This document shows positions 1 to 64,000 of a stretch of DNA of 64,000 nucleotides, one piece after another. Each line of letters opens with the position of its first letter. Position 1 is the first letter of the stretch. Source of the stretch: Paracyclopina nana. Taxonomy: Eukaryota; Arthropoda; Copepoda; Cyclopoida; Cyclopettidae. The position numbers and the translations under genes are program-made. The notes beneath the pieces are model-generated. The model was not told the origin of the DNA. It was given only the letters and a program-made list of their open reading frames with translations, and made no database searches. Location of the stretch: NCBI GenBank assembly GCA_019096065.1, contig JAGUCH010000004.1:2046001-2110000 (forward strand), read 5' to 3'.

Positions 1-1532
1 TGGCGATGACAAGCGCATATGTACTTGGTCAACTGAAGGCTCGGAAGATTCGGATGAAGCGCAAATCATCACTTCCCCGTCTGACATCACCAATTCTAAG
101 GCAATGCTAACAGGAATTTCCTACCATCGGTACGAAGACAAATTTGCCACTTGTGGAGACATTACTCAATTGTGGGACGCGTCTACCAATTATCCAATAA
201 AAGAGTTCCAGTGGGGTGTGGACACTGTTCACGCCATTAAATTCAACCAGGTAAGCTTGATTGTCATTGCGTCACTATTGTTACTGTAAGTTAGGTCCAT
301 TTGGATTTATCTCCTTGGCAACATTTTTACTTCAATTCAGGGATTATTTTTGTTCGAGGACCTGAGCTTTTGTTACCTTGTGATATTTTGTAATTTGTAC
401 GAATTGCTTTGATACTGAGTAAGTGATAATGCTCTCAGTAAATTTAGGCCTGATTTTTTCTTTGTAATTCTCGAACGGAGTAAACGGCAGCAATATGATG
501 TGTGCAGTGAAAATAAGAGACAGTTTTCCTCCTCGTAAAAGAATTGACCTATGATGTACGTATACGTTTGTAATGCTATTTGTAGGTTGAGGCCAACATT
601 TTGGGTGCCTGCGCAAGTGATCGAAGCATTATATTGTATGACATCAGGTTAGCCACTCCAATGCGTAAGGTGATTATGGAGTTATCAACTAACGCAATTG
701 CCTGGAATCCAATGGAAGCTCCTACTTTCGTGGCAGCCAATGAAGATTACAACTTGTATGCGTTTGACATGAGAACGTTGAAAAGGCCGATCAATGTCCA
801 TATGGATCACGTGTCAGCCGTGACATGTGTTGACTTTGCTCCTACAGGAAGGGAGTTTGTGTCCGGAAGCTACGACAAAACTGTCCGGATTTTCCCTATA
901 GAAAAGGTTAACCGATCAATTTTTTGGCATGGATTATTAAGGCTACGTTATGCTTGCACATTTCTGCTTTTTCAATTCCTTGGCTTGTTAAATCGCCCAG
1001 TCATTTACATGTAATTCAATTTGTTGAAGGTTAATGGTGATTAGCAGTTTTTTGCTTCAAGAAACTGATTGATTTTGCTTAATTGTGAATGGTTTTGCGT
1101 GTTACGTTATCAAAATTCAATTTTCTTTTCAAGGGTCGTTCTCGTGAGATTTACCATACTAAGCGGATGCAACGGCTGACGTGTGTGGCGTGGAGTCGGG
1201 ATAATCGCTACATTCTGTCAGGATCCGATGAGATGAATGTTAGGCTATGGAAAGCTAGGGCGGCCGAAAAATTGGGAGTTTTGAAGGAAAGGCAACGAAT
1301 GGCACTGAACTATAACGAGAAACTCAAAGAAAAGTTCGAGCATCATCCGCAAATTCAAAGAATTGCAAAGCATAGACAAGTACCCAAGCACGTACTCAAT
1401 GCTGCCCGAGAGCATCGGATTATTCGCGAGTCTCAAAAGCGCAAAGAAGCCAACAAACGAGCACACAGCAGGCCTGGAGTTGTACCCTATGTGGCAGAGA
1501 GAGACAAGCACGTTATTGATGAACAAGAATAA
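1..1532 (+). CDS. DCAF13: DCAF13/Sof1 WD40 protein, 3' part
   Basis: WD40-repeat nucleolar protein of the Sof1/DCAF13 family. In other eukaryotes it acts in the small-subunit processome during 18S rRNA maturation and as a CUL4-DDB1 substrate receptor. Three exons are visible: 1-250 (read from base 2), 586-906 and 1134-1532, all joined in phase 0 by GT-AG introns, giving about 322 residues; the 5' exons lie outside the window. The WD blocks include the phrases CASDRSIILYDIR, NPMEAPTFVAANEDYNLY and GSDEMNVRLWKA. They are followed by the family-specific basic Sof1 C-terminus (LKEKFEHHPQIQRIAKHR, RPGVVPYV). The stop codon TAA at 1530-1532 overlaps an AATAAA at 1528-1533. It converges on the 1677-2799 gene. 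Identification is very secure from the C-terminus. Confidence 0.95.
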
Positions 1533-1651
1533 AACCCAAGTAACTATTCACACGTTCTTTTTCAATTTTTCAATCGGGAATTCTTTTCTTTTTAAAAAGT
1601 ACCTTCAAAGTGATGACTCCAATCCTCTTGTGAGAAGGTTGGGTGCGTTTC

Positions 1652-1657
1652 TTTATT
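1652..1657 (-). terminator. Poly(A) signal AATAAA of the 1677-2799 gene
   Basis: TTTATT on the plus strand (AATAAA on the minus strand), 20 nt beyond the stop of the second exon. It supports the two-exon model over the single-exon reading. Confidence 0.6.
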
Positions 1658-1676
1658 TAAAGTCAATTTCATTCAG

Positions 1677-2799
1677 TTACAATTGAGAACTGCATCTCAT
1701 CTCCTCTAAACGCTTTTTGATCATGACGTATTTACAATTGAGAATTTTATCGGGATCAGTCTGGATTTTATCATGCGAAGATTTTTTGTTCTGTAAGTGG
1801 ATAGTGAACTAGATTCAGAGAGCTTCTGTTCTAAATTGTAAAAGACATAAGGTCACTTGGTTCACATTTCAGTTTTTTCTAGTTCATAAGGTAACTCACT
1901 TATGCATGCATATTAGGAATAAATTTAACTTCCAGGTCTAACTAGTTTCCACTTGGGCAATCTTCGACGTATTTTTGCTTAGACGTGAGAAGAAAATTGA
2001 GGTCTTGGGCAATTTTGCAGCAATTTTAAAGAATACAAGATTACTTCTTGCTTACAATCATTTTGCTTAATGGCACGGATTCACTCAGAAAATTGGATGA
2101 GAAATATTTGTCTGTGTAAAAGCTTGATCTTTCATCTCGGATCTTTGAATGACTTTGAGGAGTTGGAGTCGTAGGCCTAGATATATTGATGATTTCGGAG
2201 CCTCGACTTCCCACTTGATTGCTAGACGCAGCTCTTCTCACAACATACCAAGAGCTTTGATCAGAACCATTATTCATAATTGAGGTTGCTTCATAATTTG
2301 CTGGTCTCGTACTCCTTCTTTGAAAAGGGCTATTTGCTGATGATACCGATGGAGCTATGTATGCTCTGCTATTTCCAGAGTAACTATTCATAGCCAAATC
2401 TGATCGTCTTGGCCCATGCACATACATAGTGAAATTCCTTTCTGGCTCAGGTGTGTATCTGGTCACTCGACTTCTGGTGTACGCGTCCCTGGAATTAGTC
2501 AATGATGGCCTTGAGTCATCTCTGGTTACACTATTTTCTCTTGGTTTTGAGTTGCTTCTGCTGTAATTATCTGGAGGGCTTTTTTGCTCTGTCCACTCAT
2601 GGTGGTAGGCGTATCTTGATTTTTCTGCTGCAACTCTTTTTATATTGGCCTCTCTGCTTTCCTTAGCTTGACTGAGCTCTTTTTGTCTGCTTGAAATACT
2701 GGCCATTCTTCTATCATATTCTTCTGGGTCTTTGAACATATCCCTCAGGGATTTGTTTCCAGCCAGAAAAGTGGGAGGGTAGTGCTTGTCTGAAAACAT
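1677..2799 (-). CDS. Basic Ser/Arg-rich protein of unknown function
   Basis: I do not recognise this protein. The large exon 2056-2799 codes for about 248 residues rich in S, R, N and charged residues, with an N-terminal charged helix-like part (PEEYDRRMASISSRQKE) and no membrane segment. The reading frame could run on to a stop at 2041, but a strong donor (GTAAGC) sits just before it at 2055. A good acceptor at 1791 leads in the same phase into a second exon, 1677-1790, coding 37 residues ending RLEEMRCSSQL. An AATAAA follows on this strand at 1657-1652. The upstream limit is uncertain: ATG at 2799 is used here, but a pyrimidine-rich tract ending in TTTTCAG at about 2790 could be an acceptor, so further 5' exons are possible. 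Confidence 0.6.
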
Positions 2800-3268
2800 G
2801 CTTAAGAAACAAAAGAAAATCTCAAAGGGAGCTCGTTTCAGCTTTAGGTTATGTGATAAGTGTTGCTACCAATGCAATATTGCTATTGTCTTTGTTCACT
2901 TTGATACACGTGTATCCACTTTCCACAATCTAGAAACACTGAGAAACACATTCCTGGCTCTCATCCCAAAGATGCTCAAATTTGCTTTCACACTAACATG
3001 CATGTCAATGATGTCATCATACCCTCTGTTACTTTGAACAACTTCAACCTTCAAATCTCATCCTCCGCTTTTTCTGTTGCATGCATCAATGTTTTATTTT
3101 CTGCTTTAAACCAATTTCATGCAATTTGAGCATACTGACCAAAGACAGTTTGAGGTTTCTATCAGATTTAATTTTCCTTCTGTGATAGTAGCACAAATGT
3201 ATTATGAATGAATTTGGAATGGTAAGAAAATTATCTTCATAATGAAGATGAACCCAGTTAGCTGATGC
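2800..3268. other. Intergenic, no supported gene
   Basis: Lies between the 5' side of the Ser/Arg-rich gene and the 3' end of actin 1. It holds the actin 3' UTR and possibly unseen 5' exons of the neighbour. I see no conserved ORF, RNA or repeat. Confidence 0.4.
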
Positions 3269-4580
<1,312 letters not shown>

Positions 4581-4664
4581 TTACTTCAAGATTTGTTGAC
4601 TTGAGAGGAGACAGGTCACACTTGGCTGTTGACAAAGGTCTGAGGTGCATCTGACGAATCCCCC

Positions 4665-4874
4665 CTCTTTTAAATGAAATGAGCATGAAGCGTATCGATG
4701 AGCTTGCCCACACATGACCATATTTGAGCAAAAAGCTGGGAATGACCCTAGCGAAAGCAAAAAGTAGAAAGCACATAGGAAAAGCATGCATACCGGAGAT
4801 TTTGGCATGACCTCATGACATCCCTAGTGAAGTGACTTTCCCTCATTGTGTCATGCAAACATTGCCTTATAAGG
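4665..4874 (-). promoter_or_regulatory. Actin 1 promoter: TATA-like box and CArG boxes
   Basis: Read on the minus strand, TTTAAAAG lies at 4674-4667, about 95 nt upstream of the ATG. A CArG-like decamer (CCATATTTGA, one mismatch from CC(A/T)6GG) is at 4718-4727, about 45 nt above the TATA-like box. A perfect CArG box, CCTTATAAGG, is at 4865-4874, about 290 nt upstream of the ATG. CArG boxes bind SRF and are the standard control element of animal actin genes. The sequence match is direct; function is inferred. Confidence 0.6.
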
Positions 4875-5898
4875 AAATGTTGAGCTATTCACTTTCAAAA
4901 TTAAGGTAGCTGAAATGTTGATAAAAAAGCGGCCTTATTGCTTTAGGTCAGGTCAATCTTCCTTCATTCTGAAAATTAAATTATCATGAATGTGGCGTAG
5001 TATATACGTATATCAGTATGTAGGTAAAGTATCTTTGGAGAAAAGCAATGTGTGTAATGCAATTTTTGTTCGGCTTTCCAATTTTTGGCGAATGAGGAAA
5101 ACGAAACTTGGGGTCAGGTCAAAAATTCCAATGCTTGAGCCAAGAAAAGAGTAGACATCAACGCTCCTTATATGGGCACAAAACTTTGTGAGATTTTGAC
5201 AAGGGTGATTCAAAATTAGTTCTACGCAAGATATGTCTTATAGAACTATAAAACTTAAAATTAAAAATATGAAATATTCCCTAGAAATATATAAGTACTG
5301 ATCAGAATTGCTGCTTATTACAATAAATCCAGTTCATGACTAGAAAATAGAAGCTTTTTCATTGTTATTCTATTTAAGCTTTTCATCACCAAATATCTAA
5401 TTAGGTACGCATTGTGAGCCTTTTAGTGCACAATTAACTGAAAAGAGATCATGACGACATCAATTTTGGCATGTATTTGTTTCATGCTAACATACGAACA
5501 AGCACTAAACGATTCTATAAGGATCTTGTAGAATTAGCTTTAAAATAGTATTCTTACGCTATTAAAGGTAATTAGCTAATCAGCAAAAAAGATATTTCCC
5601 AACTACCATCTAGAGTGTGCTAACTGAAATTACACCTTAGCCAGCAAACTCCGTTTAAAGAACAATAATAATGATTCTTATGCAGACATACTCTTGATGA
5701 CTAAAAAAAAGGGCCATGCTGGGCCAATGCAATGCAAATTGTATTGTCTTTTCTCCCTTGAACCGCTTTTGTTATTCTATTTCACAGTTTTTCCCCTTGC
5801 AAGTGTGGTAACACCATGTGTTTGTAGACCTTATTCATATTATTTTTGTTTTGCAAAGGGTGGGAAAGCTAGCAAAGTCTGACCAAAATTGGACGCTC
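4875..5898. other. Intergenic, far upstream of actin 1
   Basis: AT-rich sequence with no gene I can support. It ends in a perfect CArG-box match, CCAAAATTGG (5884-5893), inside the left copy of the 18-bp direct repeat that borders the foldback element. Confidence 0.5.
5881..5898 (+). repeat. Left copy of 18-bp flanking direct repeat
   Basis: GACCAAAATTGGACGCTC, immediately outside the left terminal inverted repeat. It matches 12105-12122 at 15 of 18 positions in the same orientation. Candidate degenerate target-site duplication; it contains a perfect CArG decamer. Confidence 0.45.
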
Positions 5899-5993
5899 CT
5901 ACTAAAAGGCACACAATGCCCACAATTGGCACACAATGCCCACACCACCCACAAGGCACACAACCGGCACACAATTACTAAAAGGCGCACATC
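5899..5993 (+). repeat. Left 95-bp terminal inverted repeat
   Basis: Begins CTACTAAAAGGCACAC and is itself built from CACA-rich decamers. Its reverse complement is found at 12010-12104 with about four differences and no gap. Confidence 0.85.
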
Positions 5994-6769
5994 AAATTTA
6001 AAAAAAAATAAATAATTGATTCGTAAAAGTAAGTTGGAAAGTTGTTGCATATTTTTAGCTTAGATGTGTGCCAAATATAAAAGTACTTTTTTAAAAATAT
6101 AAGGAATTACAATTTTGCTTATTTTATTTTACAAAACATAATTTGAGCTATTTAATTTACTGACATTGCCTTGCTGAGATAATACCAAAATTTCGGCAAT
6201 TACAGCTAGATCAATTGTTTCAATTGGTGTTAACAAAAAAGCACACATTTGCGCTCAATGATGGCACATATCGGCACACAATGGCACACAATGGCTTTCA
6301 CTATTTAATAAAAATAAAGATAATTTGATGCAGTTTCCAAAAATGTAAACAAATTAATTTTCTGACTTTGCTTTGCTGAGATAATGCAAAAATTCGGGCA
6401 ATTACTGCTACGACCTTTGTGTGCTTGTTGTGTGCCAACATGAAAGTTGCTTTTAAAAATAAAAGGAATTAAAATTTGGCTTTCACTATGGAACATAAAA
6501 TAAAGATAATTTGATGCAGTTTCCAAAAATGTAAACAAATTATTTTTCTGACTTTGCTTTGCTGAGATAATGCAAAAATTCAGGCAATTACAGCAAAAGC
6601 AATTGTTGTTAACAAATAAAGCACACAATGGCACACAATGATGGCACACAATGGCCCACAATGGCACACAAAGACACACAATGACACACAACGGCCCACA
6701 ATGGCCCACAAAGGCACACAATGGCACACAACAAAGAATTAAAATTTGGCTTTCACTATGTAACATAAA

Positions 6770-7154
6770 AGGCCAATTTCACATAGACAAGCTAAAAAAA
6801 GCAAGGTACTTTTGAGGCTTATAGCTCAGCAACTATTAAGTCGATTGGCACCAAATTTGGTAGGATTCATAAGAAGAGCCTAATAAGCCACCATACCAAA
6901 TTTCAAATGAATCTAAGGATCCCTTCCATAGGCAGACTTTACCTGCCTAAAAAGAAAAGCTAGCTTTGCTTAGAAAATGACCTCCTCTAAACGGCCTCGG
7001 AACTTAACCAAATTTGGAACGCAGCTATTGGTTGACATTTTGATGAATCCTACCAAATTTGGTGCCAATACACTCAGTATTTGCTGAGATATTAGCCTCC
7101 AAAGAACCTAGCTTAGCTTGCGTTAGCTTGACTTCGATAATATGAAATTGGCCT
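6770..7154. mobile_element. Nested MITE, 385 bp, inside the foldback element
   Basis: Perfect 12-bp ends (AGGCCAATTTCA ... TGAAATTGGCCT) continue into imperfect inverted arms of about 120 bp that share, among other stretches, GGCACCAAATTTGGTAGG and GGCTTATAGCTCAGCAA-like sequence. It interrupts a copy of the host repeat unit; the uninterrupted version of the same unit is seen near 6480-6520. The flanks give a candidate 3-bp duplication (AAA). There is no coding capacity. Confidence 0.75.
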
Positions 7155-7453
7155 AAAGTAATAATAATTTGATTCAGTTTCCAAAAAATTTTTCAAATTA
7201 TTTTTCTGATTTTGCTTTGCTGAGATAATGCACAAATTCAGGCAATTACAGCAAAAGCAATTGTTGTTAACAAATAAAGCACACAATGGCACACAATGAT
7301 GGCAAACTAATAGCACACTTTTGCGACCACTTTTGCGACTGCTCTTGTGACCACTCTTGTGACTTTTTTTGTGCGAATTTAATTCTGAAAATGTAAACAA
7401 ATCAATTTTCTGACTTTGCTTTGATAAGATAACGCAAAAAGTCGGGCAATTAC

Positions 7454-7690
7454 TGCCATTGTGGGCCATTGTGGGCCATTGTGTGCCATTGTGTGCCATT
7501 GTGTGCCATTGTATGCCATTGTATGCCATTGTGTGCCATTGTGTGCCATTGTGTGCCATTGTGTGCCATCATTGTGTGCCATTGTGTGCCATCATTGTGT
7601 GCCATTGTGGGCCATTGTGTGCCGTTGTGTGCCATTATGTGCCATCATTGTGTGCCATTGTGGGCCATTGTGAGCCATTGTGTGCTTGGG
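7454..7690. repeat. 10-bp minisatellite (GTGTGCCATT unit)
   Basis: About 22 consecutive copies of a decamer close to GTGTGCCATT, with GTGGGCC and ATCATT variants. The same decamer appears in the opposite orientation at 6627-6732. The centre of the large inverted structure therefore lies between the two, near 7300-7450. Confidence 0.9.
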
Positions 7691-7714
7691 TTGTGTGATA
7701 CTTTAGCAACATTG

Positions 7715-9150
7715 GATTAATTGCCCGAATTTTGGCATTATCTCAGCAAATCAAAGTCCAAAAATGGAAGTTGCATCAAATTTTCTTTATTGTTTGTTAA
7801 ATAACAAAAGCCAAATTTTAATTCTTTATAATTTTTAAAAGCAATTTTCATGTTGGCACACAACAAGCGCACAAAGGTCTCAGAGGTAATTGCCCGAATT
7901 TTTGCAATATCTCAGCAAAGCAAAGTCAGAAAATTATTTTTTTACATTTTCTGAAACTGCATCAAATTATCTTTAATGTATGTTAAATAGTGAAAGCGGA
8001 ATTTTAATTCTTTGTATTTTTAAAAGCAACTTTCATGTTAGCACACAACAAGCACTTTACGGTCTCAGCGGTAATTGCCCGAAGTTTGGCATTATCTGAA
8101 CAAAGCAAAGTCAGAAAATTATTCAGTTTACATTTTCGGAAGCTGCATCAAATTATCTTTATTTTATGTCAATAGTGAAAGCCGAATTTTAATTCCTTAT
8201 ATTTTTTAAAGCAACTTTCATGTTGGCACACAACAAGCACACAACGGTATCAGCGGTAATTGCCCGAATTTTGGCATTATCTCAACAAAACAAAATCAGA
8301 AAATTATTCAGTTTTCATTTTCAGAAACTGCATCAAATTATCTATATTTTATGTTAAATAGTGGAAGCCGAATATTAATTCTTTGTATTTTTAAAAGCAA
8401 CTTTCATGTTGGCACACAACAAGCACACTAAGGTCTCAGCGGTAATTGCCCGAATTTTGGCATTATCTCAGCAAAGCAAAATCAGAAAATTATTCAGTTT
8501 TCATTTTCAGTAACTGCATCAAATTATCTTTATTTTATGTTAAATAGTGGAAGCCGAATATTAATTCTTTGTATTTTTAAAAGCAACTTTCATGTTGGCA
8601 CACAACAAGCACACTAAGGTCTCAGCGGTAATTGCCCGAATTTTGGCATTATCTCAGCAAAGCAAAATCAGAAAATTATTCAGTTTTCATTTTCAGTAAC
8701 TGCATCAAATTATCTTTATTTTATGTTAAATAGTGGAAGCCGAATATTAATTCTTTGTATTTTTAAAAGCAACTTTCATGTTGGCACACAACAAGCACAC
8801 TAAGGTCTCAGCGGTAATTGCCCGAATTTTGGCATTATCTCAGCAAAGCAAAATCAGAAAATTATTCAGTTTTCATTTTCAGTAACTGCATCAAATTATC
8901 TTTATTTTATGTTAAATAGTGGAAGCCGAATATTAATTCTTTGTATTTTTAAAAGCAACTTTCATGTTGGCACACAACAAGCACACTAAGGTCTCAGCAG
9001 TAATTGCCCGAATTTTGGCATTATCTGAACAAAGCAAAGTCAGAAAATTATTTTTTTTACATTTTCGGAAACTGCATCAAATTATCTTTATTTTTTGTAA
9101 AATAAGATTACACAAAATTATAATTCTTTATAACTTTAAAAGCTAATTTC
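7715..9150. repeat. 186-bp tandem array
   Basis: Units start with GGTAATTGCCCGAA at 7885, 8070, 8255, 8441, 8627, 8813 and 8999, so the period is 185-186 bp. A partial unit precedes the first. The three units 8441-8998 look identical base for base; outer units are diverged. The unit also occurs inverted in the left arm (about 6310-6490). Confidence 0.92.
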
Positions 9151-9317
9151 ATATTAGGTACACAGCTTAGCTAAAAACAGGCAACCACCTTCCATTGTGT
9201 GCCATTGTGTGCCTTTGTGTGCCGTTGTATGCTATTGTGTGCCATTGTCTGCCATTGTGTGCCATCATCGTGAGTCTTTGTGTGCCGTCATTGTTAGCCA
9301 TTTGTGGTCAGAAAAGT

Positions 9318-9402
9318 AATCACAAAAGTGGTCACAAAAGTGGTCACAAAAGTGGTCACAAAAGTGGTCACAAAAGTGGTCACAAAAGTGGTCACAAAAG
9401 TG
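9318..9402. repeat. 12-bp minisatellite (GTGGTCACAAAA), short array
   Basis: About seven copies of the dodecamer, the same unit as the long array at 10312-10768. It is followed by the same GTGTGCTATTAGTTTTCC junction sequence. Confidence 0.9.
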
Positions 9403-10311
9403 TGCTATTAGTTTTCCATCATTGTGTGCTGTTGTGTGCCATTGTGTGACATTGTGTGCCGATGTGTGCCATCATCGTGCGCCATTGTGGGCCATTGTGG
9501 GCCATTGTGGGCCATTGTGGGCCATTGTGTGCCATTATGTGCAACTGTGAGCCATTTTGGGCCATTGTGTGTCATTGTGGCCCATTGTGTGCCATTGTGT
9601 GCCTTTGTGTGCCATTGTGTGCCATTGTGTGCCATTGTGTGCCATGATGGCACACAATTACTAAAAGGCACACAAAGAGTAAAAAAGCAAACTAATTGGA
9701 TCATGTGCTTGGGTTGTTAATAACAATGGATTTAGCGGTAATTATCTCATTATCTCAGCTAAGCAAAGTCAGAAAATTATTCTGTTTATATTTTTGGAAG
9801 CTCTCCCAAAGTATCTTTTTTTTCAATTAAATAATAAAAGCCAAATTATTATTCTTTATAATTTTAAAAGCTAATTTCATATTTGGCACACAGCTAAGCT
9901 AAAAACAAAAGTGTGCTATTAGTTTTCCATCATTGTGTGCCGCTGTGTGCCATTGTGTGCCATTGTGTGCCTTTGTGTGCCGTTGTATGCCATTGTGTGC
10001 CATTGTCTGCCATTGTGTGCCATCATCGTGAGCCATTGTGTGCCGTCATTGTGAGCCATTTGTGGTCAGAAAAGTAATTACAAAAGTGGTCACAAAAGTG
10101 GAAAACAAAAGTGTGCTATTAGTTTTCCATCATTGTGTGCCGCTGTGTGCCATTGTGTGCCATTGTGTGCCATTGTGTGCCTTTGTGTGCCGTTGTATGC
10201 CATTGTGTGCCATTGTCTGCCATTGTGTGCCATCATCGTGAGCCATTGTGTGCTGTCTTTGTGAGCCATTTGTGGTCAGAAAAGTAATTACAAAAGTGGT
10301 CACAAAAGTGG

Positions 10312-10768
10312 AAAACAAAAGTGGTCACAAAAGTGGTCACAAAAGTGGTCACAAAAGTGGTCACAAAAGTGGTCACAAAAGTGGTCACAAAAGTGGTCAC
10401 AAAAGTGGTCTCAAAAGTGGTCACAAAAGTGGTCACAAAAGTGTTCACAAAAGTGTTCACAAAAGTGTTCACAAAAGTGTTCACAAAAGTGTTCACAAAA
10501 GTGTTCACAAAAGTGTTCAAAAAAGTGGTAACAAAAGTGTTCACAAAAGTGGTCACAAAAGTGGTCACAAAAGTGGTCACAAAAGTGGTCACAAAAGTGG
10601 TCACAAAAGTGGTCACAAAAGGGGTAACAAAATTGGTCACAAAAGTGGTCACAAAAGTGGTCACAAAAGTGGTCACAAAAGTGGTCACAAAAGTGGTCAC
10701 AAAAGTGGTCACAAAAGTGGTCACAAAAGTGGTCACAAAAGTGGTCACAAAAGTGGTCACAAAAGTGT
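10312..10768. repeat. 12-bp minisatellite (GTGGTCACAAAA), long array
   Basis: About 38 copies. A block near 10441-10530 carries the GTGTTCACAAAA variant. The 12-nt period is a multiple of three and contains no stop in several frames, which explains long open frames reading HKSG, VVTK or TTFV repeats on both strands. Diverged inverted copies occur in the left arm near 7311-7375. Confidence 0.92.
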
Positions 10769-12009
10769 GCTATTAGTTTTCCATCATTGTGTGCCGTTGT
10801 GTGCCATTGTGTGACATTGTGTGCTGATGTGTGCCATCATTGTGCGCCATTGTGGGCCATTGTGAGCCATTATGTGCAACTGTGAGCCATTGTGGGCCAT
10901 TGTGTGTCATTGTGGCCCATTGTGTGCCTTTGTGTGCCATTGTGTGCCATTGTGTGCCATTGTGTGCCATGATGGCACACAATTTCTAAAAGGCACACAA
11001 AGAGTAAAAAAGCAAACTAATTGGATCATGTGCTTGGGTTGTTAATAACAATGGATTTAGCGGTAATTATCTCATTATCTCAGCTAAGCAAAGTCAGAAA
11101 ATTATTCTGTTTATATTTTTGGAAGCTCTCCCAAAGTATCTTTTTTTCAATTAAATAATAAAAGCCAAATTATTATTCTTTATAATTTTAAAAGCTAATT
11201 TCATATTTGGCACACAGCTAAGCTAAAAACAAAAGTGTGCTATTAGTTTTCCATCATTGTGTGCCGTTGTGTGCCATTGTGTGCCATTATGTGCCATTGT
11301 GTGCCGATGTGTGCCATCATTGTGTGCCAATATGTGCTTTTGTGTGCTTTTGTTGTTAACAACAATTGAAACAATTGATTTAGCTGTAATGGCCGAAATT
11401 TTGGCATTATCTCAGCAAAGCAATGCCAGAAAATGTAAATGCAATAATTTTCTGACTTTGATTTGCAGCAAGCCTTATGTAGTGAGTTGTACAAAAGGCT
11501 GCCGTTTCAACCGTCCATTGTGTGCCATCATTGTGCGCCATTGTGGGCCATTGTGTGCCATCATTGTGTGCCATTATGTGCAACTGTGAGCCATTGTGGG
11601 CCATTGTGTGCCATTGTGGCCCATTGTGTGCCAATGTGTGCCTTTGTGTGCCTTTGTGTGCCATTGTGTACCATTGTGTACCATTGTGTGCCATTGTGTG
11701 CCATTGTGTGCCATGATGGCACACAATTACTAAAAGGCACACATGGAGTAAAAAAGCAAACTAATTGGATCATGTGCTTGGGTCGTTAATTTTGTGTGCC
11801 ATTGTGCGCCAATGAGTGCCATCATTGTGTGCGAAGGAAAGTCAGAATTTTTTTTTTACATTTTTGGAAGCTGCATCAAATTATCTTATGTTTAATAATA
11901 TTAGCTAAATTGTGATTCCTTGTATTTTTAAAAAGGTACTTTTATATTTGGCACATTTCTAAGCTAAAAACTTTCTTTTAGAATTCATAAATTTTTTATT
12001 GTTTAACTC

Positions 12010-12104
12010 GATGTGTGCCTTTTAGTAATTGTGTGCCGGTTGTGTGCCTTGTGGGTATTGTGGGCATTGTGTGCCAATTGTGGGCATTGTGTGCCTTTTA
12101 GTAG
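12010..12104 (-). repeat. Right 95-bp terminal inverted repeat
   Basis: Reverse complement of 5899-5993, ending GTGTGCCTTTTAGTAG. It is followed at once by the right copy of the 18-bp direct repeat. Confidence 0.85.
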
Positions 12105-12179
12105 GACCCAAATTGGATGTTCAGTGCGCACGACCTTGCCGAATTTTGGCCAATAGCCCAGCCCCTGAAATATAAAAAG
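12105..12179 (+). promoter_or_regulatory. Actin 2 promoter with CArG-like box, CCAAT and TATA
   Basis: The right 18-bp direct-repeat copy, GACCCAAATTGGATGTTC (12105-12122), contains CCCAAATTGG at 12107-12116, one mismatch from the SRF CArG consensus. CCAAT is at 12150-12154 and TATAAAAAG at 12171-12179, about 90 nt before the ATG. The CArG-like box lies about 55 nt above the TATA box, the same spacing as in actin 1. The foldback element ends at 12104, so this actin keeps only about 160 bp of non-repeat sequence upstream of its ATG. Confidence 0.6.
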
Positions 12180-12229
12180 CTACAACAAGCCATGTTCTTT
12201 ACACACTTGTCATTGGCCTCTTGGTGTGA

Positions 12230-13565
<1,336 letters not shown>

Positions 13566-14139
13566 ATACTTAATTTTTTGCTTCAACTACTGCCTTATCA
13601 TCTGTTTTTCAATTTATCATTGAAATACATTGATTGATCTGACATTCCAATTGTTATTTTATTAGTTTTATGATAATTGAACTTGTAGGCTCTTAAATGA
13701 TATCTTATTTTAATCATATTTAATTAAGGATTTTGGTTGTTAAATTAGCTACTAATTAAATTGTTCTGGTAAGTTATTAATATCCCCTTAAATGTTACCT
13801 AGGTAATAGCGAGACAAAGAAATCACCAGCTTGGGTACAAAACGTGGCTCTTGCTTCTTAAAAGATTGCCCTTTAGGAAGCTACAATTTATGCGTAGATA
13901 CTAGCTGTTGCTCTCTTTTTTTAGGCCATCACACGCCAAGGCTCCCCTGCTGAAAGCAAAGAGTTCTACTACGGATGGTTATTTTTATTACAAGGGATGC
14001 TTCATGTAGGCGTATTTGAGAAGGTATATTTTCGGTATAATACTAATCTTTTTGTGCTGCTAAACTTGCATCACTTTTTGCTTCAAATAAAATCTGATGA
14101 GCACGACGCAAATTCATCTAGCCTAAAATAGTCGCGTTC
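13566..14139. other. Intergenic, no supported gene
   Basis: Holds the actin 2 3' UTR, then AT-rich sequence up to the 3' end of the Cys-rich gene. No ORF, RNA gene or repeat was recognised. Confidence 0.4.
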
Positions 14140-14145
14140 TTTATT
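14140..14145 (-). terminator. Poly(A) signal AATAAA of the Cys-rich gene
   Basis: AATAAA on the minus strand, about 10 nt after the TGA stop at 14157-14155. Confidence 0.65.
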
Positions 14146-14154
14146 TGGTGCACA

Positions 14155-17100
14155 TCATTTCAGCCAAACGATTGCCAATAAGCCCAAGGGGATAAACGAA
14201 TTGCTTCCCAATTTTCCAGCATTGTTGCCATCATCCACTGTGCCACAGCCAAAAGTGAAGCCTCCCACTTCTTCTCTGTCTGGGCATTTTCTTAGCTCAT
14301 TGGTGCAGCTCCAGCTTTTGATGGGATCCGCCAAATCTTCAATTTGGATCACCTGTTTGTCGGAACACTGCACAATCTTGCCAAGATTGGAGTTGTTGTC
14401 ACCCATCTCTTCGTAGCAATAAAAGCCTTCTTTGCAGCCTTTCTTCATCCAGAATTCACCAGGACAGCTGCACTTGATTTGGACATCGTCAGAAGCACAA
14501 TCCATGTTGAAATGTCCAGGGCACTGAGAACAAAAAATACAATTTTTTTTCTTACATACAGGTTGCCCAACGGAAAACGCAACAGCCGCGCAGCCAAGCC
14601 GCGCTGAAGCTTGTTTACATTTGGTGCGGATTCCGAGAATCGGACTGTATATCAAGCTCCAAAGTTGTGTGTATAGTGATCAATGGCTCCATTACATTGG
14701 CCGGAAATTACATTTGTGGCAATTATAGCTCATTTATCTCTATATAGGCAAAAGGCAGTACACTGCGGCTGTATTGTGCAAAATGGCAATGTAATCTGAA
14801 TACTATAACCCTTACTGTGTAATCATTGCTGTCCACGCAAGAATATGTGGCTGCATCAAAGTCGAATTGGATGATCTTGCCTTCAGGGCATTTAATTATG
14901 CAACCTTCAGCGCCAGGATGAGCCTCTTGATCGATTCCATTAATGCAGAGAAATCCCTTAGATTGGAGCAGAATGATTGGCATGAAGGCTCATACTTTTT
15001 CCCCATGAATAATTCCTATACCTCGTTGCAGTTGTCACTAATGAATAGCTGGTCATCACACCTGCAAGAGCCCAGCCGATTTTTGCCAAATGCCTCACAA
15101 TTTGGAATTGGAGGTGGAGGAGTTGGAAAGTCTCCGTAGCATCCAAGTTTGAAGCCTCCCAGGCCTGCGGAATTTACATGATTTTTCATACCTTTTTTTC
15201 TTGCGTAAAACATATACCTGGGCATTTATCTGTCATGTTCGATTCATAGCCCCATTTGTACGAGTCAAAGTCCACAGCAATAATTTCACCCTTTTCGGGG
15301 TCGCAGGAGATGCTTTGGCCTCCATTGGGAAGCCTGGACCGACAATAAAATCCCTGAAAAGGAAATAACGCATATGGTTATAGGTAGTGTATATATTCTG
15401 TCAAAGCAGGCCACGCTTGTTTACTTGAGTACAATCTCCATTAATTAAGAGCTGTGCTTCACACTCGCATTGATCTGCTGCAGGAGTCACTTGATTGCAT
15501 TCAATGTGGAATCGACCAGGGCAGACTGTTTCTGTTTCGTTGACGCAGCTCCAGCCTTGCTTGCCAAAATTGGGCACCAAAATTTCGTCCTTGTCGCAGG
15601 AAATCTTGCAGCCTTCATTTCCTGCAGACACATTTTCCGAGCAATAAAATGCCTCAGAGCAGTCAAAGCTAGAAAAAAACAACACTTGTTTTTGAGCTCC
15701 TAAAAATACTGTACCTATTTTGCTTTGGTCTCTATAGAAAGTACACAACATGGTGAGTTGTAGCTACCCCACTTGACCAATTTGAAAAATCTAGATGCAA
15801 TATCTGGGCAGATTACTATGTACTCTGGAAGTTTCACGAAATCATCGAAAAAGTGCAGCACTATCTTGGCAGATTTTTCATCGATACCAAAAGTAGATGA
15901 CGTCATCAACTACGTTATTGGTTGATGATAAATCTGGCCAGATCATGTACTTTATTTCAACAAAAATCTAGCTTACTCATGCCGACCCAAAAAATGGCAA
16001 AGCTAGCTACTTTTCATCTACATTTCATGTACAAGTTAGTTTTAAAAGACTGTTTGACCAATCAGAAGCTGATGCCAACAGCCAATCATTGCACAGAGTT
16101 TACGCGGAATCTAACCGTCGGCCGCCATTCCGTCACTAGTCTCACTACGAGCTCGGCACTGCTGAAATCAACTCGGAGCCGGCCATTTTGGACTAAGGGA
16201 AACACAAGCTCAGGGGCCTTGGACTTTTGCAAAAACTCAGGCTTGGCTTGGAGACTTGGCGCTGCCAAAATCGACTCGGGAGCCGGCCAATTTTGGATGG
16301 GAATGCAAGTTTGGATTCGAATAAGACAAGCTCAGGGGCCATGGACTTGGACAAACACTCAGGCTTGGAGACTACGAGCTTGGCGCTGCCGAAATCTACT
16401 CGGGAGCCGGCCAATTTTGGACGGGAATGCAAGTTTGGATCGAATAAGACAAGCTCAGGGGCCTTGGACTTTGGCAAAAACTCAGGCTTGGCTTGGAGAC
16501 TACGAGCTCGGCGCTGCCGAAATCGACTCGGGAGCCGGCCAATTTTGGACGGGAATGCAAGTTTGGACTCGAATAAGACAAGCTCAGGGGCCTTGGACTT
16601 TGGCAAAAACTCAGGCTTGGCTTGGAGACTACGAGCTCGGCGCTGCCGAAATCGACTCGGGAGCCGGCCAATTTTGGATGGGAATGCAAGTTTGGATTCG
16701 AGTAAGACAAGCTCAGGGGCCATGGACTTTGGCAAAAACTCAGGCTTGGAGACTACGAGCTTGGCGCTGCCGAAATCGACTCGACGATTATTTAAAGTGC
16801 AGAATTGCAACTAACAATGACAAATACAATATGAAATAAATTTATTGTAAAACATGTCCGTTTCAATTATATTGCCATATCGAGGTTGCTATGAGGCTGC
16901 GAGGTCAAAAAGGATCAGCATTTGAAGGTATCAAATTCTTAAAAAACTTCTCCATTAACTCGAGACGTAAAGCATTAAAAAAGTTTGAATCGATCACTTC
17001 AATTGTTGTTCGTTCTGATACGGTACAATACCGGTGTTTTTTTTGCAACATTTTATGTACAAATAATGTATTTAAAAAGTAGTAGAAATGTAGTAAAAAC

Positions 17101-17852
17101 AGCTGACATCAACATTTCTTTCTAACATTTCAGCGGCATTTTTATACCATAGGAGCCGATATTTTTTGAGATAATGGAGTAAATTAATGTCCATGTTTTC
17201 CGTGCGACAGCTGCAATTCTCACTCAAATTGGTCAAGTGGGGTATGAGTTATGTGTTGTGATTGAGGGTACTATTTTCAGCTATGGAACATCATAGCAAT
17301 TTGCCAAAACAAAACTATATATGTATCTATTGGGGAAAATACATTTTTGAATAAGTCTTAATGAATTCACCATGCATGCTTTTGCTACTATGTTGCCTAG
17401 GAAACTCGAGAGAGCTCAAATAGAGTAAACTATGCAGTATATACTTTACCAACTCGTAAAAGCATATTTAAAAGGATGAATTAATATCTTATTCAAGGCC
17501 CAAATGCATTCATTCATGAAGGCTTTCTGGCTCTAATTGGTAGGCTAAAACTTTTGCCATCTGCGCCTTAAATATTCACGAAATTCTAGAAATCTTTTAC
17601 AAAACTTACATAAGTTGACGTACTCCATGTTTAAAAATTGCAAGCAAAACTTTATGGAATCAAAAAACTCTAATTGCTCGCTCTTCAGGGAGAAATTACT
17701 CACTTCATGAAAAATTGCCCTTCGCAACCTTCACATGTTCCTAGAGTGTTGATGCCTTGATCTGCTTCATCACAAGCAAAACTTTGAGCAAAACTTCTCT
17801 GTGCTCCATAGAGCATAAAAATTGAGGCAAATGCTAAGCTCCTCCACATCAT
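14155..17852 (-). CDS. Secreted Cys-rich repeat protein, likely GPI-anchored
   Basis: Six exons joined in consistent phase: 17704-17852, 15425-15668, 15218-15353, 15022-15164, 14816-14956 and 14155-14523, giving 393 residues. The N-terminus is a signal peptide (MMWRSLAFASIFMLYGAQ...). The body is a set of repeated modules. A typical module starts C-P-G-x-F-x3-C (CPGRFHIEC, CPGLGGFKLGC, CPGHFNMDC), followed by a C-x-C pair, a G-F-Y-C-type motif, a G-C-x-I-x-C motif and an acidic stretch ending W-S-C. Exon borders fall within or next to the CPG motif. The C-terminus is hydrophobic with no basic tail (SNSFIPLGLLAIVWLK), as in GPI-anchor signals. It is vaguely like chitin-binding or mucin-type Cys modules, but I cannot assign a known family. 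The 2-kb first intron holds a tandem repeat. Confidence 0.8.
16160..16790. repeat. 124-129-bp tandem repeat, about five copies
   Basis: The GAGCCGGCCAATTTTGG phrase recurs at about 16281, 16405, 16533 and 16662 (offsets 124, 128, 129), with a diverged first copy near 16175. The unit is GC-richer than the surroundings. It lies within the first intron of the Cys-rich gene. The open frames across it (AQGPWTLAKTQAW-type repeats) are artefacts of the period. Confidence 0.9.
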
Positions 17853-18073
17853 AATTTGGTAGCAATCCTAGGACAACTGAAGCCCGTAAAAGTTTTTTAT
17901 GAGATGATAAGAAATCGGACAATTTTCAGTCGTTTTCGTCATATGCCATAAAAATTGTATTGTCTGCTGCAATGTAGCCTAATCAGATTAACGTACAGGA
18001 ATTTTCAAGAGTAATCCTTTTAATTCTCTTTTTTATTACTTGATCAGTACTAGTATATTGTACACACAAGGAC

Positions 18074-18079
18074 TTTATT
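18074..18079 (-). terminator. Poly(A) signal AATAAA of the Ig-domain gene
   Basis: AATAAA on the minus strand, 25 nt after the TGA stop at 18107-18105. Confidence 0.6.
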
Positions 18080-18104
18080 ACGTTCAAAATGAGTCACCAA
18101 TGCA

Positions 18105-21100
18105 TCAATGCACAATTTTCGTGATCAATATGGACACCAACGAGGCCACTACAAAGCTGAATTGATGATTCCAAGTAGCTGAGCTCCTAACTTCCACGGT
18201 AACCTATAAATAAAAGATCTATACAGAATCCACCCAAAATGTCGTACGTAAAGCCAAGAAACTGGTTTATTCTGGAGAGCAGTAGCACGCATTAATCTCC
18301 ATCGCTTAGCAACGTTATAGCAATTATTTTCTTGATCGGATGCTTTATTAGGTTAATCGAATTTTATACGTTGTTAGTCAAAGTCAGCTAGTTAAAGTCA
18401 GCTAGCTGAACCAAATTTTTTATCTTTCAAAAAGGATCTTTTAACCATCTTAATTAGTCTGAGTACTAGGTAAAAAAGCTCATTAATTTACCTCTGCCAT
18501 GTCTTGCGAATTTTCATTTTGGTAGTAAGTCTTGGATGAGGTTTTTTGGACCACCTTGCAAATCAGGTTGAAAGTGAATTGGTCGGAGTAGCAATAATTC
18601 CTCTGAAAGTCAATATTTTGCATTATTGATAAATCGGTGTCTGGAACCAATACATAGTAGTATAGTGATCAATTAATTATACCAAATCGTCGTATTTGCA
18701 CATGTCCTCCCTCGACGGCCTCCAAATGATTTGCTGGCTCACGAATTTTCCCCACTGATCCTGGGACGAAATTCGCCTGGAGCTGTCAACTTTTAAAATC
18801 TCATTCCTGTCATCTCCGACATACCTAAAAATAAATGTACAAAATGTCAAAATTGAATGCTGGCGTTGGCAAGCAGCCAGCTTTCCAGCCTTCGTGTGTG
18901 TTCCTCAGCCTTTTTTCCATAATTCAACACAAATGGGTGGAAAAGTGCACGAAAAGGGGTCAATTTTGCACAAAAGCTCCCCATTCGTGGCCATGATCAG
19001 CAGAGACCACATAAAAACACATTGCAACTATTGCTTCAAGAGGTTTCGCCCACATCAACAACATTTTCGAGCAGGTAGAAAAGGGAAATTGCAAGTGCTG
19101 CAATAACAGAGACAGCAGTTTGAAAGATATGCTACTTTATAGGCTGCAAAAAGTGCAAACTGGCCTTGTATTGCAGCCAAGAGTGTCTTGACAGGGATAG
19201 TGACATGCATGCCCTCGAATGCGGCCTTTTTGGCACTTGTCTCCCAACTTTTGATGCAGTCCGGATGATGGTGAGATTGCTCAACAAGCTGAACCATCTC
19301 AATGGCTGGGCTGACTACGACCTCGTTTTTATCTCCTCTCAAAAATGCGAACTCTCAAAAAGAGCTTTCTCGCAGCTGCTCAGGTGCGATGACATAGTAT
19401 TTCACCACCCTTTATTGCACGCATATCTCACCGGATTCTCTACTCAGCCATAAAGAGGAGATGTTTCACGACCCTAAAACCCTTCATGCCATTCAAGGAG
19501 TGCACAGAATGACTTTGGACTATTTGGGAGCTGACAAAGTCCCTCATTTGGACGAGTTTGCAGAGATTTATGGCAGAATGGCCATCAATGGGTTTGAGAT
19601 TTGCGATGAGTTGGGCAGCAATCGAGGCTGGGCTATCTACTTGGGAGCCTCAGTTTTGGACCATTCTTGCTGTCCAAATGCTAATGCAGTTTTTGAGGGC
19701 AGAAATCTGATCATTAGATCACTGCAAGAAATTCCCTCGCATTTGTGCGCCGATAAAAATTGCCAGTTTGAAGATCAAATAGATCTGGGCAAGCAAGTGA
19801 CCATTTCCTACATTGACGTAATGGAACACAGTTTGGTGAGACAAAGAAAGCTAGAGGAGCAGTATTTCTTTTTGTGCAAATGTCACAGGTGTTTAGGGCT
19901 TCAGCTCACTTGGAAGCCCCAAAAAGACCTGGATATGCATTTTCAGGAGGTAACTATCTTTAAAAATACCATTCAGCTATTCATGCGCAAGAACTAAACA
20001 AAATTGCCGCTAGAGGGCGCTGTGATTTGTTTATCACGGAAATTGAAGGTGCGACCGAGAGTCAACAAACAATTTTCCTCATTCCCCCGGTGAAAACGCC
20101 AAAATGTTAATGTAGTACAAAAAATCCACTTCTGGTAATTTACGCAACAATAGTGGCATGGGAAAAAATACTGAAGTAAAGCTTCTGATCCAGGCTTAGA
20201 AAAGATACTTTTTTTGGCTTGCAGAAAATTAGCAGCTTGGAGAACCTCATGTACTCAATCAGATGTCAAAATTGTCCAGAGGGATATGCCATTCAAGTTG
20301 GACCTGGATCCACTCTGGAAGAATTGCAGCCAGATAAATGCCAATCCTGTGATCAGGTGCCGTCAGAAGAAGTACTTTTGAAATACACTGATGTCAAATG
20401 CTTGGTTGAAGAAAGCTTGGAGATGTCCGATATTCCTCAAGGCTTACCACAAAAGCTTGTTGTGTAATTCAGTTGAGTGGCTAACTTATTTCCGCTAATG
20501 AAAGCCATGTCTTTTAGGAAGATGACAGGGCTATTTTTCCCCCAACACATCCTCTATGTGAAAGCCTCAGAATTGGCCTTTGAAGACTGCTATTACGCCA
20601 AAATGTGGTCAGAGGCTGCTGATTTCGGGGAATTGTGCCTCAACTCTTACAGGAAGTTCACCATTGACAATCAGGTATAAAGATCATAGTACGTTGAGCT
20701 GAGGCTCGAACTTAATTATAATCAACTACTTTTTGCTGCTTAACTTTGATGGCTAATGAAAGTCCTATAAAAAGATGAGCGTATTCATCCCCTATGAAAT
20801 TAATTAAGCTACAAGGAAAATTTGAAAGCCTCCTTACCATAAAAAACATATTCAGCTTTAGGTGTCATACCATTTTTATGCCATTTGGTTTTGAAGTCAT
20901 TTTTTATGCACCAGATGGCGCACAAACAGACTTACTGGAGGTCAAATGTCGCCTTATTCCCGAGAGAACTGGACATTATGAAAAAATGATTATAGTGTTC
21001 AGTTCTGGTTCAGCCATATCTTTTAAAAAGAAAAGTATCCTCTCGTCGAAAGCTTTGAAAATCTCATAAGCATGTAAGAGGATTTCGAGGGAACCGAAGA

Positions 21101-23871
21101 AGGCAAAACTAGAAAACGAACAAGCTTTCTTTTCAGCAGGAAACCACAATAGAATTTTTGCAGACAAGCAATCTTTCAACCCTTTGAAAAATTCTAGCCA
21201 TGAAAAAGCTGTCTGCATCTTATCACGTAGAGAGCCATGGCCTGAAAAGGTGACAAATAATGCTGAACTGCTTTTTTCCCTCCCCAGATATGGGGGAACA
21301 TGGGCCTGCTTAGCTACAGGCTGGCTCACGCATATGAGCATTTGGGGCCCAAGTATGAGGAGAAATCGGTGGAAATGTACAAGGATCCCCCACAAACCAA
21401 AATCGCGTTTTCAATATCAAAACATAGTAGTTGATATTTAGATAATTTTCAACTCAATTCTCGCATAAGGTCGCCTACTATTTGCCAAACTAGGAGATGA
21501 ATTTAAGATTTCTAGTAGTTGTGTGCTAATTGATGATCAAATATATATCTCAATATATAGTTAAGATTTTTAGTAGAAGCAAGGTTGACGTCGCTAGAAA
21601 TAATGAAGGAGCTAATAAGACGTACTATTTATCAAATGAAACACTCAATATAAACTTGAGATGTATGCTCTAAATCTAGTCTTCTATGTTTTATATTGGT
21701 AAACTAGCCCCAAACTAGGAGATGGCCAACAACAGTCATTTGGGCCTTCTGGGCCTTTTTGCTAAAATAAGTGGGCATGTATTGCTACCAGCTATGTTAA
21801 ATCCTTAATATTAGAATATTTTTATTATGTATTAAGGTTTGTATTGGTATGTTCATATTGACATATCTATAAAGCATTTTAGCAAAAGTAGCAACAAGTC
21901 CTTCCTCAATAGAGTCAGCAGAAGTCTTGCTGCCGCCATGCTGATCTCGTAGGTTTAGTGACCTCTTGATTCTTTCAATTAGGAAATGTTTGACTCCTAA
22001 AAATCAAAGTCTAATTATAAAATATCTTCAGCATCTAAGAAGATTCAGTACCTCTAACAATCCAAGCAAACAGCCTAATGGCAAGCAGCCCTTCCTAGGT
22101 CATAATGGGGAAAGTCACTTTTTCAAATGCTTCATCATATTGACAAGACCAGTTCAAGATATTTTCTGCACAATTTAATTTTGGCCGTCACACTTGAATT
22201 TTCATTTAACGAGTGATGATTTCACAACAATTATTTGAATAATACTTCAACGGATTTTTTTTTACTTCTGTCTTTTCTAATGGAAATGTCGATATATAGT
22301 TGTTGTGCTAATGGATGACTACTACTAGTTGGCTAAAGGACAAAACATCAAGTCCATTCATGAACTAAGACAAGATCTCAACTGTTTTCTAAAAATATTA
22401 AAGTAGAAGAAATTATCAAGATATATAGTTTTTGCTTGGCATGACAAAATTGGGATCAAGACATATCAAAATACCTAGTAGTGCTTCACTAAAAATTATC
22501 TAATGATTTCTAAGAAAACCAAAAAATTGAAATCTAGGAGATATCTCCCGATATCTAGTTTCAGAAAATTGAGATTTTGGTTTGTGGGGGAGGCGAAGCA
22601 AGTTCTGTGCATTACGCACGGAGTGAACCATAAGCTATACTCAGAGACTTGCAGAAAGTTGGCCCAACTTAGTATATGCTAAGAAAAATTGATGACTCAC
22701 CAGTGGAACTCAGGCTCGGGATTTCCACCATACCCAGTGCACGTGGCTTCAATTTCGCTGCTGGAATCACCAACAGTATATTTCACCACTTCATTGGGCT
22801 TCACTCTCAAATCGGGCTCAGTGATGTACAACTTGGATTGATTCGACACAAACACATCAATTTCACTGAAAAAATATACACTTTTTCAATATGGTTAGGG
22901 TGAAGGGGGAAAACCAAAAGAAAATACTAAGCCATTTAGAAATTGGCTGATGCACAATAAGGCAGATTAGGAATATTGCCATTTTTTGCCTGCCAACGTA
23001 ATTGGATTCTGTTTTTCTGCTGAAGAAGTAAAATGGGGAATTTGAAAAGGCTCACGAGTATACTGGGACCATATCAGCTGAAATCATGGTGCACTTCCAC
23101 TTTCCTGTATCTCTTGGCTCAGCCCGTGAAACTCGAAGTCCACAAGAAGTGGGAGAAGTTTCAAACTTAATCCTGCAAAGTACGCTTTCAATTATAGCAT
23201 TATCGTCTAAAATGGCCAGCAGCATTAAGCCAGAATGAAAAGTGACACTTTGGGTGAACTTTCCTTGAAGCATAACTTGATAGCTCCTGCGAGCCAGCAG
23301 TGTTGGCACAAGTGTCTCCATTATGGGTTGGCATTCCGGAGCAAGCCACTCGGAGCTGCTGATTTTGGCTGTCCTGCAACGAAAACCGTTTTAGCAATTC
23401 CAATTAAATTCGATAGCAAAAAAGCAGCTCTTATTACTCTTTCCCCATCAATCTCGTGGAGCCACATGCATGTAGCATACGCCGAGTCAGTGTTGCATTT
23501 CAGTCTTAGGTCTTGGCCTGAAATTGAGAATGCTTGGAAATAGCACAGGAAAATGTAGCAAATACAGAACTTTTTGAATTGTTAATAATGCCTAAAATAA
23601 TATATACTCTTTTTCCGAGAAATTGCAAGGTGATTGATTGAGCATTTAGAAAGCAGGTTAAAGGCTGTGAATGCCGCTTGAAATAAGATACAATTTGCCT
23701 ACTTAAAAAATGCAAGAATTAATGTTTCTGGCCCTAATTATATGACGTCATACCTTCTTCTAGAGGCTTTTGCTCGTCTCCGCCTTCACCTTCGACACCA
23801 GCATCCCTGACGGAAATTGCCAGAATGGCAGCTGGACTAAGCAGCAGAAAAACTGGTAAAATTCCTCTCAT
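18105..23871 (-). CDS. Two-Ig-domain cell-surface protein
   Basis: Exons read on the minus strand: 23754-23871 (signal peptide MRGILPVFLLLSPAAILA), 23438-23517, about 23056-23373, 22701-22865, 18683-18824, 18492-18602 and 18105-18203; about 340 residues. Ig domain 1 runs from LRLKCNTDSAYATCMW to the classic RDTGKWKC. Ig domain 2 runs from ATCTGYGGNPEPEFHW through LICKVV to the G strand VTVEVRSS. The last exon ends in a hydrophobic segment (FSFVVASLVSILITKIVH), so the protein is GPI- or membrane-anchored. The layout resembles arthropod Beat-type adhesion proteins, but I cannot assign orthology. All junctions fit in phase except between exons two and three, where the obvious acceptor is out of phase. 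An acceptor about 27 nt further in would fit. The 3.9-kb intron 18825-22700 houses the SMYD gene. Confidence 0.75.
18933..21434 (+). CDS. SMYD: SMYD-family SET/MYND lysine methyltransferase
   Basis: Complete six-exon gene: 18933-19074, 19143-19383, 19448-19949, 20225-20463, 20518-20674 and 21288-21434, all in phase, 475 residues (the usual SMYD length). The MYND zinc finger has its full ligand set at C31, C34, C49, C52, C58, C62, H70 and C74. The SET catalytic region GWAIYLGASVLDHSCCPN carries D199-H200-S-C where most SET proteins have N-H-S-C. The post-SET Cys cluster (FLCKCHRC) and a helical C-terminal domain follow. It transfers methyl groups from SAM to lysines of histones or cytosolic proteins. 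An apparent stop at 19453 is removed by a 64-nt intron (19384-19447). An upstream in-frame ATG at 18894 is possible but the family N-terminus fits 18933. The gene lies wholly inside an intron of the opposite-strand Ig gene. Confidence 0.9.
20007..20020 (+). promoter_or_regulatory. CTCF-like core motif
   Basis: CCGCTAGAGGGCGC matches 13 of 14 positions of the CTCF core consensus CCASYAGRKGGCRS (A to G at position 3). It lies in the third intron of the SMYD gene. Sequence match only. Confidence 0.35.
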
Positions 23872-25535
23872 GTTGAGGAGAGATCAGCGTTTCTATATTC
23901 TTTGTTCTATGATGAAAATGGCGGCTTAACTGCCTTATCAGGGCTAATTTTGAATGTAGGCTTGGCTGCTGAGGAGATAACGGGCAAAAGGACTTGAATC
24001 ATGAAACGCTGATAAGATTGTTTGCTACAGCCCCAAATATGACTCACTCTTTAATTCTGCTGCTCTCTTCAAGATTATGAAATAGCTATGCATATGAAGG
24101 ATTACTGCACCGGCTGATTTTTCACCCATGACCCTAATAGCCGAAAAATCGGTTAGCTTAAATGGACGTAATTTCCTCGCAGCCTAGCTGCATTCATTTT
24201 GGATAATAATATACTTTAAAGTTTTTTTGGGTAGGAAAAAATGATAAAAAAGAAGCCCATTGGCATGGTTAGCATATTACATTCATGAAGTTTGTGCTTA
24301 CAGAATGATAGTAGCTAGGTGTCCAATGCGAGGTTTCGCTGCCTCGCTGCCTTTGATTAGTTGAGCGGAGTAAATGAAAATTCGAAAAGACTCTGAAAGC
24401 ATAAAAGGAGTCATTTGGCGAAAGCATGGAAAATTCAGGCCAAAAAGAGGTTGCACGTTTCAATGCACTGTTGGACACTTGGAACATTAAAAAGTTCAAC
24501 TTTACAACATTATGATGCCTTTTTGATGACAAAAACTGCATGTAGCTATTGGACTCAAGCGCAAAAAAATTACAACAAAGCTTGCATGCATTACATGCGT
24601 TGGTAAAGTACTATCAAAAGGATGGAAGAATTTGTCGTCTAAGCCTAAAACTACTACCATTAGCCTTTCTGTTGCCTTTGCAAATACCCCATTCATTCTT
24701 TAACAAAGCTCAAAGAATCACCGTGGTGAACTCGATACTTAAACCAATTTACGTAAAAATGAAGGAAAATTAATCCTCCGATCCGTACATGGAAAAGTTA
24801 TGTATGTGGTAGATGATTACGCTAGTATTTTTCCATGATGGAATAAGCTTGAAAAAATAGAAATTAAGTAGGCACGCGATGCATGCGAGTTTCTAGGAAC
24901 CAAAAGGCCCACTTCCTCAAAAATGTTGTGTACGTTGTTCCAGGTATAATTGATTGAGTTTGGGACTCGCGAGAGAAGTCACGGTCACTCCGAAATGTCC
25001 TGGTGATCTTCTCTAGAATTGGAAGCAAATTGTGTCCGGGTTGCCCAGCTAGGAGCCAAGGTGAATTTCTCACTGCTGCAGCTCCAAAGTTGGACAATAA
25101 ATATGGCGCAGCGTGCTGATAATCGACCAGACCCAAACTTGCATACAAACCGCGTTGCGATGGCGTAGCCTCAAAGCTGCACCAAAAAGTACTTAATTTT
25201 TAACGAGCCAAAACCAAAAAATGGGCAGCGTTGATTAACGAATGATACAACAAGGCATCATCTACATTGCTAATTTTTTACCTCAAAACGAGCTCTATCC
25301 TCATTGGAAAGCGACGCATCATTATGTTCTATTTTTAATCACAGTTGTCGTGATCTCTTATGTAACTGAATTAACTTGATGGCTCGGCGTTGCCTTGCAG
25401 TCTATCAAGGTGAAAATATCTCTCATCAACTCGTGAAATGGCGTTAGGTTCGCGCTCGCGCTGCACTTTTAGTCGGAGGTCTGCGCTCGCACAGTTCACA
25501 TCTCCCAGCCAACTTTCTCCCGCCGAGCCGCAGCC
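23872..25535. other. Intergenic, divergent promoters
   Basis: Separates the Ig gene start (minus) from the OATP start (plus). An open stretch 24864-25174 on the minus strand with a possible acceptor codes for an unremarkable 100-residue peptide ending METRMHRVPT-like; I could not tie it to any gene. Nothing else was recognised. Confidence 0.4.
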
Positions 25536-28500
25536 ATGAAACAGCCTCGTGACAGCCTTCTGTGGAGGCTGAGGCACAACCCCAAATGCCTCTTGTTTTG
25601 CCTCTGCCTCGCTGGCATAGTGCAGGGCATGATTTTCACCAATGTGGTCATCTCTTCCATCGAGAAGCGATTCGGCTGGGATTCCACGCAAAGTGGCATT
25701 ATTGCCGGCTGTTACGACCTGGGCTCATTCATTGCAGTGATTCCTCTCACCTACTTCGGAGGCCGGAAAATGGCCTCCAAGCCCAAGTACATTGCGGCGG
25801 GAATGTTCATTATTGGCACCGGTTCGTTGATCTTTGCCTCGCCACACTTCCTCACCCAAAGGTAAGCCCAACGAGCAATTTGCAATCCTGAAATTGTGCA
25901 ATATCTCATTATAGTGAATTTCTCACATCAAGGCTAAATTTTGCTTTATACTATGGCTAACGGAGGAAAAACCAATTGAAAAACAGTAGGAAGTGACAGT
26001 TACTTTTAAAGGCTTCCAACACCATTTTCCCTTGATCACCTGCATCGGTCTGGACAAACCAAGATCCCGTTGTTGTTGACAAGCTTGCAGTCTTTTCTTA
26101 GAGAGATGTACTGTAGTAGTAGCTTCACACTTCCGATGGCCAAACTTGAACATAAAACCCTCTTTAGGTTTTTCTCATTTTCAAGAGATGATAATGAAAA
26201 GAAGGATCTAATCACGTGATGGTCTCAAAAGAAGCTACAAAGAAACGTGTTTTTTCGGGGAACAGAAATAGGAAGAGAAACCAAATTCAATATTAAGGGG
26301 CTGAGTAGGCTTGAACGAAATCTGATAAAATCATAAAGCCAAACAGAAAACAAACAATGGCTCTAAAAGACTCAACGTTATGAAAGATGAAACGTGAATG
26401 TTTTTTTGATGAAATATTGTGGGCACTACACCCATCGAAATTAATCCCAAAATGGGTGCTAAGGAACCAAGCCAATTTTAAAGGAACTGATATTAAGGTA
26501 ATATGATTATTATGTTTTCAACCAAAAACTTGCTCCAGTGAAAGAGTTAGTGTTAGCCTCTGCTAATTTCACGAACTTTACTTCAATAATGATTAAATGC
26601 GCTCAAGTTTATGAAAACACTGTGTTCTGATAAACTTCTGACATTGCACCGTTACCTAAAAATGGTTGAGTCGAGTGGCATTAAAATAGACGTAATTGAT
26701 GATGAAGAGCCTTCGTTCAGTTTCCTAAAGTATGGCTGAAATGAATGGGAAAATAGAATTTTAGATTTTAGCTTACTATAGTTGCCGCCTGCGCGGAAAG
26801 ATGAAATCAAAATAAAATGAGCATCGAATAAACCACAGGATACCAAGCAATCAACGAAATGTGATGGAAATATGCTTCAATTAAGATTTCATCCAAAAAT
26901 AACTGACTTTTTTCATGTGAATTTTTATGCTAAGCCGCCAGTAATTTGTAAGACAATGACTTCAACATCTTTTGCGCAAATATCATTAGTTGATGCATAG
27001 ACGAGAGCCTTAAAAATCGACTAACTCTTCCTCATTATGTGTTTTTAACTAGTTGAAGAGTTACCAGATTTATGTATTTTTAACTAGTTGAAGAGTTTCC
27101 AGATAAAGAAAGTGTGTTAGTGAAATTTTTTTTGATTATTTACATGAGAAAGCAAATTACGTTTAACTTGTCGTGTTGTACGTACCATATGGTCAATGAA
27201 CAGCCTAATACCATATACTATTATTAACAAGAGAGAAATAATTATGTCTTCGTGCTATGAAATACTTGACGCTTTCACAAAAGTAAATGTTTTGTGTGTA
27301 CCCAGATATTTTCCCTTGTAGCTTTCTTGATTTCCCCTCGATAAGCTTCTTAACTCAATTGCCATCCAAAACAAAATGCAGATGATATCCGCGTATCCTT
27401 GGGCATAATTCGATGATAGCTACCAAATATGTTTCTTTTAACAAAGCCAAACAACAATCTACAACAAAGTATTATGTCAAGCTCACCTGTTGTCGGCATC
27501 AAATAAGAGAAAATATCCCACTTACTAGCAATCGATTTATCGCAGTTATTCTGAATGCATTATAGCATTTTCACTCACTCCTTCCATAATCAATCATATT
27601 TTCCAGCTATACACAAAGTTGGCTAATCACGCTCAATAGAGATTACTTCGGCTAAGCAAATGCTTGTTACGCAAGCAATGTTTTGGTACAAGTCTCCCAA
27701 AAAAGCTGGTAAATCAAATTACTGATGAGCACTCTAGCTCCGGCTTAGCATTATTAGTCAAGCTTGGCACTCTGAAAAGGCAAAATGAATATGCTGTAGT
27801 GTGCTAGTATCAATGGAGAATGCTTTTTCTCGAAGCCCCATGAATTATAAAAAGTTAGATGAATTATAAAAAGCATCTAGGAAGTTGGGATGAACGTGCA
27901 GTACAACATTCTACGCACTCAGATGCTGGTTGGTATATGGTAGCCTAAAAACTCTTAAGCCTAATCTCAGCCACAAAGCAGGCAAAAACAACTACACATG
28001 CTATGAAGGAAGATGGATGACGATGCAAAAAACGAGTCCAGGAAGTGCAACTGTCATTATATGTCAATGCCAAGCTAGATTGCTTTTTTGAAAATTCTGT
28101 GCCATCTGGAGTTGCAGCTAAATTGCGTCCTTTTTTTCAGGTATGTGGAGTCTGACATTTTCCAATCTTCATTGGAAAATTCTTCTCCAAGAAGTGTGCA
28201 GCGAAACGAGTCCTCTTCTTGGTCAATGCTCGCGAACTACACTGATAATGAAGACCTCAATATTTGCCAAGCGACTAAAAACTCTTCAACGATGCAGCAA
28301 TTCAAGTGCAAAGGAGATCAGTCAGAGACGTCAGGCATGGAGAATTACAAATATGTCTTCATTTTGGCACAACTGTTGCATGGCATCGGTGCAGCTGCAC
28401 TCATCACCCTTGGGACTACTCTGCTGGACGAGAGTGTGCAGGAGAAAATGGCGCCTGTCTTCATTGGCATTTTCGAGTCCTCCTTTGTCCTTGGGCCTGC

Positions 28501-31500
28501 ACTTGGGTAAGAGCCTTTGATCTGAACTTTGCTAATATGAGCGCGTGTCTGTGTAAGCCAATGAATGAGTTTCAAAGAAAGAAACTGGCAGTACTAGAAC
28601 TAGTGCAGCTTTCGAATGAGATGGCAGTACACGAATTAAGCCATATTATGAATTATTTTTAATGCCTTAGGTTAATTAAAAAATACCAGCTTGAAGCCCT
28701 GTAACAATTTTCATCCAAGTAGCAGTAATTGTAGCACATCCTAATTTTACTAACAAGAATCAGCGCAGCTTACAAAAAATGAGCTTTTAAAAAATACCAG
28801 CTCTCCTACCTCTGTAGCAATTTTCACCCTAGCAGTGGCAAATGTAGCGAGAGCTAATAATATAAGGCTTTTAAATGTGGTGTTCATCTACGTCATTTTT
28901 CCTTATCATAAGGAAACTTGTGATTTCAAGACTCCGTCATTTTCGAACTTAGGAACATTATTTTACATTAAAACTATTAGGTATTAAAAAATCAACTTTT
29001 AAGAATAATTACCTACTCTTAGTTTTTAGCTTAAGCTCTCAGTACTTAAGTTATTCGCCAAAGGAAAAAGGCGTTAAAGATAAGGATTTTCCTTTCCCTA
29101 ATAGATGAACACCACATTATTAGTGCTAAGTGAAAAACGTTTTGAAAGCACTCGATCATTTCCTAATTTCAGCTACGTTGTGGGCGGACGGCTTTTGAAC
29201 ATTTTCACCGAGTTCTACTACTTGGAAGACTCTGACAACCATCTCACGCCCACAAGTCCTCAATGGATTGGCGCTTGGTGGCTCGGATTTCTTCTCATTC
29301 TCGTCATGAGCTACATTTGTGGCGCCCTCATTTCCATATTCCCTGCCAAGCTGCGGTTGCCAACTGAGGAGAAGATAAAGGAAACTGCAGCACCAGTTGC
29401 TGCAGATGACACTATGGAAAATGTTTTGGCGGTTGCCACACTGGAGTATGGGAGCCTCAAGGATATACCCAAGGCTCTGTATAACCTCATCACAAATCCG
29501 ACTTATATGAGCATTACTTTTGGAGCCACCATGGATGCGTTCTTATTAGCTGGTAATTCACTATGAGATCCAATTTTGCAAGCACTTAGCATAATCTTCT
29601 GCTTTTAAATACTTCACTTGGATGAAAATGCTGAAATTGGACTCTATTTCAGGGCAAGCAGCTTTTCTGCCCAAGTATTTGGAATCTCAGTTTGGCATTA
29701 CACCTGGAGAGGCCGCCATGATCGTGGGGTGCATCGTGGTTCCAGCTGGAGCTGGTGGAACACTCATTGGCGGATTCTCTTTGAAAAAGTTCAACTTGAA
29801 ACGAGAAGGGGCCATCAAAATGTACATCTTTTGCCAGTGTGTCATTTTGCCCCTTTACTTGGGCTTTCTACTTAATTGCCCTACTCCAGACATTGTAGGG
29901 CTGACTACACCCTATCAAGGAGAGTCGTACGTACAAAAAATGTCCTCTTGCAACCAAGGCTGTGAGTGCATTCCCCCAGAGGAATTGTCGAGGTCACAAG
30001 AAGGTAACTTTTTATACAGTATATATACTCTGTGTCTACTAGGTAGCGACAACAAAGCAGAATCGGGACATAAATTACCCTTCTTCATAAATTACTTTAT
30101 ATTAGAGACCAAGCAATAAATCACCTAATAACATAGTTAGATGGCCAGCCTTTTAAGTTGAAATTTGATGAGCAAAAATACATTCTAAAGTGTTAAAGGC
30201 TTGAATTTTGACGGTAGAACTCATTTAATCTATTTTCGCCATTTCCTTTTCAAAAGTGCCAAAAAGTTGAAAAATCGAAAATTGGCACTTTTGTCCCCCC
30301 TCTGCTTCAGTGGCGCCATCCCAATTGACAGTGAAAAAAGACTGAACTAAAGACCTTGATCCATTTACAAAAAATCATATACAGAGGCGCTGTTGCTAAC
30401 TGCATGTGATCAGTGCATATTCTATGAATGTCCAATACAGATTAAGGGGCTTTCCATGTGGTGCTTTTTTGACACTAAGTTACCAAAACTCGACACTACA
30501 ATCAGTGCTAAATTTTCCAAGTTACCGAAATTTGTCACATCACAGCACAGCACAACACAACACAAGCCAGATGAACTAAAGCATAAAAGTTTGTTTTTCA
30601 TGAAGAGTTACCAGACTAAGCAGAAATTCGTATACCTGAAATTGGTGTTTTTTGTAAGAAAAAGGGGATAAATGAATTGAGGTATGAAATAAAGTGTGTT
30701 TTGGTTGCTTGTTACATGTCCATCTGCCAGTCACTCCTTGACACTGTCACTATTGCGCATTGCATAGCACACAGTTACCATTTTTTGACACGATCACTCA
30801 TTTACTATTTGTTGACACACCACATGGAAAGGCCCCAAAGCTATTACTTTTTTGTAAGATAAATATCCTAGAAAAAATAGTGTTTGTTCTTCATCCAACT
30901 TTTTTTTCAGCATTTGTGTGCAGCATTCCAGATGGCCTAACTTACCTTAGTGGCTGCCATGCTGGTTGTTTGAATGGAATCGAGGACAACTTTTTTGGCA
31001 ACTGCACATGTCTGCAAGGCCTTGGAGGACAAACTTTGGTGGCCAAGGGCCTTTGTCCCACAGATTGCAACCATATCTACTTAGCTGTGATAATTTTCTT
31101 CCAAATCCTCTTCACATTCATGGCAACAATGCCAGGCCTTGTGGCAGGTCTCAGGTAAGCCTTTTTTCCATTCACTCCCAAGGGCTTCCAAGAGTAAATA
31201 AGATTCATATTAGCACTTTCGATTCATCATATGGAACTTGGGCATGCTTTTGAAAATGATGAAAAAGCTCTGTTGTAAAAAAAGCAATTTCAGCTTTTTA
31301 AATTGAAGCTGTACTTTAATTTTGAGTACAGTAGGGTTTTTCTGTCACTATTGAGAGAGCTGAAAAATATTCCTTTGGAAGATGCATCAACATTTGCTCA
31401 TAATGAAATTGGTTGTTCTTTTCGTAGCTACTTTATCAAATCAGTTATAATGCTCTGACGCTTTTTTATTCATTTCTCGGCAAGCATCTTTTGGTATTTT

Positions 31501-32010
31501 TTATCTGACATACCAAGTAACTAAGTTACCTGAGAAAACCATCAAAAGATTTATTTTTCAAGAGCCTGCCTTGCCAGTGTCTTTAAAAACATGTTTTTCG
31601 AGCTGTATGAGGAAAAATGTAGTGTCGTCCCCACAAACTTGTGCAATTAATCCAGTATCAGTTGGGAGCTCCATGTTGCTCATATATGTATATAGTCCTC
31701 CAACTTTTGCCCAACTCTTTCCAGGTCTGTGCAATCAAGCGAAAGATCACTGGCATTGGGCCTTCAAACCATGCTCGTGCGAGGCCTTGGCACAGTGCCA
31801 GGTCCCATCCTATTTGGAATTGTCATCGATCAGACCTGCCTACTGTGGAGCAAAAATGAAGATTGCTCCGGAGGAAGTTGCAGGCTGTACGACAACGCAA
31901 CAATGAGCCATTACGTCTTGGCAATTTTGTCTGTCTGGAGAGCCTCGGCGTTGGCCTTTTTCCTCGCAGCTCTCTTCTTCTCCAAGAGAATCGTTCAGAA
32001 CAACAAGTGA
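25536..32010 (+). CDS. SLCO: Organic anion transporting polypeptide (SLCO/OATP)
   Basis: Six exons in phase: 25536-25861, 28141-28506, 29173-29552, 29653-30003, 30911-31154 and 31725-32010; 650 residues, normal for the family. It is a plasma-membrane 12-TM transporter for sodium-independent uptake of amphipathic organic anions. The OATP superfamily signature is present as SPQWIGAWWLGFL (W262 onward, preceding TM6). The large Cys-rich Kazal-like extracellular loop between TM9 and TM10 is split over exons 4 and 5 (SSCNQGCECIP ... CHAGCLNG ... GNCTCLQG ... CPTDCN). The RSVQSSERSLALGLQ motif starts exon 6. The start has a good context (GCAGCCATGA). The first intron is 2.3 kb; introns 2 and 4 hold MITEs. 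The subfamily cannot be assigned by eye. Confidence 0.95.
28874..29118. mobile_element. MITE-like inverted repeat in OATP intron 2
   Basis: Perfect 16-bp ends AATGTGGTGTTCATCT (28874-28889) and its reverse complement (29103-29118) enclose a 245-bp AT-rich core with no coding capacity. A diverged relative may lie at about 61256-61500. Confidence 0.6.
30446..30836. mobile_element. MITE copy 1 (GGGGCYTTTCCATGTGGTG ends)
   Basis: About 390 bp in OATP intron 4. The terminal inverted repeats are GGGGCTTTCCATGTGGTG and, at the right end, the reverse complement of GGGGCCTTTCCATGTGGTG. Non-coding. A second copy in the opposite orientation is at 34714-35590, with long near-identical stretches (for example the CACAGCACAGCACAACACAA tract). 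Copy 1 shows the uninterrupted version of the site where the hAT-like element inserted in copy 2. Confidence 0.8.
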
Positions 32011-32011
32011 A

Positions 32012-32017
32012 TTTATT
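32012..32017 (-). terminator. Poly(A) signal of the GPCR gene
   Basis: AATAAA on the minus strand, 6 nt beyond the GPCR stop and 1 nt from the OATP stop on the other strand. It therefore lies in the space between two convergent stop codons. Confidence 0.55.
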
Positions 32018-32023
32018 TCATTA

Positions 32024-35000
32024 TCACATAAATACACCCATATGATGCGTTGGCTTCAACTCGGAGCAGGAGACAATGCTGTCATCCGTCCGGAGCATCA
32101 GAAATTGCTCTGGAGGCGGCTGATGTCGGTTGGAGCTGATCGAGCTGATGGTCATCCTTTGGGACTTTTTCACGAATCGATTCCAACGCTCGATTTCCTC
32201 CAGAGCAGCTTGATGAGCTCTGTCGTAATCATCCAACTCTGACGTGTTACTCACAAATGTGGCTTGCTCCACCAACCGCTTAGCGACCTGAAATACAAAA
32301 AACATCCACTCATCCAAATAAGGAGCAATTCCGTGAAATTATTATTGAGACGCGCGCGACTATTAAACTAAGTACGTAAGAAGCCAAAGCATGCCAAGCG
32401 TGGTTACCAAATACGAAAACGGTTACGTGAAGACCCCACATGGCCTTTACTGCGGTAGAATAAAAGATTGCTACGCATAACATCATATTGGATTTTCTGC
32501 CTCAAAATAGTCGTCACCATATGCTTTCACATTTTCATTCATTCATCATATTAAATGTAAAACTATGCTTATTAGTTCCGACTTTTTCCCCATGCAGATG
32601 CTTTTTAAGGAAACAAAATTTTCCAAGAATTTGCACACTCATTAGAGTTAACTGACATCAACTTTTTGATTGCGTAAGGTGTCAAGTATATTGAAAGTAC
32701 AGCATTTAAGGCAATTATGGAATTTATGTATGTATGTATATGGTCACCATATGTAACCTGGCTATGTGGCAACTCAAGAGCGTCACGTAACTCGAGAAAT
32801 GAATATGAATCTGACGTAGCAGGAAGCATTCGTAATCACCTAATGAATGCAAAGAGACTCACCTGTAGGCCATGACCTCGGGTTCTTGGATGGTTGTGAC
32901 AGCAATGCAAGTCCATGTTGGCCTCGCTGCTATTTCCTTGTTGCGTCTTGAGGCTGTATTTGCGTGAAAACGAGCCGCCACCTGAGATGCCAAGGGGCCT
33001 CATTTTCACGCAGCATAGCAACGTCCGGCAGAACTGGGTACGAAATTCGCGACCAGCGAAGCAGTAGTAGACGAAGTTGGCCGACGCATTAAATATTAAC
33101 AAGACCTTTTCAATGCAGGCCAAGACAAAGGTCCACCTGGGACGAGTGTACCGTGCGCTTTCACCTAAAGTAGCGAAAAAATAGGGTAAAATAGGGTAAA
33201 AGGCGAAAAGTAGCTTATGTTATGTTTAAGCTTGAAAAGGCCATATTTTTGCAATTTCGCCAGTCATGTAATGTGAATATATGCTAACAAAGAATGAATT
33301 TCCTAGAAGCTCCCCACAGAAGAGTTTCAACACGAGCCCCATTGAAGCGAGATGAAAAGGCCTTTTCTCAGTAAGTTTTCATTCCTTACAAAGTTATCTT
33401 GGAGAGTGGCATTGCATTCTATGCAGTAGCAAAGAAACAGACCGCATCTGGCACGCAAACTTTGAACAATTCAACTTTTTTCGCTGAGGTTCCCCCAGCA
33501 CTAAAGTTGGATTTCGCATGTTTTTGTATACCTGCTAAAAGCATGCACTCCTCCTTCTCCTTGTCCATTTTGAACTCGTAGACATTGAGGACCATTCGCG
33601 GGGCATGGCAAATGATGAAGGTGGCAGAAATGCAGGTGAAAATGATCAGCAGAGTTCTCTCATGTTTGGCCTCGACTTGGAGGCTGCAACAAAAATGAAA
33701 GCCTAAATTGCAGGGGATGTCAAAGGCGGAGTGCAAATTGACTATTTACTTGTTTCTTTTGTAGTAGAGAAACACGCGTAGGTTGCAGAACATCATGGTT
33801 AAGAAAGGAAGCGCCACAGTGGTGATTAGCCGATACCACATGAAGTAAATCATGATGTAGCTGCGATTTCGTCGGAGGGAAGTGTACTGGAATCTGACAT
33901 AATTTCCGGCTTCGTCATGCAAAGCCTGCAGGAGGATAAGCGATCTTAAAATCTTTACTTTGACAAGGAGGCGAGGAAATTACCTCGATTTCGAAGAACC
34001 TTGGCGTATCGATGGCAAAGCAAGCAAAGACGAGGACAACCATGTAGTAGCGAAGCTTTCGAAACCGAGCACTCACGTTGGAGTGGCAAATGCCCAAGTA
34101 CCTTTCCACTGCGATTAGCATGCATGAATAGGTGGATCCTGAAAGAGGGAAAATCGACAATTAAATTACGGCTGACCTTAACGACACGTACACTCGGCCA
34201 ATATCGAGGCTGAGCGGAATGTCATGCCATATTCAAAGGTCAGCTCTTCAAATCAAGCTATCTCAAAAAAAAGAGACTCTTCTTACATATTGTCTACGCC
34301 CTTTAGCACTTGCTTATCTCCGGCTTAGCAAGGTGAAATTTGCGGAACAACTGCCAATGTTGGCTCTGTTCGTGTTTTCAGCCTGCTGTCAAAAAAGTGA
34401 AGGCTTTCAAAGCAAGATGGCAAAATTGAAATTGGTTTTTTAATGCGTTTCTATGATGACTTTGGTAAGTTTGGTTTGCGCTCCTCGCAAGCAAAATTCG
34501 GCTATCTTCAGCAATCGCCATTTTGTCCAAATGATAATTCTTTTTCTTGCTATTTGTTTTTCCGCTAGGTGGCGGCGTGGCGCTATATAACTAATCTGCG
34601 TTACTCAGTACTCAGTAGTCGAAACTCGCAGATGACTCAACGACTCAGTAAGTCTCAGTTCAGTGAGTTCACTAAATTCTGAAATTCAGTTTTTCTCAGA
34701 GACTTATGAATAAGGGCCTTTCCATGTGGTGTGTCAACAAACAGTAAATTAGTGATAGTGTCAAAAAATGGTAACTGTGTGCTATGTAATGCGCAATAGT
34801 GACAGTGTCAAGGAGTGACTGGCAGATGGACATGTAACAAGCAACCAAAACACACTTTATTTCATACCTTATTTCATTTATCCCCTTTTCTTACAAAAAA
34901 ACACCAATTTAAGCTGCATGACTTTCTGCTTAGTCTGGTAACTCTTGATGAAAAACAAACTTTTATGCTTTTGTCCATCTGGTAGTGATGGAACGAGCCG

Positions 35001-36217
35001 GAAATTTTCAGCTTGATCAAGCTTCAAGCTTTTTGAAAAGTGTTCGAGCGATCCCAAGCTTTTGAAAATTAGTATCAAGCTTTTTCAAGCTCAAAATTTC
35101 ACATTTCAAGCTTTTTTCAAGCTTTTCACTTTTAGTATTTTGACATAAAAAATGGCAATTAGCCACCAGATTAGACAAAATTACCAAAAAACATTGAAAA
35201 ATAGCTTTAACTTAGATTTAAGTACTTCACTCCCTCAAGTATTTGTTAATTTTAAAATCAGCCCTTTTTGTTTTGATTTAAAATGGATAAAGTTTTGAAA
35301 TTTTTTGGGGTCAAGCTTTTTCAAGCTTTGCATTTTTGGGTTCAAGCTTTTTCAAGCTTTTCAAAATTTGGTTCGAGCGATCCCAAGCTTTTTGCTTATG
35401 TAGCTCAAGCTGGGTTTCAGCTTCAAGCTTTCAAGCCAAGCTGAAACTCGTTCCATCACTACCATCTGGCTTGTGTTGTGCTGTGCTGTGCTGTGATGTG
35501 ACAAATTTCGGTAACTTGGAAAATTTAGCACTGATTGTCGTGTCGAATTTTGGTAACTTAGTGTCAAAAAAGCACCACATGGAAAGCCCCTTAGTCTGTT
35601 TTTTCTGATTTTTTCGACTGCGAGCTTTTATTGTTTTGGCTGTAAACAGCTGTCGCGCTGTAAGCTGTTCGCAAAATATTGACCTAAATGAAAATCTAGC
35701 TTGATTTTTCTCGTGAAAGCGCAATGGTTTAAAAATTAAAACTTCGGACTGTGATCACTGATGCTCAAGAATTTTGAAGTCGGAACACTCACTTAGATGA
35801 TCCCATCGAATCAATTTACCTGTCATGGCGAAACCGCTGATTGGGTAGATCCCTTTCGGAAACAGAATGTTGTACCAGGTCGCGTTAAAGTTGAATGCCT
35901 GTTGAATCATGAACAGACCACCATTGGAGATGAACAAGACATCGAAGATTCCCAAAGTCACCAGGAGCTGCAAATCAAGATTTTGAGCGTCCGACTTACG
36001 GAATCAAATGCATGACTGCCATTTTTACCTTGTAGAATAGACTGAGTCTGGATTTTGGCAGAGTCACAATGGCAACAATGGACAAGAGATTGCCAATCAA
36101 CCCGATCACTCCCAGCACTGACACGGCCACTCCAGGCCCCCAAAACCGCAAATTCTTCAAGAACTGGTCGTTGGGAGACTGCCGTTCACCGCAAACTGCT
36201 GGTAAGGTTTCGTTCAT
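32024..36217 (-). CDS. Class A peptide GPCR, FMRFamide-receptor-like
   Basis: Seven exons in phase: 36029-36217, 35820-35967, 33984-34138, 33750-33925, 33532-33683, 32863-33164 and 32024-32287; 461 residues. Seven membrane helices can be read: TM1 VSVLGVIGLIGNLLSIVAIV with the N1.50 Asn, TM2 LLVTLGIFDVLF, TM3 ending in ERY (E124-R125-Y126, the DRY position), TM4 followed by the DTPRFFE phrase typical of protostome FMRFamide-type receptors, TM5 ITTVALPFLTMMFCNLRV, TM6 LLIIFTCISATFIICHAPR and TM7 FNASANFVYYCFAGREFR (NPxxY replaced by NFVYY). The C-terminal tail is long. The usual disulphide cysteines (TM3 top and ECL2) are not evident. The intron 34139-35819 carries a MITE with a nested hAT-like insertion. 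The ligand is inferred only. Confidence 0.85.
34562..34575 (+). promoter_or_regulatory. CTCF-like core motif
   Basis: CCGCTAGGTGGCGG matches 13 of 14 positions of CCASYAGRKGGCRS. It lies in a GPCR intron. The deviation is the same as in the motif at 20007 (G for A at position 3). Confidence 0.35.
34714..35590. mobile_element. MITE copy 2, interrupted
   Basis: Inverted-orientation copy of the element at 30446-30836, in a GPCR intron. It begins GGGCCTTTCCATGTGGTG and ends CACCACATGGAAAGCCCC. Flanks are compatible with a TA target site (AATAAGGG ... CCCCTTAG). It is split by the hAT-like element at 34983-35461. Confidence 0.8.
34983..35461. mobile_element. Non-autonomous hAT-like element, 479 bp
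   Basis: Perfect 15-bp terminal inverted repeats TAGTGATGGAACGAG, flanked by a perfect 8-bp duplication CCATCTGG (34975-34982 and 35462-35469). The 8-bp duplication and the YAGTGATGG-type ends are diagnostic of the hAT superfamily. The interior has many subterminal copies of a CAAGCTTTTTCAAGC-type motif and no transposase. The MITE copy at 30446 has the single, uninterrupted target. Confidence 0.92.
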
Positions 36218-37300
36218 TTTTCTTACTTTGCTTGATGCAAGATGGCTCTAAAGAATCTGCATAGCTCGAGACCCTAGACAATACTGCTTTCGTGGTAGAG
36301 AGCATGCGATTTTGTCGCAGCTAAGAGAAATCGAGAGAGCCGGAGATCTATACTACTTGAGAGAAGCGGTAGACCAGAAGGCCTTTTTTGCCTCCATAAT
36401 AAAGATCGATTCATTTCGATGAATATTTTTCTTCACTTGTGCTTGGATCCATCATTTTTTCTCGTCATCTTGGCCTCATAAAAGTGTGTTGAGTGCACTT
36501 TTTCCTGAAAACTCTGAGACTAGTCCTGTATTGTGCATAATGCTGACTTTTCTTTCGAGCTTGAGCCCTCGGGTTAATTTCATTCTTAGGCTTCTAGCAT
36601 GCTCAGCACGCATTTCTTTGCATGCTTGTCAGGGCAAAAAAGGATAAAAAAAATTCTGTTTGAGAGCAATCACTGGAATTCCCGTTTCACACAAACAAAA
36701 TGCAGTAAGCTTAAGGCCTTCCATAAGATTTTCATGATATTGCTTTCCCTGCTTCAAAAGTCGGATTATTAAAGCTTCGTACTATCATCTAGCCTTGCAT
36801 AATTTGCTTTCTTATATAAATTGAAGCGCCGCACCAACTCCTATTGATTGCTGTCCCCGGCTGATCAATGCGGTTCATTCTATGTGGTCTTTTATGCGCT
36901 ATTGCAAGAAGTATTCCTTGGTCAATCTTAGGGCAGCGGTCACTAATTTAGGATTGTCATAGCAATCCATTTCGGTGCTCCAAACAAACAGCAAAGCTGT
37001 AAACAAGGTCCAACTTTCAGACAATTATTTACGCGTTACAGGGTATCAAGAAACGTTAAAAACCTTTTGCATGCACCCCTAACTTTTACCAAGAACTTCA
37101 TTACAATTTCATGAGCTTTCACATATTCAGCTTGCAAAATTATTTTAAGCGTGGAGGTAATTGCTTTTCAGTTGTCTGAAAAAAAGCTCACCTTTTTAGT
37201 AATGAGCCCTCAAATGACATTGCTATGGGCATGAAATGTTGATGTGTCTTCATTGGCAACACCTTTTATACAGTAATCAAATGACTTGCCTTCTACTAAG
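36218..37300. other. Intergenic, divergent promoter region
   Basis: Separates the GPCR start (minus) from the giant mosaic gene (plus). A TTTTATAC TATA-like string is at about 37265, some 35 nt before the mosaic gene ATG. Nothing else was recognised. Confidence 0.4.
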
Positions 37301-38892
37301 ATGGCTAATTTTTTCCCTGTGATACTTTTTATTCTAGCTTACGTAAGGACAAGTGCTAGCATTGCTGCTGGAAGCGTCAACGGACAATGGTCTTTGTGGT
37401 CTGATTGGGGATCTTGCTCAGTGTCATGTGGAGGTGGAACTCAATCACGTACCAGGACTTGCACAAATCCAGCTCCGTCTGGAGATGGCTTGCCTTGTGC
37501 TGGCACTCTAAGAGAACAGTTTCGAAATTGCGGAACTGAGCTTTGTGATTCTAGTAAGAAAAGCTTTCAGTGTGACGTCAGAGCTATTATCTTATTTGCT
37601 TACTAGGATGCTACGACAATGCCTATTACGATGTGACAGATGTATCCAGCAATGCAAAATCAGTTGTACAAAGCGAGGTGGAATGCCAAAAAAAGTGTGC
37701 AGCAGACAGCACTTGCGTTTTATGGCAATGGGCGAAATCATTTGTGAGGAATGAAGCAAATAATACTTGCATTTTGAAAAAGAAGCCTGTAGATGCATCG
37801 AAGCGCTTAACCTACACCGGATACGTTTCTGGTCCTCCTGCATGTGGTGAGTGCATATTCAAATCCTATTCGAATTGCTGGCCTGTACTATATGAAGATA
37901 TTTTCAAGATTTTCCAAGGTGTCCATCAACTCATCCATATGCATTCAGCGGAGGTTCTAAGTGTTGCTCTAAGGATACTGAGGCCAACACCGGTGCTGAT
38001 GGATGCAAAGGCAATGCCATAAGCTATTATGGCAGTACTTGTTGTAGCGGAGCTGAAGTAGCTTGTAGTTTAGGCGCTAACTGCAGAAACGGTACTTATA
38101 ATGCATTTTTTCAAGTTAAGGGATACCATTACATTTTCATTTTAGCCCTGCTTCAAGAGTGTGCTAATATTGGGCAAAAATACGTGAAGCGCTCAACTGT
38201 GTATTCTCACGATGACAAAAGTGCAGCCGACTGCCGCAGCGAATGTATGAATGCTTTTTGGTGCACAAGGTGGTACCAAGCTGCTGATAAAGAGGCAACT
38301 TATGATACATGTGACTCCAATGGTGAGAGTAACAAATGTCCAAAGGATTGTAGTTGTACCGATCGTGATAGTGGTGGAAGGCCAACCACAGATTATACAG
38401 ATGCGGGGAAAAAAGGTGAATGTCATGGATATGGCGATGGCCAATACGTCAGCAGGCGGGATAAGAGAGACTACGACACATATTGGAATGTTTATTACAT
38501 GGGAAGTCCTAGCGATTGTCAATTCACTCAGATGTGTAAGTCTTTTGTGTACCTCCTCGATTCATTTATTAGCCTGATTCATACCTTATTATAGACTGCC
38601 ACAAGGATAACGATAGAAAGTGCAACCGTACTCTTGTGATTGGAACCATGAATAGTTGTTTGGCAGTTGGGTTTCAGCCTGCAACAATTCGCCAGGACGT
38701 GGGGTACACAAGTCCACTCACAGCCGAAGAATGTGCAAAGGCTTGCCTCGATAATTCCATGTGCTCTCATTGGGAATACAATGGGGGATGTTGGATGTAC
38801 TATTACGATCAAGTTTACGAATCAGACCAAACAAAGGAAGATTTGGTGGATGATTCCAACTATATGGTTGGAATGAAAGAATGCCAACCATG
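37301..38892 (+). other. Mosaic block 1: TSP1, PAN, CC-rich module, PAN, PAN
   Basis: Exon 37301-37553 has the signal peptide and a TSP1 repeat (WSLWSDWGSCSVSCGGG, RTCTNP). Exon 37607-37843 is a PAN/apple module (CYDNAYYDV ... CQKKCAADSTCVLWQW). A module at about 37918-38090 has two vicinal CC pairs (SKCCSKD, GSTCCSG) and eight Cys in about 57 residues. Exons at about 38146-38534 and 38595-38892 are two more PAN-like modules (CRSECMNAFWCTRW; CAKACLDNSMCSHWEY). Confidence 0.75.
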
Positions 38893-41800
38893 TAAGTATT
38901 TTTTTGCTAAGGCCAACCATTTGAGTAGCTAAAGCATATTCACTAACAGCTGTATACAATGGCGGTTTGACAAACTGGGGTGTTTGGTCATCTTGCTCCA
39001 CATCGTGCGGTGCGGGAAAGCGGTCCAGAACTAGAACTTGCCAAAGACCTGTTCCATCAGTTAATGGGAAAGATTGTTCCCCAACTTTGCCTTTGTACCA
39101 ATTGGAAGACTGCAATGTGGCTGCTTGCCCTACCACGCCAGTTGGAACTTGGAACGAATGGGGAGCATGGAGTCCTTGTTTTTCTGCCCCATCAACAGGT
39201 ATTTTGATACAGAGAAAACTTGCTCCATTTTTAGTGACATGGGTTATTATCATTAGGCATAATTAATTTTGCCGTTGGCTTGGTTGTTGGTGGCGGGGCC
39301 AAAGGAATTCATTACAGGCACAGGACATGCCAAACAAAGCTGTGTACAGGAAATCACGAAGAGTCGGAGGAGTGTACCTCTTCTAAAAGAAAGAAAAGAC
39401 TTGTACCTTCGGTTGGGGGTGTCATTGATGCACTGGTAGGATCATCAGGAGGTACCACGACTACTGCCAGTCCTATTGCGTCGGCTAACGCAATTTCTGC
39501 GAATCTCAAAAAGCATTGTCCGATGGGATTTCAATACAGCCTGGGGTAGGCTCTTTTTTGAGTTATTTTGACATTTGCTGACATATTTCTGATTTCAGCG
39601 ATGCATGCTACTTCATCAGTGACTTGCATACCACAGCCTCAGAAGCTGCAGTTTTGTGTGGCCTGATGAGCGGGGCAAGGCTGGCATCTGTAACGCAAAT
39701 TGAAGAGCTTAACGACCTTAGATTGGTACTTCCATCCGGCATGAAACATTGGATGGGTATGTCGAAAGGATCAACTACCTCTGATCCTATGATACTTTCT
39801 GATGGTCAACGAGAACTTTTTGAGTCGACGTTTGCTGCTCAACTTGAGTCCCCCAGCTCTCTTAGCTCGACTGTCTGCGCAGATTGCAAATGTGTGTTTT
39901 TGGGAGACGACTTCAGGCTGTACTTTACACCCTGCTCTGACAAAAGGCCTTTCGTTTGCGAGCTAAAAGGTATTCATCTCATAACTTTTAGCATAGCTTT
40001 GATATTTTGACAAATACAAATGTTTTAGGAGGCCCATCCTGTCCAAATGGAATGGTATCTTTCTATGGTCGTTGCTTTGGTGTCGTGAAAAATGTCAAAT
40101 CGACTCCTGATAATGAAAACTGCAACTACGAATCTGGGTCTTCTAGCTATGAAGTGGCAGATCTTAAAAACGACGATGTAATTCTTGAATTCTTACCTAG
40201 CTGGCACCCTTGTATTTCCAACTGTTAAAATATCAATTATTTCAGCTTTTCCTTGAAATGGTTGGTCATTTTCTTGACTATAACTCAGCCAGGCCCTATT
40301 TTGTTATGACCATCAATGCAAAGACCATAGGTAAATCCTCAAAATTGTCTTAACTTCGATTGACTGACTTAGTTTTTACAGACAAATTGCCAGTGATAGC
40401 TGGTGGAACTGGCTCATTTTATGGGCTCTCATTTGATTCCGACAAATGGAGTGTTAAAGAGTTTGATACAATGGCTGATGCTTACTCATTATGCACTTTT
40501 AAAAGTACTTTAAAAGCTGTTTTTAATTTATTTATTTACTTTTAAATTTGTTTTTGTATCAATAGGCCGTGACCTACAATGTGATTTCAACAGCCCGTTT
40601 TGGGAGGAGCACGACTGCGCGTGGTTTTATAGCCAAGCTATGATGTACAGCCTCAATTTTGGACCAATGTCCAAGTTTCAGCGAGTGAATGGCAATACTG
40701 AGGTGGTGATACCGAATTACTGGAGGAGACCCGATGCTAAACTAGGTGATATTCTATTTTTCATTCGATGCACTGACTCGGGAAATTAAGATATGCAAAT
40801 CAATTTCAGACAATTATATTTTGGCTGGGTACACAGAAGGCGAATATCATCTGATTTCGCCTGAACTTTTGGAAAACGGACCTCGATTGTTTTACCCTCA
40901 CTTTGGCTTTGCCTTTAGAGCCAAAAATACCAAAGTGAAAGTGCTTATTCTTGAGGATGGAGACCCTTCCAAAGTTCACACTGTTTGGGACGTGCTATTG
41001 GATGATGAGCATAGGTGGGATTATCTGGGAAAGAACTTAACTGATGTTGCTTTTCTCAACGACCTCTGGACTGCAACCACTCCGTCTGTTAAGAAATGGA
41101 GGCTGGTGTTACATTTCAGGGTTGAATATCATGGTTTCATTTTAATTGACAACTTAGGTAAGAGATTCTTAATGGGTAATGTTTCAAATTCTGTAATGTT
41201 CTCCTCGATTTCAGGTCCTTGTTCGCTGGAAGAGGTTTTCTTCCCTCAAGAATCGTCATCGGGTCATAGAATTGGAAGCTGTTATAGAATTCAAGTAAAG
41301 AATCATATCGATTCATTAGTGGATCTCTTAAGCTGACGTTAGGATATTTTCAGATGAATGGCAAAGCAAGATATTATGATGTAGATAACATTTGCCTAAG
41401 TTCATCATCAAGGGGCTCCATGAGGTCTCCATTTAGTAGACGAGATCCTGAGTTTCATTTGTTCTATTCTACATTGGACTTTTATATAACTCCAGCCTCT
41501 GGCAATAGGTGACATGTCAATGTCTCCTTAACAATTCAATACTGACGCATATTCTTCACTAGAATTTGGTCCGGGATCCGAGATAAGTTTTCTTCATTTA
41601 ACCCGCCTCATTCTTACACTGATGGGTCTTCATTTCTTGAGGGTGATGGCACCTCAAGATATCCTGATTTGTATTCCTAGTAAGTTTTAATGACTTTTTG
41701 AATGGTTGGATACATGTTATCTTATTTTTTAATTCCAGCAATTACAATTCTGACTTGGAATACCTTGTGGCTCGTGGAGTTCATAAAGGCTGCCCAACCT

Positions 41801-44800
41801 CTTATTTGCCTCAGTCAACCTCTATAACGAGGCCTTCTCTCAGTGGAAGCACGCTCTCAACATCAAAACCAAAATTCTCTACTTTTTGCTTCAGTATGAT
41901 TTCTCATTACTATTTTTACAATTATCATGCAAAACATATTGCCTTCACTAGGTGCAACAACTTACCTGGGATGCTACAAAGACAAATCAAGCAACCGTGC
42001 AGTAGAAAATTTCATTGGAAATGCATCGAGTGTCGCTGATTGCTACAATAAAGCTAAGGCTGGATACGCGATATTTGCTCTGCAGGTGAATAGCCACTCT
42101 GTTTTTCATAATTAAGACGCTAACTTTGTTGATGAATATTTTCAGGATGGGTATTCGTGTTATGGAAGCAACAGCCTGACGAATTATAATAAATACGGTG
42201 GGAGTAGTGGTTGCTGGAAGGGGAAGGGTGGCAATGACGCCAATAGCGTTTACCTCGTGAACAAACGATGCCTATCAGATCCTATTGCTTGTCAAGAGTA
42301 TGTTCCGTTTTCTGGTTTCTACGAGGGCAACTCTGCAGTCAGTTTGTGTCAGAGTTTGGGTGGAGATGCGTCCCACGTTGCAGCCGATGATGGCTCAACT
42401 TACACAACAGGTTGGCAAATATTTATCACACATGTAAAGCTTTCTAACACTATGCAATGTCTATTTTTAGTTCTTTCTGGGTTCATGTCTGCTTATGGGA
42501 AGGATGATGTGAGGAAGCGGAATTATCCTAGAACTTACGTCACATGGGCTCAGGCATGGGGAAATTTGAGACTTTTGGCTCTTCAAAAATCCTACCATGT
42601 TAGTACCAATTGTGAACTTCAGACGGCGTATGCTTGCCAGAGACCAGCCGCTGCTATGGAAGCTTCGGAAGCAAACGGTATGAGACTTCCATAAATTGTC
42701 GAAAAAGTTATTGGAATGATTCACTCGCTTTTTAGCATGGAAAGGCTGCTATTCAGTTTCCAGTTTGCCAGTCACCGAGCAAGTCCCTGCCTATTCTTCA
42801 AACTTTATGACAATTGAATATTGCTATCAAGTGTGCAGAGCCAAGAATGAATCTTTGTTCATGATGGGCATTGAAGTCACCAATTGCTATTGCTTTGATT
42901 CTCTCCCGGGAGCTGGTCCATTGTCAAATAGGCTTTGCCAAGTCAAGTGTCCTGGAGATAAAGCTCAACTCTGTGGTGGAAAGGGAGCCATGTCAGTCCA
43001 TGTTCTTGGAAACGACACTGTTGAAGATGTCATGATCATGATGGGAGGAAAGAAAGACGATTTCTACACTCCCATTAAAACAAGCACGGTTATTCTTTCT
43101 GGAGGGAGAGAGTGCTCAGACCATGATCTACCTGAAGCGCCCAATGACTATGTTAGTGCTGGTCACACAATTGTCGATGATTACTTAATTGTGCGCTGTG
43201 GAGGACATACCTATGAATCGAAAGCCTTAAAAGGTATGATATTTTTCCCGAAAAATCTCGGAGGAAGGCTAAAAAAATTAATTCATGTTAGGTCCCTATC
43301 CCGAATGCTTCTCATTGGACCTGCGGGAGAAGCCATGGGAATGGAAAAGTGACACCTTTCCCCCGCTTCCGATTGCGACCTCTTCTATGGCGTTTCAGTA
43401 TGTCAAGAGCATCAACCGTATTTATTCATTGGGTGGTTTTGATTCAGCTGGAGGAAAGTATTCAAAAACCAGAGTGAGTTTACTGCTCGAGGCTAATAAC
43501 TTGTCATTTTCTCCTAATTATCACTTTGATCTCGTCAAACTTTTCAGGTATTTGTTTACGACTTCACGAGCAAGGCATGGAGGACAAGTGGCAGAGGAGT
43601 TCCACTCAATACTTGGTACAATTATGATGTCTCGTCCGTTGTTGATGGCTATTTCATCTACATATTCGGAGGAAGATCTGTGAAAGGAGATGGAAGTGGC
43701 TCTTCCTCCAATTGGGGCAACATCTATTGGATGGACGTGAGAACTGAGAACTGGGCGTACAGAGAAATGAAAACAGGTTCTGTTTACTTTATTCCCTATA
43801 ATATCTTCAAGTACTTATCAAATTCAATTTCCTAGAAAACCGATGGAACGGTGGAGTTGGCCTGATCAAGGGAATGTATGGAATCAATTCAATACTTTCA
43901 CTTGGCGGAATCAGAATTGGTTCCAGTGACAGTTTAGGCGAAACGGAAGAAGGAGAACTGCTTGTACTTGATAACAGTGATCCAAAACAGTGCACTCAAA
44001 TTCGGCTGAAGAATTCTTACTCAACTAAAGAAGGGCTGTTAATTGCTCAACTGGGCGATAGCGTCGTGGCAGTTCCTGCTGGTCCTAGCGGCCGCAATAA
44101 TAACAATGGAAAAGACATTTTTGTTTGGAATTACGAAGATGCTTCGCTCAAATATGTTGGGGAACTAGCCACTGCCAGATTAGGAGACTACAAACTCATA
44201 TCTTCGGGAAAATACTTCCCTAAATGCAGAAGTAAGTGTACCTTTCAAAATAGCATCTTTGAGCTGAAACCGTATTGTGTTTAAGGTAAAAACTATGTTT
44301 TTACGAAAACGTACAGTACATGTTGGGACGCTGTTATACTTGGTGGAATTGTTCCCAATCCGGGACAATCAGTTGACGTTAAACTTACTGATGATTCTGT
44401 CAAAGCATGCACTATGGAAAATTTGCATGATCAAGCCCTCAGTTGTCCTATTGGGTGGTATGGAAAAGCATCTGATGAAGCGTGCTTTTTGGTGAAGACT
44501 GAAGCTGTTGATAATGAGGAAGCTGCCCGCCAATGCTACCAAGAGGGTGGAGATCTCTTGCAGGTTGAATCTAGCGCAGAAGACGAATACGTGATAGCCA
44601 TTTTGACTAGCCGAGAAAAATATGGGTTGCCCTTACATCCTGGCTTTTACCATACTGGGTTGCACCAGAGGAATTCAGGCAACCAGTACTACTACCGCAA
44701 TGGTGCTAGAGTGACGTACACAAGGCCTAAGCACGTCTCGGTTTTGGCTCAAGATACAAGCTTGCCATGTGTTGCTTACGGTCCCATTGAAAATTCTCAA

Positions 44801-47800
44801 TTCACATACAGATATCATTGGAGAGATGTGCCGTGCTCAACAAAAGCCCCGTTTGTCTGCCGACACAATCCTGACTTTATGGGGTTCCACAAAATAAGCC
44901 ATTTAAACGTTGCTGCGACAGTTGACATAAGAATTCCATCTATGTCACTCACATCTTGCCTGGCCATATGTCATGCCACTGCTGACGCGAGCCAAATTGC
45001 TTTTGTGTTGGAAGAAAGATGCGTTTGTGCCAAAGACTCGCCTCAGTTCAGGAAGCCCATAATTAAAATCAAAGATAGTGCAAGTGGCAAATATCTCACT
45101 GCTAAAGATTTGGATGCTTCTGTGGCTTTAGAGGCGAGCTCTACCGCCACTGATCAGCAATGGGTTTGGAACGCAAACAGTTTAGAGTCAGTTTCCAAAG
45201 CTGGTGCAGTTATCACTCTGAGTGCTGACTCCCAAAGTTTCCTTCTCTCAACGTACGCAGCTGGATCAAGGTCTCAAGACTTGGTGCTTCGTGGAAGCTC
45301 ACTTGTCAATCCGAGCTTGAAGAAAGCAGTGCACTATGACGGAACAAATGTCGTGGCTCAAGAGACTTCTTCTATTCAATGGGTAGCTGAAGAGGTAGAC
45401 TCGTCGTCCACAAGTTCACCATTTGAGAGGTATCCTGCAGACAAAAAGCTCCCTTCTGGTGCTTGGCCATTCAATTGCGAAAAAGTGATTCCATGCGCCG
45501 ACATTCCCCATCAAACGTGTGGCTGCGACGTTAATGGCAACGATGGCACTAAAGAAAAACGAGGCATTGTTTACTATCTTGGCACGGGATCAAAGCTTTC
45601 CACTATAATTGATTTCAAGTCTTGCGAAGAGCTCTTTTTTCACGGGGTTGCTGTTGGAGGATACTTCAAAATCAACGGAGCAAAAACGTATTGCAACAGT
45701 TGGAGTGAGACAAAAAAAAAAAAACCATGCGAAAAGTGCATTATTACATGTTTCAATTTTCAGATGCCGACTGTGGAAGGGGATTTACGAGACTAGAGAA
45801 TTATTGCTTCAATGTGTCAGCAGAAGTGGCCACAACTGCTCAGATCAAGGATAAGTGTACTGAAAAGGGCGCTGTTCCGCTAGTGACTGAAACTTCGGCA
45901 ATATTTTTCCAACTAATGGTACTATAACGTAAAATATTAAAAATCTAGATTTAATGCTTTTAATTAAAGGAATACTTGCAACAAAATGCCGATAGCTCGG
46001 ATGTTTGGAGTGATTTCTCTGCCACTGGATCCAGCATGAGTGACTTTAAGAATGCAGATACTGTTCCCAAGTCAACCACCGATCTCAACATGGATTTTGC
46101 GTGGAAAGATAACGCAATATTTGCCCCTGGTTGTACTCAAATGAAGTCATCAAATGCGTACAAGCTCGAGCCTACTCCATGCACTGGTAGTGCCCGATAC
46201 GTTTGCATGAAGCCAGTATGTCCGAGTGGTTTTCAGTGGTATGACAGGCAAAGTTGTGCCTTGGTTGTGAATACAGCCGAGACTAAGGATGATGCTCTGA
46301 CAAAATGTAAGGCCATCCAGCCATCTGCTACCATGATCATGCCTCAGTCAGAACATGAGCAATTGAAAATGAGTCAGTTCTTGAAGAGGGCCTCACTGTC
46401 GTCAAACATATTTTTGGGTGCCAAAAAAGCTTCAGATGGTCATTGGTATTGGGATGATGGAACTGCAGTCTTCTTGGAATGTAATACAGAGAGTTATTTT
46501 TCTAGTCATTCGGTTTTTTATGACATTCCTCTCATTATTTAGATCTTGATTGGTCGGCAAATGCAACGGCGAGATATGGAGCTCTGTATAGCTCCTCATA
46601 TCCAAGCAGTGTCATTCTGGATGGTAGGGTTGGTTCAGACTCGACATTCATTGTTGGCACTGGCAAAACTCATCTAGGAAAATTTATTGAAATCACGCTT
46701 CCTGAAACTCTGCTAATATCAAAAATCAAAGTTTTGACATATGTAAGCAAACTCAAAAGTTTTGCTTATTATAAAAGATTATGTGCATTCTTGTATTTTT
46801 TAGGGGTCTTCGTCTGTTTATTATGATCGATATTTGGATGCTCGAGTTGGCGATACAGTTGTTGCCGATGACTTGGCTGATGATGAGAATACGAGATGTG
46901 TGTACAAGACTGACCCGCCTGAAGATTACAGTTTTATGGTCTTTGATTGTCCTCCACCAGGAATCATGGGAAATATCGTAACTATACAGGGCAACTATGG
47001 CATCTATTACTTCGGAGGATTTGAGATAGAATTTCTGGGTAAGATTTAGAAAATAATCCTTTTTTGATTGATTCACGCTTTTCAATTACATTAGGGTGCC
47101 CTAATACGTTCATCCACTTGAACAACAAATGCTACAAAATGATGAAGGCTGAGTCTTGGTACAACAATTACATTGAATGCCAGGAATCTAGAGGAGTCTT
47201 TATTCACTTGCACGACAGCTTGGAAAACCAGAGAGTGGCAAAGAAGCTCATGAAAAGCTTTTCAGTGACTTCCATTTATAGTGGTTACCAGAGGCATCCT
47301 AATGAAACATCTTGGACTTATGACTACTACGAGCATAAAGCAGCATCTGATATCCAAATTTTTGGGGGTGATGTGACCACTTTAATTCGGCATAGAGTGG
47401 TTGTGGCCACTCTGCTGGCAAACGACACGTTTTTGTTCTCCTCAATATACGGCCATTTCGAGGACGAGCAAGGATACAACGCTATTTGCGAATACAGTAA
47501 GTCTTGAGCTTTATGCAGCCAATGCGATTTTTAAAAATGTCATCTTGCAGTCGGAGACAAAACCTATACAAATTGGGCTGTCACAAATGAAGAATTTGAG
47601 CCCATAAGTGGGAAAAACTGCATCAAGACTTGTGTGGGAGGAACTGATGCAAGCTGCACAGGTCAATGGAGGGTAGAAGATTGCTCCACTCAACTACCCT
47701 ATGTCTGTCAACTGAATTGTGAGCAATAATTTTTCAATGCTTATAGGTTAAAATTGGACAATTTGTCTGCTTACTAGATAATTGCCCCGAAGGTTGGGTC

Positions 47801-50800
47801 TCGTGGGACAACTCTTGCTACAAGCTAGAAACTGATGCAAACCTTCTATTGAGCGAAGACAATGCTAGGACCCATTGCATGACATCCTACAATTCTCACC
47901 TGATGGTGCCAAATTCCAGAGATGAGTCAGTTTTCGTGAATGGATACCTAACTGGAATGCAGGTGATAGCTCTCTGATTGACATAGGGAATCAAGTATTG
48001 AGTACTCTTTTGATGTTACAGCAAGCAATTATTACTGGGTCGACTCCTTTTGCTGGTTATGTTGGTGCAACTCTCACGTCGAAAGCTCGATACGTAGAAT
48101 TTGAAGATGGTTACTTCATGACCGATGGCGGTTTCTTGGACAAAGACTCCACAGACTACACTGCAGTCTATGGAAGTGGTGCTATTCCCTCGTGCTTTCA
48201 AATCCTCGACGGTGATGTTTCCGCATGTTCGTCCACTTATGTCCTCTGCGAGAAGACTCTCTATGGTGACTCTGAGATTTGCTTGCCAAACTCGGTTTTA
48301 TCTAGCGATGTGACTACAAATGCAAGCACCGAGATGACTGTGTCTAGCGTAAGCATTATTATTTTGTGGCCACATAGCCAGCATCATAGCAATTACGATT
48401 ATTTTTCAGTACATGACATCTAGCATGTGTATTGAGTATTGCCGAGGCTCCTCAGAAAACCACAAATACGTCGCTATAGAGGCATCAAAATGCACTTGCG
48501 CCACGGCCATCTCGTTTGACCCTTCGAAGCAGCCGAGTGCTGAGGCAGGGTCGACCAAGTTGCCATTGACTTCCTGTCGTCTGGGGCACGCTTCTTCGTT
48601 AATCGGAGATGCCACAAACCAAACTGCTTCTTTCTACAATATTGACTACAGTCGGGCTTACCACGGCACCAAGTTGGCGTCGACTACATGCAGAGTGTAT
48701 GAGCACGAATTGTTCTACACGCAGCAAGAGAAGTTTGACAGATTCACCCTCCAATATGAAACTGGAAGGCCGACGTTGAAGGCGCAATGCTTGTACAAAA
48801 GCAACGGAATTTGCCAGTTTCCCTTACTGCAGAGCTTGGCCTCTTCAAGGTAGTAGAAGCGCTGCAAGAATTGATTTTAATTTTAAGATATAATTTGCCT
48901 GCTTAATTCCTAGCTTTTCTGTCGAGGGTGGAGTGGCGTTGGGTCGACCAGACAAAATATCGAATCAAATGTACATAGATAATGCTTACCATGTTGCATA
49001 CCTTACCACTTACACTGCCAAAAGTGAGTTGCAAGCAGATGGCAAGACTTATTTCTGTGCAGATGATGAGTGCAAAGTTTCGCCAACCAACTCCACGGAC
49101 GCTAGTTTATTTAGTAGCGTCAAGCTTGTGATACGATTTCCTCAGCCAACTTTGATTCTTGGCATTTGGTGGTCAACTGGTTATCCTGTTGACATAACCA
49201 ACGGATACCTGAGACGAATCAGAACCATGGAATATAGATATCCTGACTTGAACGGTGACAAAATCACCAGCACGGTCATCAACCAAGTCTACAAGAGTGC
49301 TAATAGCGAGAAGCGAGCTCATGAGATCACCTACTTTCCACAACCTATCATCACTGAAGAGTTGAAGCTATTCAATTTGCAATATACAGCTGGGCGATAT
49401 CCCGGAGAAACTACCTTGAATCATAGAGTTGGTCACGTTATAAGGTTCACCATGGAGCTGTTTGGCTGCCCCAAATTTCAACTCGATAAAGGTAACGAAT
49501 TTACATCGTATATCAAATTAATGCTGTATATATATGCTTCTTTTTAGTGTACTGTCCTGACGGCTGGTATTCGAGCAAAGGCTACTGCCTTAAAGCTGTC
49601 AAATCAGCCTCTGGCTTGAAATATGCTGATGCCAACGCCAAGTGCGAAGAGCTCGGTGGATTTATATTAGAGCCTATGAATGACATGTACACCGAGGACC
49701 TCAGAGAAGTGCTCACCAATTACACTGCGAATACTAACGAAACGGCTTGGTGGATCGGTAAAATCTTGCCATAAACCTTCAATTACATGGCTTGTACATA
49801 ATATGATATGTCTCTAGGCATTGAGTACTCTTACAATGACTTCAGGAGAGAGGAGATATTCCAATTTGTGAGCGGAGTATTCATTTTGGATATTCATTTT
49901 CAACACTGGGCATCCACGTAAGCATATACATAATAGCATATATCAATTTTATCAATTACGAAGCCTGTAAATATGATACTTTCCAGGCATGTAAATGAGA
50001 ATGGCAGGTGCGTGAAAGCGGCTTTGGATAGCAACGGTGACGTTGTTTGGGTGAAGTATTCATGTGACGATACAAGTGGCAAAGGTGTCATTTGTGCCAA
50101 GAGAAACGTGTGGGAACAGATTGAAGGATGCTACGTGCAGCCTCCTGCCGAAGCAACCACAGGAGCTCCAGTGGCGATTTCACCAGGTGATCAAGTTGAT
50201 TCACCTCACTTTTGCAGAGAACACTGCAAAAGCCAAAACCCACCCTCGAGATATTTTGACATTGATCAGGCCAATAATTGCCACTGCATTGATGGCCCAC
50301 TACCAACTGGAGGATTCATCAGTGAGGAAACGTGCGCCATTCCCGAGTGCTCTGACAGCCAAAATCCAGCTACGGACAATTGTCATCCTCAAGATGGCTA
50401 CAAGAGGACTCACCTTTATAGGACTTGGGATACGAGTTGTCCTCCACTCACGCCTAACATGACCTCGCACTTCTTCTACGTGTGGGAGCACCATGGCAAT
50501 TGGCACTGGGGCTCAACAGCAACTCTGAGGTGCATTCCTGGCTATGAAATCCCAAAGGAGTACATGTCCAACTCCAAATCCTACCATCCCATCTTTGACT
50601 TTGACAACAACACCCAGACAATTAATTGCGCCTACAATGAAAGAACGGGAGGATATTGGAAAGAGGATATCGTCGAATGTGTCCCCGTGAATTGTGACTT
50701 CCCTCCTCCGGCCATTCCAATTGAGACAACAAGGACCGTCGAATTCGCCATGAACATGACCACTCTGCAGCAGTTTGAAACCACGCTCACCTACACGTGC

Positions 50801-53800
50801 CCGAAGAATAACACCTTGCCAATGTTGCTCAGAGATGAGTACAGCTTCGACTATGATGTCACCAAGGGCATCATTCAAGATGTAATTGTCACGTGTGAAA
50901 TCGACGGCGAATGGAAAGTGGAGGGCGGCGTTACGGGGGAATCTTGCCCTGATGGACAAGACGAGAAGTGCCTTAAACCTGTCATTCCCGATTGCGTTGA
51001 CAGAAATCCCTACTGCACGTTTCCCCCAGAAATTCCCAAAAATGGGATACGCAAGATTGTGAACAAGCCTCTGGCTGACTACTGGATTGTACCGGATACA
51101 CAGCTCACCTACTCTTGTCCAACACCCTACTGGGCCTTCGATTATCCATACGATGAAAGCCTGCCTTCGTTTTACTTCACCAAAAATGTCAATAACATCA
51201 CCATCCGATGCAATCGAACTGGCTACTGGGAGTACGATTTTGGTATCGAAGGCTCCACTTGCGTGAACAAGCAACCGGATGGCACCTGCGAGAGAATTGT
51301 CATTCCCGATTGCGTTGACAGGACTGTCTACTGCAAGCCTCTCACGACACCTGGCAATGCCACTAGGACAATACTGAAGCAGCCCAACAAGGACAATTTG
51401 AAGGAGCTGGACACGAAGATCAAATTCTCTTGCCCGCAGCCAGGCCACTACTTCAACTACAGCCTGCCAACACCATTTGTGTCCTACTTCTACAGTACGA
51501 ACATCAAGGAGACCACGTTAACCTGCAACGCTTATGGCACCTGGGTTGTGGAAAATGGTATCAATGGGGAAACGTGCTCCGACTACAAAGATGGGGACAG
51601 TGAGCTATGGTGCGCCTATGTCGAAGTGCCTCCTTGCGTGGACCGGTCGATCCTCTGCACGGAGCCTCCAAAGCCAGCAAAAGCCAATTTGAACTACACT
51701 GTGCGACCCGATAAAACTAGGCACGAGGCCAGCACTAACATCCTGTACTCCTGCCCTGATAGGCTGCACTACTTTGACTATCCTGTGGGCCCCAACTTTA
51801 TCAGCTACTACTACACAAACAACATCAACTTCATCAATGTCACTTGCACGATCGACTCTGTCTGGGAAGTCAGGGGCGGCATCGAGGGAGTGACGTGTGC
51901 TGACACCGATCCGAACGTTGTGAATGATGTGCTCTACTGCAAAACTCTCAACATCCCGGATTGCAAAGATCGCACTGTCTATTGCTCGTTTCCTCCGGAT
52001 ACCATCGATGGAGGAGATGTGACGATTGACGTCAATCCGAGTCCTTTGTACCAAAAATCCACCGGCTGCAGATGGACCGAGTGGCTGAACACTGGCAAAG
52101 GTGGCCGCGGAGACAACGAGCTCATTCCGGATTTGGTGAACAAGTACACGTGGTCGGTGTGCCCCAATCCTACTGACATCAAAGCCAGGATTGCCTCGAC
52201 GAAGAAAGAGGTGCCCAAAACTGGAGGTCCTCAGCAGTACAGCAAGTACGACACAGTGACGGGATTTTCATGCAAGGACTCGGAGCAGTTTTCGGGGCCT
52301 TGCTTTGATTATGAAGTGCAACTGTGTTGCCCTCATGGGCCTGAAAATGGTACGGTGGTCACGTTGACGTGCAACACCAAAAACTGGTACCTTGACTACA
52401 CTGACACCAAGTTTTTGACCACGATGACGGCTAGATGCACCAATAACAGCACTTGGGTCTCCGATGTGCAGACATTGACCTTTTGTCCGGATAAGAGCAA
52501 CGAATGCGAGCTGCCTAAAATGCCGGATTGCCAAGACAGAACCATTCTTTGCCTTGATGATCTTCCTATTCCTGAAGGATTAGTCCAAGTCAACGTGACT
52601 TCAAACGACACCCTAAATAACTATGCGTATGGTGCTGCTTACGAGTACAGCTGTAAGAAGGATGGATGGGTCATTGAAATGCCGAATTATCCGGAAATGG
52701 TTGTTGTCACCTGCGTGGAGCCCCCTGGGTATCCAAATGAAAATTGGTACTATGGCATTTGGAACGACGGAGTTTGGAAGCACCAGGTACATAATGAGGA
52801 AGTTTATCTTGAGCTATTCACCAGCTAATTGACTTTTTTAGGGAAACTTGACCCGATGCATCGATCCTAATAGGTGCTACACTGATCCTCCAGTTTTACC
52901 CACTGACTACAGCGTGAAATACAACCAAACGGAGGCTGCGCCCAATTACCTCAACAACACCTTGAATTACACATGCTCTAAAACATGTAATTATAGCTAT
53001 GATAGAAAGGCCATGAACTGTGACAGCAACTGTTTTTTTTTATTATTTTAGTTTGGGTATTCAGGATCCCACCCAAATACGAAAACTGTGACTTGGCACC
53101 AGAAGAATGTGATGCTCTGGGGGCTTTATTGCTGCATGAGTTTGACCAGTCAGTGTATGCTCCAAGTACTTTGTTGGTAACTTGCGAGGAAGGTCAAAGA
53201 AGTGATGGCCTTCCCGACTGGACTTGGAGAGCTGAGGGCTACACTTTCCATAGGCCAATCCCTAGGTATTCAAAAATCACGCTTGAACTAAAAATGGGAT
53301 GTGTTTTTATGACCTTTTCAGCTGTTACGATCCAACATTTTGCTATGATGATCCTCCTGTTCCTCTGGCACCGAATGCGCTGTACAAGAAGCCTCCATTG
53401 GGCTCATTTAAATATCTGGATGGAGAGAAAGTCATATACACGTGTGAAAACCCCATCTACGTCTTTCCCCAATTCGATGGCACGCCAAAGGATTTGTGGA
53501 AGAGAACCATGGAAGTCAAATGTGGTTGGGCTAATCAGTGGGATCCACCTGTGGTTCCTGGTTGCGTCGACCCTCGGGGCTGCAAGCCTCCCCCAGCGAG
53601 AAATCAGAGAATATGGGGCTCCTACGAAGACACCTACGGATCACTTGATGTCGGAGCTGTGTATTGGTACGAGTGCAGAGGAGGTAATCTTAAAATATAT
53701 ACGATTTCCACCTGAAAACATCGACTGAATGGCCTCCTGTTATTTAGGTTTATTTGATTTCGGTAATGGCACATTGGCCAAGAGCATTGATTTGACCTGC

Positions 53801-54051
53801 GTCAATGATGAGTATGGAGGTGCTCCGTATTGGCTGCCAGCTTATGACCATGATGCCACGCCCTTTCCAAAGTGTATATACCTGCGTAAGTTCTTTCAGG
53901 GAATTTTGTGGACCTGAGCAAATCATTGAGAGCATTCATAATTTATTCGTGTGCCCAATTATATTTTCTTTTCAGGTAATTTCGTAATAAGCTTTTACCT
54001 AGGTTACTTTCATAACATTTTAGTGCTAGTAAGGAACATCGGAGTAAATTA
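37301..54051 (+). CDS. Giant secreted lectin/adhesion mosaic protein
   Basis: Very large multi-exon gene (about 35 or more exons, roughly 4,000 residues by span). It starts at ATG 37301 with signal peptide MANFFPVILFILAYVRTSASIA. Domain order: TSP1, PAN, CC-rich module, PAN, PAN, TSP1 (two), C-type lectin region with a jelly-roll-like part, GCYKD/WSC-like, lectin, WSC, kelch repeats, lectin, WSC-like, ricin-like trefoil, lectins, discoidin, two lectins, WSC-like, discoidin-like, lectin, WSC, then a long sushi-like array with an inserted WxxW domain. All exons run on one strand with short introns, and no second signal peptide or gene break is seen. A split into two or more genes is still not excluded. 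The 3' end is uncertain: the exon ending at about 53884 could splice at 53975 and stop at 54051 with a hydrophobic tail. An AATAAA lies at 54336. Likely extracellular recognition, adhesion or cuticle/mucus function. Confidence 0.75.
38951..39549 (+). other. Mosaic block 2: two TSP1 repeats and Ser/Thr linker
   Basis: TSP1 repeat LTNWGVWSSCSTSCGAGKRSRTRTC, then a second, split and degenerate TSP1 (TWNEWGAWSPC ... RHRTCQTKLC) interrupted by a short intron. Next come a basic KRKKR stretch and a Ser/Thr/Gly-rich linker before the first lectin domain. KRKKR could be a furin-type cleavage site. Confidence 0.7.
39508..41885 (+). other. Mosaic block 3: C-type lectin domains and jelly-roll-like segment
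   Basis: 39508-39967 is a C-type-lectin-like domain (CPMGFQYSLG ... HWMGMSKG ... RPFVCELK). 40029-40350 starts a second (CPNGMVSFYGRCFGV) with exons joined across a 66-nt intron. 40811-41158 has a beta-rich segment ending FILIDNLGPC that resembles a MAM/jelly-roll end. 41211-41885 contains further degenerate lectin-like exons. Calcium-binding EPN/WND motifs are not evident, so sugar binding is uncertain. Confidence 0.55.
41951..43014 (+). other. Mosaic block 4: GCYKD/WSC-like, lectin, WSC
   Basis: LGCYKDKSSNRAVENF ... CYNKAKAGYAIFALQ, completed by the next exon (YSCYGSNS ... GCWKGKGGN), is a WSC-like carbohydrate-binding module. A C-type-lectin-like region follows (42266-42680, ending TAYACQRP). 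A clear WSC domain is at 42737-43014 (GCYSVSSLP ... YCYQVCRAKNESLFMMGIEVTNCYCF in pieces, ending QLCGGKGAMSVH). Confidence 0.7.
43015..44230 (+). other. Mosaic block 5: kelch-type beta-propeller
   Basis: Several kelch blades with the GG-plus-aromatic pattern: VILSGGRECSDHDLP, IYSLGGFDSAGGKYSKT, FIYIFGGRSVKGDG with WMDVRTENWAY, and ILSLGGIRIGSSDS. Four to six blades over five exons. An extracellular kelch propeller inside a lectin mosaic is uncommon. Confidence 0.75.
44414..45760 (+). other. Mosaic block 6: lectin, WSC-like, ricin-type trefoil
   Basis: One long exon. The C-type lectin part runs from LSCPIGWYGKASDEAC to APFVCRHNPDF. A short WSC-like Cys motif follows (SCLAICHATADASQIAFVLEERCVCAK). 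Then comes a segment with ricin-B-like repeats carrying Q-x-W motifs (TDQQWVWN, SSIQWVAEE) and ASGKYLTAKD. The end has a Cys cluster (CEKVIPC, CGCDVNGND). A run of 11 A residues near 45714 sits close to the donor. Confidence 0.6.
45766..47041 (+). other. Mosaic block 7: lectin, half lectin, discoidin
   Basis: 45766-46215 is a C-type lectin domain (DCGRGFTRLENYCF ... SARYVCMKP). 46220-46490 starts another (CPSGFQWYDRQSC ... GHWYWDDGT) but stops after the WxWxDG region. The next exon passes straight into an F5/8-type discoidin-like domain (ATARYGALYSSSYPSSVILDG ... LGKFIEITLPE ... GGFEIEFLG, 46543-47041). The second half of that lectin domain is therefore missing. Confidence 0.65.
47095..49485 (+). 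other. Mosaic block 8: two lectins, WSC-like, discoidin-like
   Basis: 47095-47717 is a lectin domain over two exons (CPNTFIHLNNKCYKM ... YTNWAVTNEEF ... LPYVCQLN). 47777-48280 is a second (CPEGWVSWDNSCYKL ... STYVLCEK). 48413-48690 is WSC-like (MCIEYCRGSSENHKYVAIEASKC in pieces). 48690-49485 is a discoidin-like beta-sandwich (SVEGGVALGRPDK ... VIRFTMELFGCPK). Assignments of the last two are tentative. Confidence 0.55.
49548..50345 (+). other. Mosaic block 9: lectin and WSC
   Basis: C-type lectin domain over three exons (CPDGWYSSKGYCLKAV ... ETAWWIG ... GKGVICAKRN). A WSC domain at the start of the 2.8-kb exon follows (IEGCYVQPPAEAT ... FCREHCKSQNP ... NNCHCIDGPLP). Confidence 0.7.
50350..52786 (+). 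other. Mosaic block 10: sushi-like array in one 2.8-kb exon
   Basis: Part of exon 49987-52786. Tandem units of about 105-115 residues are each headed by (I/V/M)P-D/P-C-x-D-R-x2-x-C (PDCVDRNPYC, PDCVDRTVYC, PPCVDRSILC, PDCKDRTVYC, PDCQDRTILC). Each continues with an L/I-x-Y/F-S/T-C-P strand and a T-C-x3-G-x-W strand, as in complement-control (sushi) modules but longer and with few cysteines. Many N-x-S/T sites suggest heavy glycosylation. The fourth DR-type unit is interrupted by a WxxW domain. Confidence 0.7.
52058..52335 (+). other. WxxW (mucin CysD) domain
   Basis: STGCRWTEWLNTGKGGRGDNE, VCPNPTDIKAR, TGFSCKD and GPCFDYEVQLCCP reproduce the order of the mucin WxxW/CysD domain (C-x-W-T-x-W, G-D-x-E, C-x-x-P-x-x-I-x-A-R, C-x-D-Y-E-V-x-x-x-C-C). 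It is placed inside a sushi-like unit and contains an R-G-D tripeptide. Confidence 0.85.
52842..53884 (+). other. Mosaic block 11: terminal sushi-like modules
   Basis: Smaller exons continuing the array: RCIDPNRCYTDPPVLP, DPTFCYDDPPVPLAP (53335 onward, ending VPGCVDPRGCKPPP) and a last unit with LAKSIDLTCVNDEYGG. The C-terminal exon beyond 53884 is unresolved. Confidence 0.6.
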
Positions 54052-54335
54052 GACGTCAATTTGCTTGACGAAGTTATTGCGCAAGGTGAGACTGAATCTA
54101 AGGGATTTAATTGCTTTCAGAAACATGGTCAATATGCATTGCCATGGTACGGCGCGTACCCGTCTAAAAAAGTTTGATTTCATAGGGAGTGACAATTTGA
54201 AATCTTTGATTAGTTCACTTTCATCATTTGCAATATTCCTTTTATTCATTTTTGGAATAACTTGCCAATTATTATGTTTTGTTTTTCTTTCCGGATTTCA
54301 TCAGAATATGTCCAAAATGACTCCAGGAATAGCCA

Positions 54336-54341
54336 AATAAA
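54336..54341 (+). terminator. Probable poly(A) signal of the giant gene
   Basis: AATAAA, about 285 nt beyond the proposed stop at 54051. Confidence 0.45.
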
Positions 54342-54542
54342 ATTTCAATATTCAGTGAAGAAAAGCGTTATTTTTGCGAATTTTTTAGTCCTGTGGTGAG
54401 TCACGAAATTCTGCTGAAAATTGAATTTCTTGCAGTGTTTGTGTAGTGAGCAAGGATGTTGATTTTAATGTTGGCATTTCTGTTTGATCAGTTACTAATT
54501 TCCAGCTACTCAGTAATTTTTCGTGACTATTGCGTAGGTCGA

Positions 54543-54738
54543 CTGGATATAAATAGAGAGTGGAAGTTTTAGTAAGCTGAGACCATCGCGAACGCTCGAA
54601 AAATTGCTAAGGTCAAACTTATGTACTTGAGGTTGAGTGACGTGTAAATTTTTAAATTTGCGTTCACTTAGATTTTGACCTTCGCGATTTGCTCAGTAGC
54701 GTGCCCTGGAAATCTTCCGCTCTCTATGATATCCAGGC
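54543..54738. repeat. Imperfect 200-bp hairpin element
   Basis: CTGGATAT-AAATAGAGAGTGGAAG at the left is matched inverted by CTTCCGCTCTCTATGATATCCAG at the right. Further inverted matches inward include TCGCGAA and AAGGTCAAA. It looks like a small foldback or MITE; the TATAAATAG string at 54548 is part of its arm. Confidence 0.55.
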
Positions 54739-57700
54739 GAACTACTATTGCGGTGCAAATCTGTTAACTGCCTATATTTCTTTGCAAAAAGTATGCGTCA
54801 TATGATTTGTCATCATTTGCCAGACATCAATGATTACTTTTTCTTACTAATTGGTCATTACAGAAAATAGTATTTTTTGGTAGACTAATATCCCGTTCAT
54901 GTGCAAAGTTGCTTTTCGGAAAGTAAAAAATTGTCATAAGGCAACGGAGTTTTGCTATCAAACCACTTAAGAAGAGCTTCTCAACTAGTTGAACCAGGAA
55001 TCGAGTTAACAAATTTAGGGCAAAATTCCGAAATTTTTTGAGTATTTCAGCTGTATCTTAATTCTAATAACTCTGCATTTTCATAGCTGGTTCAAATGAA
55101 TTTGTGTGAAACAATTTGATTCGTAAGTAACCAGTTTGGCACTGAAATTGAAATAAACTTTGAGTGTTTACTTCTCAATAGTCTTAATATTGACCGGTTT
55201 TTTTTCCAAAGTGTTAGCATCAGCAGAAGTTTACTTTTGTGTTTGTCGTAAGACAGTTTTTCTCCTTTCCGTAAGGCGTTCGGTGTGCATTATCGTAAGG
55301 AATTTGGGGGCACATGAACGGGACATAAAGCCATCTGATTTAACTCCACTTCATAGAGCTCGATGAAAAAGAAAGATAAAATGTCTTTTTTAAATGGTAC
55401 TTTTTGAATGCATCACATTTTAGAAGCTTATGAACGCCCCTTTTGTCCATAAAACGTGTACAGTTGGCAAAAGTAGCTGAAAGATCTCAATTTGCGTAGG
55501 CTTGTAATCTTTGAATGAGCAATTGCTCGAGCTGATTTTAGCACGGCAGAGAAATGAAACCGAGCCTAGATATGAATGATAACCCAGCCAAAAAGGTCCA
55601 AATTAGTAAAACAACAAGAATATTGGCGTGATAATTTTAAGCAAAATATTTGAGTAATTGGCAGCTTTAAATATGTATTGCAAGCGGATATTTGCAATAT
55701 TTGGCCAATTTCGCGGTAGGAAAAGCAGCAGAAAAATGGCTTTGTGTGCATTTTTTCGCCAACGGCAAACAACGGAGCGAAACGCCGTTGAAGTTCCATG
55801 CAACGCACGCACGCACGAAATTCCGCGAGGAAACGCAACGTCCGTTCCATGTGGGACAGGGTGATGCATGTGCGTTTTAAACGTTTCTGATAAGAATATA
55901 TCGCAAGTGGAAACTTCAGTCTGTCCAAGGCACATATAAGGCGCAGACGAAGAAAATCGAAATTGTGCATTTCGGTGCTTCAAGGCCCAGATAAGCAATG
56001 AATTGGCACAAAGTGGTGACAGTTTGTGCGATTTTCCATCATGCAGGACTCATTTTTGCGAGGCAGCCAGCTTCATTCAGAATTGGTAAGTGTATCACTT
56101 ATCTACGAATTGTGCAGATTTCTCCACCCTTTTTTTGGCTCGGGCACCCAAAAACTTGATAGGGATCAGGGCAATTTTTCTGCCCCTAATAAAAGCAGCC
56201 TCCAGAGATTTTTTTAATCCCCCAACATTAGAGATAAAGGCTGTTGACAAAAACTACGCTTGCTGCGTGTCGTTAAGTGTTCAGTTTGGTGGCGGGAATT
56301 AATTATTGGTGGCCACACGGAGCGTGCAAAAATTTGACAAATGGTCAAAACACTTGAGTAAACCATAATGATGCGATGATGAGATGCATTTTGCGTAGGC
56401 TTCTCTAATACAAGCGCCATGGGAACAACAACTTTGATTATTAAAGTTTGAACTATGCATATATTAGATAATCTAGCAATAAAACATGCTCGTTATCATG
56501 TTGACACAAACACAATAATTTCTTCGTCTCAATGAATCTACGTTTAAGTAAAGAAGTCCTTTCTCAATTTTAGCCACCTTTTGACCCAATTTCGCCTAAG
56601 TGACAAAAAACTCCACACCCTTCCTTTCATACCAGCAAAGAGTCGTAATTTTGCCCACTTTGGCTCCTATTTGGAAGTGTGACTGAGGTAGCTTTGATTA
56701 GTTGAAAGTATCTTATAGTGACATGGAGAAAAGAGGCCACTAAAATGAAAAAAAAAAGCTCTATCCCTTTTTTGCCAAGCAAAATTTGCTAGATTATGCA
56801 CAGGCACGATTCTTTCAAAATTGAGGGAAAAACAATTTTAATCATGATTTAATTTGGCTTCTATGACAGCTTGCAAAAAAACACTGCCTTTTTAAGCCAA
56901 ATCATCACGTAAGTTATTGCTCATTTGAGGGCTTTTGTCAACAATGAGTGGAAATTCAATATTTGGGAGCAATCTCGAGTTTCATGACTTTGCAGAATTT
57001 TTAGAGCAAAGCTGTCAAAGCTCATTATGGGATAATTAAAGGGGTTTACCAGGCTCAATATTTGACTATTGACGCGAGAGTAATCCTATACTACTTCGTC
57101 TCCCTGTAAATATAAATGCCCATATTTCACAGGGTATTTCAGAATGCTCACGCGCGTCTGAGGTCGGCTCGTGTGTCTTATTTTTGCGGTTTTGACTAAT
57201 AAACAGCACTCCATTTTCTCCCAATTTATAAAGAGCTGAAAACTCTTCTTTTTCGGCTGGAAACCTGGGTGGTATTTTGGGTAGTTTATGGTATGTGATG
57301 AATTAATTAACTTGGAAGTACTCCTCTTATAAGGTACAAAGATGGTCATTAGAGTGCACAAAAATATGTCTAAATCAACATGGGCATTTTTCTTGCAGCA
57401 CATAATTGTGGCTTTTCTTGCAACACAAATTGGCCCCTTTTTCTCTTGCAAACATGGCATTTGCTGATGTGATGATAAGGTCACTGCGGCTCAACTTGTG
57501 GAAATATATTATGAGTATTTTTGCCGGTTCATAATTCACGGCCATGATCTCCAATGATTTTGCAATTTATGCAAAATCATCATCACTAGGTACATTATTA
57601 CCCTGTGCCTGGAAAAAATGGGAAATTTGATGCTCATTGAATCTGTCTTTTTTCAAAGTTCTTATCACACTCATGATATTGAGTAAAAAAGGGGGTGTTA

Positions 57701-59562
57701 GACTGATTGGGATTTTTTTAATGGGCTACTCCAAATTGAGTTAGGGTGAACTGAGGCATTTTTTGGAATGGACAGTCAACTATTTGGTGGTTTGTCCAGA
57801 CCTAACATCAATTACCAGGATAAGTGTTTACATGGAAAAAAGTCCCTCTTGTCCCACCAAGTGACAGATGGGATTGAGCCCCACAATGAAGTGCACAAAA
57901 ATATACAGATCTCGGTTGAAAACAACAACCCACAAAAAAGTCTTAAGCTGCTCACTACAAATGCTCATCTTTGGAATGTTGAGCCACGATTTCACTGTGT
58001 GGCTCAGTTGAGAATGAAGAAAAAAGTTGTTGGAAATGAAAGTTAATTGAGAGTATTGATTTTATCAGTGATCAATATTGTTATTGTAAATTGATCTGGT
58101 TTTTGGAAAGTGAGTTGTGTATGCCTAAGTGGCAAGTAAACAAGAGCAGCATTCTGGTTGCATTGGTAGCAAAACAAACATCTGTAGGAAATGGAGTGCA
58201 TTTTATTGATTGAAAGATTACAAAGTTGTCATTTAACTCTTTGTAATTTTTTTTGTTAGTTTCAGTCATTTTGAATGGATTTTAACTCTGTGTGTTATTT
58301 TCCCTTCACATTGTTGTTACTTATGCACCATTTATGGCAAGAATCATTTTGCATTTGCTTAAACTGTTTCTATGGCTTAGCACATTTCTTAGCCTTTCCT
58401 GCAATTTTTTTCTAAGCCTACTTCATCACCAAATGTGGCTTTGCAAAAGCTTTGCAAAAGGAGCTTTGATGCTACATGCCTCAAGTCCTTAATTCAATAT
58501 ATGGAAAAAGTAGTCTTTAGTGAAATGGCAGATGTCACTCAAGTCAAAATAGCACAAAAGGAGTCATTTTTGCACAAAAGGAGGATTATTTCACAATTTT
58601 TTCAGGCCTCTATGCACGCCCCTATTTATGACACCCACGCAATTATTATCAAATGGACTGACCATGAAAATCCTTTCATATAGGAGCTATCTAGTTTTTT
58701 GGGCATAAAACTGTAAGATTTATCAATTTCTCTCTTAAAAGCAATGACTGTTTTACCGTATTTTTTAGAGTGGATTGTGGGTGAGAATTGGCCTCAATTT
58801 GGTATTTTTCATTAATTGGCCAAATTGTCTTTTAAGTTGAGAAGGATTTGAATAGAGGGTGATGGTTATCATTTGAGAATGACGCCCACCTTCCATATAT
58901 CCATGAGATGTCACCTCCTCAGTATGAAACCAGTGACTGCAAAGTAAATAGATTAATAGTGCTTGGGTGGACAATACAGCTCTGCCTTTTTTAACATTAA
59001 CAAAAAAGAAGCTCCTCTGTGCAAAATTCCTTTGGGACTCAAGTTGCTGATTCATGATCAATTTTTCTGCTCTCGGTTCATTGAACTTGGCCTTTTTAAA
59101 CTGATGATGCCAAATGCAAAACCAGTCAACTTTGCCACATTTCAGGTGTCTAAGACTCCATCTGGGCCATAAATTCATAGTTGCACAAAATCCAGATCTG
59201 ACAACATTCCATGTGGACCCATTTTGGGCATTCAATTTTGAAGGGGGGAAATAGGGGCAAAAATCCAAAGGGATCATTACACTCTTAAGCAGCCATTATT
59301 TATGCACAACTTGCAAAATGCCTTATTAGAATGTGCAAAACAAGCTGCTTATCTAGGTCAAAACTCTTGACTGCTACTACTTCTCCTTCTCATGAATAAT
59401 AATAATTTTATAGAACTATATTCAGACACTTGGAATAACAAATGCACTTTTTTACACTCCCATGGAAGTTGCTTTTTTTCTGCACAGCACAGCAACTGCT
59501 GCAGATCAAGTTTCAAAATGTTGCCAAAATTCCTCTCCTCACAAAATTGATTCCATTTTCAG
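54739..59562. other. Long stretch without supported gene
   Basis: AT-rich sequence between the giant gene and the first receptor exon seen. Short open frames (for example 55566-55998 minus, 57768-58046 plus) show no recognisable domain, splice context or codon bias. The 5' exon(s) of the glutamate receptor, including its signal peptide, should lie here, but I could not identify them. Confidence 0.4.
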
Positions 59563-62500
59563 GCAGTGTATTTTTGGAACGAGATCTCCTGGTGCACCAA
59601 ACGTTTGGCCTCATCTTTGATGAGCTGAATGAGGACTCGAATTACTTGAATGGGACCAGAGTGGATTACAACATCCAATACTCGGATTTGGACCAATTTG
59701 ACGCCTACCAAAAGGCATGCATGGAAATGACTTACAGGTAAAATAAAACAACATTTGATGAAATGAGCCTTAATTGCTCACTTGTATTTTTGCCATCTCA
59801 CTTCAAAATGGTGACACATCATCAACTTGGGCAAATATCCACTTGTCATCATAAATAACAAGAGCTAGCCTGAAAAATTGTACTAATCAAAAGTGTTACT
59901 TAATTTTTCAGAGTTGTGGCCATTTTCGGAAACTCCCCATCAATTGTTGACTCTAGCGTTGCTTCAGTGTGCTCCGCCCTCAAAGTGCCATACTTGACCA
60001 GCCACCCTGTTTTGGCATCATCTGACTACATGATGTCCAGAAAGTTTGCAGTTCATTTGGGCCCATCTCAAATTGATCTCATCCAGGCTGTCAAAGATAC
60101 GATTGATCAATTAAAGTGGGCAGAACTGGCTCTCATTTCACATAGGGAAACAGGTGAATAATTCATTGCCATTTTTGAGCAGGATTTATCTGAGGCAAAA
60201 CATGAATTAATCAAATCCAATCTGGCTAGACATTTTTGTGAAGTGCACTGAAGCAACATCAGGATCAAAATTCAAGCCAAGAATGGCTCAAATTGCAGAA
60301 AAGTTCACAAATCTTGCAAAAAAGCCCCAGTTCATTCATCAGCCAAAGTAAAAGTCATAATAGGAAAATGCATCGTTTTGACCCTGATCTTGGGATTGTT
60401 TTTCACCACCACATTAAAAAAGATTATTAACTACGGAAAACTCGTTTAGATGACTGCAGCTCGCTGCATTTTCTGTAGTAAAATGTATCCATTTTCACTA
60501 TTTGCATGATTATTTACCCTAAAAACTTTTTATTATTCAAGGCCTGTGGATGCAAATGTTGACTTTTATGTCCCTTATCACACAATCTTAAGTGAAAGCC
60601 GGTAAAAGTCAAAGTGAAAGCTCTATTGAAACAAAATCCAATTTGTTTTCCAGCTGAACAAAACGTTAATTCTGCCTCTAAAATAATGGCATAATTCAGG
60701 CACTTTCAAGCCTCTTTTTCCATTTTTCAGGCCTGCCCAACACAGTGACTAGTTCACACTGACTCATCACTTTTTGGGGTCAAAGTTGAACCCTTTTAGC
60801 TGTTTAATTCCCAGGAGTAATCATTTATGTTTATGCCAAATCTTAGCTGTTTATCTCCTTGCCAATAGAGAGTCTTGACCTTGGCCAAAAGGAAAACAAG
60901 CAGATTTTTGCACCATGTTCTTCCTTTTGAACGCTCAATTTAAAGGCAAGGTGTTGTTTTTCATTCTTCTCAGAATGACTTTGCACAATGTTTTTCCATG
61001 AGAGATTTTTCAAATTAGTCACACCTTTGTTGTCTCTTCAAAATGAATCAATTTGCTCTCAGCCTGGTGGAACTGACACTGACAGCGCTCATATTTTTTA
61101 ATAGTTTAAAGGAGGGATCATGAAATATGCGGCTGCTGTCCTGCGTGAGTAAAGTTTCATAAAAAATTATGTGCCCCACAAAAGTGTTTTTTGAAAGTCT
61201 TCCTAAATGAACAATTTAATATTCATGAGTGTCTATACAGTAGAAGGTTACATACTTATGCTGTGTTCATCTATAAAGGAAATTTTTTCCTTCCGTTAAA
61301 TTGCGTTTTACTTAAGCCTCCTATTTTAGAACTGATCATTTTTACTCACTTTTGATAGCTTTAAGTAAACCACTTTTCCCACCTCTTTAGGTCACATGAG
61401 TTTGAATTGTTTTGATTAATCAGAAGTACGAAAACTTAGGCGTTTCATTTAAGGCTGTCGTAAGATTTTAAGGAAACGAGGCATAGATGAACACCCCATT
61501 AGTTCAGTAAAGGGGGGAATTTGCACCTCTTTTTTCAGAAGGGTGGCGTAGGAATGAAATTGTCATAAATGCATGCATTTTTGGAGCCAACAAAGTAAAA
61601 GCAACAAACATGAGTTTGCCATAAAGTGAAGAAGAGCTCCTCGCCCACGAGGAAACTGTTGACACACTCACAAGTACAAGCTTCCTTTGCCAAAATGTAA
61701 ATTTCCCTTTTTTTGTAGGTTCTTTGGATGCACACCAATTGATGGAATTGTTGCAGAGCCAAGGCATCAAGGTGAGGCTGTTGGACCTCAAAAGAGGCGA
61801 TATCAGGCCTGGTTTGGCAGACCTGAGAAATCGTGGCATTCAAAACTTCTTGGTGGATATTGGAGCTGAATACCTCAAACTTTTCTTTGAAGAGGTGAGA
61901 TATGTATATGCCATGTGCTTTGCACCCATTAAAAAACTCTTCTGGGACTCGTAGAAAAAAATCCCGCGCTTTTTAGCGAGTTACGCTGCGCTTTTTTTGT
62001 TTGTAAACAAAACGAAACAGATCGTATTTGAAACGCAGCAAGATTCTCTCTGAAGTGTTCTTTTCCTGCCAGAGCAAAGCTGGCTTGAAATCATCATTTG
62101 GATAACTCAACATTAGCATCATTGCTGAATTTGGAGTCATTTCATGGCTAGAGTTGATGGTAGCCATCATTTTGTATTGTTTTGGCCCTCTTTTTTGCCT
62201 TAAAATTATCTCCTCGAGATTAGAGTCTGGTTATGATAAGCGCAAAGTACTTTCACCCATTTTTATGGGGATACTGCTTCTTCCTCTTTTGGAGTGTCAA
62301 AACATAGGGAATCCATTTATGACAGATATCAAAACATCATCCTGACAGGCAGATTTGGGGATAATTTCACTGGCATAAATCATGAAATGTCTGCTCTTCT
62401 AGCTGTAATTGAAATAGTTTCTTGGTAGCTAAGCAAGCCGATTCTAACATAAACTATTTACTTACTTCAACAAACATCTAACTACAACTTTTTATGCGCA

Positions 62501-63879
62501 TTGATTTGATTTGATCCCAGTATACAGTATGCTCCATTGACCTTTTTCAGACTTGGTGCAGAGCAGAGAGGTGAATGTTATCTGATATCTTTATGTTCAT
62601 GTTAAATTTTTCAATTTGTGACCTAGCCACGCAGTTAATGTTGATTTCTTGTATTCGCTTTGCAGGCCATGAAAACTGGAATAGTGCATGAGAACTCTGC
62701 CTTTTTATCTGCCAGCTTGGTAAGCAGCAAACTTCATTTTCTCCAGTGCATATTTCAATGCAATCAGCATCCATTATTGTCATGTTAGGATTTGACAACT
62801 GTAGATATGGAGGATCTTCGCCATACCGGGTCATCCATCATGGGATTTACTATTCTTGACACTGAGAATTATGAATTGGCCAAGACTTCTGGAGAAATGT
62901 CTCAGGTAACATGGAGGAGCATAATCATTGTGGGGACAAACAAAAAATCTCCACTTCCTCTCTAGAAGGTAAAAAAGTGTTCACTTTGACTTATTCAGCC
63001 ATTTCTATTGCAGGACTTGAGTGCTTTGGTCTCTAGGAGTCACAAGGCGGCTCTAATTTATGATGGTGTCCACTTATTCAGCAGAGCCGTGGAGAAACTG
63101 ATTATTGACACTGACTTGATGACTCCTCAGGTGGGATGTGACAACAAGGATGCCCCCTATGACCTGGGAGATCGTCTGCTCAAGGAAATCAATGCAGTAA
63201 GTCCAAAATTATGTCATATACCAGACCTCCCCTCCTTTTTGCAGACTAAACACAAAAAAGGATAAACTTTTCCTAGGTAAAAATACTCAACTCCTTTTCA
63301 AAAAATTTGTCTCTTTTCCTGCTTTATAATCAGCTTGTTTTTGTATTACATTGCTACATTAGCATTTTTTCACACAAGTTTGTCTAGTGACTCATCTTAA
63401 CCTCTTCAACGTTAAGTAGTGGTGAGCACTGACAATACCAAGGCTTTAGCCATTGTTTGATGTCTTCATCAAAACTACTACTAACCAAATATTGCCAACA
63501 ATAAACATCACATGTTGTGAACTAGCTGCCATGCTCGCCAACCACTACCCAAAATAATTTCTTGACAGCACAATTATGCATTTATCCAATATTTTCTAGG
63601 TAACCCACGAAGGCCTGACAGGCAAAATTTGGATCAAAAATGGATTGAGGCAAACTGTCAACATGGCTATCTTGCATCTAGATCGGTCAGGTAAAATTGA
63701 GCAATTAGACGATGATGTGGGTTTTTTTGCAAATAAAGCCTTTTTTCCTACCCTAGGCCAATTTTCTCAGATTGGAGCGTGGTCCAAACATGGCAATGAG
63801 ATTCAAGTTAATTTGACAAAGCCTCAAAAGTCTGAGATAGCTGTGAAGATCTTAGCACCAGTGATAGTCAAGACTCGAT
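59563..63879 (+). CDS. Ionotropic glutamate receptor, kainate-like ATD exons
   Basis: Eight in-phase exons: 59563-59737, 59912-60153, 61719-61894, 62666-62719, 62789-62905, 63014-63196, 63600-63690 and 63757 to about 63879, continuing beyond the window. They code for the amino-terminal (ANF-receptor-like) domain of an iGluR: VAIFGNSPSIVDSSVASVCSAL with VPYLTSH, HLGPSQIDLIQAVKDTIDQLKW, then ALIYDGVHLFSRAVEKL, a CDNKDAPYDLGDRLLKEIN stretch, EGLTGKIWI and IGAWSKHGN. These phrases follow the kainate (GRIK) order. In the full protein this domain drives subunit assembly of a glutamate-gated cation channel at synapses; the pore and ligand-binding exons are outside the window. The intron 63691-63756 is 66 nt with no in-frame stop. 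The last donor (about 63880) is tentative. Confidence 0.85.
61256..61500. mobile_element. Possible diverged relative of the 28874 MITE
   Basis: GTGTTCATCTAT at the left end and the inverted ATAGATGAACACC at the right end, about 245 bp apart, in a receptor intron. Length and end sequence agree with the element at 28874-29118; the interiors are poorly alike by eye. Confidence 0.4.
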
Positions 63880-64000
63880 TGGTAATCATTAGCCCATCCA
63901 TAAATAGGCAGGAGTTAGGGTCGATTACAAGAGCGTTGACAAGTGAAAATTTTGCTATTCACAAGCAGATGTCAATTGAATGACGCAGGAAAGAAAGTTT

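Follow-up and report, generated by a model that had tools for sequence, protein, structure and literature searches.

The window, a stretch of 64,000 nucleotides, contains on its forward strand a large gene that was modelled from an ATG at position 37301 to a TAG ending at 54052. The model comprises 43 exons and 42 introns and encodes 4746 aa with no internal stops. All introns are between 51 and 90 nt long with GT-AG at 42/42 borders, and 27 of the 42 are in phase 1, an excess that is as expected for shuffled modules. Exons came from a restricted self-trained gene finder, and hand correction was then applied to the start, the part near aa 1205–1221, the exon 45970–46480, the stretch 49818–49917 and the 3' end. 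Confidence is lowest for the last exon (53976–54052); if its intron is not removed, the frame stops at 53917. An AATAAA is found ~285 bases downstream of the stop codon. When trained on the corrected gene, the finder recovered 41 of the 43 exons and added spurious exons at both ends. Training on this gene together with a paralog gave scores of 1404 for the forward strand (a 4766-aa chain), 14 for the reverse strand and 8–11 for three shuffled sequences, a control that is partly circular as it shares training data with its target.

The independent test of the model is the paralog, which lies on the minus strand of contig C3 at ~1,004,500–1,023,500 and is collinear with the window gene from roughly residue 452 through to its C-terminal end. 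The two proteins were aligned over 3596 residues, after parts of the C3 model had been trimmed or masked, and share 32% identity, with 150 of 160 cysteines kept. Because the paralog is collinear and the cysteines are retained, the locus is, as far as its sequence indicates, a single giant gene that is neither decayed nor composite. The first-pass annotation had described one gene of roughly 17 kb on one strand at 37301..54051, and the model agrees with that span to one base. It is very unlikely that the model joined neighbouring genes, or the genes of an operon, into one. Residues 1–451, which the paralog model matches only by a TSP1 cross-match, would fit such a merger, as would the uncertain last exon with its alternative end; against this, the frame is open across every one of the short introns and the paralog keeps the module order, its one long gap holding a high-copy repeat ~800 bases long. 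A decayed gene or a gene-model artefact is extremely unlikely, given the unbroken 4746 codons and the conserved cysteines, even with borders partly set by hand and a partly circular scoring control.

A scan of hydrophobicity alone revealed a signal-peptide-like N-terminus (aa 1–20, 37301..37360) and no clear membrane anchor in the 4746 aa. The other hydrophobic segment is weak and is located at residue ~530, inside the TSP1 region, so separate genes with their own signal peptides, the outcome that the first-pass annotation had named as its refutation, have no support in the sequence. Since no membrane anchor is evident, the protein is probably secreted and soluble.

Modules along the predicted protein

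The encoded protein is a chain of about thirty stacked extracellular modules. Pfam families at or above their own cut-off are TSP_1, PAN_4, Lectin_C, WSC, Kelch_6, Kelch_4 and Mucin2_WxxW. The mixture of module classes that had been noticed on first reading was thus borne out within one chain for C-type lectin, WSC and kelch directly, and for sushi through relatives; TSP1, PAN, MAM-like and WxxW modules had been missed.

Following the N-terminus, the first TSP1 domain (aa 31–82, 37391..37546) is recognised by Pfam TSP_1, which reaches 1e-17 in the protein. It is followed by a PAN-like domain (aa 86–160, 37609..37833) with a PAN_4 score of 27.0 bits, exactly at the cut-off, and by a second PAN-like domain (aa 370–450, 38636..38878) for which PAN_1 and PAN_3 fall below theirs. 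TSP1 domains 2 and 3 (aa 461–580, 38967..39384) belong to the three TSP_1 stretches, and the third carries an insertion, its borders being set by eye. C-type lectin domain 1 (aa 625–756, 39517..39965) was detected with Lectin_C at 8.7e-7 and in the genome scan at 4.5e-6. The MAM-like domain (aa 877–1055, 40504..41222) gave a sub-threshold MAM match (0.086) in one of three aligned members and was otherwise assigned by eye. C-type-lectin-like domain 3 (aa 1055–1221, 41220..41892) was likewise assigned by eye and is kept in the paralog. A WSC-like unit (aa 1222–1306, 41893..42265), seen by eye in a protein piece with two WSC stretches, precedes the WSC domain proper (aa 1425–1508, 42738..42989; Pfam WSC 1.7e-17, genome scan 2.2e-12).

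The kelch repeat region (aa 1520–1858, 43023..44230) exceeds the cut-offs of Kelch_6 and Kelch_4, and its counterpart in the paralog exceeds that of Kelch_1. A match to Beta-prop_ATRN-LZTR1 (0.0003) is far under that family's own cut-off. Kelch repeats were therefore verified where a secreted kelch propeller had been proposed; a complete propeller was not. C-type lectin domain 5 (aa 1912–2051, 44444..44863) was found with Lectin_C and in the genome scan (5.7e-8), and its region matched PLA2R (2.4e-7), MRC2 and LY75 in PDB profile searches. The ricin-type trefoil-like region (aa 2109–2245, 45035..45445) gave sub-threshold RicinB_lectin_2 matches in both genes (0.087 and 0.037). A two-sequence trefoil profile placed ricin-type lectins at the top of its PDB list (0.013), and the region searched as a single sequence found no ricin-type lectin. 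A structure model of the trefoil was too poor (pLDDT 34.6) and was set aside.

C-type-lectin-like domains 6 and 7 (aa 2335–2553, 45772..46479), of which domain 7 is half-length, lie in a piece with three Lectin_C stretches. The adjoining discoidin-like region (aa 2554–2699, 46480..47040) matched F5_F8_type_C_2 below threshold (0.031) in the paralog only, and a PDB search gave five matches, all at the level of chance, one of them to a fragment of an F-type lectin (0.9). Further along are C-type-lectin-like domains 8 and 9 (aa 2700–3028, 47097..48255; two Lectin_C stretches), a second trefoil/discoidin-like region assigned by eye only (aa 3116–3396, 48578..49484) and C-type lectin domain 10 (aa 3401–3539, 49553..50098; Lectin_C 3.4e-5). 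With sub-threshold matches behind them, the ricin-type trefoil and discoidin-like modules of the first-pass annotation are probable rather than proven; the MAM-like and discoidin-like identities are suggestive.

The number of lectin and WSC units depends on the stringency applied. Lectin_C is above its cut-off in four of six protein pieces (8.7e-7, 7e-17, 1.9e-6 and 3.4e-5), seven stretches are found at a permissive E of 5, and about ten lectin domains, two of them half-length, can be discerned by eye, against the earlier estimate of about eight. For WSC, which had been described as repeated, two stretches are found at E up to 5, and three more WSC-like fragments were seen by eye only.

EPN or QPD together with WND are the motifs of calcium-dependent carbohydrate-binding C-type lectins. 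A regular-expression search of the whole protein found no EPN, and a single QPD (residue 3931) and a single WND (4427) that both fall in the sushi region, leaving none in the lectin domains. These carry WRD at 2037, WKD at 2428 and WDD at 2544. Because the lectin domains are without EPN or QPD, classical calcium-dependent sugar binding appears unlikely for most of them. Pfam searches of the protein gave no match for fn2, VWD, PKD, REJ, EGF or PSI, and for CUB only a chance-level match to CUB_CDCP1_1 (2.9). By eye, the 4746 aa contain no long Ser/Thr-rich stretch.

A divergent sushi-like array and a nested WxxW domain

The C-terminal part of the protein is an array of divergent repeats (aa 3640–4722, 50399..53887) for which no direct Pfam match was obtained, and whose profile matched complement proteins in the PDB at chance level only. 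We compared this profile with that of the repeats in mosaic proteins encoded on contigs C7 and C5, and hhalign related the two at 96.2% (E 2.4e-9, 57 columns). The C7/C5 repeat profile in turn matched complement receptors and regulators built of CCP modules, with a best value of 7.5e-30 that stems partly from the many repeats per chain; against two-module CCP fragments it gave ~1e-7. Since the window profile matches the C7/C5 repeats and these match complement CCP proteins, we accept the array as divergent four-cysteine sushi/CCP repeats. A structure model of one repeat (pLDDT 55.7, no PDB match at E <= 0.001) was set aside, and a C6 domain match (0.012) and WD-40 matches in the region were dismissed as chance.

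Within the array lies a Mucin2_WxxW domain (aa 4196–4284, 52067..52333) with a Pfam value of 2.9e-13. Judged by eye from the aligned sequences, it interrupts one sushi-like repeat, after the first cysteine and before the second. At the position of this insertion the paralog holds a PAN domain. The genome scan detected Mucin2_WxxW twice, once in the window gene and once in the C3 paralog.

The paralog and a wider set of mosaics

Genome scans covered 92 Mb in 10 contigs. The C3 paralog exceeds the Pfam cut-offs of TSP_1, Lectin_C, WSC, Kelch_1, PAN_1 and Mucin2_WxxW; the N-terminus of its model is incomplete and has a lectin domain ahead of TSP1. When the C-terminal repeats of the window protein were searched against the genome, the C3 paralog was the sole match at E <= 0.001. 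The WSC–kelch–lectin–trefoil core also retrieved the paralog, with weaker matches at C3:9.38 Mb (7.6e-6) and C4:8.80 Mb (0.0019). WSC matched at seven places outside the window gene, five of which are in the paralog or other mosaics. The WSC matches at C4:775 kb and C4:8.80 Mb were rejected as family members, since their genes look unrelated by eye (xylosyltransferase-like, receptor-kinase-like).

Putative mosaics that combine FN2 with WSC and lectin domains were found at C7:3.08 Mb, C5:91–160 kb and C5:3.69 Mb, with model ends that are partly wrong, and the C7 and C5 mosaics also carry the sushi-like repeats. FN2 and lectin matches occur at C5:91–160 kb as four sets in tandem, the gene model covering the first set only. 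The locus at C3:9.38 Mb is a partial relative that combines lectin domains with WSC and a cysteine-rich module. Collectively, these matches are best read as suggesting that the window gene and its paralog are two close copies among a larger group of giant mosaics.

The genome as a whole has 80 RR cuticle matches, 38 FN2 matches and at least 38 LNR matches (150 of 437 candidates scored). In its abundance of FN2 and LNR it resembles copepods: in the salmon louse, FNII is reported to have expanded more than any other domain (PMC7201535, excerpted text), and an LNR burst in Oithona nana is described as unique in metazoans in the excerpted text of PMC8301441. TTAGG repeats are present at the starts of 4 of the 10 contigs, and two further starts are masked. 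These repeats and the RR cuticle matches mark the genome as that of an arthropod, and a sponge, rotifer, nematode or tunicate origin was rejected on their account; the FN2 and LNR numbers make a copepod probable.

Relation to known proteins and possible role

The predicted protein resembles several known families and, judged by its modules, is a member of none. With the mannose receptor family (MRC1, MRC2, PLA2R, LY75) it shares several tandem C-type lectin domains and possibly a ricin-type trefoil, which here is internal and sub-threshold; it differs in having no FN2 match, no transmembrane segment and many extra modules. In attractin and MEGF8, a single chain bears both an extracellular kelch propeller and a C-type lectin domain. 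The window protein similarly combines kelch repeats with C-type lectin, but is without CUB, EGF, PSI or a membrane anchor. Polycystin-1 has WSC and a C-type lectin in one extracellular region, together with features for which the window protein shows no counterpart, namely PKD/REJ matches and a multi-pass membrane region. C-type lectin and sushi repeats are joined in Drosophila Furrowed, vertebrate lecticans and selectins, and Furrowed also has a discoidin-like domain; the window protein, in contrast, has far more modules, including kelch, WSC and WxxW, and no membrane anchor was found in it. The WxxW domain occurs in gel-forming mucins, and CILP combines Mucin2_WxxW with TSP1. The window protein shares this domain (CysD) with both but, unlike gel-forming mucins, is without a VWD match or a long Ser/Thr-rich stretch. 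The salmon louse LsFNII1-3, FNII secreted proteins of the copepods and so of the probable host group, are approached by the other mosaics of this genome, which carry FN2, lectin and sushi-like repeats, whereas the window gene itself is without FN2. No description of this module order was found in open PMC full text, and within that scope the earlier statement that no named protein has it holds; absence beyond that text is not implied. The individual modules are known, and their order looks new.

We tentatively favour, at somewhat under even odds, the reading that the locus encodes a giant soluble secreted mosaic acting as a multivalent crosslinker or scaffold of a gland or surface secretion. 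Exported by means of its N-terminal signal, the protein would stay soluble outside the cell. Many weak binding sites for glycoproteins and further matrix components would come from the lectin-fold modules in tandem and from the WSC, trefoil-like and discoidin-like modules, with most lectin folds serving as a protein-binding scaffold and not as calcium-dependent sugar binders. The sushi array and the PAN, TSP1 and WxxW modules would add protein–protein contacts and stiffness, and multivalent crosslinking may take place in an integument coat, mucus, cement or an egg or spermatophore covering. The module list itself fits immune, developmental or reproductive roles equally well. In the salmon louse, three FNII genes are active in exocrine glands of the tegument, and roles in lubrication, anti-fouling and coat formation are suggested, not shown, in the excerpted text of that study (PMC7201535). 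This analogy to a gland product is indirect, because the window gene has no FN2 match.

The main rival, possible but doubtful, is that the protein functions in humoral pattern recognition in the manner of an opsonin, with lectin, trefoil and discoidin-like modules binding microbes and the sushi tail recruiting or controlling effectors. The module classes are typical of recognition proteins and the genome holds a wider lectin-mosaic set, partly as tandem copies, but the lectin domains are without EPN or QPD and, to our knowledge, humoral recognition proteins do not typically include kelch or WxxW. For a mannose receptor of shrimp, which has FNII plus two lectin domains, a part in innate immunity is reported (PMC10341498, excerpted text). 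It is unlikely that the protein is instead a structural or developmental matrix or cell-surface protein of the attractin, lectican or Furrowed kind, for example in the cuticle or nervous system. The combinations of kelch with C-type lectin and of lectin with sushi are consistent with such a role by their likeness to those proteins, and the hydrophobicity scan, with no transmembrane segment, and the missing CUB, EGF and PSI matches argue against it.

The crosslinking scaffold remains our preferred reading. More speculatively, and with little expectation that it is right, the gene may represent a new arthropod, probably copepod, family of giant soluble lectin–sushi mosaics. A recognition half made of lectin folds, trefoil, discoidin and kelch would there be joined to a CCP tail with WxxW nested in a CCP repeat, and the protein would act like a lectin–complement opsonin built as one chain, or as a modular mucus organiser. 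The locus alone settles no long-standing question. It would show how far exon shuffling has reached in a compact arthropod genome, bringing mannose-receptor, attractin, mucin and complement modules into one probably secreted chain, and the two paralogs provide a defined gene pair for probing the role of giant secretions.

Insertion site and gap repeat in the window gene and its paralog

The Mucin2_WxxW domain of the window gene (52067-52333), a probably secreted lectin-sushi mosaic, was nested within a single sushi-like repeat when the aligned sequences were inspected by eye. Where the window gene carries WxxW, its collinear paralog on contig C3 carries an additional PAN domain. This site in the sushi-like repeat is, on this reading, a domain-in-domain insertion point. 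The long gap in the paralog was occupied by a repeat of ~800 bases (C3:1,020,001-1,021,800). Since dozens of copies were present, most of them with 92-97% identity, this repeat has probably spread recently.

Other mosaic genes and genome-wide domain counts

On contig C5 (91-160 kb), giant mosaic genes account for four tandem sets of domain matches, with FN2 and lectin domains in each, and the last three sets follow at near-equal offsets; the gene model covers the first set, and the other three are known from domain matches. Genome-wide, 73 matches to zf-C4 (nuclear receptor) were detected, a seemingly high number for an arthropod, with some being halves of one domain. LNR (PF00066) gave at least 38 matches genome-wide, with 150 of the 437 candidates scored. 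This count represents a burst like that described in the copepod Oithona nana, whose own LNR burst has been called unique in metazoans (PMC8301441).

Other frames in the window

Upstream of the window gene lie OATP-type transporter exons (28079-31155, plus strand), one of which contains a sub-threshold Kazal-like stretch. A short frame (35999-36247, minus strand) resembles by eye helix 1 of a receptor of the rhodopsin type, and a Pfam scan of it gave no match. Two long actin frames (3272-4273, minus strand, 4.6e-129; 12561-13562, plus strand, 1.1e-128) are mutually inverted and border a tandem-repeat-rich stretch; between them lies a tandem repeat of 7.2 copies of a 186-base unit (7772-9104).
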